Below are positions 1-48,265 of a stretch of 48,265 nt of DNA, piece after piece. The translations under genes were made by a program, and so were the position numbers. Origin of the DNA: Chitinispirillum alkaliphilum (GTDB lineage Bacteria > Fibrobacterota > Chitinivibrionia > Chitinivibrionales > Chitinispirillaceae); contig LDWW01000028.1 of the NCBI GenBank assembly GCA_001045525.1, forward strand, positions 1 to 48,265, read 5' to 3'. Position 1 is the stretch's first letter. The number at the start of each line of letters is the position of its first letter. Below the pieces are notes generated by a model that was not told the origin of the DNA, made no database searches, and saw nothing but the letters and a program-made list of their open reading frames with translations.

Positions 1-349
1 ACCCACTGCGCGTCCGGTGACCACTATATTTGCCCGATTAAGACCCACTGCGCATCCGGTGACCACTATATTTGCCGGATTAAGACCCACTGCGCATCAG
101 GGGCCACTATATTTACCGGATTAAGAACCGCTGCGCGTCCGGTGACCACTATATTTGCCGGATTTCATATCCACTGCGCATCCGGTGACCACTATATTTG
201 CCGGATTTAGAACCACTGCGCATCAGGTGACCACTAATTTGCCGGATTAAGACCCACTGCGCATCCGGTGACCACTATATTTGCCGGATTAAGACCCACT
301 GCGCATCAGGGGCCACTATATTTGCCGGATTAAGAACCGCTGCGCATCA
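1..349. repeat. Tandem array of ~42-bp units, about 8.3 copies, possibly extending past the left edge
   Basis: Units start at 1, 43, 85, 126, 169, 211, 252, 294 and 335 (the last one partial), with lengths of 41 to 43 bp. Most units carry an internal inverted repeat, ATCCGG ... CCGGAT, separated by 15 nt (for example 54-59 and 75-80). Units with ATCAGG instead have one stem mismatch. There is a higher-order pattern: units 2-3-4 and units 7-8-9 are nearly identical, giving a 209-bp super-period. Length variation breaks any reading frame, so it is not a coding repeat. Units abut with no unique spacers, which excludes CRISPR. It lies 3' of the TrkA-C gene; function unknown. Confidence 0.95.
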
Positions 350-398
350 TTTATATGTGAATTTTCATACAACAGGAAAGAACTTAAAGATTGCAGGT

Positions 399-1166
399 CT
401 ACTTTTCAGCATTAATTTGTTTGTGTACATTTGATTTCTGAAATTCCTCAACAGCTTTTAAGTGCTCAACGTCTCCCTGTGGACCACTCATCCGCTCACC
501 AAGTTTATGAATTGCAGATTCCTGACCATATAAGATTGCAACATCCCCAGTGCGCAGGAAAGTATTCCCCCCAGGAGCACCGATATAAGTACCGTTTTTT
601 CGTTTGATTCCAAGCACCATGATCCCTTCTGATGACAACGCCATATCGATAAGGGATTTCCCTGCAATCCAATGATCATGTTCTGCAATCATTTCGGTGA
701 TCTGATAATCTCCGGCGAGGTGTAGAAGGCTTGAATAGTCTCTTACAGTCAAATCGGTCCAGCGTTGAAGAGCTTTTGAGATAATCTTTCCAAACCAGCG
801 GTCAAACATCTCACTGGAAGATATTTTCCAAAGAACCAATATCCCTGAGAAGATTATGAGAACCCGGTAATACCAGGCCATTTGTTCCTGCCCGGTGTTA
901 TAGAAGGTAAGCAGCAGTGATGCAACGGCCGAGGCTACACCGGCATTACCAAGCAGCATCAATACCATAACGATTCTGCGGCGCACAGGATGTGATACAA
1001 CCGATTCAGCCTCTCTTGTGGTAAATCCTACCCCCGAAAATGCCGAACGGGCCTGAAACCGAGCAGATTCCCTGGAAAGACCAGTGTGAACCAAAGCTAT
1101 TGAGGCAATTCTGGTAATAATAAGTGAAAGTGAAAGTACCGCAAATAGAGTAATTATTCCAGCCAT
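399..1166 (-). CDS. Membrane protein with C-terminal TrkA-C (RCK_C) domain
   Basis: 255 aa. Residues 1-20 form one hydrophobic segment; about 65-87 and 98-115 form further membrane helices. Between them lies SAFSGVGFTTREAE, which resembles a pore/filter-like segment of Trk/Ktr-type transporters. About residues 150-225 form a TrkA-C-like domain (ITEMIAEHDHWIAGKSL, then the GIKRKNG and GDVAILYG region), which in relatives binds regulatory ligands. It is too short for a full TrkH/KtrB transporter and lacks a TrkA-N Rossmann domain. It is probably an inner-membrane protein of the annotated TrkA-C-domain family with a possible ion-transport link. Start ATG at 1166 follows a tandem 17-bp repeat. 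Function is inferred by family only. Confidence 0.75.
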   Translation of the reverse strand: MAGIITLFAVLSLSLIITRIASIALVHTGLSRESARFQARSAFSGVGFTTREAESVVSHPVRRRIVMVLMLLGNAGVASAVASLLLTFYNTGQEQMAWYYRVLIIFSGILVLWKISSSEMFDRWFGKIISKALQRWTDLTVRDYSSLLHLAGDYQITEMIAEHDHWIAGKSLIDMALSSEGIMVLGIKRKNGTYIGAPGGNTFLRTGDVAILYGQESAIHKLGERMSGPQGDVEHLKAVEEFQKSNVHKQINAEK

Positions 1167-1549
1167 AGTATGCTACCGTTTATAGAAGGATTTTGTATTG
1201 TTTGAAACAATCATAATTTTGAAACAATGATAATATAGTATAAGAGAAGAGTTTATTTTACATTTCCTTGAATATGAGTTCGTGAATGAATAGATAATCT
1301 TGTTTCGAGTCTGGCGTTTTACATCCCCACAGTGATAAGGTTTCCGGAAAACGCCATCAGTGCAACAGATTCAACCAGCATTTCTTCACAGCAAACTTTC
1401 TTTGCCCAAAATTACTGTTTACATTCAGCGTGCAGAGTGCTTGCTCTCAATACCAAAACCGCCACTAAAGTAAACGAGCTGAAATCTTTATGCACCTTCC
1501 ATCTGCATAAATCATATTTACGCATAACACTTCAGCCAAGGACAAACAT
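1167..1549. other. Intergenic region between divergent genes
   Basis: About 380 bp between the TrkA-C gene (minus) and the small membrane protein (plus). The left part holds the 17-bp tandem repeat described separately. An 89-aa frame in the rest (1332-1601, plus) has no credible ribosome binding site and overlaps the next gene out of phase, so I treat it as non-coding. No RNA gene recognised. Confidence 0.6.
1197..1234. promoter_or_regulatory. Tandem 17-bp repeat with palindrome upstream of the TrkA-C gene
   Basis: TTTGAAACAATCATAAT (1201-1217) is followed directly by TTTGAAACAATGATAAT (1218-1234), with one mismatch. The first copy together with the preceding ATTG forms an inverted repeat, ATTGTTT-G-AAACAAT (1197-1211). 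It lies 31-68 bp upstream of the minus-strand start at 1166, where an operator would be expected. The binding protein is unknown. Confidence 0.45.
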
Positions 1550-2113
1550 ATGGATTCCAATGTTGATATTTCAAGCCTTCCGCTCATCCACACAGAATTA
1601 GGGGTACTACCAGGTATAGCCATGATCTTAGTTGCATTGTTTTTAGGTGTTGTGCCCACCTACCAACTGTACGATAAGTTTAACAAGGGAGATTTGCAAC
1701 CAATACACTTCCTTTTTCTCCTGTTCTCAGTAATTGGTATAGTATTGTTTTTTTCGGGCTTGCACCACATAACCAGAAAAACTATTCTTTATATCGATAG
1801 TACAACAGTTAAAATGGATGTCAATTCCATTTACGGACATAAAACCTGGTCTGTTCCCCTTAAGGAGTACAAGGGTGTTCTCTTTCACAGCAGAAGAGAA
1901 ACAGGCAGTAGCACCAATAAATCAACCCCATACACACTCTACATACTTGAACTACATCATGAAAACCCTGATAAGCAGATCCAGCTCTACTCCTCAAGAT
2001 CAGACTCCAAACTGCGTGAGGTCTGGGAAAATTACTGCAGAAAACTAAATCTGCCACCCCTGGAGAAGAGTGATAATGAGATCGTTATCAGACAATTCGG
2101 GAATTTGGATTAG
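1550..2113 (+). CDS. Small membrane protein, two helices plus soluble C-terminal domain
   Basis: 187 aa. Two hydrophobic segments (about residues 19-38 and 50-70) are followed by a soluble domain with alternating hydrophobic strands (TILYIDSTTVKMD, TWSVPLKEYKGVL, YTLYILELHH). This resembles the membrane-anchored bacterial PH-like domains found in DUF-type proteins. The C-terminus is charged and has no catalytic motif that I can see. Start ATG at 1550 (MDSNVDISS) lies in a long open frame; a weak AAGGA-like sequence precedes it. The gene stands alone, ends before a pair of hairpins, and converges on the GH57 gene. Function unknown. Confidence 0.7.
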   Translation: MDSNVDISSLPLIHTELGVLPGIAMILVALFLGVVPTYQLYDKFNKGDLQPIHFLFLLFSVIGIVLFFSGLHHITRKTILYIDSTTVKMDVNSIYGHKTWSVPLKEYKGVLFHSRRETGSSTNKSTPYTLYILELHHENPDKQIQLYSSRSDSKLREVWENYCRKLNLPPLEKSDNEIVIRQFGNLD

Positions 2114-2375
2114 TCCGTGAAGAAATTACATGAAGAGGGTAAGGTGGAGGTTTTGATTTTGATTACCAAAGTGTAAAGTTTGACATTGTAGATGACAACA
2201 ATCTAAAAAACACCTGCCACAACCCTCCATCAATCCCCTGAAAACTTCTTTGTTTCCCCCCTTTTCAGAAGCCCCCTTTTATACCGGCTATTTCACAAGT
2301 AAAAAAAAGTAATTCGTGGTAGTTTCCAGAACAATAACACCAGACAGCACAAACAAAGCATGCCAAAACCTTGGA

Positions 2376-2408
2376 AGGGTGTTGCGCTTCGTTCTGCGGC
2401 AACACCCT
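2376..2408. terminator. Hairpin, 10-bp stem, in convergent gap
   Basis: AGGGTGTTGC (2376-2385) pairs perfectly with GCAACACCCT (2399-2408) across a 13-nt loop. It is followed on the plus strand by GAAAAATC rather than a clean T run, so termination efficiency is uncertain. Confidence 0.55.
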
Positions 2409-2409
2409 G

Positions 2410-2442
2410 AAAAATCAAATCGGTCACCTCGTGTGAGCCGAT
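2410..2442 (-). terminator. Rho-independent terminator of GH57 gene
   Basis: On the minus strand ATCGG(c)TCAC pairs with GTGACCGAT (2442 to 2419, one bulged base, small loop). It is followed by TTGATTTTT, 16 bp after the GH57 stop codon. Stem, position and T-rich tail support a terminator. Confidence 0.6.
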
Positions 2443-2457
2443 CTTGATTATTCCTGC

Positions 2458-4581
2458 TCAGGGCAGAAAAATTCTTTCCAGCGATGAAGTGGCGGTGTTG
2501 CCACTCTTGTCTTTTGCTACTATGTAATAACGCACATCACCCAATCCTTCCGGTAGTTCTGCAGTATAATACACACTCGTCACCGCAGGGCCGGTGTTTG
2601 ATTTGTATGGACCATTGTTTTTCATCGGATACTGTTTTTCCTCTTTACCCGAGCGAATGACAAGTTTCACATCCTCAATACCCGAGATATCGTAAACAAA
2701 TGTGTGGACAGTTCCCCTTTGAGGTGCATCGATAAGGCAACCCTGCCCCCATGCCTTGCCCCCTGGATTTTCCGGAGTTATCCATGGAGTGAAAATTGCC
2801 GGTGCAGTTTTATCCTTACCGGAAGAGATAACTTTATCAAGTCCGCCTTTAATAAGTGCATACCCCTTATTTGCAGCTTCGGTCACCTGTCTGTCCCAAA
2901 GCTCCTGCCCAGTCCAATACCAGTAGCAACTTGTTTCAGCAGTAAGCATCAGTTTTTTAGCTTCCTTCAAAGCATCATCACCCTTACCCTGATCTTCCAC
3001 GGTGTGTACACAGTTTTGAAAAGCAGTGAGCACCGCCCATGAATTAAGGTCAGGTGAATAGGGCTGATCATACATGCTGAACCACTTTTTAAACTGCGGA
3101 TCCCCGTTGTCAGCTCCTGCCCAGGAACCCCCTTCCACATGAACTGCGTTTGCCGGATCGGGGGGGAAGTTATCAAGATAATCCTCTATAGTTGTCAGCT
3201 CAAACCGCTCATCCTCCCTTACCCATTCAACCAGCCTTGCAGTGTTGTGCCTGTAATAGCTGTCCGCCCCACCCCCGTGATTATCACCATCAGAGTGGAG
3301 AACGAAAAATGGGGGATGCTTAGGATCGAAATTGCCGGAGTCAACCACGGTGTTATACAACTGAGAAAGTACATCTTCATACTGAAGCGCTCCGAATCCA
3401 CCCCTTGCGTCCTCGTTTCCGATATATCTCTCAGCGGGCACCCCAATAATCTTATGTATAGTTCCGTCTACATCCTCATACTTGACATATTCAGGCCTTA
3501 GCAGTGACGGACTGATTTTACCCGGTGCCCATATGTTATTGAGCGGAATCCAGTCATCCACAGGCGGATTTTCCTGATCAGCCCTGTTGGGAGGAAGCAT
3601 CCCCTCCTCGATACCTGGATAAGGATACTCTTTACATGCTCTGTAACGGTGTATGGAGTCGTAAATCACCGCCCTGACACCAGCCTCTTTAAGCCAGGGG
3701 ATCATCCTTACATGAAAAGCAGTTTCGGGAGGAAACATCACCGGTGAAGGGTCCACACCAAATGTGTTTTTAATGATATCCCTGTGCATTTCGATCTGCG
3801 AAAGCATGTTTCTTCCGGGAATAAGTGCCATTAACGGATGGTAAAAACCGAAAGCTGTAAAGGCAACCCTCTTATGGTTAAGTGATGTTTGCTCTTTGGC
3901 TATCTCTTTAAGGGAATCACTCCAGGATTTGAAAACTCCCCCGCAGAGCCCTTCCTTTTCACACCTGTTAAGCTGCTCGATGAGAGACCCGCTCCAGCTG
4001 GTGGATAGTCCCGCATGTGCCAGACCTCCGTCAATATACTGCCTGACCGCCTCAGAGATAAATGTTGTGTAAGCCCCCTGACGCGAACCAAATATCCCCT
4101 CCTTCTCACCATCCCAGTAGGAGAGATCCGCTGCGCGGTAGTAAGGCTGATGCATATGCTTATGTATACCAAAGTAAAGTTTAACTCCCTTTTGGGCTCC
4201 GACCCGAACGTGTGGCTTTGATCCGCTTTTCTCCCTTTCAACCCTGATCTCACTGAACTCCTTTATCCAGTCGCCCCCTCCCGCACTTTGCCAATCACTG
4301 CTCCGGCAACCCTCTATCTGTACAGAGTGCTTGCCGGGCGAAAGCTTCTTCTCAGGTACTTTTACACTATATTCATTGTTCTTACCCTTTTGGATCAAAT
4401 CCCCCTTAAACAGATGCTCCATGCCGTTTTCCCTGAGTATAACCTGAGGAAAAGGAATCTCCCCATCCGCTTTGAACTTTATCTCAAATGCAGCCGATCG
4501 GCCACCTTTGTTACCCGGCACTGATTTTGGTACCGAAACCTCTGTTATCCTGGTAAATATGTCACTGCTCTCAAAGTTCAT
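2458..4581 (-). CDS. Glycoside hydrolase family 57 (alpha-amylase/glucan-acting)
   Basis: 707 aa, no signal peptide, so probably cytoplasmic. Residues 1-125 form a beta-rich accessory domain. The GH57 catalytic barrel follows, with conserved regions HKHMHQPYY (140-148), GFYHP (245-249), PPETAFH (284-290, Glu286 as likely nucleophile) and LHSDGDNHGG (429-438, holding the candidate acid Asp). The last ~100 residues form a beta-sandwich-like domain. GH57 enzymes retain configuration and act on alpha-glucans (amylase, branching, 4-alpha-glucanotransferase); exact specificity cannot be read here. A GH15 enzyme at 18.8 kb suggests internal glucan or trehalose turnover. Start ATG 4581 (MNFESSDIF) follows GGGGGTTATAAG. 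Monocistronic. Confidence 0.9.
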   Translation of the reverse strand: MNFESSDIFTRITEVSVPKSVPGNKGGRSAAFEIKFKADGEIPFPQVILRENGMEHLFKGDLIQKGKNNEYSVKVPEKKLSPGKHSVQIEGCRSSDWQSAGGGDWIKEFSEIRVEREKSGSKPHVRVGAQKGVKLYFGIHKHMHQPYYRAADLSYWDGEKEGIFGSRQGAYTTFISEAVRQYIDGGLAHAGLSTSWSGSLIEQLNRCEKEGLCGGVFKSWSDSLKEIAKEQTSLNHKRVAFTAFGFYHPLMALIPGRNMLSQIEMHRDIIKNTFGVDPSPVMFPPETAFHVRMIPWLKEAGVRAVIYDSIHRYRACKEYPYPGIEEGMLPPNRADQENPPVDDWIPLNNIWAPGKISPSLLRPEYVKYEDVDGTIHKIIGVPAERYIGNEDARGGFGALQYEDVLSQLYNTVVDSGNFDPKHPPFFVLHSDGDNHGGGADSYYRHNTARLVEWVREDERFELTTIEDYLDNFPPDPANAVHVEGGSWAGADNGDPQFKKWFSMYDQPYSPDLNSWAVLTAFQNCVHTVEDQGKGDDALKEAKKLMLTAETSCYWYWTGQELWDRQVTEAANKGYALIKGGLDKVISSGKDKTAPAIFTPWITPENPGGKAWGQGCLIDAPQRGTVHTFVYDISGIEDVKLVIRSGKEEKQYPMKNNGPYKSNTGPAVTSVYYTAELPEGLGDVRYYIVAKDKSGNTATSSLERIFLP

Positions 4582-4765
4582 CTTATAACCCCCGGGTTGG
4601 ATGATAAACGGATATACATAGTTCTTTTTATATACTCTGCCGCGTAAAGGCGAAGAAAAACTGCATATTTTTGCAAATTCTGTGCCGGTTCTGCACTCAC
4701 CAAAGCTTTACATCATTTCCCTTTCACAGATTCATGATTATATCTTTTTGGTAAACTTTTGACAA

Positions 4766-4815
4766 GAATAAAAAACCGCTGCCTCAAGTGATAATACGGG
4801 TACACTGCAGCGGTT
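4766..4815 (-). terminator. Minus-strand intrinsic terminator
   Basis: Read on the minus strand, AACCGCTGC (4815-4807) and GCAGCGGTT (4782-4774) form a 9-bp stem with a 24-nt loop, directly followed by TTTT and ATTCTTG. It would end transcription coming from the 5.3-5.5 kb small gene or from a structured RNA in between. Confidence 0.6.
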
Positions 4816-4952
4816 AATAAGAGCCCCCTAACATTAGGTGGGAAATTTTCGGGATATTGTTTCCACTTTTTCTCCCGATTTGCAATCGCGATGAACACTC
4901 CCGGTTTGCGACAAAACTTACCGGTAACCCTTAAGGATCTTACATAGTTTTG

Positions 4953-4997
4953 CAGGAGCGGTCCCCCGCTTATACCGACTTCGCGTCGGATTTTTTT
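4953..4997. repeat. REP-like twin hairpin element
   Basis: GCAGGAG leads into AGCGG-TCCC-CCGCT (4957-4970), then CCGAC-TTCGC-GTCGG (4975-4989) followed by ATTTTTTT. A GGAG head at the base of a small palindrome is the typical layout of bacterial REP sequences. Read on the minus strand, the first loop becomes a GNRA-type GGGA tetraloop. It could equally be a plus-strand terminator because of the T7 tract. A REP-associated transposase fragment at the right edge makes the REP reading attractive but does not prove it. Confidence 0.4.
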
Positions 4998-5259
4998 GAA
5001 GACACTGACGGGTGAGATTTGTCCATCAACACCACCAAGGAATTGCCCACCGGAGGTCTGGCCAAAGATTTTCAACTACCACTTTTTAAAAAGTGCAGCA
5101 GATTGCCTGGAAGGATTGGCTTTCTTAAAGCGGCCAGTGCCCTCAAAGGGCGGAGCGTCTTCGCGCAGCGCTACAAACGAGGCACCGATTCCCGTTGGAA
5201 CCGGTGATGGAACCGGGAGAACCGGTGAAGTCTGCGGCATGCGCCCGGAATATTATTAA

Positions 5260-5496
5260 CTAATCGGAGTCAGGAATTCCGGCGTACCTGTGTTCAAGGT
5301 TTTTGCCTACTTTCTGCCAAAGCTCCTGTGGTCTTATCGCTTCGCCGCTTCTTATTTTAAAGGAATCTTTGACCGATTCGATTTCAGAATCTATCTCGCT
5401 TTGCTCAAGCGAGTAGATTTTGTAAAAGTAGTCATAAAGATCATGCCGGGTTGGCCACCTGTAGTTTTCCGTGCGATTTACAAACAATCTGTCCAT
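5260..5496 (-). CDS. Small hypothetical protein, 78 aa
   Basis: A strong Shine-Dalgarno, TAAGGAGGTTT, sits 6 to 7 bases before the ATG at 5496, which is the main support for a real gene. The protein is charged and soluble, with helix-like stretches (DLYDYFYKIYSLEQSEIDSE) and no Cys or membrane segment. The KIRS-GEAIRPQELWQKVG stretch is not a motif I recognise. It lies 51 bp downstream of ispE on the same strand and may be cotranscribed with it. Function unknown. Confidence 0.65.
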   Translation of the reverse strand: MDRLFVNRTENYRWPTRHDLYDYFYKIYSLEQSEIDSEIESVKDSFKIRSGEAIRPQELWQKVGKNLEHRYAGIPDSD

Positions 5497-5547
5497 GAAT
5501 AAACCTCCTTATTTCACAATCGGGCAAATAACATGGGGAGAAATGCC

Positions 5548-6405
5548 TCAGAGAGTTTGGGTTATTACGGTTTTGCAATCGAGACTTTTTTGAACATTAT
5601 TTGCACTGCGATGATCAGGTACTATTCCAACGAGGGTCGATCCAGAACCACTCATCACCACCTGTTCACAACCTGCATCGATCATTTTCTCCCTTAACAG
5701 TTCCAGATCCCTGTGACGGGAAAAAGCGCTCAGTTGGAAATCGTTATGGAGCAGGGGTAAGAGAGCGGATCTGTTGTTTTGAGAGAGGGAGGCGATTATT
5801 TTTTCAGTATCCCCCACCTTTTTTCCGACTTTTTTATAATCTATCAATCCATAGGCTTCCCTTGTGGATATGCCAAAGGGTGGAAATGCCAGCACAAAAA
5901 CAAACCTCAGGGATGTATCCACCGGTTTGATTATACCGGTAGCTTCTGTGTCGAAAGCGGTTTTGCCTGTAAAGAAAAAGGGGACATCCATTCCAAGCTC
6001 TCTTCCCAGCTCCATTTTTTCTTTTTCTGAGATTTTCAGATCCCAAAGCTCACAGAGCAAAGTGATAACCGTTGCTGCATTTGCACTTCCACCGGCAAGC
6101 CCGCCCATGACCGGAATCCGCTTGATTATAGAGATTCTTACATTGCGATCTATTGAGAAACGTTTTCTTACCAGTTCAGCAGCTCTCCAGCAGATATTGC
6201 TCTCATCACAGGGAACCATCTCGTTATCACACTCAAGCAGCATAGAACGGTTCTCTTCAATGCTTATGGTGTCGTGAAGCGTAATCTGGTGCTTGATAAT
6301 TCCAAGCTCATGATACCCCCTGAGGGATCCGCTTTCTATTTTTTTGACAATATCGAGGGAGAGGGTAAGGCGGGTGTTTGAATCTCTGTGTAACATAAAG
6401 GGCAC
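5548..6405 (-). CDS. ispE: 4-diphosphocytidyl-2-C-methyl-D-erythritol kinase (GHMP kinase)
   Basis: 285 aa, GHMP-kinase fold. IspE phosphorylates CDP-methylerythritol in the MEP isoprenoid pathway. Visible motifs are GYHEL (30-34), the ATP-binding loop PVMGGLAGGSANAA (98-111), GMDVPFF (138-144, with Asp140 matching catalytic Asp141 of E. coli) and the C-terminal GHMP motif VMSGSGSTLVGIV. Odd: the family's N-terminal PAKxNL motif, whose Lys is an active-site residue in E. coli, reads NTRLTL here, with Arg12 in place of Lys. It is therefore either a divergent active enzyme or a related GHMP kinase. The annotated start is GTG at 6405; an in-frame ATG lies at 6396. Neither has a strong SD. Confidence 0.8.
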   Translation of the reverse strand: MPFMLHRDSNTRLTLSLDIVKKIESGSLRGYHELGIIKHQITLHDTISIEENRSMLLECDNEMVPCDESNICWRAAELVRKRFSIDRNVRISIIKRIPVMGGLAGGSANAATVITLLCELWDLKISEKEKMELGRELGMDVPFFFTGKTAFDTEATGIIKPVDTSLRFVFVLAFPPFGISTREAYGLIDYKKVGKKVGDTEKIIASLSQNNRSALLPLLHNDFQLSAFSRHRDLELLREKMIDAGCEQVVMSGSGSTLVGIVPDHRSANNVQKSLDCKTVITQTL

Positions 6406-6503
6406 AATCTCAGAGGAAAAAGTAATCGGGATATAAAGATGGAAAATAGTATCTGCACAAAGATTGTACCTTCAATAAGTTCAACCACCACAGCACCCGT
6501 CGT

Positions 6504-7535
6504 TCACCGTTTTTTTCTTTTTAAGTCCCCCAATCGGTAAAACGACTTCCCTGCTTTTTTCAGTAACATTAAAGACAGCCCCACCCCCGCATACAGTATA
6601 AAGGGATATCCCGGGAAGGTGGTGATTTTCAGCTGAATACTTTTTGATTGCGCCTGATGAGAGAATTGGCCCCGTGCTCCATAATCCCCCTCAACCGGTG
6701 CGAAAAGATTGTCGGGTTTATCTTTGGCTACGGCTCCGTTGTACTGCTGAGCATCAAAGCCGGTTTTGGCCAGGTAGATATCGACAACTTTAGGGAAAAG
6801 CTTGCCCAGCCAGATCACCATGGCGGATGTGCCGAGCTGAATTTCGCGCCTTTTGCTGTGTGCGGACCAAAAGATCGCCTCTGCGGACAACTGTGGCTCA
6901 TAGATTGGGGGAACGGGCTGGTGTTTACGCTCCATTTTATTTCTGCTCCACTCAAACTGAGGGGTGTTTATTGCGGGAAGCTGTACCATGTTTACTCTGA
7001 CCTTACTCTTGTTGTGCATGAGTTCACAGATCAGCGATTCGGTGAATCCCTTTATGGCATGTTTCGCTCCGCAGTAGGCGGACTGGAGCGGGATTCCCCG
7101 GTAGGAGAGTGCGCTTCCGACCTGCACAATTGTGCCCCTGTTTAACGGCAGCATCTGTTTGAGGGCTGCATGAGTCCCGTATACATACCCCAGATAGGTC
7201 ACTTCTGTTGCACGTCGAAACTCTTCGGGGGTGATTTCTGAGAACGGGGACAAAATGGTCACCATTGCACAGTTAACCCATATGTCTATACCCCCCCAGG
7301 TATCAACCACCTTCTGGGCGGCTCTTTGGAGCTGCTCTGCATCGGCAACATCAACCTGTATAATAAGCGCCTCGCCGCCATGCGCCTCAACATCTCTTGC
7401 CGCCCCCTCAAGCCCTTTCAATCCACGTGCCAGCAGTGCCACCCTGGCCCTTTTCCTCTTTGCAAACTCTATAATTGTGGCTCTTCCCACACCAGCCGAT
7501 GCCCCGGTTACAACCACTATTTCGCTACAGTTCAT
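6504..7535 (-). CDS. SDR family oxidoreductase with C-terminal extension
   Basis: 343 aa from the ATG at 7535, chosen because AGGGGAGAAG directly precedes it; the frame is open 10 codons further upstream. Classical short-chain dehydrogenase features are TGASAGVG for the cofactor near the N-terminus, a Ser in VGSALSYR, and the YxxxK pair in SAYCGAKHA. Residues after about 255 extend beyond the usual 250-aa SDR, and the end is hydrophobic followed by KRKKR (PFILYAGVGLSLMLL), consistent with a membrane-anchored tail. Substrate unknown. It is 98 bp upstream of ispE on the same strand. Confidence 0.85.
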   Translation of the reverse strand: MNCSEIVVVTGASAGVGRATIIEFAKRKRARVALLARGLKGLEGAARDVEAHGGEALIIQVDVADAEQLQRAAQKVVDTWGGIDIWVNCAMVTILSPFSEITPEEFRRATEVTYLGYVYGTHAALKQMLPLNRGTIVQVGSALSYRGIPLQSAYCGAKHAIKGFTESLICELMHNKSKVRVNMVQLPAINTPQFEWSRNKMERKHQPVPPIYEPQLSAEAIFWSAHSKRREIQLGTSAMVIWLGKLFPKVVDIYLAKTGFDAQQYNGAVAKDKPDNLFAPVEGDYGARGQFSHQAQSKSIQLKITTFPGYPFILYAGVGLSLMLLKKAGKSFYRLGDLKRKKR

Positions 7536-7759
7536 CACTTCTCCCCTTTGATACTGCTCACACACCCTGTTTATCCTCTCTTACGGCAGCAATAGTGAGG
7601 CCGGATAAGCCAAGCCCTTCGCTGCTTCGGTTTCATGCCTCCCCCGCTTTTGGGGCAGACACCTTTTTTTTGTGGATAATTGATCTTCCCTGAAACATTT
7701 TATAGTCTCACGTTTTTTGATTTTTTTGGCACTCACGTTTACCCGAAGAGAGACAAGGT

Positions 7760-8113
7760 ATGGATCAGCGACTACAACCAAGGGTAAAGATATCCTCACT
7801 CGGTGCAGAGATTATGGACCAGAGTTCACTCCCGGGGGGAGAGTGCAGAAGTGAACCTGTAACGGTCCTGAACGTCTCGGAAGCCGGTATGCTGTATAAA
7901 TCCAGAAAAGGCAAAAAGGTGGGAGAGACATTGGTTGCAGCATTCACACTCCCCAACACCCCCCTCTCAATAAGAAGTTCGGTAACGGTGATCCACTGCA
8001 CCTGCGAGTGGCCCAACTACCATATCGGTGTACAGTTTAAAAACCTTGGCCTTGCGGAGCGCAAAGTCATAAGAGACTTCATAAGGATGGAAATGGAAAA
8101 TGACAGCAGCTGA
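7760..8113 (+). CDS. PilZ domain protein (predicted c-di-GMP receptor)
   Basis: 117 aa, a single PilZ domain. Both c-di-GMP-binding signatures are intact: RxxxR (RLQPR, residues 4-8) and NxSxxG (NVSEAG, about residues 39-44). No membrane segment or output domain is present, so it probably acts by protein contact. The preceding sequence AGACAAGGT gives a plausible ribosome binding site. It overlaps the start of the next gene by 14 bp, implying translational coupling with a metallophosphoesterase. Confidence 0.85.
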   Translation: MDQRLQPRVKISSLGAEIMDQSSLPGGECRSEPVTVLNVSEAGMLYKSRKGKKVGETLVAAFTLPNTPLSIRSSVTVIHCTCEWPNYHIGVQFKNLGLAERKVIRDFIRMEMENDSS

Positions 8114-8921
8114 AAAAAACGGCTCCTCTCTCTCTTTCATTCACATAAGCGACACACATATAGGAAACAGCAGGGACTTTTCCCTCTACAACCACAACAC
8201 CTTCGAGCGGACCCGCAAGCTGATAGAGCTGATAAACGGGTTTTGTGCTCCCGTGGATTTTGTAATGAATACGGGGGATGTGGTGAACAGACCCGACACA
8301 AATGCCTACCAGCTTGTCTCTGAGCTTTTTTCAGATTTATTACACCCCGTATTTTTTCTCCCCGGTAATCACGACAATCCGGGGGAAACAGTTTCCCTCT
8401 CAGCCACGTACGGATTTGGTTTCTCAGAGATGGAAAACCACTCGTATCAGTTTAGCCTGAACGGCTGCAAATTCCTAACGCTCAACTGTACGGGATCTCC
8501 CCGGATCGATCCCCACGGAGAGTTTACCCCTGTACAGGAGAGGGTTTTAAGTCAGTTTTTAAGCCACGATGAACATCTCCGCCCCGTGCTTTTCATCCAC
8601 TTTCCCGCCATAGCGACCGCAATCCCCTGGATCGACAGGGAGATGCTTATCCTCAACGGGGAAAGGCTCCATGAGTTGCTTGTGCGCAGCGGTAAAATAA
8701 GCACTGTTTTCTTTGGCCATATCCACCGAAGGGTCAGCTTCATAAAGGATGGCATACATTACATTAGCGCCCCCAGTCCGGTGTGCCAGTTCAGCCTCCT
8801 GCCCTCCGACCAGAAAGCCAGCTACGAGTCGGATATCCCGCTTTCATTCAACTATGTTACCTTTTGCGACGGTTTTGTTTTCATAAGAGAGATAACCCCC
8901 GGGTGTGGCGGTATGGTGTAG
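8100..8921 (+). CDS. Calcineurin-like metallophosphoesterase (CpdA-like)
   Basis: 273 aa. All metallophosphoesterase motifs are present in order: DTHIG (N-terminal, after HIS), NTGDVV, GNHDN, an isolated His in FIHFPA, and GHIHR. They bind a dinuclear metal centre. The closest family layout is the class III cyclic-nucleotide phosphodiesterases (CpdA/Icc). Specificity for cAMP, rather than another phosphoester, is inference. Start ATG 8100 lies within the end of the PilZ gene. No signal peptide, so cytoplasmic. Confidence 0.85.
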   Translation: MTAAEKNGSSLSFIHISDTHIGNSRDFSLYNHNTFERTRKLIELINGFCAPVDFVMNTGDVVNRPDTNAYQLVSELFSDLLHPVFFLPGNHDNPGETVSLSATYGFGFSEMENHSYQFSLNGCKFLTLNCTGSPRIDPHGEFTPVQERVLSQFLSHDEHLRPVLFIHFPAIATAIPWIDREMLILNGERLHELLVRSGKISTVFFGHIHRRVSFIKDGIHYISAPSPVCQFSLLPSDQKASYESDIPLSFNYVTFCDGFVFIREITPGCGGMV

Positions 8922-9133
8922 AGCCTTAAGGGGGAGAGAGAGTCTCTGCTGCTTTGTGTTTGGCAATTTGAGAATTCAGGCAAACATTTCTGCAAAACCG
9001 GTACAAAAACAGTCTGTGCGTTAATGGTCGGGAAGTCATTTCAGGCATTAGCTTTGCAACTTCATTTTTTTTACGGAAGACATACTTCTTTTTTAATCAG
9101 CGCAGATGTTTCACCCAACCAGGGAGTAGCGAT

Positions 9134-10033
9134 ATGGTTGTCATAACAGATGTAAACAGCAGGACCGGCTCTCTTCTGGCTTTGAAGCTTATAAAGTCAG
9201 GTGAGAAGGTTCTTGGGATAAACGGCTCCAGAACGCAGATGGCATCCCTTATAAGCGAGGGGATGGAAGGAGCAGTGGGAGATATCTCAGATCCGGTATT
9301 TCTGAGCAGCACGCTGAAGGAGGCCCAGACACTTTTTTTAATTGTGCCGATGCACACACACAAAGAGAATTACAGCCGCTATTTTATAAACATCGGCAGT
9401 TCGGTGATGAAATCGGTGAAGAACTCAAAGGTGAGAAATTTGTTCCTTGTCTCCGTTATGGGAGCAGAGCAGCGTGAGGAGGCAGGTTTACTTAGCGGGT
9501 ATGGTGATCTGGAGGAGATTTTGGGGATAGTTGAGCCTCAGAACAGCGCAATTTTTCGCCCCGGCTACTTTATGGATCACATGCTCTCAAAGATTGCGAT
9601 GATCAGAACAAAGGATATGATCGGGGATGTGATTGACGGAAACACCCCCATTTACTTTTCCGATATCCGCGATACAGTCATGCAGATCTCAGACATTTAC
9701 CTCAATAACGAATACTTCGGAAGATCCAAAATAGAGCTCTACAGTGACAAACTCTCCTTGCGCACGGCATGTAAGATCATTGCAGAGAGCATAGGGATCC
9801 CTGAGCTTCCCTTTGTGCAGCTCAGCGATCAGGAATACAGAAACCATCTTCTCGAGCAGGGCACATCTATCCCCTTTGCCAACGCTTACGTTGAGATGGC
9901 ACATGCAATTAGCCGCGGGGTGATGAAACCCTCACTGATCGACACCTCAGTCCCCAACTGCCCCACCCGCTTCTCCCAGTTTGTACAGGATGTATTTGTA
10001 CCAGCTTACAAATGTGGTGAACAGTCGGTTTGA
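9134..10033 (+). CDS. NmrA-like NAD(P)-binding protein (atypical SDR)
   Basis: 299 aa. The Rossmann start is VVITDVNSRTGSLLALKLIKSG; the glycine motif is degenerate (N-x-R-T-G). It continues with FLIVPMHTH, RNLFLVSVMGA and RPGYFMDHML, which are typical of NmrA/HSCARG or NAD(P)H:quinone-type atypical SDRs. No YxxxK pair in the classical place. It is probably a redox-sensing or reductase protein with an unknown partner. Start ATG 9134 follows CAGGGAGTAGCGAT. It sits 44 bp upstream of the BON-domain gene on the same strand. Confidence 0.75.
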   Translation: MVVITDVNSRTGSLLALKLIKSGEKVLGINGSRTQMASLISEGMEGAVGDISDPVFLSSTLKEAQTLFLIVPMHTHKENYSRYFINIGSSVMKSVKNSKVRNLFLVSVMGAEQREEAGLLSGYGDLEEILGIVEPQNSAIFRPGYFMDHMLSKIAMIRTKDMIGDVIDGNTPIYFSDIRDTVMQISDIYLNNEYFGRSKIELYSDKLSLRTACKIIAESIGIPELPFVQLSDQEYRNHLLEQGTSIPFANAYVEMAHAISRGVMKPSLIDTSVPNCPTRFSQFVQDVFVPAYKCGEQSV

Positions 10034-10077
10034 AAGAGCGGGCTGGATGAAACAAAAAAAACAGCAGGAGGAAACTG

Positions 10078-10743
10078 ATGGCAGGTGAAAGTCAAGAGCT
10101 GAAAGAGAAAATTCAGCGCCAGCTGGCCTGGGACAGCAGCATAGAGTCCCGATCCATAGAGATCACCGTAAGCGATCACACAGTCACTCTCTCAGGAAAT
10201 GTTCCTTCCTTCAAAGAGAAAAAGAGCGCATTAAGTGATGTGCTGAGTGTTCCCGGGGTCTCAAGGGTAATAAACAAAATATCAGTAGCAAAGCCCGATG
10301 GTGAAAAAAAGGAATCGGACAGGCAGATAGAGTCCAACATCAAAACCGCTTTCGCCATAAACTCCGCACTGGATGGATCGGATCTCAACACCGAGGTAAG
10401 GGATGGCAACGTTTTGCTGAGAGGTGCAGTTGATTCCTATTGGAAAAAGGAGCGCGCCCTGGAGCTGGTTTCTGAAATCAAAGGGGTCACAGAAATAGAA
10501 GAGTACATATCGGTTGTCCCGGACAGACAGTTTCTGGACAAACAGATTGCATCAGAACTATACGAGGCACTCCAACGCAATGGGGTTGAAACCGAAGAGA
10601 TTGATATTGAGGTCAATGCGGGCAGGGTTGTGCTGAGAGGGAAAATCGGCAACTGGAGAAGCTACTCTGCAGCTCACACCATTGCAAAATACACAAAGGG
10701 AGTATCCGATCTGACCAACGAACTGATTATAGTTTCAAAGTAA
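10078..10743 (+). CDS. Triple BON-domain protein (OsmY-like)
   Basis: 221 aa made of three consecutive BON domains (about residues 5-70, 78-145 and 150-220). Each has the alternating pattern of IEITVSDHTVTLSGNV, then a helix, then a glycine-V-x-x-V strand. BON domains occur in stress and osmotic-shock proteins and are thought to bind membranes or other proteins. Unlike OsmY there is no signal peptide, so this one is likely cytoplasmic. SD AGGAGG lies just before the ATG at 10078. It is followed closely by a 68-aa gene. Confidence 0.85.
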   Translation: MAGESQELKEKIQRQLAWDSSIESRSIEITVSDHTVTLSGNVPSFKEKKSALSDVLSVPGVSRVINKISVAKPDGEKKESDRQIESNIKTAFAINSALDGSDLNTEVRDGNVLLRGAVDSYWKKERALELVSEIKGVTEIEEYISVVPDRQFLDKQIASELYEALQRNGVETEEIDIEVNAGRVVLRGKIGNWRSYSAAHTIAKYTKGVSDLTNELIIVSK

Positions 10744-10784
10744 ACCTTTTTACACTCCAATTATCAAAGAGAGAGAGAGAACCT

Positions 10785-10991
10785 ATGAGAGGAAGAAAAA
10801 GAACACGGTTAAAACATCTCAGAGCAAGCGGCTGGGAAATTCAGGAAGATATCGATATTGAAACTCCTGAAGGAGATTATATCTTAACACTGAACAAGAA
10901 CTCTCAGAAGTTAAAAATCGGTGGTTCCAACCGCACAAAGGCAATTTACAAGGCGTATAAAAAAATCTTTAACAATAAATCATCATACTGA
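10785..10991 (+). CDS. Small basic hypothetical protein, 68 aa
   Basis: Starts MRGRKRTRLKHLRASGWE, very basic, followed by an acidic strand pair (DIDIETPEGDYILTLN) and a basic helix (RTKAIYKAYKKIFNNK). No membrane segment or Cys. A GAGAGAGAGAGAA purine-rich sequence precedes the ATG at 10785. It lies 41 bp after the BON gene and ends 40 bp before a strong terminator, which supports it as the last gene of that transcript. Function unknown; the basic ends might fit nucleic-acid contact, but this is only a guess. Confidence 0.6.
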   Translation: MRGRKRTRLKHLRASGWEIQEDIDIETPEGDYILTLNKNSQKLKIGGSNRTKAIYKAYKKIFNNKSSY

Positions 10992-11031
10992 TAAAACCAG
11001 GTTTTCCCCTCAGTTACCAAGATTGACTTAC

Positions 11032-11063
11032 AGGGGCGGGCTGATACAGTCCGCCCCTCTTTT
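11032..11063 (+). terminator. Strong intrinsic terminator
   Basis: AGGGGCGG-G-CTG (11032-11043) pairs with CAG-T-CCGCCCCT (11047-11058), including one G-T wobble. The result is a 12-bp stem with an ATA triloop followed by CTTTTTA. It ends the BON/68-aa transcript, just before the convergent antiporter gene. Confidence 0.9.
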
Positions 11064-11069
11064 TACAGT

Positions 11070-12230
11070 TCAATATCTCCCAGCGGCACTACTGACCACA
11101 ACCGGCCCTATAATGCTTGTAAAAAACACCACAATGATCATTGCATCAAGAATAGTGTCGGTGAAAATTCCGGCTTCGTAGGCAGTTACCGCAATGGCCA
11201 GAGTTGCTGCGGCCTGAGGGATGGTAAGACCTGCCATTACCATCTGTTTTGGCCGGGAGAGTTTTTCCTTCAAACTCAGTATCCACACAGCAGAAACTTT
11301 TCCCACAATTACGAGTATTGTAAGTACCAGAGCCAGTGCCCATACCCAAATATCGGTTATGAACACCTCCAGATTGAGCATCACCCCAACCCAGATAAAA
11401 AAGAGGGGAAAAAACATCATTCTTCCCAAAAACTCGATATTTCTTCCTAACGAAATATCTTTTGACAACTGAGTATTGAGGCAGATTCCGGCCAGAAAAG
11501 CGCCCAGTATATGTTCTGTTCCGGCTATTTCAGCAGCCATTGCAAGGAGAAGCATCACCATCAGCACAAAGAGGCCTTTCTCTATCCGGGATATTTTTTT
11601 ATTATCAATTACAAATTTGCTTGCTTTTGGTATAATCAACAGGGACAGAACAGTCAGGACAAACAGATACAGCACGGGTATAAGGGAGGGCAGAAACTGA
11701 GGATCAGCAGAATCAGAGTACTGCATTACTATGGCGAACAGAACAAGTGCAAGGGTATCGGTGATAAGGGTACCTCCGATTGCGATGACAACCTCCCTTT
11801 TGTTTATCAGTCCAGCCCGTTTTGCTGCCGGATAAGCCAGAAGTGTGTGGGAGGAGACCGCAGCAGCAAGGAGAAGTGAAGTGATGAAGGGAAATCCGAT
11901 AGCCACAGAGATAGTGATAGTGGGTATAAGGCTGGTCAGAAAGATGGTAAAACCGAAATACAGAGTTTCTTTTCTGTTGTGACTGAATTTCCTGAGGTTG
12001 ATTTCCAGTCCGGCAATGAACATTACATAGATTAATCCGATCCTGCCCAACACTTCAACCAGCTCTTCAGCGCTAATCAGAGCAACTCCCCCCGGGCCAA
12101 GGATCATTCCAAGAATAAGTGGTCCAATATCTCCGGGCAGTTTAAGCCAAGAGAACAGGGCTTTGCCTGCAAAGGCGACAGTCATAAGGATAGTAAACTG
12201 AAAGAGGGGTTCATTGAAGATGTTTACCAT
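11070..12230 (-). CDS. Cation:proton antiporter (CPA2 type, KefB/NapA-like)
   Basis: 386 aa, about 11-12 membrane helices, family Na+/H+ or K+/H+ exchanger. Typical segments are LPGDIGPLILGMILGPGGVAL near the N-terminus, a SHTLLAYPAAKRAGL segment, IAGTEHILGAFLAGI and GLTIPQAAATLAIAVTAYEAGI. It ends directly after the membrane domain with no TrkA-N/RCK domain, so it lacks the usual cytoplasmic gate. Transported ion unknown. Monocistronic, divergent from the SDR gene at 12.4 kb. Start ATG 12230 (MVNIFNEPLF); SD not obvious. Confidence 0.88.
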   Translation of the reverse strand: MVNIFNEPLFQFTILMTVAFAGKALFSWLKLPGDIGPLILGMILGPGGVALISAEELVEVLGRIGLIYVMFIAGLEINLRKFSHNRKETLYFGFTIFLTSLIPTITISVAIGFPFITSLLLAAAVSSHTLLAYPAAKRAGLINKREVVIAIGGTLITDTLALVLFAIVMQYSDSADPQFLPSLIPVLYLFVLTVLSLLIIPKASKFVIDNKKISRIEKGLFVLMVMLLLAMAAEIAGTEHILGAFLAGICLNTQLSKDISLGRNIEFLGRMMFFPLFFIWVGVMLNLEVFITDIWVWALALVLTILVIVGKVSAVWILSLKEKLSRPKQMVMAGLTIPQAAATLAIAVTAYEAGIFTDTILDAMIIVVFFTSIIGPVVVSSAAGRY

Positions 12231-12383
12231 TTAAGGGCTCAATTTGTTTTCTAGTGACAGGTTTTCTCCCTTATAGTAGGCAATCTGAGTGCCACCTTTA
12301 CACCATGGACTAAATTTTGCAGGGGTATAAATTATAAATGTTCAGGTATAGTTTTGAAATTTGTACAGTATCAGGAGAAAGAA

Positions 12384-13295
12384 ATGTCAGAGAAGAGACA
12401 CCATGGATTAAATGTCGGTTTCGATCCCTTATCTGAGGAGGATGAGCTCAAGGGAGGTCCTCCTGCTCAGCGCCAGAGCTGGCCCGGTTCAGATATGTCT
12501 ATGCAGCCCCGGGCAGATCATGGTGAGCACAGTTATGTTGGAGGAGCTAAGCTTGAGGGTAAGAGTGCGCTTATAACCGGAGGTGACAGTGGAATCGGTC
12601 GTGCTGTAGCTATAGCGTATGCGCGTGAGGGGGCCGATGTAGCGTTTTCCTATTATAATGAGCATGAAGATGCGGATGAGACAGTGTACTGGGTTGAGAA
12701 AGCGGGGCGTAAGGCAGTTGCGATAAGTGGTGATATACAAAACCACAGTCACTGCCAGGAGCTTGTGGATCGGACACTAAGAGAGTTTGGAGGTCTAAAC
12801 ATTCTGGTAAACAATGCCGGTTTCCATTCCGAAACGAAAGATTTCGAGGATATCTCCCCTGAGCAGATAGAGCAGACATTTTTTACCAATATACTGTCTC
12901 ATATCTGGACAACTCAGGCCGCTCTACCTCACCTGAAAGCCGGAGATTCCATAATAAATGTAGGTTCTGTAGTGGCGTTTATGGGACATCCCAAACTGGT
13001 CGATTACGGCTGTACCAAAGCTGCGATTCATAATTTCACAAAATCCATGTCCCAGTACCTTGCCGTGCGCGGGATACGTGTAAACTGTGTTGCACCAGGT
13101 CCGGTCTGGACTCCGCTAATAGCTTCAACCCGTGAAGAGGGATCTGTAGGACGATTTGGGGGAAGCACATTTTGGAAACGTCCCGCTCAGCCCGCGGAGC
13201 TTGCTCCAAGCTTTGTTTTTTTGGCTTCAACTGATTCCCGTTACTATACAGGAGATGTTTTGGCTCCAACGGGTTACAAGTTCAGCAGTCTTTAG
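12384..13295 (+). CDS. SDR oxidoreductase of the general stress protein 39 (YdaD/YhdF/YghA) type
   Basis: 303 aa from the ATG at 12384, chosen because CAGGAGAAAGAA precedes it. The N-terminal extension (RQSWPGSDMSMQPRADHGE) before the Rossmann fold is typical of this subfamily. Motifs are TGGDSGIGR, NNAG, Ser in INVGSV, and YxxxK (DYGCTKAA). Tyr, Lys and Ser are all present, so an active NAD(P)-dependent dehydrogenase is likely; its substrate is unknown. In Bacillus the relative is a sigma-B stress gene. Neighbours (BON, ferritin-like) fit a stress role, by inference. Confidence 0.9.
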   Translation: MSEKRHHGLNVGFDPLSEEDELKGGPPAQRQSWPGSDMSMQPRADHGEHSYVGGAKLEGKSALITGGDSGIGRAVAIAYAREGADVAFSYYNEHEDADETVYWVEKAGRKAVAISGDIQNHSHCQELVDRTLREFGGLNILVNNAGFHSETKDFEDISPEQIEQTFFTNILSHIWTTQAALPHLKAGDSIINVGSVVAFMGHPKLVDYGCTKAAIHNFTKSMSQYLAVRGIRVNCVAPGPVWTPLIASTREEGSVGRFGGSTFWKRPAQPAELAPSFVFLASTDSRYYTGDVLAPTGYKFSSL

Positions 13296-13406
13296 ATGAT
13301 AAAACTATGTAAAACAGACAAAAGATATGCTCAAAATGAGCGCACTTGGAAGGTAATACTTTGCAGCTTAGGCTGTAACTAAAACACAAAACGAGAGGAG
13401 TAATTC

Positions 13407-14276
13407 ATGGTTGAGAGAGATGAATCAGCTGTGAGAAGATCGGGTGATATCTGGTATAAAAGGATTTCCTGGTCTGCGATATTTGCGGGCGTATTTGTAG
13501 CGATAGTTATTCAGTTTACCCTAACGGTTCTGGGGGTCGCAATCGGCCTGGCTGCAATCGATCCATTCGGAGAAACGGATCCCGGTGGATTGACAATCGG
13601 GGCAGCTATCTGGTTTGTAATTACAGGTATAATTTCTCTTTTCTGCGGAGGCTGGGTAACGGGTCGTCTTTCAGGAGATGTAGTTAAACTTGACAGGGCT
13701 CTTCATGGTCTTGTGGTATGGTCACTTGCAGTTCTTATCTCGTTTTACCTGGCGGTAACCACCGCGAGTGTGTTGGTTGGAGGGATTTTCACCATTGTTG
13801 AATCCGGGTTTGAAGCTGTGGGTGAAGCTGCGCCTGTAATGCAGGAACTTTCCCAGGAACTTGCAGGACCGGAAAGTCCAATCCAGGAAATTCAACAGGA
13901 AGCACAGCAGATTATTCAAGAACTCCAGGAAGCAGATGAAGAAGAGCGTGAGGAGATGCAGCAGGCTTTGCAGCAAATATGGGCAGCAATTAATCAACTG
14001 GTTACGGAAGGAGAAATTTCTCCCCAAAACAGAGAAAACCTGGTTAGTGCCCTTGCCGAATATACAGATATGAGTCAGAATGAGGCTGAATCAAGAGTAG
14101 ATGAGTGGGTTGAGGAAGTAGAAGAAATCAGAGTCGAGGTGATGCAGAGGGTGGAAGATGCACGAGAAGCTGCAATGCAGGCTGCCATCTGGCTGTTTGT
14201 CATCCTGATCTTAGGAGCGGCAGCGGCTGTAATCGGAGCAACTCTGGCTGGAAATCCCGACCTGAGAAGTCCATGA
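13407..14276 (+). CDS. Multi-helix membrane protein with central Glu/Gln-rich coiled coil
   Basis: 289 aa. Three to four hydrophobic segments (about residues 23-48, 62-82, 98-122) are followed by a long soluble stretch (about 135-245) dominated by Glu and Gln (EIQQEAQQIIQELQEADEE) with coiled-coil heptads, then one last membrane helix (about 255-280). Similar proteins with a short first half are often annotated PhnA-like or YrzE-like membrane proteins. No catalytic motif. SD GAGAGGAG lies 8 bp before the ATG at 13407. Probably cell-envelope stress related from its neighbours; function unknown. Confidence 0.75.
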   Translation: MVERDESAVRRSGDIWYKRISWSAIFAGVFVAIVIQFTLTVLGVAIGLAAIDPFGETDPGGLTIGAAIWFVITGIISLFCGGWVTGRLSGDVVKLDRALHGLVVWSLAVLISFYLAVTTASVLVGGIFTIVESGFEAVGEAAPVMQELSQELAGPESPIQEIQQEAQQIIQELQEADEEEREEMQQALQQIWAAINQLVTEGEISPQNRENLVSALAEYTDMSQNEAESRVDEWVEEVEEIRVEVMQRVEDAREAAMQAAIWLFVILILGAAAAVIGATLAGNPDLRSP

Positions 14277-14302
14277 CTTTAGCTTTTATCTATTTTCTTT
14301 TT

Positions 14303-14330
14303 AACACCCTGCTCATAGTGGGGTGTTTTG
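14303..14330 (+). terminator. Terminator after the membrane protein gene
   Basis: AACACCC (14303-14309) pairs with GGGTGTT (14321-14327), followed by TTG. The 7-bp stem is preceded by a T-rich stretch. Moderate strength only. Confidence 0.5.
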
Positions 14331-14467
14331 CTGTTACCTCAGAAATTTATCTCAAACGCTTAGCCCTTGATGTTTTTCAGGTATGATGATTGCAGCCTGC
14401 TACTTTTAACTCTTCCCACCTGTGAACCTGAAACAGAACAAATCCATTCTAAACCGGAGGTATACTA

Positions 14468-15727
14468 ATGGGATTCAATCCATTTTCAGAAAAAGGGACT
14501 CCTTTGAGTAAACAAACGAAAACCTGGTCCGATCTCAATGTCAACCCCTACGATCACTACACAGTTGAGCCATACACACGCACCCGCTGCATTCTTATGA
14601 ACGGAATAGAGGTGGAGGCATCCTTTTTTTATCACAATTTTCACAGGCACACAAGCAATCAGGAAATACGCCAGGAGCTTGCCCAGATTCGCCGTATAGA
14701 ACAGCAGGAGCAGAAAATGATAAACTGGTTGATTCCTTCACACCAATCCACACTTGAGCTGACCATAGCATATGAGCAGCTCGCAGTTGACCTTACTGCA
14801 GCAATGGCAAAGTCGGAACCAGATCCTTACGTCAAGGCCGCTCTTGATTTCGGTCTGCTTGAGGATTTTGATCATCTATACAGATATGCAAATCTTCTCT
14901 CCTTAACAGATGAATTGAAGGCTGAGGCTATTGTTAAAGATCTCACAGAAATAACTCCCGGGCGCCCTACCGTACTTGAGCATGTCCATCCCATAGACAC
15001 TGTAAGGAATCACTATAACAGAGAAAAAGCGAGTGCAATCACCAAGCTTCACGTTGAGACAATCATTGCAGCCGAGCAGCAGACGATGAATTTCTACATG
15101 ACTGTAGGAAACAGGTTTGAAAACAAAATTGGTCGTTCCCTATATCAGGAAATTGCACAGATAGAGGAACAGCACGTTACCCATTACGGATCTTTATCTG
15201 ATCCAGGAGCATCCTGGCTTGAGATGGCAGTGTTACACGAATACAACGAATGTTATATGTATTGGTCATGTATGCAGTCAGAAACAAACCAAAGCGTTAA
15301 GGGGATATGGGAACAGTGCCTCGAGAACGAAATATCACACCTGCATAAAGTCTCTGATTTGATGAAAAAGTATGAAAACACAGACCCTTCGGAGAAATTC
15401 CCTTCCGCTTTTCCAGAACCATTGGTGCTGAGCCCGGCTAAGGATTATGTGCGTGAAATAATCTCATCACAGATGCATTTCACAGGAGATCAGACCAGGT
15501 TTGTTCCAATGAAACAGGCAGAAAGCAAGGAACGGTTTGAAAACTACCAGGATCAGGTAAATATGGGTCTTTATATCGCCTCACAAAAGGTTGTACAAAA
15601 TGCAATTGACGCTCACGGTCAGGATTACAGAGTAGAAACTGAAGGTGAAAATCCTGTAAGCATTGCCCAAAGAAGAAATAAGGTTCCGAACCGCAAATCT
15701 CTGACAGAGTTTTGTTTAAATCAATAA
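14468..15727 (+). CDS. Ferritin-like (rubrerythrin-type) diiron-fold protein
   Basis: 419 aa. Long helices carry ExxH/EQQ signatures of ferritin-like diiron carboxylate proteins: IRRIEQQEQKMINW around residue 75, ETIIAAEQQTMNFYMTVGN around 198, YQEIAQIEEQHVTHYG around 230, and ENEISHLHKVSDLMKKYE around 287. There is no rubredoxin Cys4 domain and no signal peptide. The length is about twice that of a rubrerythrin, which suggests two helical bundles or a fused extra domain. A role in oxidative or metal stress is inferred from fold and neighbours. SD CCGGAGGTATACTA precedes the ATG at 14468. Confidence 0.7.
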   Translation: MGFNPFSEKGTPLSKQTKTWSDLNVNPYDHYTVEPYTRTRCILMNGIEVEASFFYHNFHRHTSNQEIRQELAQIRRIEQQEQKMINWLIPSHQSTLELTIAYEQLAVDLTAAMAKSEPDPYVKAALDFGLLEDFDHLYRYANLLSLTDELKAEAIVKDLTEITPGRPTVLEHVHPIDTVRNHYNREKASAITKLHVETIIAAEQQTMNFYMTVGNRFENKIGRSLYQEIAQIEEQHVTHYGSLSDPGASWLEMAVLHEYNECYMYWSCMQSETNQSVKGIWEQCLENEISHLHKVSDLMKKYENTDPSEKFPSAFPEPLVLSPAKDYVREIISSQMHFTGDQTRFVPMKQAESKERFENYQDQVNMGLYIASQKVVQNAIDAHGQDYRVETEGENPVSIAQRRNKVPNRKSLTEFCLNQ

Positions 15728-15739
15728 CTCTATTGTATA

Positions 15740-15771
15740 AACGGGTTGCTGCTTTTAAGCAGCAACCCGTT
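15740..15771. terminator. Perfect 15-bp hairpin after ferritin-like gene
   Basis: AACGGGTTGCTGCTT (15740-15754) and its exact reverse complement (15757-15771) are separated by only TT. It begins 13 bp after the stop codon. There is no clear T run on either side, so it may act as a processing/stability hairpin as well as a terminator. Confidence 0.65.
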
Positions 15772-16071
15772 GCAGGAGAACATAATCCATATTGAATTAG
15801 AGTTCTATAAACTCAATCTGCCTATCATCAGCCTTGCCAGGTTTTTTTTGTCAAACCACATTCATACACACCCTTAGGGACCAATATTGTACTGGTTTGC
15901 CGTCTCAAAACACGGAGGTCTTCTTAGTACGCCGAATCAGTGGCAAAAGGCTGAAACAGAAATCTAATACATCCCGGTGAGATATATTTACCCTGCGTTC
16001 TTTCTGTTTCTGTTTCTCGCCGATCTGCAGGTAATCTCGACACATTCAGTCTCAGAGATCTATGTGTTCGG
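15772..16071. other. Intergenic region between convergent genes
   Basis: About 300 bp between the ferritin-like gene and the flavoprotein gene running towards it. A T8 tract lies at 15842-15849. I see no gene, RNA or convincing hairpin here beyond the one at 15740-15771. Confidence 0.5.
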
Positions 16072-17406
16072 TTATGCGAGTCGGTGAACCATATCATGCA
16101 ATACAGAGGGGAATGTAAAATTCATTCCTTTAAGATCTCTGACAGTTGCCTTTTGGGCGATAGCAAAGAGAAGAGGATTAATTACCTCATCACAGTTATA
16201 CCCAATCATATGAGCGCCAATGATTCTTCCATACTTTCCAACCAAAACTTTAAACGCGGAATGTGTCAACCCCAACCGCCTGGTGATATGCCGGTGTGAT
16301 GTGTCAATAAATTGAGTGTCAAATTCGATTCCCTTAGCCATGGCCTGCTGTTCAGTAAAACCAGCATATGCCAATTGGGGGAAAGAAAACACAACACTTG
16401 ACAGTAAATCATAACCGGGAGTTTTATCATTTCCGTGAATTATGTTATGAGCAGCTATTTGCCCTTCCATTTCAGCTACGGTTGTGAGTTGCACCCCTTC
16501 TGGATTTACATCACCGGCTATATATACGGACTGATTGCTCTCACTCTGTAAAAATTCGTTTACAACTATTCCTTTGTCATCGGTTAAAATGTCGGCGGCA
16601 TGAAGATCAAGCCCCCCGATCTGTGGGACTCTTCCTGCCCCGTGCACGATCAGATCAGTTTTTATCCTTTTCTCCCCGGCATGGACATAGAATTCATCAC
16701 CCCCCTTTTCAACAGAAACCAATGGAGCATTGGTGTAAACTTTAACACCCTCTAACTCATTTGCATCCAAAAACATTTTTACCAGATCCTGATCAAAATT
16801 GCCCAAAACCTTATCACGTGCTTCAATAATCACCACTTCAGCTCCGGCTTGTGCCGCCACGTGTGCAAGTTCAAAGGAAATATATCCACCACCGATAAAC
16901 AATAATCTTTTTGGCAAGGCAGTGAGCTCAAAGTACTCATCGCTTGTAATTATATTCTCAGCCCCGGGGATATTGAGTTTTGCAGGAGTGGATCCGGTGG
17001 CAATGAGGATATGGTCAGCAGACACTTCCTCTTTTTCACCGATTACCAGAGTGTTTTTTCCTGAGAAGCGACAGTGTCCGTGGAATTTTTCAGCTCCGAT
17101 TTTATCTCCCAGACTTTCTGCATAAACAGGTGTAGTCTGAGTCATTTTCCTTTTAAATTGTATGAGCTCAGACCAGTTTATGTTTATGTTTCCTTCAATA
17201 CCCTTGTTTTTCATATGATTGATTCTGGTAATCAATTCAGAAGCTCCGGCCAGAAGCCTTTTGGGATTACATCCGCGCAATGCACAGGTACCTCCGAATT
17301 GCAGCTCATCGGCAATGCCGACTTTCAACCCATTTTTTCTGGCCTGATGTGCAGCGGCAAATCCGGCAGAACCTGTTCCAATAACAAAGAGATCGAAATG
17401 TTTCAT
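16072..17406 (-). CDS. FAD-dependent pyridine nucleotide-disulfide oxidoreductase
   Basis: 444 aa. GTGSAGFAAAHQA (10-22) binds FAD; the redox pair is in GGTCALRGCNPKR (Cys41 and Cys46, CxxxxC). A second Rossmann motif for NAD(P)H is LLFIGGGYISFELA, and HGAGRVPQ and VYIAGDV close the FAD site. Overall it resembles glutathione/mercuric reductase or lipoamide dehydrogenase. Odd: the C-terminal His-Pro-Thr-x-x-Glu motif that supplies the active-site base in those enzymes is absent; the end reads FPSVLHDMVHRLA. Substrate unknown. SD AAGGTGGAAAT before the ATG at 17406. It is the last gene of the long minus-strand run and lies 136 bp after the histidine kinase. Confidence 0.88.
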   Translation of the reverse strand: MKHFDLFVIGTGSAGFAAAHQARKNGLKVGIADELQFGGTCALRGCNPKRLLAGASELITRINHMKNKGIEGNININWSELIQFKRKMTQTTPVYAESLGDKIGAEKFHGHCRFSGKNTLVIGEKEEVSADHILIATGSTPAKLNIPGAENIITSDEYFELTALPKRLLFIGGGYISFELAHVAAQAGAEVVIIEARDKVLGNFDQDLVKMFLDANELEGVKVYTNAPLVSVEKGGDEFYVHAGEKRIKTDLIVHGAGRVPQIGGLDLHAADILTDDKGIVVNEFLQSESNQSVYIAGDVNPEGVQLTTVAEMEGQIAAHNIIHGNDKTPGYDLLSSVVFSFPQLAYAGFTEQQAMAKGIEFDTQFIDTSHRHITRRLGLTHSAFKVLVGKYGRIIGAHMIGYNCDEVINPLLFAIAQKATVRDLKGMNFTFPSVLHDMVHRLA

Positions 17407-17542
17407 ATTTCCACCTTACATTTTAAACGGTTGAAGTGTTACGGGGCAGAGGTATTGAAAACAAAGTTTTGTGCCACTTGAAACAGAAAACACCCGATGT
17501 AAACCAGATGGTAAAATCTGCTTACTGCGAAATTGAGCAGAT

Positions 17543-18721
17543 TCATTCCTCTTCAAAGGTGAAATAAAATGATGTCCCTTTTCCCACCTGAGATTCAGCC
17601 CATATCTCTCCCCCATGCCTTTTAATTACCCGCTGCACAATAGCCAGTCCAGCACCAGTCCCCGGAAATTCCTGATCTGAGTGCAAACGCCTGAAAGGGG
17701 CAAACAGTTTCTCCATATGTTTCATATCAAATCCAGCCCCATTGTCACTAACCAGAAATATTCTTCTACCTTCCCGGACCAACGAAGTGAATTTTATTTG
17801 GGAAACCTCTCTTTTAGACGTAAACTTCCAGGCGTTCCCCAACAGATTACCCAATACCACTTTGGCAAGGGTAACATCTGCATATGCATACAAATCTTCA
17901 TCTATTGCAACATGAACATTTCTGTCATGATCACCCTGAGCTAATTGTTCGACAATTTCTCTCGCCAAATCAGAAAGGTTAACATGCTGTTTAATAAGAT
18001 CTTTACGGGTAATTTTTGAGAGTTCAAGCATATCATCAATCAGCTCCTTCATCCTTTGAGCGCTCTGCGATATTCTAATCAGGTACTCTTTTGCCTCAGG
18101 CTCCAGCTCCTGGTTGTCTTCCACCAAAATTGTTGCAAAGCCATGTATGGCCTGCAGTGGTGTTTTCAAGTCGTGTGAAACTGAATAGGAAAACGATTCC
18201 AGATTGTCATTTACTTCGGCAAGATCTCTCATGCGCTGTTTGAGAGCCTGCTCAGTTTCCTTGCGCACAGATATATCGGTGATGAGGGAGAGTACAAGCA
18301 TTTCGTTTTTTATATTTACAAAACTCAGACTTATTTCAACCGGAAACTCACTTCCATTCCTGCGCCTGGCATACAGATCCATCCCTATTCCCATCGGTCT
18401 GACCTTTGGGTCTTTGAAATATCCCGCCATTTGTTTTGTGTGAGTTTTGTTAAACCGCGCAGGGACAAGCAGATCGTGTGGTTTACCGATTATCTCAGAT
18501 GCAGTATAGCCAAACATCCGTTCTGCTGCAGCATTAAAGAGGAGAATATTTCTGTTTCCGTCGATTACTACCACTCCCTGAGCAAGAGATTGCAAAAGTC
18601 TCTGCATTGTAACATTGCCACCAAAGAGGCCTTCAAGCAGCTCTTTTTGTTTTCTCTCACACTCAAGCTTCTGTTGGGAACCATTTTCACCAGAACATTT
18701 GTTCGCCTTATCCCTTTGCAT
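17543..18721 (-). CDS. PAS-domain sensor histidine kinase
   Basis: 392 aa, no membrane segment, so a cytoplasmic sensor. PAS domain at about residues 38-155 (AQGVVVIDGNRNILLFNAAAERMFGYT). HisKA with H-box SVSHDLKTPLQ (phosphoaccepting His183). HATPase_c at about 275-392 with NLLGNAWKFT (N box), DNGAGFD (G1) and GTGAGLAIVQRVIKRHGG (G2). No response regulator adjacent. SD AAAGGAAAC before the ATG at 18721. It begins 55 bp after the GH15 gene on the same strand, so it may be cotranscribed with the ASRT operon. Signal unknown. Confidence 0.92.
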   Translation of the reverse strand: MQRDKANKCSGENGSQQKLECERKQKELLEGLFGGNVTMQRLLQSLAQGVVVIDGNRNILLFNAAAERMFGYTASEIIGKPHDLLVPARFNKTHTKQMAGYFKDPKVRPMGIGMDLYARRRNGSEFPVEISLSFVNIKNEMLVLSLITDISVRKETEQALKQRMRDLAEVNDNLESFSYSVSHDLKTPLQAIHGFATILVEDNQELEPEAKEYLIRISQSAQRMKELIDDMLELSKITRKDLIKQHVNLSDLAREIVEQLAQGDHDRNVHVAIDEDLYAYADVTLAKVVLGNLLGNAWKFTSKREVSQIKFTSLVREGRRIFLVSDNGAGFDMKHMEKLFAPFRRLHSDQEFPGTGAGLAIVQRVIKRHGGEIWAESQVGKGTSFYFTFEEE

Positions 18722-18776
18722 GGAGTTTCCTTTTAGAACAGGTGGATCTGCAATACCTCATCAGATATAAAAAACT

Positions 18777-20660
18777 TCACTCATCCCTTCCCATTCTGCG
18801 TCGATGCTCGGGAGTACCAATTAAGATATCCGGGACACGACGCCCCTGGGCATATGTGATATTCAAAACGCTGTTGATCAAACCGACATGCGAAAAAGCC
18901 TGTGGGTAATTTCCCAAAAACTCCCCCGTAACCGGATTGAACTCTTCGGGGAAAAGTCCAAGATGGTTTGAATGAGCCAATAATTTATCAAAGATTTCCC
19001 TCGCTTCATCAAGCCTGTTTGACAGAGCAAGAGCATCAACAAGCCAAAAAGTACACAGACCGAATGCACCCTCCTCACCGGGAAGCCCGTCATCCATTAG
19101 ATAGCGATGCACAAAACAGTTATGCATTAGCTTTTCCATGGTTCTGTCTATTGTACTCTGCACACGAGGGTCATTGAACGGGAGAAACTCCATCATCGGG
19201 ATACGAAGATTGGCAGCATCCAGATCCTCACAGTCATAACACATTGTAAATGCTTCTATTTTTTTGTTGTAACCATGCTCAAGCACATCCTTGTGGATTT
19301 TCTGCATAGTTGAGTACCACAGTTGAGGTGCGCCAGGCATCCCGAATTCTTTGCTCAGATGTATTGCACGATCAAGAGCCACCCAACACATAATCTTTGA
19401 ATATGTAAAATGACGGGGTGCTCCGCGCATCTCCCAGATCCCATGATCGGGCTTGTCCCAAATCTCAACAACCGTATCTGCAATTCCACTGAGAAACTGT
19501 AAGATACGTGGTTCTGGGATATGACCACGCCTTGCAAGCTCATATCCCATATTGATCAACTCCCCGAACACCTCCAACTGAAGCTGAGAAGCCGCATCAT
19601 TGCCAATGTTCACCGGGCGGGATTGACGATAGCCTGAAAGATGGGGTAATTCATACTCATCCAGATTCGCCTCACCGTGAAGTCCATACATAATCTGCAA
19701 CTTTCCCGCGTGATCGGCAGATACCCGTTCCATCCAATCAAGCAGCTCAAAAGCCTCCCTCACATGCCCAACCGCAATAAGCGCCTGTGCGGTCTGGGAT
19801 GCATCCCTGATCCAGGCATAACGGTAATCCCAGTTACGCACCCCTCCGATTTCTTCAGGCAGAGAAGTGGTAGGAGCAGCCGCTATCGCTCCGGTATCTG
19901 AGTGAGAGAGCAGTTTCAATACTAATTGGGATCTGATAACCCCGGGTAGCCACTTCTGCTCACACTTTAGGTTCTCTATAACATCCTGCCTGTGAGCCCA
20001 CTCTTTCCAGATTTCAGTGGTTCTTTGCAGCTTGAAGTTTGAGTTTTCTATGCTGCAGACGGTATTCACTGAGTTCCATCTGCAGACAACCGCACAACGC
20101 TGTCCTTTTCGCATGGGGATTTTTGCGCGCAAAACCGGCCCATAACCGTCATCGGTTATTTCTCCGTTATCGACACCTGATAGGGAGATAATTTCCCCAC
20201 CTCCTTCGGCGGCAAATCCACCCTCAATCGGATATAAATTCATCTCGGCACGGGCATAATCAAACCGGGGTGACCACTCAAGGTTAACTTCTGTTTCTCC
20301 CTCTTTACACTCAACAATCCTGTGGATTTCAGGCAACGCACGAGTCTGGGCTTTTCCGTGAATGTAACCCTCAATGGGCATAAAATCGGTAACAGCGATT
20401 AAACTGTTTTGCCCCTCTATTTCAGTTGTAAGGACATTGGTATCGGGAAGGTAGTATTGCTTTCCATGCCCCGCATTAACAGGGCGTATTGAGAACCTGC
20501 CCCCTTTTTTTCTGTCCAGGAGTGCACCGAAAACGCTTGCCCGGTCGAGATGAGGAAAACAGCACCAGTCAATAGAACCTCCCCGGCAGACCAGGGCTGC
20601 ACTGCGGCAATTCCCTATAAGCCCATAGGAGGAGATTGGCTTGAAGTCTGAGAGCTCCAT
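18777..20660 (-). CDS. Glycoside hydrolase family 15 (glucoamylase/trehalase-like)
   Basis: 627 aa from the ATG at 20660 (MELSDFKPISSYGLIGN). This start is chosen because GGGGGTAAGTAT precedes it and the family N-terminus matches; the open frame extends a further 58 codons upstream into the LLM gene. The N-terminal beta domain (SIDWCCFPHLDRASVFGALLD) is followed by the alpha/alpha barrel with GGVRNWDYRYAWIRDAS (272-288) and GYRQSRPVNIGNDAASQLQ. The family hydrolyses terminal alpha-1,4 or trehalose glucosidic bonds with inversion. No signal peptide, so cytoplasmic. Only 4 bp separate it from the LLM gene stop, which argues for one transcript. Confidence 0.92.
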   Translation of the reverse strand: MELSDFKPISSYGLIGNCRSAALVCRGGSIDWCCFPHLDRASVFGALLDRKKGGRFSIRPVNAGHGKQYYLPDTNVLTTEIEGQNSLIAVTDFMPIEGYIHGKAQTRALPEIHRIVECKEGETEVNLEWSPRFDYARAEMNLYPIEGGFAAEGGGEIISLSGVDNGEITDDGYGPVLRAKIPMRKGQRCAVVCRWNSVNTVCSIENSNFKLQRTTEIWKEWAHRQDVIENLKCEQKWLPGVIRSQLVLKLLSHSDTGAIAAAPTTSLPEEIGGVRNWDYRYAWIRDASQTAQALIAVGHVREAFELLDWMERVSADHAGKLQIMYGLHGEANLDEYELPHLSGYRQSRPVNIGNDAASQLQLEVFGELINMGYELARRGHIPEPRILQFLSGIADTVVEIWDKPDHGIWEMRGAPRHFTYSKIMCWVALDRAIHLSKEFGMPGAPQLWYSTMQKIHKDVLEHGYNKKIEAFTMCYDCEDLDAANLRIPMMEFLPFNDPRVQSTIDRTMEKLMHNCFVHRYLMDDGLPGEEGAFGLCTFWLVDALALSNRLDEAREIFDKLLAHSNHLGLFPEEFNPVTGEFLGNYPQAFSHVGLINSVLNITYAQGRRVPDILIGTPEHRRRMGRDE

Positions 20661-20664
20661 ATAC

Positions 20665-21642
20665 TTACCCCCTGAAAATGTTACGCAGCTGAGGAACAAC
20701 AGTTTCACCAAACACCTCGATGAAGGGTTCCTGTTCTTTGTTGACATTGTGTAAATAAAGCCGTTCAAATCCCAGCTCCACATCTTTTCCCAGAAGATCA
20801 ACGAACATATGGGGAGAATCGGAGACCCGAACATGCTCCCTCACCTGTTCGGGTGTGACAAACGAACCCGCAGCATCGAGATCCCAGGGGAATCTAAGAT
20901 CTGTAAGCACAGGGCTGTCAAATATAACCGTTCTCCACTGATCGTAAGCGCCCTGAAGAGCGTTTTGATCGGTATTGCTGTATGAAAGCTGTACTTTAAG
21001 AAACATCGGTTTCCCCTCGCCTCCCCCTCTTCTGAAAGCATCGACAACCTCTCTTAGCTGATCGTGGGGTTTTGAGATTGTAATGAGTGCATCGGCCCAC
21101 CCCCCAACCCACTCGGCAGTCTGTGGTGTAATGGCAGCACCTACGAGAAGGGGAGGAGTTTTGGGTTTAACATATAGACGGGCATGTTCAACGTTTACAT
21201 GTCCGTAATGAGTTACCTCTTCCCCCGCCCATAATCTTCTTATCACATCGACCGATTCCCTCAGTCTCTCATTACGCATCCATTTCGGGGGCCATCTTTC
21301 ACCTGTAACAGATTCATTTATTAATTGTCCGCTTCCTGCAGCCAGCCAGAAGCGACCGGGGAACATTTCTGCAAGAGTGGCAGCAGCCTGAGCGATAATG
21401 GCAGGATGATAGCGCTGCCCGGGAGCGCATACCACACCATAATCCAGCCCTGTTTTCTGCATCGCCGCCCCAAGCCAGGCCCAGGAATACCCGCTGTTGC
21501 CCTGTCTTTCACTCCAGGGTACAATATGATCTGAACTCAGAGCAGTGTCAAAGCCAGCCTGCTGGGCCATTTGGGCTAAAGAGAGCAGGTGACTGGGACT
21601 GAACTGTTCATGAGAGGCATGATAGCCGATCTTTATCTCCAT
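20665..21642 (-). CDS. LLM-class flavin oxidoreductase (non-F420 flavinoid type)
   Basis: 325 aa, luciferase-like monooxygenase TIM barrel: IGYHASHEQFSPSHLLSLA at the N-terminus, LSSDHIVPWSERQG, FPGRFWLAAGSGQLINE and ALITISKPHDQL. It fits the TIGR03885-type group, predicted to use FMN rather than F420; I have not run the model. Substrate unknown. SD AAGGAGAGATAA before the ATG at 21642. It overlaps the end of the DUF2721 gene by 10 bp and is followed after 4 bp by the GH15 gene, so a shared sugar-related or stress substrate is possible. Confidence 0.85.
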   Translation of the reverse strand: MEIKIGYHASHEQFSPSHLLSLAQMAQQAGFDTALSSDHIVPWSERQGNSGYSWAWLGAAMQKTGLDYGVVCAPGQRYHPAIIAQAAATLAEMFPGRFWLAAGSGQLINESVTGERWPPKWMRNERLRESVDVIRRLWAGEEVTHYGHVNVEHARLYVKPKTPPLLVGAAITPQTAEWVGGWADALITISKPHDQLREVVDAFRRGGGEGKPMFLKVQLSYSNTDQNALQGAYDQWRTVIFDSPVLTDLRFPWDLDAAGSFVTPEQVREHVRVSDSPHMFVDLLGKDVELGFERLYLHNVNKEQEPFIEVFGETVVPQLRNIFRG

Positions 21643-22127
21643 TTATCTCTCCTTGATATTTGAACTACATAATCCATCTCCGCATTAACAGAGTCGAGCG
21701 CCAGTTTTGAATCAGCGATAAGCAAAACACTTGACGTAAAAAGAAGAACAGAACCAAATATTCCAAAGCCCACCGGAAGCCACACATAGTCGATACCGGT
21801 AATAGAAACAGCCCCGATTGCCACACTTGTGGCCAGAAAGGCGCTAAGCGAAAGGTAGAGCCCGGCAAGGGAGTATTGCAAAAGACGGGTTCTCTTTGTT
21901 GCTCTATGGAGCTGGTGATAGAGAAGAACAAGATATTCATCACTGAAAATTTCACAGCTTTTCTTGCAGATTGTATCCTGATACTGAGAGGTGAGTTTTC
22001 TTGTTCTGTCCATTAACCGCCCCAGGCGTGCTGAGGTGGAAATGGTTAGTGAACCACAGGCAGCAATAAGCACTGCGGGTGTAATCATATCGGATAAGAC
22101 ATTTAGAGTTGCAGAGAGATCTGTCAT
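21633..22127 (-). CDS. DUF2721 family membrane protein
   Basis: 164 aa. Membrane segments lie at about residues 15-33, 83-105, 112-133 and 137-148. The N-terminal LSDMITPAVLIAACGSLTISTSARLGRLMDR is the hallmark of DUF2721. Short basic linkers and RDKWR at the end suggest the cytoplasmic side. Function unknown in any organism that I know. It overlaps the LLM gene by 10 bp and starts 13 bp after the second ASRT-family gene, so it is firmly in the operon. Confidence 0.85.
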   Translation of the reverse strand: MTDLSATLNVLSDMITPAVLIAACGSLTISTSARLGRLMDRTRKLTSQYQDTICKKSCEIFSDEYLVLLYHQLHRATKRTRLLQYSLAGLYLSLSAFLATSVAIGAVSITGIDYVWLPVGFGIFGSVLLFTSSVLLIADSKLALDSVNAEMDYVVQISRRDKWR

Positions 22128-22140
22128 TCATTATCCGCTT

Positions 22141-22512
22141 TTATTGGCTAAAGGGTACACAGCCTGTTATCGCTCTTTTAATTGTGGTGGAATCGAGACG
22201 GGAGAATTGAACCACAAGAGGCATCTCACACCTCACGACACACCCATAATCTTTACCAAGTGGAACAGGTACAGGGTCGATAAGGTCATTTAGCCTTAAG
22301 ACTCTGAGCCGTTTGGCACCCACCATAAGCGGGCGCATTTTCACCCCCCTTCCACCGGAATAGTAAACCTCAATCTCACAATGGACATCTTTGTCGTTTG
22401 TATTTAAAAGCTTAAGTTCATCCCTGCTGGTAAACTCAGGTTCATGCCCAGAAGAGTTTAGTGGAATATGCCCTCCGGAAATTGCCCATACCATTGCACC
22501 TATGCTTCTCAA
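22141..22512 (-). CDS. ASRT-family protein (sensory rhodopsin transducer family), copy 2
   Basis: 123 aa from TTG at 22512, which has AGGAGGAAA 8 bp upstream and gives an N-terminus matching the paralogue (RSIGAMVWAISGGHIP against KSIGKKIWAIADGYIP). The frame is open upstream to ATG 22554 or TTG 22563, through a GA dinucleotide run, so the start is uncertain. The family (PF07100) is a small beta-sandwich related to the Anabaena sensory rhodopsin transducer. Conserved stretches are LNTNDKDVHCEIEVYYS, LNDLIDP, PLGKDYGCVVRCEMPLVVQFSRLDS. No rhodopsin gene is near. It probably binds a small molecule or regulates neighbours. Confidence 0.85.
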   Translation of the reverse strand: MRSIGAMVWAISGGHIPLNSSGHEPEFTSRDELKLLNTNDKDVHCEIEVYYSGGRGVKMRPLMVGAKRLRVLRLNDLIDPVPVPLGKDYGCVVRCEMPLVVQFSRLDSTTIKRAITGCVPFSQ

Positions 22513-22523
22513 CTGAATTTCCT

Positions 22524-22540
22524 CCTCTCTCTCTCTCTCT
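22524..22540. repeat. CT/GA dinucleotide microsatellite
   Basis: An uninterrupted CT run of 17 bases (GA on the coding strand) directly abuts the AGGAGG Shine-Dalgarno of the second ASRT gene and lies inside the reading frame if an upstream start is used. Slippage could vary expression. Confidence 0.85.
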
Positions 22541-22559
22541 GACCAAAACAACATCCAGT

Positions 22560-23750
22560 TCAAACGCCCAGTAACTCCTTAAGATAGGGAGAGAGAAAGA
22601 CCCCATGGGGGTCGAATCTGTTGCGGATTTGCAGAAAACTTTCCCATTCCGGGTATAGTTCTCTTAATTTTCCCGCTTTCATGCTGTGTTTTTTGCCCCA
22701 GTGGGGCCTTCCGCCATATTCCTGCAAAATCGGCTCCATATCCCCGAAATACTCCTCATAGGGAAGCTGGGCGTTGTGATGAATGGTGATAGTGACAGTA
22801 TCCCGCCCATATGCCATACTGAGCATGGTGTCATCAGTGGCTATGGTTCGGTAAAGAACTCTCCAGCACACATCTTTGCGGTGCCTTTGCTTTACCCTCT
22901 TGCGTACTGCCCTGAAAGCCTCAGGTCCAACCTCCAGAGGAAATGCATACTCCATTTCGTGATACTTCAGTGTGCGTTCATGGGGTATAATCTCAGAAGC
23001 CCATCCGGTTTTCTCCTTTTTCAGAACGGAATCGGCTGTCCCCGACGGTACACCATCCTCCTGAAGTGTAAGGGTGCGTATCTGGGCAAGGTCACTGCGT
23101 GGGTACCAGTAAAAATCAAAACTGCGGTTTTTGTCAATCAGCTCATCAAGAGATTCAAGACAGCTTTCAATATGAGTGCACCAATACCTGCGCACAACCC
23201 TGAAAGCCTCAGCAAGATTGAGCGTGCACTCCGTTATAACCCCCAGAGTTCCAAGCGAAACCCGCAGAGCCCTTATACTATCTTTATCAGCGGTGAAGTC
23301 AATGTCTGTAATGTCCCCCTCCCCTGTCACCATGCGTACGGAGGAGAGCTGATAGGAGAGATTTTTCAGAAATTTTCCTGAACCATGAGTCCCGGTTCCA
23401 AATGCTCCGGCCAGAGCCTGATATGCAACATCACCATAGTTTTCCATGGACAAGCCGTTTTGAAGCAGAAGTTTCCCGGAGTCATTCAGTGTGGTGCCAG
23501 CCCCCAAAGTTGCACGATTCTCTTTACGGTCCACTTTTGCTTTTAGGGAATACCTGTCAAGAGAAAGGAGAATCCCCTCAGTCTCAACCAGGGGTGAAGA
23601 AGAGTGGCCCTGGCCAACAGGACGAAGGTTTTTCTTTTCTTTTAAGGCTTTGGATACAATGTTGGCAACTTCATTTTCATTTTCCGGAAACTCAATGCTC
23701 TGTGGAGAGAAACGTATTGTACCCGACCAGTTTCTCCAGAATTTGTCCAC
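22560..23750 (-). CDS. FAD-binding aldonolactone oxidase-like protein
   Basis: 396 aa, VAO/PCMH flavoprotein. The N-terminal FAD domain has RPVGQGHSSSPL, where the His of GxGHS is the usual site of covalent FAD in this class, and GAFGTGTHGSG. The C-terminal half matches D-arabinono-lactone/L-gulonolactone oxidases, with GGRPHWGKKHSM and RNRFDPHGVFLSPYL near the end. The family oxidises sugar lactones or alditols and passes electrons to O2 or another acceptor. No signal peptide. It lies between the two ASRT genes: 30 bp after copy 1, and its stop overlaps the possible upstream TTG start of copy 2. Confidence 0.88.
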   Translation of the reverse strand: MDKFWRNWSGTIRFSPQSIEFPENENEVANIVSKALKEKKNLRPVGQGHSSSPLVETEGILLSLDRYSLKAKVDRKENRATLGAGTTLNDSGKLLLQNGLSMENYGDVAYQALAGAFGTGTHGSGKFLKNLSYQLSSVRMVTGEGDITDIDFTADKDSIRALRVSLGTLGVITECTLNLAEAFRVVRRYWCTHIESCLESLDELIDKNRSFDFYWYPRSDLAQIRTLTLQEDGVPSGTADSVLKKEKTGWASEIIPHERTLKYHEMEYAFPLEVGPEAFRAVRKRVKQRHRKDVCWRVLYRTIATDDTMLSMAYGRDTVTITIHHNAQLPYEEYFGDMEPILQEYGGRPHWGKKHSMKAGKLRELYPEWESFLQIRNRFDPHGVFLSPYLKELLGV

Positions 23751-23780
23751 TTTTTATCCCTCTTCCTGTTATGGATAGTT

Positions 23781-24164
23781 CTATTCTGAAGAAGAGAATG
23801 CGATTGTGCTTATAAGTGCGTTTTCTGCCTGACGAGAATCAAGGCGTGTATGCTGTACCACTACCGGTATATCGGACCTGATCACACAGGCATAATCTGT
23901 ACCCAAAGGGATTTTCTCCGGATCATCCAGATCATTGAAACGCTGATGAATCACCCGTCTGGGCGCAATGGTGAGAATATAGGGACCCGCCGGCTCCCGG
24001 TCGGAATAGTAGACTGTCAACTCCACCCGTGCCTCTTCATCTGAACTGTTTAAGATACTTACAGTCTCATGGCTTAACATTTCAGGCTGCGGCCCATGAC
24101 TCTCAGGGGGTATGTAGCCATCGGCAATAGCCCAGATCTTCTTACCTATGCTTTTGTTTGACAT
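23781..24164 (-). CDS. ASRT-family protein (sensory rhodopsin transducer family), copy 1
   Basis: 127 aa, full-length PF07100 protein. The N-terminus KSIGKKIWAIADGYIPPESHG is followed by PEMLSHETVSILNSSD, LTVYYSDREPAG, RRVIHQRFNDLDDPEKIPLGTDY and VVQHTRLDSRQ. These are the core conserved blocks of the family. It starts the operon: SD GAAAGGA lies 7 bp before the ATG at 24164, with a 329-bp upstream gap. In Anabaena a homologue couples to a sensory rhodopsin, but family members usually occur without one. A small-molecule (possibly carbohydrate) binding role has been proposed. Confidence 0.9.
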   Translation of the reverse strand: MSNKSIGKKIWAIADGYIPPESHGPQPEMLSHETVSILNSSDEEARVELTVYYSDREPAGPYILTIAPRRVIHQRFNDLDDPEKIPLGTDYACVIRSDIPVVVQHTRLDSRQAENALISTIAFSSSE

Positions 24165-24493
24165 AGATTGTCCTTTCAGAAGATTTTTTATTTCCTAAGC
24201 AGATATCAAGAAGAGCAAAAAGCAAATAAGATGCCTGGCAGATTTGAAGAACATGCCCGCAATTGTAAGTACGGGTCACAAACTGAAAAGCAGTGCGAGA
24301 CTAGTGCAGATGTTTAAGTTTTGACAGATTAAAACAGTACATTCTTTTTACTTACACAGAGCTGTGTGTATTTGTCAGATTAGCAATAAGAGCAAACGAG
24401 GCTAGTGAGAGGGGAAGAGGGGTGGTAAGTGCCGGGGGCAACACCAGGTTAAATCTCCCGGTTCACCCCCTTGCACACACCACAGGACCAGTT
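24165..24493. promoter_or_regulatory. Intergenic upstream region of the ASRT operon
   Basis: It contains no gene. It holds TTGACAGATT (24321-24330) and the near-copy TTGTCAGATT (24372-24381). Between them is the inverted repeat ACACAG-AG-CTGTGT (24354-24367). These may be operator elements for the downstream minus-strand operon, about 160-215 bp upstream of its start, or for nothing. The part next to 24493 is the 3' end of the hydrogenase operon; a weak GGGGG/CCCCC hairpin near 24430-24465 could terminate it. Confidence 0.35.
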
Positions 24494-25969
24494 TTATTTT
24501 GAGACAGTTTCAGACTTTTCTGTTGGTTGGGAAGGCTGACTCTCCTGGCTCAAACGAAGTACTCTCTTACGGCCGGATGAACTGTTTTCCGGTGTACATG
24601 GCCCGTTGATACATCCTCCTTCACAAGCCATAACCTCCAGAAAATTTCCTTTAATACCTCTTATAGAATACATTTTGAGAAGCTTAAAATTCTGTCTGTT
24701 AAAACCATCAAGAAGCTCCCCCTTAAGGTCTGAAGAATCTTTTAGCTCCGAAGCAACAGCTTCGGTCACCGCACCGCTGAGCGGGAATTTTCTTCCAGCG
24801 CATTCAGCCGAGTCAAAAAGCTGATCCGTTTCCAGCTGTGCAACATCGATAGCGGCGGCTGCAAACAAACAGGCAATCTCTTCACTAGTAATAACATAAT
24901 CCACGATCGGATCGTTTTCTGCTTCTTTGCGTTTTGCGACACAAGGTCCTATAAACACCACTTTACTTTCAGGGTGTTTCTCCTTAATCATTTCTGCGGT
25001 GTAATGCATTGGTGAAGGAGTTTTTGAAACCCGTTCCTTTAGTTGTGGAAAATGTTTCTGCACAGCCTGCACATAGGAGGGACAGCATGAGCTTGTCAGA
25101 AACCCGTTCCCTTCATCTATACACTCATTAAGCTCTTCAGCTTCATGAATCGCGGTTTTTTTAGCTCCATGTGCCACTTCCACAACAGATGAGAATCCCA
25201 GTTTTTTCAGGGCAGATACAACCTGCCCGTACTCAGCCACAAACTGAGCAGCTGATGCGGGAGCGATCATGGCGACTACATTTTTTTTCGCCTTTATCAC
25301 CCCAAGGACATCAATTATCTGAGATCGCTCCATGATGGCACCGAAGGGACACTGCTGCATGCATTTCCCGCAATATATACATTTACCAAAATCGATCTGC
25401 GCCTTTCCCACTCCATCCTTTTCTATCGCCCCTGCCGGGCATGCCTCTTCACAGGGGATGGGGACTCTAATGATCGCATGATACGGACATGCTTTAAGGC
25501 AGATCCCGCAGTTCACACACTTCGAACTGTCAATCAAAGCCTGTCCCTTATCTCCCATTGTAATTGCTTTTTTCGGACAGTTAAGAATACAGGGTCTTGC
25601 CATACATCCCCTGCATGCATTTGTTACAAAATACTTGTTCTGAACACATGCACTGCATGCCTCATCCAGCAGAAGAAGCGGCTCTCCGGTATTTGGGGCA
25701 TCTCTTTTGATGCTTTTCAGAGAATAGCTTCCCAGACTTTCAAGCTCATCTGTTTCATCTTCAATACCAAAGCCAAGAGCAGCCATGACCCTGTACCTGA
25801 TCAGGGCCCTGTCCTTGTAGATACAGCACCTGTAGGAGCTTCCCCCCTTAGGTCTCATCTCAAGAGGGATTCTGTCAGCCCTTTCGACCAGTTTATCTTC
25901 CATGAACAGCCGTGCGATTCTCACAAGCAAATTTCTTCTGGTTCTTGTAGAGTTATTATTATACTGCAT
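24494..25969 (-). CDS. [FeFe]-hydrogenase, group B-like monomeric enzyme
   Basis: 491 aa. N-terminal iron-sulfur domains contain Cys119/122/127/131, 151/154/157/161, 173/177 and 197/200/203/207, so several [4Fe-4S] clusters. H-cluster motifs are SSCCPSY (Cys295 and 296), GPCVAKRKE (Cys343) and MACEGGCINGP (Cys449 and 453). Both Cys of the first motif are kept, including the proton-relay Cys, so it should be catalytic. Ferredoxin is a plausible partner; it evolves or oxidises H2. No NADH-binding subunits or HydEFG maturases are in this window. It is the last gene of the rex operon, 23 bp after a 2Fe-2S protein gene. Confidence 0.88.
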   Translation of the reverse strand: MQYNNNSTRTRRNLLVRIARLFMEDKLVERADRIPLEMRPKGGSSYRCCIYKDRALIRYRVMAALGFGIEDETDELESLGSYSLKSIKRDAPNTGEPLLLLDEACSACVQNKYFVTNACRGCMARPCILNCPKKAITMGDKGQALIDSSKCVNCGICLKACPYHAIIRVPIPCEEACPAGAIEKDGVGKAQIDFGKCIYCGKCMQQCPFGAIMERSQIIDVLGVIKAKKNVVAMIAPASAAQFVAEYGQVVSALKKLGFSSVVEVAHGAKKTAIHEAEELNECIDEGNGFLTSSCCPSYVQAVQKHFPQLKERVSKTPSPMHYTAEMIKEKHPESKVVFIGPCVAKRKEAENDPIVDYVITSEEIACLFAAAAIDVAQLETDQLFDSAECAGRKFPLSGAVTEAVASELKDSSDLKGELLDGFNRQNFKLLKMYSIRGIKGNFLEVMACEGGCINGPCTPENSSSGRKRVLRLSQESQPSQPTEKSETVSK

Positions 25970-25992
25970 CTCTTCTCCGGTCTTATTCCGAG

Positions 25993-26247
25993 TTAAAATC
26001 TGGTTAGTTCTTCAAGCTTTTCCAATATTTTGAACAGTGTTGCTTCACTCAGGAGTTCTTCTCCCACAAGTACAAACGGAGCTTTGCCGTAATTTTCATC
26101 TCTGCAATACCCCAGACATCTGTGCCAGTGTATTTCCACCTTGTCCCTGAATGTGGAAGGCAGATCATTTTCGAGATTCTGCAAATATGAGGAACCCATC
26201 AAATGACAAGTTGTTCCAAGACACACACTTATAACTATCTTCTCCAT
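25993..26247 (-). CDS. Thioredoxin-like [2Fe-2S] ferredoxin (NuoE-like C-terminal domain)
   Basis: 84 aa. Begins KIVISVCLGTTCHLMGS; two further Cys lie in HRCLGYCRDE, giving the four ligands C-x4-C ... C-x3-C of thioredoxin-fold [2Fe-2S] proteins. It is the small electron-transfer subunit seen beside [FeFe]-hydrogenases. It is 14 bp after the phosphatase gene and 23 bp before the hydrogenase. Its electron partner is inferred. Confidence 0.85.
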   Translation of the reverse strand: MEKIVISVCLGTTCHLMGSSYLQNLENDLPSTFRDKVEIHWHRCLGYCRDENYGKAPFVLVGEELLSEATLFKILEKLEELTRF

Positions 26248-26261
26248 TTTCTACACCTTTG

Positions 26262-27437
26262 TCAATAGTAACGGATTATTGTTTCCTTCAGATATTTTTT
26301 CTCCAAAAGAGATGCTATCTTCTTTATGACATTTCTTCTGATATCAAGCTCTATAGGAAGAGCCGGGTCCTGATGTGACTGATTTACCCGGGTTCCGACA
26401 AAAAATTCTATAATGTCACAGTCCAAAAGAAGATCCCTGAGCATGGTGGCACCATTTTTCCCCCCATCCCTCACATTTTTCTCAAGCAGTCCTGCAAGAT
26501 TACTGAGAGTTATACATCCTTCTGTGATAAGCTCAACCCCCTTCATATAGGATACCGCCGGCACCACCGGATCCATACACGAGAGATCCATAGTTGCTTC
26601 CCGCCCCAGTTCTCTTTCAACGATGTTTGCAGTTGTACCACCGCAGATGACACATTTTCCGGAAACATCCCTGATAAGAGATGCGTATTCAGAATCCCTT
26701 GACGGATCAAATGGGGGACCGGTCAATACGCGCATTCTTCTTGGGTTTCTCATATAAATAACGGTACAGGATATATCATCCCCCGCCCTGCTCCCATCAT
26801 TTCGCAGGGCTACCTGACACAACCTTCTGGCAAGTTCTTCAGCAGAAATCCAGGGGTCTTTCTTTATGTACTCCCGCACAAGTGATACCACCTCAGGAGT
26901 GCCAAAACCCATGGGCCATCTTTTTGAACCCATTCCCGATTGAGTTACCCCATCGGACATCATAATCAGTCTGTCCCCGATTTGGGCGGAAAACCCCGCA
27001 TACTCAAGAGAGCGGTTCCTCCACCTGGGCATGTGAAGCTCTGATTGGAGCCTCTCCATGGGGTGTTGTGATCTGAAATAGAGAAAAGGCGGATTACCAT
27101 GCCCGATTATACGCATCTCCCCTGAAAGACTTATGTCCGCAATGCTGAATGTTGAATAACTTATCTTTCTTGACGGACACAGCGGCAAGGCATCCATGAT
27201 CAGCTCAGCTGCTCTCTTTATTTTTAAATCAGAAGTTATATACTCAATACCCATGGAGGCAGTGAAACTTGCCAAAACATTGGCCTCTACACCGCTGCCC
27301 AACCCGTCACAAAGAATCGACACCACCCTGCCCTGTTCCAGTTTTTTTGTGAGAAGGACATCACCGGAAGTTGAGTTTCCATGCTTGGAGTGGTTAAAGG
27401 AACCTATTTCTATGAACAATTCTTTATTCTGTATCAT
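26262..27437 (-). CDS. SpoIIE-family (PP2C-type) protein phosphatase with Cys-containing C-terminal domain
   Basis: 391 aa. The N-terminal 230 residues form the SpoIIE/PP2C fold: SILCDGLGSGVEAN (metal-binding Asp), MMSDGVTQSG and AGDDISCTVI. The remaining residues form a second domain starting with a GKCVICGGTTANI stretch, a CxxC-like pair that could sense metal or redox. In hydrogenase sensor operons this phosphatase is a likely output that acts on an unknown phosphoprotein, e.g. an anti-sigma antagonist. Start ATG at 27437 lies 7 bp after the HydS stop. It neighbours HydS and a ferredoxin, so signal from the sensor is inferred. Confidence 0.85.
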   Translation of the reverse strand: MIQNKELFIEIGSFNHSKHGNSTSGDVLLTKKLEQGRVVSILCDGLGSGVEANVLASFTASMGIEYITSDLKIKRAAELIMDALPLCPSRKISYSTFSIADISLSGEMRIIGHGNPPFLYFRSQHPMERLQSELHMPRWRNRSLEYAGFSAQIGDRLIMMSDGVTQSGMGSKRWPMGFGTPEVVSLVREYIKKDPWISAEELARRLCQVALRNDGSRAGDDISCTVIYMRNPRRMRVLTGPPFDPSRDSEYASLIRDVSGKCVICGGTTANIVERELGREATMDLSCMDPVVPAVSYMKGVELITEGCITLSNLAGLLEKNVRDGGKNGATMLRDLLLDCDIIEFFVGTRVNQSHQDPALPIELDIRRNVIKKIASLLEKKYLKETIIRYY

Positions 27438-27444
27438 TGATACC

Positions 27445-29136
27445 TCAGGAAAAACTCTCTATCAAAGAATTGAGAATTTTTTCAGACTGAGCAGCATTCT
27501 TCCCCATCAAAAAGGCTATCTCCTGAGCGGTATTGGAAGTATTGCTTATTACCTCCTGAGCTTTCTCGATTATCTGCTCTCTTCTCATCTCAGTTTTTGT
27601 GGCATCCCGCACCAATGCCCCTGCCACCTGATTTGGTTCCACTGTAAATATTGTAATGGCATAGGTTTTATCTTCAGTTTTTACAAAGTGCTGGGTTATA
27701 TCGTTACCGGTCTTTAACACATTTGAAAACAGATCATGAAACGGCAATACCCTGCGAAGATCGGCATTGACCAATCCGGGACGAACCTGAAAAATGGAAC
27801 GGATATCATCCCCCAGCAACTGGGCGAAATTGTCATTACAATCAATAATTTTAAGTTCCTTGTCAACTATTACCACACCATAGGGAATGGTTTTAAGAAG
27901 CGCATTTGCCTGTTTTTGCGCCAGTACCCTCATATATGATACACACATGCACTGTTCCGCTTTTTTCTCAATCATAGCCAGCGCAAACTCCCTGCAGCTG
28001 ACATAGCCACAGGAGCCGCAATTAAGCTCATCTTCTGATTTGACTTTACCTATTGTTGCAAGAGCTGCAGCAATGCGGTCCTGTGAAACTGGGTTGTTCT
28101 GTTTGCTTTCAGCCCTGAATGTGTGCATGATCTGGTTTACATATTCACCCGAAAGAATTTGTGATTTATCTTGCGCGTAGTCTATTACTTCGAGTCTGGA
28201 ATCAATTGAAGCCCTGCATGTGGCCTTTGGCCCACCAATACACCCATTTTCACATGCAAGAAGCTCCACAAACATTCTGCGGTGAAAATGTTTGGTATCA
28301 AAAGTTTCAAGAGTGTTCCTGATATTATCCACACCAGAAAGCGTAAGGTACACAGCATCCCTCTTCTCCACTCTGTTTCTGACCGTTGAGATCATCCCTC
28401 CTTCAACGGGATAAAGTGCCCCGCGCCCGGATTCACGGGGAACAAATCCCAGCTTGTCTTCAGGCTCAATCTCTGAAGGATCAATTCCCTCGTTTTCAAA
28501 CCAGCGATGCAAATCCTCGAAAGTGATGGCGACATCGAGTAGATTCCCAAACTGATCCGCCTCCTGTTTTTTGGCAATACAGGGCCCGACAAAAACAATA
28601 CCGATCTCCTCTCCGTAAACATGCCTGAGCATACAACAGTGAGCGAGTAATGGAGAGAAAAACGGTGAGATATATTCTGCAAAATCAGGCAAGTGTTTCA
28701 AAACAAGTTCAACCGCTGAAGGACATGCAGAAGAGAGTACTAGACCTTTTCTTTCTGTCAGAAACTCAGCAACAGCAAAAGACACCTCCTCGGCTCCAAG
28801 TGCGGTCTCACTGACACCTGTAAACCCCAAACTCTTTACAGCTGTAGCGAGCTGATTTACAGAACAGTTTTTAAACTCCCCCTTGAATGAGGGGGCAAGA
28901 GAGAGAAACGTTTTCTTTCTCTTTACAAGATGAATAGAACGCCTCAGATCATCTCTGACTCTTTTTGCACCAACAGGACAGGCATCAACACAATGTCCAC
29001 ACAAAATACACGCTTCGGGAATCACTTCAGCCTCACCATTGACAACACGGATAGCCTTTACCGGGCACTCCCTTATACACTTATAACAGTCGCGGCAACG
29101 GGTTTCTTCAGAATATATAGGATTGAGGTACTGCAC
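27445..29136 (-). CDS. hydS: Sensory [FeFe]-hydrogenase with PAS domain (HydS-type, group C)
   Basis: 563 aa. Two N-terminal [4Fe-4S] clusters (Cys14/17/20/24 and 43/46/49/53). H-cluster motifs are SSACPSA (Ala137-Cys138), VGPCIAKKQEA (Cys186) and LACENGCIGGP (Cys295, Cys299). An additional Cys-rich Fe-S module, CGSCGYVSC, is at 373-381 with Cys396 and Cys398, followed by a PAS domain at about 415-520 and a helical tail. The Ala in the first motif replaces the proton-relay Cys, as in the Thermotoga HydS sensor; low activity and H2 sensing are expected. Start GTG 29136; SD AGGGGAATAAAG. It is adjacent to the phosphatase that may transmit the signal. Confidence 0.88.
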   Translation of the reverse strand: MQYLNPIYSEETRCRDCYKCIRECPVKAIRVVNGEAEVIPEACILCGHCVDACPVGAKRVRDDLRRSIHLVKRKKTFLSLAPSFKGEFKNCSVNQLATAVKSLGFTGVSETALGAEEVSFAVAEFLTERKGLVLSSACPSAVELVLKHLPDFAEYISPFFSPLLAHCCMLRHVYGEEIGIVFVGPCIAKKQEADQFGNLLDVAITFEDLHRWFENEGIDPSEIEPEDKLGFVPRESGRGALYPVEGGMISTVRNRVEKRDAVYLTLSGVDNIRNTLETFDTKHFHRRMFVELLACENGCIGGPKATCRASIDSRLEVIDYAQDKSQILSGEYVNQIMHTFRAESKQNNPVSQDRIAAALATIGKVKSEDELNCGSCGYVSCREFALAMIEKKAEQCMCVSYMRVLAQKQANALLKTIPYGVVIVDKELKIIDCNDNFAQLLGDDIRSIFQVRPGLVNADLRRVLPFHDLFSNVLKTGNDITQHFVKTEDKTYAITIFTVEPNQVAGALVRDATKTEMRREQIIEKAQEVISNTSNTAQEIAFLMGKNAAQSEKILNSLIESFS

Positions 29137-29142
29137 AGGACT

Positions 29143-29418
29143 TTATTCCCCTCTTTTACTTTCGCTTAGAACGGCGTAGTTTAATATGTCAATTATACTT
29201 CCGCGGTCAATATTGGAGTACAGCTCTCCGTTCACCCAAATATTTGGCCCATTCATACACTGTCCTCCACAACGGCAACCTTTTATTTCTATCTCTGTGT
29301 CAACACTGTTTTCCTGAAGATAATCCCTTATCACTTCATAATTCTTTCCATTTCCTCTTGAATAACAGGAGCTGCCCATACAAATTGTTATTCCATGCTT
29401 ATTCTCTTTACACTCCAT
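29143..29418 (-). CDS. Thioredoxin-like [2Fe-2S] ferredoxin
   Basis: 91 aa. Ligand Cys are in ITICMGSSCYSRG and CRCGGQCMNGP (C-x4-C and C-x3-C pairs plus additional Cys). It resembles the NuoE/HoxE-like subunit domain. Start ATG 29418 directly abuts the rex stop codon, with SD AAAAGGGGA inside the rex end, so it is translationally coupled to rex. It ends 6 bp before the HydS start. Probably transfers electrons for the sensory hydrogenase, by position. Confidence 0.85.
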   Translation of the reverse strand: MECKENKHGITICMGSSCYSRGNGKNYEVIRDYLQENSVDTEIEIKGCRCGGQCMNGPNIWVNGELYSNIDRGSIIDILNYAVLSESKRGE

Positions 29419-30060
29419 CTATTCCCCTTTTAATCTTGCGCACAACACAGCCAGTCCCGATGAGAGATCCTCATTTTGCACCACAACATGGGTTGGAACC
29501 ACAAGTTTTTCCGACGTGAAATTCCAGATCCCGTTTACTCCATTCTCCACAAGACGATCGGTGATTTTTTGAGCCACATTGCCTGGAACGGTGAGTATAG
29601 CCATATTGACATGCATTCTGGATGCAAGATTCTCCAAACGGTTTATATCAAGAATTTTTTTGCCGTGTACTACAGTTCCGATCTTCGATTCATCTGAATC
29701 AAAAGCTGCAATGACGTTAAGATTATGATTTACAAATCCGCCATACCCAAGAAGAGCTGTCCCCAGACTTCCTGCCCCAATAAGAAAAGCATCAGTGCTG
29801 TTGTCCCACCCTAAGAAATTCTCGATAGCTGAAATAGTGCTTTTTATCTCGAATCCAACCCGCGGCCGACCAACTATCCCTGTTACCGCAAGATCTTTTC
29901 TCACCTGTATCGGCTCACACTGGACTCTTTGGGCTATTAAGGTTCCCGACACGTTATCAAGTCCCTCTTTTTTCAGCGAATAAAGTATGGACAGATATGA
30001 AGGGAGACGCCTTATTGTCGGTAGGGCCGCCCTTTTATACAGTTGAATCTGCTCCTCCAC
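29419..30060 (-). CDS. rex: Redox-sensing transcriptional repressor Rex
   Basis: 213 aa. The N-terminal winged helix (residues 1-80: LPTIRRLPSYLSILYSLKKEG, RVQCEPIQVRKDLAVTG) binds DNA. The Rossmann domain with LIGAGSLGTALLGYGGF and AFDSDESKIG senses the NADH/NAD+ ratio. Rex represses fermentative and hydrogenase genes until NADH is high. The start is GTG at 30060; AGGAGACATGAAAA provides the SD, and an out-of-frame ATG lies in the same place. It heads the six-gene hydrogenase operon and probably regulates itself through the inverted repeat just upstream. Confidence 0.93.
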   Translation of the reverse strand: MEEQIQLYKRAALPTIRRLPSYLSILYSLKKEGLDNVSGTLIAQRVQCEPIQVRKDLAVTGIVGRPRVGFEIKSTISAIENFLGWDNSTDAFLIGAGSLGTALLGYGGFVNHNLNVIAAFDSDESKIGTVVHGKKILDINRLENLASRMHVNMAILTVPGNVAQKITDRLVENGVNGIWNFTSEKLVVPTHVVVQNEDLSSGLAVLCARLKGE

Positions 30061-30076
30061 TTTTCATGTCTCCTAT

Positions 30077-30094
30077 TCGATATTTTTTTATCGA
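30077..30094 (-). promoter_or_regulatory. Candidate Rex autoregulatory operator
   Basis: TCGATA (30077-30082) and TATCGA (30089-30094) form a perfect 18-bp inverted repeat with a 6-bp T spacer, 17-34 bp upstream of the rex start. Known Rex sites are 18-bp palindromes of the TTGTGAA...TTCACAA type; the size and position fit, the sequence does not match that consensus. Treat as a candidate. Confidence 0.4.
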
Positions 30095-30833
30095 TATAAT
30101 TTTATCTGAATATACACCTATTTTTTTCGGTATGCAACCCTTTTTGTCATTTTAGTGTCTTCTGCACTTATTCTGGTAGTTTTCTTAACGCCCATGTTCT
30201 ATAACAGTCTACTAAATCGGACCGGAAATAATTTTATTGTCAAAGAAGCGAAATACTGTCTTCCTGACGACAAGCGGTTTAGAGTCACGTGCGGGTGCCG
30301 GAGAGAGATTCTTTCCGATATGAAACCTACTTTTCTGCAAAAAAACGTTTTTTCCTGATTGTTTTTTTCTGCAAACAGCCCTGAGTATTCCCGTTAATAC
30401 AAATGTATTACTCTCATTTTCAAAATTTTTCTCACCTTTAAAAACGATTGATGCAATGAGGGAGTAATTTCCAGATGGGAAGCATGTTTTATCACCGGCG
30501 CATGTGCTGAGCGTCATTAACCGGAAAAATAGGGACTATTACATTTTGGTCATCATTTTGCAGTAACAGATTATACCATGACTCAAAGTCAACATCGATT
30601 CGTAAAGCGCATTTAATTGTTTAAGTTTTTTGGATGTAACTTAAACGTAAGATAAAACAAGGGAGTTTTGTGAGCGTGTTAAAGTGTTATCATTTAAACA
30701 CTTCAATATCTGGGGATCTTTAAAAGAGGCTAAACTGGTTGCAATTACATTTCAGTTTACGAACTCTCCTTTAATCTATTCCGCTTACATGATGCGACAT
30801 TTACATTTGGTATTTATACAACATCAAAAAAAG
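30095..30833. other. Intergenic region between rex and the cyclase gene
   Basis: About 740 bp between divergent genes. Short open frames here (30155-30358 plus, 30212-30517 minus) have no good ribosome binding site and no family look, so I consider them chance. The sequence is AT-rich except near 30285-30310. One clear signal is an inverted repeat, GTTTAAGT (30619-30626) and ACTTAAAC (30639-30646), listed separately. No tRNA or known riboswitch seen. Confidence 0.45.
30619..30646. promoter_or_regulatory. Inverted repeat upstream of adenylate cyclase gene
   Basis: GTTTAAGT and ACTTAAAC are perfect complements around a 12-nt spacer, about 190 bp upstream of the chosen cyclase start. This could be an operator or a 5' UTR hairpin. 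No matching regulator is recognised. Confidence 0.4.
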
Positions 30834-32930
30834 ATGCGCCTTAAAGTGATCAAAATGAAACAACTCTTTGCCGGTATAATGTTTCTGACGTGCTTAAGCT
30901 ACGGTAAGCCCCTTATTATAACTGATCCACAGGCAAGCATACAAGCAGGAAACCACGTCTTCCTTTATATTGACACATCAAAGACAAAAAGTTTTACAGA
31001 AATAGTGTCGGGATATTTTTGTGAATTCTTTGAACTAAACAATTCCCACAATATAGACATAGGGTTTAAGTCGTATCCGGTATGGCTTCGCCTGAATATA
31101 AAAAATTCAAGTGGAGAGGATGGTTTCTGGGCGATAGAAACCGGAGTACCTTCACTTCACAAAGTTTCATTTTACCAGATAGGCAGAGCTCAAACTATTC
31201 ACAAAAAAGAATTTGATTTCTTTAATTCTCATGTACACAACAAAAAACCTTTTACAAACCCTGCATTACAGTTCCATTTAAAAGATAGTGAAGAAATTAC
31301 TATTTACCTAAGAGTTGAATCAGAGTCATCTTTTATGTTTCCTCTGCAGATCTACCCCTGGAAAGATTTCCTTATCAAGGAAAACAGGGTACAGTCATTC
31401 ATGGGGTTTTATTTCGGCTCCCTGTTTGTAATATCGACATTCAGTTTCCTTCTCTTTCTGCGCATAAAAACCAAATACTTTTTGTACTATGTTCTTTTTA
31501 TTATCACGCTCGCTTTGGGCCAGATTATTTCTGTTTATGGCGGGTTAATGGGTTTTGATTTCATTTCACTTCCAAAAAATTTCCTTCACTTTCCAAGCTT
31601 TGTATCGATTTTCTTCGGAATCATATTTTCTCAGAATCTTCTCCTTACCAAAAACCTGATACCCCGCACAGAAAAAATTTTGTATCTGATTTCCAAAGCA
31701 GCGTTAGCAGCCGCTTTTTTCACTTTGTTTATCAGTTTTTCAAATGCTGCCAAACTTCTGGCAGCAATGAATATTGTTGCTGCTGCAGCATTTTTCATCA
31801 CCTCCATTCTTTGCTGTATGCGTGGTTCTAAACCAGCATTTTACTACCTTTTGGCTTGTACACTTTCCTTAACAGGATTTATCCTTTATAACCTAATGTA
31901 TAGTTTATCACTGCTTTCTTTTTCATATTGGATCTATTTTCTTCCAAATGTTGGTATTATAATAACAGCCCTGGTACTCCCTGTAGCTGTAGTTGAACGT
32001 ATAAGGATATCTGACAGAGAAAAAAAGGAGGTTCAATTAAGGTTTATCCGAAACCAGAAAAAATCAATGAAGGAGCTCAAACAACTCAATGTCGCCATGG
32101 AACGCTTTCTGCCCACAAAGTTTCTCTCTTTGCTTGGAAAAAAAAGTATCTGTGAAGTAGCACTGGGCAACCAATGCCAAGGAAATATGACTGTTTTATT
32201 TTCAGACATCCGCTCATTCTCTACAATTTCGGAACAAATGACCCCACAGGAGATATTTGAATTTCTAAACCGTTATCTGGAAGGAGTCGGCCCGATCATT
32301 ACAAAAAACAACGGTTTTATCGACAAATATTACGGTGATGGAATCATGGCGCTTTTCCCGGATGATCCATCCGACGCTCTCAATGCCGGAATAGAGATGC
32401 AACAATACGTAATGCACTTTAATTCCTTATTTTGTGATAAACCCATATATCCCCTGCGTATCGGTATCGGTATACATAGCGGCAATATGATATTGGGAAC
32501 GATAGGAGATAAGTCACGGATGGACTGTACAGTTATTTCAGATGCAGTAAATTTGTCAAGCAGACTTGAGAACCTTACCAAGAAATATCATGCCTCAATA
32601 ATTATCAGTCACGAAGTTGTCAGGGCAATCTCTTCAAAAAAACAAAAATACTCCCTGAGAATGCTTGGCCCCGAAATGCTAAGGGGCAGAAAAGAAAGAA
32701 CTATAGTCTACCAGGTATTAAATTCTCTTCCGCCGGATATTCTAAAGCGCAGAACCAAAAATATAGAAGTTTTCGAAAACGGCATAAAAAAGTTTTATTC
32801 TCAAAGACACAAAGAAGCCGAAAAGTATTTTAGAGAGTGTCTCAGAACCGATCCTACAGATTTTGCAGCTAAGCTCTTTTTATCGGAAATCGAACATTCA
32901 CAAATCAGCCCGGAAATGATAAGTGCATAA
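30834..32930 (+). CDS. 7TM-type class III adenylate cyclase
   Basis: 698 aa from ATG 30834 (MRLKVIKMKQLFAGIMFL, a signal-peptide-like start); the frame is open from a GTG at 30684, which I consider less likely. After an extracytoplasmic domain with strand-rich ligand-binding look (about 30-190) come about seven membrane helices (about 195-410), the 7TMR-DISM plan. A class III cyclase domain follows, with VLFSDIRSFSTIS (metal Asp), KYYGDGIMALF (second metal Asp, with Lys before it) and SDAVNLSSRLENL. Lys and Asp in the substrate positions point to ATP, so cAMP. A 50-residue tail has TPR-like helices. It overlaps the next gene by 8 bp. Confidence 0.85.
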   Translation: MRLKVIKMKQLFAGIMFLTCLSYGKPLIITDPQASIQAGNHVFLYIDTSKTKSFTEIVSGYFCEFFELNNSHNIDIGFKSYPVWLRLNIKNSSGEDGFWAIETGVPSLHKVSFYQIGRAQTIHKKEFDFFNSHVHNKKPFTNPALQFHLKDSEEITIYLRVESESSFMFPLQIYPWKDFLIKENRVQSFMGFYFGSLFVISTFSFLLFLRIKTKYFLYYVLFIITLALGQIISVYGGLMGFDFISLPKNFLHFPSFVSIFFGIIFSQNLLLTKNLIPRTEKILYLISKAALAAAFFTLFISFSNAAKLLAAMNIVAAAAFFITSILCCMRGSKPAFYYLLACTLSLTGFILYNLMYSLSLLSFSYWIYFLPNVGIIITALVLPVAVVERIRISDREKKEVQLRFIRNQKKSMKELKQLNVAMERFLPTKFLSLLGKKSICEVALGNQCQGNMTVLFSDIRSFSTISEQMTPQEIFEFLNRYLEGVGPIITKNNGFIDKYYGDGIMALFPDDPSDALNAGIEMQQYVMHFNSLFCDKPIYPLRIGIGIHSGNMILGTIGDKSRMDCTVISDAVNLSSRLENLTKKYHASIIISHEVVRAISSKKQKYSLRMLGPEMLRGRKERTIVYQVLNSLPPDILKRRTKNIEVFENGIKKFYSQRHKEAEKYFRECLRTDPTDFAAKLFLSEIEHSQISPEMISA

Positions 32931-34392
32931 AATAGTTTCTGTTGGTGACAGCATGACAATGGGGTTTAAAAGTGGTGCAATCTATGAGCCTCACCTATCG
33001 TACCCTTCTCTTATATCTCTGGCACTTGGAACACAGGATGAGTTTACCTATCCAAAATTTGACGGAGGGGAAAACATAGGCGGGTTGCCGCTTAACTTAG
33101 AAACAATTATAGAGATTCTCTCAGAAAAATTTCCTAAAGGCCTGAAACTTTACAATTATCTTCCCTCAGTGTTTACTGTTAATCGTCATATCGCAAGAGT
33201 TGAAAAATACTGGGAACGAGGTGAGGGCAATTCTGAGCTCAAACATAACTCCCCCTACCACAATTTGTCAGTTCTTACTTTCGGAATTTCTGACTCTTTT
33301 CGGGTATCAGAATGTGAAAGTTCCAAATTTTTACCAAAACCCCGTAACAACCGGATACTTTTCACTCAGATTCCTGAAATGCCAATCTACAGAGCAGCAC
33401 GAAGAACTCTTAACCCCTCCTTTGGGAAACCAATGAGTGCTTTTACTCAAATGTGTTCTGCAGAAAAGCTTGCAAATGAGAAGGGTATAGAAAATCTGAT
33501 TGTTTTTCTTGGAGCAAACAATTGCCTGGGGGCAATTATCGATCTGGAGTTGTTGTATTCTCAGGAAGCTGATATATATCGTCTCCCCCATGAGCGCAGA
33601 TCCAATTTATGGTTGCCGGAACATTTCAGAAAAGCTTTTTCAATTTTGGCCCGAAAAATAGAGAAAATAGACGCCGGATATGTTTACATTGCAACCATTC
33701 CCAAAGTTACCATACCGCCCGTTTCGAGGGGGTGGGGTGATCTCCATAACGGGTATTTCGATTACTATACGCGGGCCTGGCTCTGGGATGATGTGTTCGA
33801 TCCTTGTAAGGACCCCTTTATAACAAGAGGTCAAGCACAACAGATTGACACATTTATTGATGAGTACAACGATTATATCAAAGCGACCTGTTACAAGAAG
33901 GGTTGGAATCTGATCGATATTTGCAGTCTGCTTGACAGCATTGCCTTCAGACGAAACCAGGGGGTTGAATCATATTCCTGGCCCAAAGGCGCAAAAGAGG
34001 CTCTGGCAAACAACCAATCGACATCTTATCTTGTAAAAAACGGTAAGGTCAATCTCGATACAAGATACCTAAGATTATGGGAAACTCCCCAGAGTCATTC
34101 CGGCCCTATTAAATCAGGAGGGTTATTTAGTCTTGACGGTGTACATCCGACAACTATCTGTTACGGCTTGATTGCAGAACAGTTTCTTGATGCAATGGTT
34201 GATAACGGGGTAAGAAACATCAGAAATGAAACTCCGTTTCTGGACTGGGACCATATTGTACAATCAGACAATTTGATAACCAATCCGCCAATAATGCTGA
34301 AGGACCTGCGCAAACTGTTGAGTTTTCTCTCTGGAAAAGCAAGCGGAAGAGTTATGCTTAGACTGCTGGAAAAGTTTAAAGGTAATGTGTAA
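32923..34392 (+). CDS. SGNH/GDSL-type hydrolase, unusually long
   Basis: 489 aa, start GTG at 32923, overlapping the cyclase stop by 8 bp. Block I VSVGDSMTMGF supplies the nucleophile Ser (SGNH), block III FLGANNCLG supplies Asn, and block V SLDGVHPTTICYGLIAE supplies Asp and His. No signal peptide, which is unusual for lipases, so it is likely cytoplasmic or peripheral. Esterase or deacylase is the family role; substrate unknown. Most of the length lies between blocks III and V, larger than classical 200-aa GDSL enzymes. Translational coupling to the cAMP cyclase suggests a shared pathway. Confidence 0.8.
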   Translation: MHKIVSVGDSMTMGFKSGAIYEPHLSYPSLISLALGTQDEFTYPKFDGGENIGGLPLNLETIIEILSEKFPKGLKLYNYLPSVFTVNRHIARVEKYWERGEGNSELKHNSPYHNLSVLTFGISDSFRVSECESSKFLPKPRNNRILFTQIPEMPIYRAARRTLNPSFGKPMSAFTQMCSAEKLANEKGIENLIVFLGANNCLGAIIDLELLYSQEADIYRLPHERRSNLWLPEHFRKAFSILARKIEKIDAGYVYIATIPKVTIPPVSRGWGDLHNGYFDYYTRAWLWDDVFDPCKDPFITRGQAQQIDTFIDEYNDYIKATCYKKGWNLIDICSLLDSIAFRRNQGVESYSWPKGAKEALANNQSTSYLVKNGKVNLDTRYLRLWETPQSHSGPIKSGGLFSLDGVHPTTICYGLIAEQFLDAMVDNGVRNIRNETPFLDWDHIVQSDNLITNPPIMLKDLRKLLSFLSGKASGRVMLRLLEKFKGNV

Positions 34393-34411
34393 AAGAGCGG
34401 CTTGATTGTGA

Positions 34412-35209
34412 TTAATTTTCGTAATACTCCAATGCTTCTGGGATTATTGTCTGTATATTATTTATCCTCTCCTGATCGGAGGGGTGAGTACTTAGGAATT
34501 CAGGCGGTTCAGCAACCTGTCTCATCTCTATCATTCTCTCCCAGAACGGAACAGCTTGTCTGGGGTCATACCCAGCCATAGCCATAAAAATAAGCCCTAA
34601 ATGATCGGCTTCCGATTCATGAAGTCTGCTGTATGGTAAAAGTATGCCCAATTGTGCCCCCACTCCGAAAGCGACCAGGGCAAGCTGCTGTGTAATATGC
34701 GGATGCTCAGAGAGTGCCTCACTAAGAACCATTCCCCCAAGCTGTATAAGGAGTAGCTGGCTCATTCGTTCATTTGCATGCTCTGCCACCGCATGCCCTA
34801 TCTCATGTCCCATGATAACAGCCAACCCGGTTTCATCCTGTGCAACAGGCAGTATTCCACTATTGATCCCCACCCTTCCCCCGGGCATCACCCAGGCATT
34901 CACTGTAGTGTCATCGAAAAGTGTAAACTGCCATTGGTACCCCTCCAATCTTCCTATATCATTTTGCTGCTGAAGATAATCCTCCACTGCCAGTCTTATA
35001 TTATTACCGACTCTCTCTACCATCTCAGCTTCAGGAGTGCCAGTTATGGTCTGGTGTTGTTCTGTATAATTATTATAGGACTGGGCACCTAATTGAAGCA
35101 TTTCGCCTCTTGATATGAGCTGAAGTTGTCGTCTTCCGGTGAGAGGAACCGGTACACAGGAGTAGAGCAGGTACAGAACAGTTATGCTTACAGCTGCAGT
35201 TTTTTTCAT
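34412..35209 (-). CDS. M48-family metalloprotease, lipoprotein
   Basis: 265 aa. Signal peptide MKKTAAVSITVLYLLYS followed by a lipobox Cys (LLYSC), so an outer-face lipoprotein. Zn-protease motif HEIGHA (HExxH) with the third ligand region ESEADHLG downstream, followed by HPSDQERI. It resembles the BepA/LoiP group that handles outer-membrane protein quality control; only part of such proteins (no TPR domain). It starts 44 bp after the cupredoxin gene on the same strand. Confidence 0.9.
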   Translation of the reverse strand: MKKTAAVSITVLYLLYSCVPVPLTGRRQLQLISRGEMLQLGAQSYNNYTEQHQTITGTPEAEMVERVGNNIRLAVEDYLQQQNDIGRLEGYQWQFTLFDDTTVNAWVMPGGRVGINSGILPVAQDETGLAVIMGHEIGHAVAEHANERMSQLLLIQLGGMVLSEALSEHPHITQQLALVAFGVGAQLGILLPYSRLHESEADHLGLIFMAMAGYDPRQAVPFWERMIEMRQVAEPPEFLSTHPSDQERINNIQTIIPEALEYYEN

Positions 35210-35253
35210 GTTTTACTCCAATTTTCACGCCAGAAACCGGTAATCAGAGCTTT

Positions 35254-35664
35254 TCATGGCTCAACAATTACCTCTCCAATCATTCCCAAATGCTCATGAG
35301 GTATGCAAAAATATCTGTATCTCCCCGGAACGGTAAAACTGTATTCAAACTCTTCATCGGGCTCCAGGGTGTTTGAATTAAATGGTTCGGCCCCATCAGG
35401 AAGAACCACATTTGACGGATCATCAGCTAAAGAGGAATCAGCTGTTACAGTGTGATTTGTGCCAGAAGTGTTAATCCATTTCACTGTACCGTTAACAGGT
35501 ACAGTTACACTTTGCGGTTCGAACCTCAACTGGGTCATTTCTATAATGACAGGCGGATTGTCCATTTCTGATTCAGAACCATTTTGAGCAGCAGATCTGT
35601 TACAGCCTGCAAGTGTAATTGACACGATAAAAACAAGAGTTCCTGCATAATTCTTTAAATTCAT
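35254..35664 (-). CDS. Cupredoxin-domain lipoprotein (plastocyanin-like)
   Basis: 136 aa. Signal peptide with lipobox LAGC. The cupredoxin fold has blue-copper ligands in TNHTVTADSS (His) and YFCIPHEHLGM (Cys, His, Met). It should carry one electron at the cell surface or periplasm. The ATG at 35664 overlaps the stop of the dehydrogenase gene by 4 bp (ATGA), so the two are translationally coupled and probably electron partners. Confidence 0.88.
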   Translation of the reverse strand: MNLKNYAGTLVFIVSITLAGCNRSAAQNGSESEMDNPPVIIEMTQLRFEPQSVTVPVNGTVKWINTSGTNHTVTADSSLADDPSNVVLPDGAEPFNSNTLEPDEEFEYSFTVPGRYRYFCIPHEHLGMIGEVIVEP

Positions 35665-36689
35665 AATTCCCCCAAATGCAGAATATCAAACCTAACAATT
35701 TTGTCATCATCGGCTCCCTGAATCCCTCTGCCATCCCTGTTGCTTGTACATATATAAAGTGACCCATTATGGTGTACGACATCACGGAGCCTTCCCAGGT
35801 GTGTCAGAAGAGCACCTTCTTCACCAGTGCCAAGATCAATCCGTCTAAGCTGATTACCTCTCAGACCAGTCACAAACAAAAGTTCATCGACTATTTCTAT
35901 GCCTGAAGGGGCAAGTGTAAAATCAGTGTAACAACGGTAGGCCAATTCAGTCTCATCACAGGTAAGAGGCCAGAGATAATCCATTCCTTTCTCCACCCGA
36001 TGGATCTCATCCCTGCGCACCGGACCATGACTCGAGACGTAAAGCGTATCTCTCCTCCACGCCAACCCCTGGGGGTTTCTCAGCCCAAGAGCATATACAT
36101 AGTTGTCGAAAGGATTATCATCAGGGACCGATCCGTCTTTTTCTAATCGGAGGATTTTCCCGGCAAGGCTGAGAGTATCTCCTGATAAGTGTGGCTGGTC
36201 GGCATCTCCTGTTGTGGCATACAAGAGACCATCGGGGCCAAACCGTATTCTTCCACCATTGTGTATGGCTGCTCCGGGAATACTGTCAATAATAATGGTT
36301 TCCTCTTCAAGGGTGTCATTGAGAGTGAATCTGGATATGCGATTGAAAAAGGCCCCATTTTGGTAAGTATAGTAAATAAAGATATGATTATTCTGTTCAA
36401 AATCGGGGTCAACAGCAATCCCCAACAATCCCCCTTCTCCGATATGCGCCACCCCGATTTCACCCACAATTTTTATATCCCCTTCAGCGTGTATACTCAC
36501 ACTGCCAGGACGTTGTGTGAAAATCATCTCTCCGGAAGGTAAGAAGTCAATAGCCCAGGGGATTTCAAGATTTGTAACAACATAGTCACCTTCATTTTCA
36601 AGCCATATTTCCTGATTACAGGAATACAAAACAGTGGTCAGCACTAATACTGTAAAGGTGAATACGTTCACAACTCTGCATAATCTCAT
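35661..36689 (-). CDS. Glucose/sorbosone dehydrogenase-like (PQQ-type beta-propeller) lipoprotein
   Basis: 342 aa from ATG 36689, chosen because MRLCRVVNVFTFTVLVL is a signal peptide ending in VLYSC, a lipobox; SD GGAGATATGAA precedes it. Features of the Asd/Yli family are LEIPWAIDFLPSGEMIFTQR, HIGEGGLLGIAVDPDF, HNGGRIRFGPDGLLYATTGD and GLRNPQGLAWRRDTLY. These six-bladed propellers oxidise sugars with PQQ; no PQQ-synthesis gene is in this window, so the cofactor must come from elsewhere or the activity is different. Donates to the coupled cupredoxin, by inference. Confidence 0.88.
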   Translation of the reverse strand: MRLCRVVNVFTFTVLVLTTVLYSCNQEIWLENEGDYVVTNLEIPWAIDFLPSGEMIFTQRPGSVSIHAEGDIKIVGEIGVAHIGEGGLLGIAVDPDFEQNNHIFIYYTYQNGAFFNRISRFTLNDTLEEETIIIDSIPGAAIHNGGRIRFGPDGLLYATTGDADQPHLSGDTLSLAGKILRLEKDGSVPDDNPFDNYVYALGLRNPQGLAWRRDTLYVSSHGPVRRDEIHRVEKGMDYLWPLTCDETELAYRCYTDFTLAPSGIEIVDELLFVTGLRGNQLRRIDLGTGEEGALLTHLGRLRDVVHHNGSLYICTSNRDGRGIQGADDDKIVRFDILHLGEL

Positions 36690-37051
36690 TTCATATCTCC
36701 ATTTGTTTTGACAATAAAGACGGCAAAAACCGGTCCATGTTGAAGATTTACCATTTTGCAATGGTTTTACGCTGATAGAAGCAGTGCTTATATCAAAATA
36801 GGAACTCTTCTTATTAAAATTATGAATTAGTGGTTAGCTTAAGAAGCTCAAGATGCGCTTGCCTGCAACAGATTTATATTAAACAGTGATTGCCAAATTC
36901 AGGGCTATTTCAGCGTGTGGGGTTAACTATAAGACCACGCGCGCAAGCTCTCATATCCACCAACCCAAGCCAGCCCCGGAAAAAGCTTAACTCTGTTCCG
37001 GTCTGCTTTAAAATAATCGGGCGCAATGTGCCAAGTTATGCTGCTGCAAAA
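36690..37051. other. Intergenic region with a GC-rich hairpin
   Basis: About 360 bp with no gene. GCGTGTGG (36913-36920) and CCACGCGC (36935-36942) form an 8-bp stem (one G-T wobble, 14-nt loop). It could be a terminator or processing hairpin for the minus-strand cupin gene, 110 bp downstream of its stop. The rest is unremarkable. Confidence 0.4.
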
Positions 37052-37321
37052 CTATGAAAAATTGTAGTGTTTCCTGACCGGAGATAAGATTTCCCACTCA
37101 CAGCTCACCCCCCGGGCAAATGTTACAAAATCCCCCTTACGAATCCTGAACTCCTCTTCACCGACTCGAACTACAACATCTCCTTCAAGAATAAGACACT
37201 GTTCTGTTTGATCATACTGCCAGGGAAAACGGGAGACTTCTTTTGTCCAAATTGGCCATTCACCTATGCCTCGGGATTCGATTTCCTGCTCACTGATCTT
37301 TTCAATGATAACTGGCGTCAT
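37052..37321 (-). CDS. Small cupin-domain protein (DUF861/Cupin_3-like)
   Basis: 89 aa. One beta-barrel with EIESRGIGEWPIWTKE, QTEQCLILEGDVVVRV (partial His/Glu metal set) and GDFVTFARGVSCEWEI, ending in KHYNF, a layout of the Cupin_3 family. Enzymatic role unknown, possibly metabolite binding. SD AAAGGAGCAGCAA before the ATG at 37321. Divergent from the serpin gene. Confidence 0.85.
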   Translation of the reverse strand: MTPVIIEKISEQEIESRGIGEWPIWTKEVSRFPWQYDQTEQCLILEGDVVVRVGEEEFRIRKGDFVTFARGVSCEWEILSPVRKHYNFS

Positions 37322-37537
37322 TTGCTGCTCCTTTCATTTTTTTTTCAATATAATTTATATTTTCCCCAAACAGATAGATACGAGATTTGTGACATCATAA
37401 ACAGTCATACACAATCCACAGGTAAAAAGGACGAATATACGACATTCAAAATCGTATACTTAGCAGGTTCTGAAAACCTGTCCAGAGCTTTAACTGCAAA
37501 CTTCAGAATGAGTACACAATTTTTTCTTAGGAGCAAC

Positions 37538-38740
37538 ATGAAGTCAATTTCTCTGCATTTTACCCTATTATTAACAACTCTTCTTACCGTAGTTTGTTCC
37601 CTTAATGCCCATCAAACCGAAACAGAAAACTCCGTGGAAAAATTATCTAAAGGTAACACGTCCTTTGCTGTTGACCTTTATCACAAACTCCGCACAGCAG
37701 AAGGCAACATATTCTTTTCACCCTATTCCATATCATCTGTGATGGGAATGGTGTATGGTGGTTCTCACGGAAATACCGAAGAAGAGATAAGGAGAGTACT
37801 TAATTTCTCTCAGGATCAGAATTCTCTCCATGCCTCATTCAAAAAACTGAATAAAAAACTGATCCGCACAGCTTCAGAACAAGACCAGGTTCTTCGAATA
37901 GCAAACGGTTTGTGCCTTACAGGGGAAAATGAGTTGAGTGAAGATTTTAAGGATCTGTTGAAGAGATACTACGATGCAGAAGTCTTTGATGGAGATCTTG
38001 AAAAAATAAACAGTTGGGTAAACCATAAAACCGAGGGGAAAATCGAGCAGATTTTGGAATCCCTTAACCCCTATTCTGTTGCAGTTCTTCTTAATGCAAT
38101 TTATTTCAACGGTACCTGGGATGAGGAATTTGACACAGACAAAACACACGATGCCCCCTTTTATGTTTCACCAGAAAGGCAAAGCAATGCATCTCTTATG
38201 TACAGAAAGGGACATTACAGATATCTCGGGTCTGACCGGTTCAAAGTTGTCTCAATCCCATACAAAGGTGAAGCTGTAAGTATGGTTGTGCTTCTCCCCA
38301 CAGAGAAATACGGATTAGAAGAATTAGAAGAACAGTTTACACCTAAAACACTCAGTTTTATTCTTTCTGAGCTGGATTCACAGATCCCTCAAGAAATAGA
38401 ACTGTATTTTCCCAAATTCGACCTCGAGACAGAATACAATCTAAAGAGCGTTTTTCAGAAGCTTGGGATCAGTGATGCTTTCAGATATGGGGAAGCTGAT
38501 TTTTCCGGAATGGGATGGCCTAAAGGGGAACTTTGGATTTCACAGATCAAACATAATGCAGCAATCGATGTCAATGAAGAGGGGACCGAAGCTGCAGCTG
38601 CTACAGCTGTTGAGTTTAGAACCGTATCGATCAGAAATTACCCGCAATTCCGGGCTGATCATCCCTTTCTGTTTCTGATCCGGGATAATCAAACCGGTTC
38701 CATTCTTTTTATGGGCAGAGTTACAGATCCCGTCAGGTAA
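37538..38740 (+). CDS. Serpin (serine protease inhibitor), exported
   Basis: 400 aa from ATG 37538, which has TTAGGAGCAAC upstream and a signal peptide (MKSISLHFTLLLTTLL, cleavage near SLNA; a Cys in VVCS could also be a lipobox). Serpin core: NIFFSPYSISSVMGMVYGG, VAVLLNAIYFNGTWDEEF and PFLFLIRD. The hinge EEGTEAAAATAVEF is alanine-rich as in inhibitory serpins. Aligning the hinge with alpha-1-antitrypsin places P1-P1' near Val-Ser, with two extra residues downstream; this would fit an elastase-like target. Function in bacteria: protection against proteases in the surroundings. It ends before a strong T-rich hairpin. Confidence 0.9.
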   Translation: MKSISLHFTLLLTTLLTVVCSLNAHQTETENSVEKLSKGNTSFAVDLYHKLRTAEGNIFFSPYSISSVMGMVYGGSHGNTEEEIRRVLNFSQDQNSLHASFKKLNKKLIRTASEQDQVLRIANGLCLTGENELSEDFKDLLKRYYDAEVFDGDLEKINSWVNHKTEGKIEQILESLNPYSVAVLLNAIYFNGTWDEEFDTDKTHDAPFYVSPERQSNASLMYRKGHYRYLGSDRFKVVSIPYKGEAVSMVVLLPTEKYGLEELEEQFTPKTLSFILSELDSQIPQEIELYFPKFDLETEYNLKSVFQKLGISDAFRYGEADFSGMGWPKGELWISQIKHNAAIDVNEEGTEAAAATAVEFRTVSIRNYPQFRADHPFLFLIRDNQTGSILFMGRVTDPVR

Positions 38741-38753
38741 CCCTGGAGTTGGG

Positions 38754-38775
38754 TGCGTTTTTTACGCAGCTTTTT
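38754..38775 (+). terminator. Terminator after the serpin gene
   Basis: TGCGT (38754-38758) pairs with ACGCA (38764-38768) over a T5 loop, followed by GC and TTTTTC. Short stem but in the right place, 14 bp after the stop codon. Confidence 0.6.
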
Positions 38776-38780
38776 CTTTT

Positions 38781-38855
38781 CCGCTCATACGGGGTTAACA
38801 TCAGGATGAGCGGAACTCCCCCCCGCACCACCAGGTGATCACCTGAAGGTGCGGG
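38781..38855. repeat. Two further hairpins in the convergent serpin/cheR gap
   Basis: CCGCTCAT (38781-38788) pairs with ATGAGCGG (38806-38813). CCCGCACC (38822-38829) pairs with GGTGCGGG (38848-38855) and encloses the palindrome CAGGTGATCACCTG (38832-38845), giving a long, nearly continuous stem. They may block read-through in both directions or form a small repeat element; no T run follows on the minus strand. Confidence 0.6.
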
Positions 38856-38887
38856 CGCAGGCTTTTACATGAATTCATATTGATCTC

Positions 38888-39739
38888 TTATCCTGGCTGC
38901 GCTGACGATGCTTTTTTATATATTCTGCGGTCAAGATCTGTGATAAGGAATCTTTGTGAATTATCCGGTACAGATTCATGAGAGCCAACCACAAGATACC
39001 CACCGGGATTAAGCTTATTTACGATTCGGGATGTGATTTCCCTTTGAAAATTCTCATTGAAATAAGTAAACACCAGATTTCTGCACAGTATTAAATCAAA
39101 TTTTCCGTTGGGCAGCTCCTGCCTGATATCCTGAGAGCAGAACTCAACATTTTCGATGACTGTTCTGTTTATATAGTACTCCTCAACCCTTGAGGATTTG
39201 GTGAAATAATGTTCCCTGAACTGATCGGGTAGCTCTTTAAGCTCACTCGATTTAAACCGTCCCTCCTTTGCCCGTTTAATCTGGCGGGGATCTATATCGG
39301 TAGCTACTATTTTCAACTCCGGGGTGTTAGTGCCCAAAGCTTTACGGCATTGATCATAGATCATCCATACTGTGTAAGGTTCCTGTCCGGCAGCACACCC
39401 CGCAGACCAAATGTCAATCCTTGGATTACCTTGACTATGGGATCTTTTAATAAATTCCGGAAATATATAATCTGAAAGAGATTCAAATATTTTCCAGTCC
39501 CGAAAAAAGCGGGTTATTGTAATTCTCAAAACAGAATCCAACATTCTCACCTCTTCGGGATTAGTCTGAATATATCTAAGGTAATGGTTGAAATTGTTTA
39601 ACCCTAATTCTTCTATTCTTCTGCTAATCCTTTTACAAACCCGTTTACGAACCTTTCTGTACCCCTCATATCTCATGTTCATTTTAGGGAGCATTTCCTT
39701 GAGAAAAACAGTACATTCACTTTTATTCCCATTTTGCAT
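38888..39739 (-). CDS. cheR: CheR-type protein-glutamate methyltransferase
   Basis: 283 aa. N-terminal helical CheR domain (MLPKMNMRYEGYRKVRKRV, RRIEELGLNNFNHYLRYI) and SAM-binding domain with IDIWSAGCAAGQEPYT (motif I), IVATDIDPRQIKRAKEG, CSQDIRQELPNGKFDLILCRNLVFTYFNE and GGYLVVGSHES. The family methylates chemoreceptors. No other chemotaxis gene lies within the window, so this is an orphan copy. Start ATG 39739 (MQNGNKSE); SD not clear. Confidence 0.88.
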   Translation of the reverse strand: MQNGNKSECTVFLKEMLPKMNMRYEGYRKVRKRVCKRISRRIEELGLNNFNHYLRYIQTNPEEVRMLDSVLRITITRFFRDWKIFESLSDYIFPEFIKRSHSQGNPRIDIWSAGCAAGQEPYTVWMIYDQCRKALGTNTPELKIVATDIDPRQIKRAKEGRFKSSELKELPDQFREHYFTKSSRVEEYYINRTVIENVEFCSQDIRQELPNGKFDLILCRNLVFTYFNENFQREITSRIVNKLNPGGYLVVGSHESVPDNSQRFLITDLDRRIYKKASSAQPG

Positions 39740-39938
39740 ACCTTAGTCTCACTCTTTTGTAGTTTTCAGATGCTCATGGAAAATTCTGAGCAGTAACGCT
39801 CAGACTTTCTTTTCAAAAGAATTACACAATCTATACCACTAATCAGCATCTGGTCGGAATACTAATTGCTCAATCTGGTTTAATCTCCCCAAAAACCCAT
39901 TAATCCTTTATTTGGTTTCTCAGGAAAAGGAGTTCACA

Positions 39939-41186
39939 ATGCCAGAGGTACCATCAACAAAACTTCCCGAAAGTACAATAGCTCTCCTGCTCAACGGCTA
40001 CGATTATATATCCCGAACATGCGATAGCCTCAAAACAGATATTTTCCAGACAAGACTCCTGATGGAAAAGTTCTATTGCATACGGGGCGAAGATGCAGCG
40101 CAGCTCTTTTACGACAATGAAAGATTTCAACGCAAAGGTGTTATGCCCAAAAGGGTCCAAAATACACTTCTTGGCAGAAAAGGAGTTCAAAGCCTGGATG
40201 GAAATGCTCACAGATGGCGAAAAGAGATGTTTATGTCCCTGATGAGCCCTAAGAGGATTCAGGACCTTACAACTTTAGCTGAAAAACACTGGCGAGCTTA
40301 TGCAAAGAAATGGGAACGGATGGAAAAGGTAACTCTCTTTTACGAAGCGGAAGAGATAATCTGCCGCGCGGTATGCGACTGGTCAGGTGTGGACCTAAAG
40401 GAATCGCAAGTAAATAAACGCACTAAAGATTTCAGTGCTATGATTGATGCTTCCGGGGGCGCGGGCCCAAGATTCTGGCGTGGAAGATTTGGAAGAGTAC
40501 GAACAGAAAAGTGGATGCAAGAATTGATCAAAAATACGAGAAAAGGATCTATCTCCCCCCCTGCAGAGAGTGCACTACATCAGATATCCAATTTTCATGA
40601 TATCAATGGTGAGCTTCTGCCTTCGCATATAGCTGCTGTCGAATTAATGAATATCATAAGACCCACGATTGCAGTAGCCAGATTTATCACCTTTGCTGCA
40701 GTGGCAATAAAAGAATACCCGCAAACATCAAAAAAACTCAGAAAAGATGATAAATACGTAGAATATTTTGTACAGGAAGTTAGAAGGTTTTATCCGTTCT
40801 TTCCATTTATTGCTGCAAGAGTGCGCAAGGAGTTCAAATGGAACGGCTACATTTTCCCCAGAGGCAGAAAAGTAATGCTCGATCTTTACGGTACAGACCG
40901 AGATCCAAAAATATGGGAATCACCGGAACACTTTATGCCTGAGAGATTTAAAACCTGGAACAAGAGCGCTTATAATTTTATACCTCAGGGAGGTGGAAAT
41001 TATTCAGAACACCATAGATGTCCAGGAGAGTGGATCACTATAGAATTGATGAAGAGTGCGGTTAGATTTCTCACCAGATCCCTTGAATACAGAGTACCTC
41101 CGCAAAATCTCAATATCTCACATCTGAGGATACCTGCAATACCTAAAAGTAGATTTGTGATGAGTTGTGTTAAATTGCTGGATTAG
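39939..41186 (+). CDS. Cytochrome P450 of the CYP152 (fatty-acid peroxygenase) type
   Basis: 415 aa from ATG 39939 (MPEVPSTKL), with AAAGGAGTTCACA just upstream. Heme site QGGGNYSEHHRCPGEW (heme Cys) is typical of CYP152, and NIIRPTIAVARF holds the Arg-Pro that anchors the fatty-acid carboxylate in P450BSbeta. VRRFYPFFPFIAARVRK and FPRGRKVMLDLYGTDRD match the ExxR-to-heme stretch (written without the exact ExxR here). These enzymes use H2O2 directly and need no reductase, hydroxylating or decarboxylating fatty acids. No membrane anchor. Divergent from cheR. Confidence 0.9.
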   Translation: MPEVPSTKLPESTIALLLNGYDYISRTCDSLKTDIFQTRLLMEKFYCIRGEDAAQLFYDNERFQRKGVMPKRVQNTLLGRKGVQSLDGNAHRWRKEMFMSLMSPKRIQDLTTLAEKHWRAYAKKWERMEKVTLFYEAEEIICRAVCDWSGVDLKESQVNKRTKDFSAMIDASGGAGPRFWRGRFGRVRTEKWMQELIKNTRKGSISPPAESALHQISNFHDINGELLPSHIAAVELMNIIRPTIAVARFITFAAVAIKEYPQTSKKLRKDDKYVEYFVQEVRRFYPFFPFIAARVRKEFKWNGYIFPRGRKVMLDLYGTDRDPKIWESPEHFMPERFKTWNKSAYNFIPQGGGNYSEHHRCPGEWITIELMKSAVRFLTRSLEYRVPPQNLNISHLRIPAIPKSRFVMSCVKLLD

Positions 41187-41213
41187 GATACAAATCTTAC
41201 ATAAACCACAGAC

Positions 41214-41246
41214 GAAGCACGGGTGTTGCCTGAACACCAGTGCTTC
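41214..41246. terminator. Convergent terminator between P450 and copA
   Basis: GAAGCAC (41214-41220) pairs with GTGCTTC (41240-41246), continued by GGTGTT (41222-41227) and AACACC (41233-41238) with a single G/A mismatch between, and a 5-nt loop. Tail is T-rich but not pure. It serves both convergent genes. Confidence 0.7.
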
Positions 41247-41255
41247 TATTACGGT

Positions 41256-43730
41256 CTAATTTAAATAGGAAGGACTGATGTTCTTCTTTTTCAATCCAAG
41301 CGAATTATACACAACATTCAAAGAACTCATCGACATTGCCGCAACACCGATCATGGGATGAAGAAGCCCCAGCATTGCTATAGGAATAGCGACAGAGTTA
41401 TAAAGCCAGGCATAAAAAAAGTTCTGCTTTATCTTTCTGAACGTTTCATTGGAAAGTTTGATTGCAGAGATAATAGAGCCAAGCTCCCCCCTGACCAAAG
41501 TTACGTCTGCCGCTTCAATGGCGATATCAGTCCCGGTTCCAATGGCGATACCAACATTAGCCTGTTTCAAAGCCGGAGCATCGTTTATACCATCTCCAAC
41601 CATTGCTACCATACCAAACTCCTTTTGAAGCCTCTGGATCTCATCCACTTTCCCTTCAGGCAAAACCCCGGCTATAACGTGGCTGATTCCCACTTTTCTG
41701 GCGATGGCAGATGCTGTTCTTTCATTATCCCCTGTTATCATGGCAGTGCGAATACCCATCCGCTCAAGCTCCCCGATTGAGTTCACCGACTCCTCTTTTA
41801 TTGTATCAGCCACAGCGATTATACCGAAGACCTCTCCCTCGACAGCAATAATCATTGCAGTTTTGGCCTGATCCTCCAATTCCTGCAACTCTTTATTCAG
41901 ATAAGCGCAATTCACCCCATTATCATCCATCAATTTTGAGTTTCCTACCAGAACGTTTCTGCCATTCACTATCCCCTCGACGCCCTTACCGGAAACGGAT
42001 CTGAATTCCTTCACCTCTCCGGGATGTAGTTTTCTCTCCCTGGCAGCTTCTGTAATAGCGAATGAAAGTGGATGTTCAGAGCCATGCTCCACACTTGCGG
42101 CATAATAGAGAATCTCCTCTGAAGTTTTATTTTCAGATACAACATCCGTCAATTCTGGTTTGCCTTTGGTGATAGTTCCCGTTTTATCGAATGCAATGCA
42201 TTTGATGCCCCGCAAGGTCTGTACAGCTTCTCCATTTCTGATTAATATTCCCCTTTCTGCTCCCATTCCACTTCCAACCATCAGTGCAGTAGGAGTACCG
42301 AGTCCAAGAGCACACGGGCAGGCAATTACAAGCACAGCAGTAGCTGTAATGAAGGAGAGTGTCCAAACAGATAAATCCGGATTCACCCAAGGTAGAAACT
42401 GAGCGCCCCATTCGATTATTGCCAAATGAAAGCCGGGAAAAATGTTGAACGAAATGAACGTAAGGGCTGTCAGTGCAAGTATCGCAGGGACAAAATACCC
42501 GGTGACCCTGTCAGCAAACTCCTGGATCGGAACTTTGGATCCCTGGCACTGTTCAACCATTTTTATCACCTGTGAAAGGAATGTGTCACTTCCCACCTTT
42601 GACACCTTCACTTTTAACAAGCCCTGTTTGTTGATGGTAGCACCGATTACCTCATCCCCTTTTCCTCTTTTAACCGGCATAGATTCTCCGGTCGCCATTG
42701 ATTCATCAATTAAAGATGAGCCATCAGTGACTATGCCGTCAGTAGGGATTTTTTCTCCCGGCCGAACTATCATCACCTGACCGACTCTCAATTCGGCGAC
42801 CGGAACCTCCTGCTCCACCCCATCATCAATAACTCTGGCCGTCTTGGCACCCATCTGCACCAACTTTCTTATCGCATGTGAAGCTTTTCCTTTTGCTCTC
42901 GTTTCTAGGTATTTGCCTATGAGATGAAAAGTCATTATGGTGGTGGCCATTTCTATAAAGGTCTGAACTGGAAAGAAAAAACCAAGCAGTCCAAGAAGAT
43001 ATGGTGGTGCCGATCCCATTGAGACAAGTACATCCATGTTCGGACGTTTTTTGATTATTGCTCCCAATGCTGCCTTATGTACATGAATTCCATTCAAAAA
43101 AATAACAGGAAATCCTATGACCGCTGTAAAAAGCAGATACCCGGGTATCCTTCCCACAAACATGTGTACCATCATCAGACTCATCATGACCGAAGAGAGA
43201 ATCGCTGAAATCACCATCCTATTCTTCGCAACCAAAACCCCGGAGTCTTGGCGTTCTTCCTGCTGTGTGGTTTCCTCAACCCTGTAGCCGGCTTTTTTTA
43301 CGATCTTCTGAAGGTGGGCGACTCCGATAATATCTGGCTGATATACAATTAAGGCGGTTTCTGCAGCGAAATTAACTGTTGCACTGTCTACACCATCCGT
43401 TTCACTTAACATTTTTTCCAGATTAGCAGCGCAACTGCTGCAGCTCATGCCTGCGATCTTTAGAGATATAGTGTTCTCTGTGCTTTCAGTTTGATTTTTC
43501 GCTCCGTAACCGCTCTTTTCTACCTCTTTTATAATTTCTGCAATGTTCACCATTTCCGGATTGAATTTTAGGTATGCCTTCTGTGATGCGAAATTCACAT
43601 TTGCCCGTTTTACACCGTTTAGTTCGGTGAGCGCTTTTTCAAGGTTTAGAGCACAACTCGCACATGACATCCCTTCAATGCTCAAACTTATCTCTTCGCT
43701 AACTTCAGTATTTCTGACTTTTTGCTCCAT
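41256..43730 (-). CDS. copA: Copper-exporting P1B-type ATPase
   Basis: 824 aa from ATG 43730 (MEQKVRNTEV), with SD GGGGGTGG. An alternative ATG at 43766 overlaps the csoR stop (ATGA) and would add 12 residues. Two N-terminal heavy-metal domains with GMSCASC and GMSCSSC, the transmembrane metal site CPCALG, phosphorylation motif DKTGTITKG, HP-type GSEHPLSFAI, and GDGINDAPAL. These features define a Cu(I) exporter. It lies directly after csoR, which should repress it until copper is high. Confidence 0.95.
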   Translation of the reverse strand: MEQKVRNTEVSEEISLSIEGMSCASCALNLEKALTELNGVKRANVNFASQKAYLKFNPEMVNIAEIIKEVEKSGYGAKNQTESTENTISLKIAGMSCSSCAANLEKMLSETDGVDSATVNFAAETALIVYQPDIIGVAHLQKIVKKAGYRVEETTQQEERQDSGVLVAKNRMVISAILSSVMMSLMMVHMFVGRIPGYLLFTAVIGFPVIFLNGIHVHKAALGAIIKKRPNMDVLVSMGSAPPYLLGLLGFFFPVQTFIEMATTIMTFHLIGKYLETRAKGKASHAIRKLVQMGAKTARVIDDGVEQEVPVAELRVGQVMIVRPGEKIPTDGIVTDGSSLIDESMATGESMPVKRGKGDEVIGATINKQGLLKVKVSKVGSDTFLSQVIKMVEQCQGSKVPIQEFADRVTGYFVPAILALTALTFISFNIFPGFHLAIIEWGAQFLPWVNPDLSVWTLSFITATAVLVIACPCALGLGTPTALMVGSGMGAERGILIRNGEAVQTLRGIKCIAFDKTGTITKGKPELTDVVSENKTSEEILYYAASVEHGSEHPLSFAITEAARERKLHPGEVKEFRSVSGKGVEGIVNGRNVLVGNSKLMDDNGVNCAYLNKELQELEDQAKTAMIIAVEGEVFGIIAVADTIKEESVNSIGELERMGIRTAMITGDNERTASAIARKVGISHVIAGVLPEGKVDEIQRLQKEFGMVAMVGDGINDAPALKQANVGIAIGTGTDIAIEAADVTLVRGELGSIISAIKLSNETFRKIKQNFFYAWLYNSVAIPIAMLGLLHPMIGVAAMSMSSLNVVYNSLGLKKKNISPSYLN

Positions 43731-43762
43731 ATACCACCCCCGTCTTCTAAATCCGCAACACC

Positions 43763-44074
43763 TCATCGTGCCATTCTGCGTATGGTTTTCATCAGCTGAT
43801 CAATTACCTCTGTATCCCCTTCACGGATTTGCTCCACAACGCAACTTTTGATATGATACTCGATAAGTAATCCACTCACACCACTCAGAGCCGATTGAAT
43901 AGAGGCCAGCTGATTTAAAACATCGTCACAGTATGTATCTGTTTCGATCATTCTTTTAGCTCCACGAATCTGCCCTTCAATTCTGTTTAACCTGGAGGTC
44001 AGATTTTTTTTGGATAAATCAGAATGGTGAGCTTTTCTATCCTGAAATTTATCCTCTTTTTTACCAGGACTCAT
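43763..44074 (-). CDS. csoR: CsoR-family copper-sensing repressor
   Basis: 103 aa, all-helical DUF156 fold. Cys49 (DTYCDD), His74 and Cys78 (EYHIKSC) form the Cu(I) site Cys-His-Cys of CsoR. Residues 20-45 (SRLNRIEGQIRGAKRMI) form the DNA-contacting helix. It releases DNA on binding Cu(I). Its stop overlaps the possible upstream copA start by 4 bp, so the two form a coupled operon. Start ATG at 44074; SD AGGTGG. Confidence 0.93.
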   Translation of the reverse strand: MSPGKKEDKFQDRKAHHSDLSKKNLTSRLNRIEGQIRGAKRMIETDTYCDDVLNQLASIQSALSGVSGLLIEYHIKSCVVEQIREGDTEVIDQLMKTIRRMAR

Positions 44075-44106
44075 TTTACCACCTCGCTTGGTTTACCAGA
44101 TATTTA

Positions 44107-44128
44107 TACCATACCCCCCTACCCTATA
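44107..44128 (-). promoter_or_regulatory. Candidate CsoR operator
   Basis: On the minus strand TATAGGGTAGGGGGGTATGG lies about 33-54 bp upstream of csoR, next to TATATA sequence usable as -10. The GGGGTATGG half matches the G-rich half of known CsoR sites; the other half (ATAGGGTA rather than ATACCCTA) is not an inverted copy. A candidate only. Confidence 0.4.
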
Positions 44129-44233
44129 TATACGATTATACAGCCAGATTTGTCAAATCTCTCTGCATTTTTTCAATTTAAATTATCAGATTAGGCTTCT
44201 GAAGCCGGGAACACAACAAAAAAGGGGATTGTA

Positions 44234-45415
44234 TTATTTGCCGGGCCGGAGACATTTACTTCTAATATAATCCTCCATCAGTTCGAGAATGGGGATATTG
44301 GTTTTTTCTGAAAGCTCTGCCAATGATCTGTATTCAGGTTTACTGAATTGGTAGTCTCCGATAGTGCAGATTTTCTCCTCAACGACATTGTCCCCAAGAG
44401 ATGCTTTAGAACTCCCCCTCTCTGCGCACACTCTTTTGACAAGCTGATATCTTACTCCCAATGTTCTTGTGTTTACCATTAAATACCGGACAAGAGCTTC
44501 ACGCTCCTTAGGTCTGCACAGAAATGAGAGTCTGTAACCGGGTCTGCCCTTTTTCATATGTAGCGGAATCCATACAAGATCAAGTACCCCCATCTCCCTT
44601 AGGCTGGCACCAACATGTCCCATAATCTCACCACTGATATGGTCCATATCAGTAACCACCTCACATACCACATCAACAGCCTCTCCCGATTTATCCTCTC
44701 TCCCCACCATGAAACATCTGATTATATTGGGAATATTATCAAACACCTTATCACCACAGCCATACCCCCTGGCTTCAATTATCCCATCAATCCCCCCCAA
44801 TGCCTGAGTCCCTAATGCTGTAAGCAAACCTGCTCCTGTGGGGGTAAGTATTTCAGCTGGAATATCCAAGGTCCGAACTGCGTGTCCCAAAATCATTTCT
44901 GCAGTAGCAGGAACTGGAACAGGCATAATTCCGTGCTCGGTATGTACAGATCCATATCCAACAGTAAACTGGGAAAAATGTATATCAGAGACTCCAAGGT
45001 ATTCAAGGCAGAGGTTAACACCAAGGATATCTATTATGGTATCAACTGCTCCTATCTCATGAAAGTGCACCTTTTCCTTTTCCACACCATGTACTCTGGC
45101 TTCAGCTTCGGCTATTTTTTCCAGTACCTTTGCACACCTCTGTACAGTGTCTATGTGATACCCGCCGTTTTGGATAATGTCCATGATCTGATGAATATGG
45201 CGGTATACATTTTGTTTTTCCCAGGCGAGTTTGAGGTGTGAAGCCATTATCCCCTGCCGCTTTACTCTTTCTACATCAATCCGTATTCCCAAACTTCCGA
45301 TTCTGTTGAAATTCTCCTGGAGGTATTCTACAGGAACACCAATATCAATCAAGGCTGCCAGTATCATATCCCCGCTGGCTCCGCAAGCCAAATCAAAATA
45401 AAGAGACTTTTTCAT
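44234..45415 (-). CDS. larC: Nickel-pincer cofactor biosynthesis protein LarC
   Basis: 393 aa, full-length (DUF111/TIGR00299 family). Starts YFDLACGASGDMILAALIDIG; has HFHEIGAVDTIIDILG, ILTPTGAGLLTALG and GCGDKVFDNIPNI. LarC inserts nickel to finish the pincer cofactor of lactate racemase (LarA). In lactobacilli the two halves need a frameshift; here they are one uninterrupted frame. No larA, larB or larE lies in the window, so it may serve a distant LarA-like enzyme. Start ATG 45415; no clear SD. Divergent from rsgA. Confidence 0.9.
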   Translation of the reverse strand: MKKSLYFDLACGASGDMILAALIDIGVPVEYLQENFNRIGSLGIRIDVERVKRQGIMASHLKLAWEKQNVYRHIHQIMDIIQNGGYHIDTVQRCAKVLEKIAEAEARVHGVEKEKVHFHEIGAVDTIIDILGVNLCLEYLGVSDIHFSQFTVGYGSVHTEHGIMPVPVPATAEMILGHAVRTLDIPAEILTPTGAGLLTALGTQALGGIDGIIEARGYGCGDKVFDNIPNIIRCFMVGREDKSGEAVDVVCEVVTDMDHISGEIMGHVGASLREMGVLDLVWIPLHMKKGRPGYRLSFLCRPKEREALVRYLMVNTRTLGVRYQLVKRVCAERGSSKASLGDNVVEEKICTIGDYQFSKPEYRSLAELSEKTNIPILELMEDYIRSKCLRPGK

Positions 45416-45488
45416 AAATTTTACCTGTTTTAGATCGGAATAATAATGTAAATTTTAGCATATAAACTAAAACCTGCTCGATTAGAAG

Positions 45489-46415
45489 ATGACAAGAAAA
45501 AAAAATCAAACATTCCCAACACTTTCCGGCAGAGTTGTAGAAGAGCAGAAGAACTTCTACCTTGTAGATACTTCAGAAGGCACAGTGCGCTGCAGTATCC
45601 GCGGAATACTCAAAAAGAAGAAGATAAGAGTCTGCACAGGAGATCTGGTAACCATAGAAGTGATTAATCCAGATATTCCCGAAGGAGTTATAAAAGAGGT
45701 CAGAAAACGCCTCAACCATCTTCCCCGGCCACCGCTGGCAAATATTGAACAGATATTTTTTATCAACAGTTTTAAAATGCCCTCACTTGACCTTGAGACC
45801 ATAGATCGTTTTCTCTTTTCTGCATCTGTATACGGAATAGATTCAGTACTGGTATTCAATAAATCAGACCTTATGAGTGATGAAGAGATGAGGGGTCTTG
45901 AAAAGATCTGTCGGTTCTACGATTCAGCGGGTTACAGAACGCTCTATACATCCGCTAAAACCCGAAGGGGAATAGAAGAGCTCACTGCCCTGTGCCATAA
46001 CAGTTTATCCGCCTTTGCAGGGCTTTCCGGCGTTGGTAAATCATCACTGATGTCCATACTTGTACCAGAGCGGACATTCAGAACCGGAGAGGTATCCGGA
46101 AACCGCGGAAGAGGTACGCACACAACTACACATATCTCACTTGTACCGATAACAATTGGAGGCTACATTGCGGACACTCCGGGCATATCCTTCGTTAATA
46201 TCCCCCGGGTAGATGAGAATGAGACCCCGTTTTTCTTCCCAGAACTCGAATCAAGAGTAGGCAGCTGCAGGTTTAATGACTGCAAACACGATGAAGAGCC
46301 GGGGTGTTATATCCGTGAGCTGGTTGAAAAGGGGGAAATAGCAAGCTGGCGACACAAGCATTACCTCAAGATAAGAAACGAAATGGAACAGCTGAACAAA
46401 AAACGGTTCAATTGA
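45489..46415 (+). CDS. rsgA: Ribosome small-subunit-dependent GTPase A
   Basis: 308 aa. N-terminal OB domain (about 1-80), then the circularly permuted GTPase: NKSDLMS (G4), GLSGVGKSSLMSIL (G1, P-loop), and ADTPGISF (G3). The C-terminal zinc finger has CRFNDCKHDEEPGC. It helps 30S maturation by checking the decoding centre. Start ATG 45489; upstream region AT-rich with weak SD. Ends 9 bp from the convergent S41 gene. Confidence 0.95.
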   Translation: MTRKKNQTFPTLSGRVVEEQKNFYLVDTSEGTVRCSIRGILKKKKIRVCTGDLVTIEVINPDIPEGVIKEVRKRLNHLPRPPLANIEQIFFINSFKMPSLDLETIDRFLFSASVYGIDSVLVFNKSDLMSDEEMRGLEKICRFYDSAGYRTLYTSAKTRRGIEELTALCHNSLSAFAGLSGVGKSSLMSILVPERTFRTGEVSGNRGRGTHTTTHISLVPITIGGYIADTPGISFVNIPRVDENETPFFFPELESRVGSCRFNDCKHDEEPGCYIRELVEKGEIASWRHKHYLKIRNEMEQLNKKRFN

Positions 46416-46424
46416 GTGGTCTTT

Positions 46425-47693
46425 TCAATATCCACTCCCGATTTCAAAAGCTGCCGGGGGCTTGTCAGCCTGAGAGATTTGCGCCCGTAACAACTCTAAA
46501 CTTGTCAAGTCACTGAGATTTCGTTTACTTAAAGCCTTGTTTTCAAAATACTCCAGAGCCCAATTTAAAACATCCTCTTCAATATAGTAATCTGGTTTTA
46601 TCCCCAAAGAGTTGTCGTAATCTTCCCCAGTAACAGGAATAAACCTCATTCTGGTAACCATGGCGATACTGGTGTCTGGGCCAAACAGGAGAGCCTGCCC
46701 TCTGGCTTTACCATAGGTTGGTATCCCCATTGAGACCGATTCTACTTCAGCATTCTTTAAAGCTAAAATAAGAAGTTCAGATGCACTGGCTGTAACAGTA
46801 TCTTGTAGAATACACACTCTCTTTGGTAGGTTTCCCCCCTGAGATGTTGTTTTCCATTCGTATTCAAAAGTGGTAAATTCATTGTGCTTTTCAACATAAT
46901 CTCTCTCCATGCGTTTAGCAATGATTGTCCCGGAGGGGACCAGTTCAGAAATAATCTTTTCACACTGAGACAGCTCCCCTCCCCTGTTACCGCGCAAATC
47001 CAAGATAAGGTTTTCTGCCCACGACACCTCTTCTAAAGCCTTTCTGAATTCAGCAGCAGACCCACCTTTCTCAATTGTATTTGAATAGAAGGCGGTAAGG
47101 AGTATATAAGCAGTGTTTTCAGTAAGAGAGTCTACGAATACCGATGGACTAAGATAGGAAGCCATAACCACACTCAGTGTTAATAGCTCGACTTCGCGTT
47201 TGACAGTCAACACAACCGACTCACCTTTTTTCCCCCTCATGCGTTTGTTTACCTCTTCGAGACTGTAGTTTTCAATGCAAGAACCATTGATACTCACAAT
47301 CGTATCCTTTTTTTTTAACCCGGCCATGTGCGCCGGCGAATTTTTGAATACCTCTCTGATAATGAAACCGGTTTCCACCGAATCAATCAAAACACCTACG
47401 CCTGCAGTTTCTGTTGAAAGCTGCCTGAGAAGAATTCTTGCATAAAAGGGTGGATAATAATGGGTGAAAGGCTCGTTAATGCTTGCAAAGAGTTCAGTGG
47501 GGTTCTGGTATGCATAGAAGTTATCAGGCAGTTTTTCCCTAAAGAGAAATAACCCATGCAAAGCATAAACAGAGAAGAGGTATTGTTCTGAATGCCTTTT
47601 TTTTTCAAGCCCTAAGTCCAAGTCCACACATTGAAACACAGCGGCAAAGCAGCTTAGGATAAGCAGAGCCGAGAATATATAGTTTTTTTTCAT
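46425..47693 (-). CDS. S41-family (C-terminal processing) peptidase, exported
   Basis: 422 aa from ATG 47693 (MKKNYIFSALLILSCFAAVFQC), chosen because SD AAGGATACC and a lipoprotein-type signal peptide begin there; the open frame extends a further 38 codons upstream. A PDZ domain (SVETGFIIREVFKNSPAHMAGLKK) precedes the S41 serine peptidase, with the catalytic Ser in TVTASASE and Lys in PTYGKARG. It probably degrades or processes periplasmic or outer-membrane proteins. Convergent with rsgA. Confidence 0.88.
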   Translation of the reverse strand: MKKNYIFSALLILSCFAAVFQCVDLDLGLEKKRHSEQYLFSVYALHGLFLFREKLPDNFYAYQNPTELFASINEPFTHYYPPFYARILLRQLSTETAGVGVLIDSVETGFIIREVFKNSPAHMAGLKKKDTIVSINGSCIENYSLEEVNKRMRGKKGESVVLTVKREVELLTLSVVMASYLSPSVFVDSLTENTAYILLTAFYSNTIEKGGSAAEFRKALEEVSWAENLILDLRGNRGGELSQCEKIISELVPSGTIIAKRMERDYVEKHNEFTTFEYEWKTTSQGGNLPKRVCILQDTVTASASELLILALKNAEVESVSMGIPTYGKARGQALLFGPDTSIAMVTRMRFIPVTGEDYDNSLGIKPDYYIEEDVLNWALEYFENKALSKRNLSDLTSLELLRAQISQADKPPAAFEIGSGY

Positions 47694-47725
47694 GATTGGT
47701 ATCCTTGTGTTTGTAGCAATATACA

Positions 47726-47742
47726 TGGGGACGGAGTTGTTT
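47726..47742 (+). repeat. 17-bp direct repeat, copy 1
   Basis: TGGGGACGGAGTTGTTT, identical to the sequence at 47900. Same orientation. It lies between the S41 gene and the RAYT fragment; a REP-associated element is likely. I recall similar G-rich sequences next to such transposases, but have not verified it. Confidence 0.7.
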
Positions 47743-47763
47743 TGCAGATTAAAAGAAATTGTC

Positions 47764-47784
47764 GGGTAGATCTGTAGTCTACCC
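47764..47784. repeat. Hairpin between the repeats
   Basis: GGGTAGA (47764-47770) and TCTACCC (47778-47784) are perfect complements with a 7-nt loop, 21 bp after repeat copy 1. Might be the palindromic part of a REP-type element. Confidence 0.55.
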
Positions 47785-47899
47785 ATCACCACCTGCGCTG
47801 TATTCACAATCGTTCTAATTATTCAGCTTTGGTGATATTCCAAGACGTGATTAAGAGATTCCGTGCAATATTTAGCATATATTGAAAAGACGAGAATAG

Positions 47900-47916
47900 T
47901 GGGGACGGAGTTGTTT
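47900..47916 (+). repeat. 17-bp direct repeat, copy 2
   Basis: Second exact copy of TGGGGACGGAGTTGTTT, 174 bp after copy 1, same orientation, 126 bp before the end of the RAYT fragment. Confidence 0.7.
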
Positions 47917-48042
47917 ATCCAATAAATTCATTAAAAAGAAGATTTCTGTAAAAACACCCTATTCTCTGAAAGGTAGAATTCTTAATTGAAATTTCAGGGG
48001 GAAAATAAAGCCATTCAAAAATTAACCGAACCTATTTAAGAT

Positions 48043-48265
48043 CTATGGTATAATTTTCATTAACCTGGTTACGGAGCTTGCATTGATCATCAAGAATTCT
48101 GCAGTTTTAACAACCGTGTAACCATATTTTTCTACTGCATCTCTGCAAAACTGTGCGCGGGTTTCTGAAATCACACACTTTTTACCTTTTTTCATAATGA
48201 TTTCTGGCGGGATCTGCTTCTTTTGGCAGATTGATTTTAGAAGGTCTGGCAATTCAGGGCGATTT
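48043..48265 (-). CDS. REP-associated tyrosine transposase-like, C-terminal end (cut by window edge)
   Basis: About 74 aa visible; the frame stays open to the right edge, so the gene is partial here. RAQFCRDAVEKYGYTVVKTAEFLMINASSVTRLMK matches the C-terminal helix-turn-helix of RAYT/Y1-type transposases (a 'ARSLFCYLAVRELG...LARFLGMS...VSRAVRR'-like pattern). The N-terminal HUH domain would lie outside. It is either intact or a remnant. Two 17-bp repeats downstream support REP biology. Confidence 0.55.
   Translation of the reverse strand, partial: NRPELPDLLKSICQKKQIPPEIIMKKGKKCVISETRAQFCRDAVEKYGYTVVKTAEFLMINASSVTRLMKIIP

Follow-up and report, generated by a model that had tools for sequence, protein, structure and literature searches.

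The small protein ASRT is known for its part in light sensing in a single cyanobacterium (Anabaena). A sugar-sensor role was proposed from gene context for ASRT-like (ASRAH) solo proteins by De Souza et al. in 2009, in a study whose main text also reports an amylase neighbour of ASRT in Sinorhizobium (PMC2739507). Like the two ASRTs described here, the solo proteins of that main text are intracellular, single-domain members of PF07100 encoded among sugar enzymes. The same text differs from the present locus in that its FAD oxidoreductase relates to glycolate oxidase and is not an ALO between two unlike ASRTs, and it does not describe ASRT2 as a clade of its own that goes with a single ALO clade. 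Our literature search found no paper joining ASRT with a lactone oxidase, and a search on SMb20094-SMb20098 and TIGR03885 found nothing relevant. Thus, the gene combination that a preliminary description had called undescribed has a published part, namely ASRT sugar sensing in sugar operons (PMC2739507), and a part that appears new, a dedicated ASRT2-ALO partnership.

The Anabaena sensory rhodopsin transducer (2II7) resembles both proteins of this locus, ASRT1 being ~65% identical to it and retaining its DNA-contact motif (SRQAEN), and ASRT2 having the same predicted fold; unlike the transducer, they lack an adjacent rhodopsin gene and are encoded with an oxidase, and with each other as common and diverged copies. 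The oxidase shares its fold, the AldO-type FAD-linking His, the catalytic Arg and Lys and the HWGK motif with AldO (2VFR, 8OT8) and L-galactono-1,4-lactone dehydrogenase (GalDH, 8QMY) of the VAO family, and differs from them by a substrate-contacting Glu replaced by Leu and by clade-specific Trp296/Arg297. A third neighbour, an LLM-class enzyme, is close to FGD1 of the F420-dependent glucose-6-phosphate dehydrogenase family.

Results

The window (the whole stretch of 48,265 nucleotides of Chitinispirillum alkaliphilum DNA that was analysed) contains the gene set previously described, in that order and entirely on the minus strand. The run begins with ASRT1 (23781..24164), a canonical ASRT of PF07100 with 127 aa, followed by the ALO-type FAD flavoprotein (22560..23750; start GTG; FAD_binding_4 and ALO domains, TIGR01679) and by ASRT2 (22141..22512), a divergent ASRT paralogue of 123 aa with its TTG start at 22512 behind AGAGGAGG. 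A DUF2721 protein (21633..22127) lies between ASRT2 and the LLM-class flavin oxidoreductase (20665..21642; TIGR03885); then come a GH15 glycoside hydrolase with a TREH_N domain (18777..20660; probable start ATG 20660), a PAS-HisKA-HATPase sensor kinase (17543..18721) and a pyridine-nucleotide-disulfide oxidoreductase (16072..17406; Pyr_redox_2/Pyr_redox_dim). Domain matches agreed with the families first assigned to the GH15, DUF2721, kinase and disulfide-reductase-like proteins. Assuming the TTG 22512 and ATG 20660 starts, the successive gaps are 30 bp (ASRT1-ALO), 47 bp (ALO-ASRT2), 13 bp (ASRT2-DUF2721), -10 bp (DUF2721-LLM), 4 bp (LLM-GH15), 55 bp (GH15-kinase) and 136 bp (kinase-disulfide reductase); the last two reproduce the spacing given before, and the claimed limit of 13 bp holds for DUF2721, LLM and GH15 but fails on both sides of ALO. 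As for the epithet 'rhodopsin-free', the PF01036 profile indeed had no match in the host genome, but the absence of a rhodopsin is not proven, because the positive controls also failed to match.

Both ASRTs belong to PF07100: against a cut-off of 25 bits, the profile gave 180 bits for ASRT1 and 116 for ASRT2. The eight-stranded beta-sandwich of 2II7/1NC7, taken as the fold that defines the family, was recovered in the predicted ASRT2 model (pLDDT 77.5), which matched 2II7 (E 1.6e-9, TMq 0.77) and 1NC7, and for ASRT1 through its sequence match to 2II7 (E 3e-53). The proposed ligand signature SHEshChhN, with its His and Cys, is complete in neither protein: ASRT1 reads SHETVSILN (His retained, Cys replaced by Ser) and ASRT2 reads SRDELKLLN (His to Arg, Cys to Lys), for a signature described in the main text of PMC2739507 as nearly, not absolutely, conserved. 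Since both proposed ligand residues are lost in the window copy, this ASRT2 might not bind the usual ASRT ligand at all.

The DNA-contact residues set the two proteins apart as well. R109, Q110 and N113 are the residues through which Anabaena ASRT binds promoter DNA and bends it (PMC8660804); all three equivalents are retained in the window ASRT1 and in nearly all ASRT1 and solo copies, as would be expected if the ASRTs were DNA-binding regulators of the operon and the enzymes merely the regulated genes. We consider this quite unlikely as an account of the locus, given that the window ASRT2 has all three residues changed, that these positions are relaxed across the ASRT2 clade, and that the reported affinity is weak and of low specificity, random sequence having looped better than the promoter (PMC8660804). 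DNA-binding regulation may still apply to ASRT1.

The two ASRTs also differ in phylogeny. In a 152-sequence tree, the ASRTs directly behind a linked ALO all fell into one clade (26/26), which included none of the 126 other ASRTs; its support was 97/97 in a careful tree of 72 sequences and SH-aLRT 99 with 152 sequences. No such grouping applies to ASRT1: as part of the common pool, upstream ASRTs are scattered among solo ASRTs. Moreover, two second-copy ASRTs, chosen blind to their neighbours, both proved to lie directly behind an ALO or an ALO remnant. A recent tandem duplication giving ASRT1 and ASRT2 was rejected, because the ASRT2 copies of all lineages group in one clade. The two ASRTs are thus old, asymmetric paralogues, so that the term 'ASRT pair', used initially, is misleading.

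The ASRT1-ALO-ASRT2 cassette recurs in a total of 19 different genomes or plasmids (the window, three Salinimicrobium, one deltaproteobacterium with the order LLM-GH15-ASRT-ALO-ASRT, two Sinorhizobium species and 12 haloarchaea), and ALO-ASRT2 without ASRT1 in Deinococcus deserti and Natrialba magadii. Among 292 haloarchaea surveyed, 13 had the linked-type ALO, exactly the 13 with ASRT2. Conservation of the neighbourhood in distant genomes, which the preliminary description had set as its own test, was therefore borne out in bacteria and haloarchaea, and since the arrangement recurs across phyla, the clustering is not due to chance. Its spread is patchy, with any PF07100 protein in only 3/168 genomes of the host phylum, several copies lie on plasmids, and some copies are decaying, a pattern that functionally unlinked genes hitch-hiking together by horizontal transfer could produce; we find this scarcely credible, as order and adjacency hold at 44-58% protein identity in two domains of life and even the ALO and ASRT remnants of one haloarchaeon lie side by side. 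Distance correlations were 0.94 for ALO-ASRT2 and 0.91 for ALO-ASRT1; these nearly equal values imply that shared ancestry accounts for most of the correlation, and co-variation was dropped as proof of interaction.

What is conserved is a smaller and more strictly ordered set than the one originally described. A single eight-gene stress/carbohydrate-sensing operon, with kinase and disulfide reductase integral and the ASRTs as a shared sensor, had been proposed, and it fits the common strand, the short gaps and a promoter/terminator consensus scan in which sites were no more numerous than in shuffled sequence, leaving internal promoter signal no better than chance. Nevertheless, it is very improbable: kinase homologues (>=35% identity) occurred at 2/80 sampled ASRT loci, both at least 5.7 kb away, disulfide reductase and DUF2721 homologues at 0/80 each, and a genome of the host's own family (G004) has only ASRT1 (a remnant), ALO and ASRT2, with neither LLM nor GH15 there. 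Because comparable homologues are not found beside other sampled ASRTs, the kinase, DUF2721 and disulfide reductase genes fall outside the conserved module. The expected co-occurrence of PF07100, ALO, LLM and GH15 survived as an ASRT1-ALO-ASRT2 core, frequently accompanied by LLM and a trehalose-type glycosidase (GH15 or TreS-like GH13); an LLM homologue lies within 10 kb of 19/80 sampled ASRT loci but is missing beside 8/19 cassettes. GH15 accompanies several cassettes, and in S. meliloti a TreS-like GH13 and LLM share the gene run of the cassette, SMb20099 being treS (PMC4960864).

With 358 bits, the flavoprotein exceeds the TIGR01679 cut-off of 292; it also matches PF01565 and PF04030. ASRT2-linked ALOs form their own clade (support 100/99), with 44-58% identity to the window ALO as against at most 37% for unlinked ALOs. 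The FAD-linking His49 is retained in 23/23 linked ALOs, as are Arg301 and Lys353, which correspond to the catalytic pair Arg388/Lys456 of GalDH (PMC11099136). At the active-site position of GalDH Glu386 and its AldO equivalent, all 23 linked ALOs carry Leu299 and all seven unlinked ones Glu. The window ALO has Gly106 at the oxygen-gate position of GalDH Ala113, which predicts oxygen reactivity, yet neither heme-copper nor bd oxidases were found in the host genome, and the host looks anaerobic.

Could ASRT2 be an assembly or structural factor of ALO (for folding, flavinylation or as an oligomer scaffold) that senses nothing? The strict ALO-ASRT2 linkage, the translation of ASRT2 right after ALO in gene order and the loss of the proposed ligand His or Cys in many ASRT2 copies, the window's included, agree with such a role. 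However, the FAD-His and the catalytic residues are likewise intact in related ALOs that have no ASRT (L166-L172) and evidently do not need one, and 17/26 ASRT2 proteins retain the His and 15/26 the Cys. On balance we judge a pure assembly role somewhat unlikely, and ASRT2 as the dedicated partner of ALO most likely.

The LLM protein passes TIGR03885 (492 bits, cut-off 399) and is sister to the F420-dependent glucose-6-phosphate dehydrogenase family. CofD was absent from the 98.9% complete host genome, in a search that detected its positive controls; F420 dependence is therefore unlikely and FMN the likely cofactor. The trehalase-like GH15 protein matched its family profile with 220 bits and the NCBIfam TreH1 trehalase model with 360 bits against a cut-off of 820; trehalase identity was not adopted, because scores fall under half of the cut-off. 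The recurrent partners across loci were ALO, TIGR03885 LLM, GH15 or TreS-like GH13, a TPP enzyme, a mandelate-racemase-like protein and a GMC/gluconate dehydrogenase. As all of these are sugar or redox enzymes, the carbohydrate-derived ligand suggested earlier is plausible.

Discussion

These comparisons point to ALO-ASRT2 as a dedicated enzyme-partner unit that would sense a sugar-derived ligand, a full explanation to which we give about as much belief as doubt. ALO-ASRT2 would be an old, transferable core, with ASRT1 usually upstream and TIGR03885 LLM and a trehalose/alpha-glucoside-type glycosidase often joining. The enzyme would be a VAO-family sugar (alditol or aldonolactone) oxidoreductase with an altered pocket (Glu to Leu) and the catalytic Arg-Lys pair kept. 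The ASRT2 beta-sandwich, or a mixed ASRT1/ASRT2 tetramer, would bind the oxidase and tune or feed it in response to a small ligand, derived from a sugar, in the ASRT cleft, and GH15 and LLM might supply the ligand sugar, glucose being released and then oxidised. The family assignments, the gene order and its conservation, the two clades with their co-occurrence and the residue changes are direct observations, from which we infer the physical contact, the sugar ligand, the ALO substrate and the pathway order. Tentatively, ASRT2 might even be an obligate subunit, with a regulatory or substrate-handling task, of a VAO-type sugar oxidase of bacteria and archaea that has so far gone unrecognised; this oxidase would then be the first enzyme to be recognised as a partner of the ASRT superfamily.

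For the linked, ALO-annotated proteins with their altered active site, the label D-arabinono-1,4-lactone oxidase is probably wrong. With an ASRT2 subfamily and a single enzyme clade matched one-to-one across six phyla and two domains of life, the gene-context sugar-sensing proposal of 2009 becomes a simple biochemical question, for which Sinorhizobium meliloti pSymB is a tractable host. A specialised ASRT form tied to one oxidase thus offers a concrete handle on the role of the ASRT family and, if ASRT2 is such an obligate subunit, this would suggest that in Anabaena a metabolic sensor was recruited late to rhodopsin coupling.

Organization of the ASRT1-ALO-ASRT2 run

The preliminary description had placed two PF07100 genes around an ALO-like flavoprotein gene, followed by genes for DUF2721, LLM, GH15, a kinase and a disulfide reductase. 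All were found in that order on the minus strand, running from 24164 down to 16072: ASRT1 (23781..24164), ALO (22560..23750), ASRT2 (22141..22512), DUF2721, the LLM flavin oxidoreductase (TIGR03885), GH15, a PAS histidine kinase and a pyridine-nucleotide-disulfide oxidoreductase. The successive gaps were 30, 47, 13, -10, 4, 55 and 136 bp, in agreement with the spacing claimed (at most 13 bp for DUF2721, LLM and GH15, 55 bp for the kinase and 136 bp for the reductase). The ASRT2 start was best placed at TTG 22512, preceded by AGAGGAGG, the mechanical ORF beginning at 22563, within the ALO 3' end; that of GH15 is likely ATG 20660, with GGGGG upstream, its mechanical ORF (20834) overlapping LLM.

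Upstream, 329 bp separate ASRT1 from an [FeFe] hydrogenase gene. The adjoining region (24494-30060) encodes a Group B1 [FeFe] hydrogenase, a SpoIIE-type phosphatase, a second [FeFe] hydrogenase-like protein with a PAS domain and a Rex-like repressor, and looks like a sensory hydrogenase cluster. Two proteins encoded at 13407-15727 matched no Pfam family: a membrane protein of 289 aa (13407-14276) and one of 419 aa (14468-15727).

ASRT1 closely resembles Anabaena ASRT (about 65% identity, E 3e-53) and retains its SRQAEN stretch, a site of DNA contact in the Anabaena protein (PMC8660804). In contrast, ASRT2, about 40% identical to ASRT1 and with the same predicted fold (2II7 match, E 1.6e-9), has lost all three DNA-contact residues; its ligand signature reads SRDELKLLN and so lacks the His and Cys proposed as ligand-touching by De Souza et al. 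2009 (PMC2739507).

Recurrence of the cassette

PF07100 was present in just 3/168 sampled genomes of the host phylum. A genome of the same family but another genus (G004) carries ALO (58% identity) and ASRT2 behind an internally deleted ASRT1 gene, the rest of the window's run being absent beside them; this ASRT1 (L007 11143-11320) has intact ends and lacks about 74 middle codons, through either decay or assembly error. A genome of the host's genus (G005) has a single ASRT1, at a contig end.

A scan over 84,980 species genomes yielded 315 relatives. Of these 315, the best 80 in similarity to ASRT1 were taken as loci, a choice that leaves ASRT2 under-sampled. Among these 80, ALO was directly flanked by two ASRTs in three Salinimicrobium and one deltaproteobacterium. 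The latter's run, LLM-GH15-ASRT-ALO-ASRT, is the same set as the window's, so that the conservation elsewhere named as a test was indeed observed. Plasmid records added TPP enzyme-ASRT-ALO-ASRT-GH13-LLM on pSymB-type replicons of Sinorhizobium meliloti and S. medicae, and a Natrononativus cassette; those of Natrialba magadii and Deinococcus deserti carry ALO-ASRT2. Since Sinorhizobium and N. magadii are among the data of PMC2739507, the figure or supplement of that paper may already show the cassette. In Halobacteria, the least biased part of the comparison, PF07100 occurred in 31/292 genomes and the full cassette in 12/292; in a 13th (G213), ALO-ASRT2 and ASRT1 lie on different replicons. Counting each organism once and including the window's, 19 cassettes were intact at the ASRT level.

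ASRT2 and its ALO form matching clades

A careful tree was built from 72 ASRTs. In it, the 23 copies directly behind ALO, a label independent of the tree, grouped as a single clade (97/97; 99% of the bootstrap trees), and copies in front of ALO were dispersed among solo ASRTs. In a 152-sequence tree, 26 'behind' copies (about 24 distinct, two being repeat records of one organism each) again formed a single clade (SH-aLRT 99) with no other sequence inside. In a small prospective test, covering two of these 26, second ASRTs of Pontibacter and Myxococcales genomes picked from the PF07100 table alone both lay directly behind ALO; the Pontibacter ALO (L173 7655-9400) is broken, with the last third alone readable, and the ASRT2 behind it is open.

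Linked ALOs likewise separated as a clade from seven unlinked relatives (100/99), with 44-58% identity to the window's ALO versus 37% or less. One linked ALO, searched against the 292 Halobacteria, had 13 strong matches over its full length (at least 62%), and every one fell in the 13 ASRT2 genomes; these are related and do not count as independent events. The next match of full length reached 43%. A fourteenth haloarchaeon (G453) has adjoining decayed ALO and ASRT2 pieces.

Predicted ALO chemistry

By sequence and by fold (the latter on a model of moderate confidence, pLDDT 69), the closest solved structures to ALO were alditol oxidases and L-galactono-1,4-lactone dehydrogenase (GalDH). His49, Arg301 and Lys353 are invariant in linked ALOs, His49 corresponding to the FAD-linking His of AldO. 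At the oxygen-gate column, located via the GalDH A113G variant, all linked and unlinked ALOs compared have Gly, the oxidase-type residue. Arg301 and Lys353 align with GalDH Arg388 and Lys456, a pair for which a role in stabilising the substrate alkoxide has been proposed (PMC11099136). In contrast to this shared pair, the substrate-contact Glu (GalDH Glu386) is Leu in 23/23 linked ALOs and Glu in 7/7 unlinked ones, and the clade-specific Trp296 and Arg297 adjoin this column. With the Arg-Lys pair retained and the Glu now Leu, chemistry was probably kept and substrate changed.

The host genome (G000, 98.9% complete) gave no match to COX1 or bd oxidase, for which controls were recovered, or to CofD; the host is thus probably anaerobic and without F420. 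Because it lacks the two oxidases, its usual electron acceptor may be something other than oxygen.

Neighbouring enzymes

Among the best 80 of 315 ASRTs, 19 had an LLM (50% identity or more) no farther than 10 kb away, these being from Bacteroidota, Myxococcota, Cyanobacteriota, Gemmatimonadota and Pseudomonadota, and 11 had GH15 nearby; among the 19 cassettes, LLM was nearby in 11 and GH15 in seven. A TreS-like GH13 replaces GH15 in Salinimicrobium and Sinorhizobium; that of S. meliloti is most likely SMb20099, cited as treS (PMC4960864), the locus tag being matched by gene order beside the sigma-54 regulator SMb20102. The two glycosidase types fall within trehalose-related groups, which hints at the sugar, but an equivalog cut-off is reached by neither.

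The genes beside solo ASRTs are more often those of TPP enzymes, mandelate-racemase-like enzymes, GMC/gluconate dehydrogenases and SDRs. In a Myxococcales genome (L069 10001-12268) and Deinococcus sp. D7000 (L089 7986-10252), GH15 overlaps or abuts a solo ASRT without ALO; on Klebsiella pneumoniae conjugative plasmids (L091 7998-8390), a canonical ASRT lies beside a sugar MFS transporter, an SDR and a mandelate-racemase-type enzyme.

A proposed role for ASRT2

ASRT2 is strictly linked to a single ALO clade, and ASRT1 can be absent or exchanged. This pattern points to ASRT2 as the enzyme's partner, which would be in contact with it, and suggests that ASRT1 is a general ASRT brought in alongside. 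The two might assemble into mixed tetramers. As the ASRT cleft is formed partly by the dimer interface (PMC2739507), a normal and a changed subunit in one oligomer would alter the site for the putative ligand.
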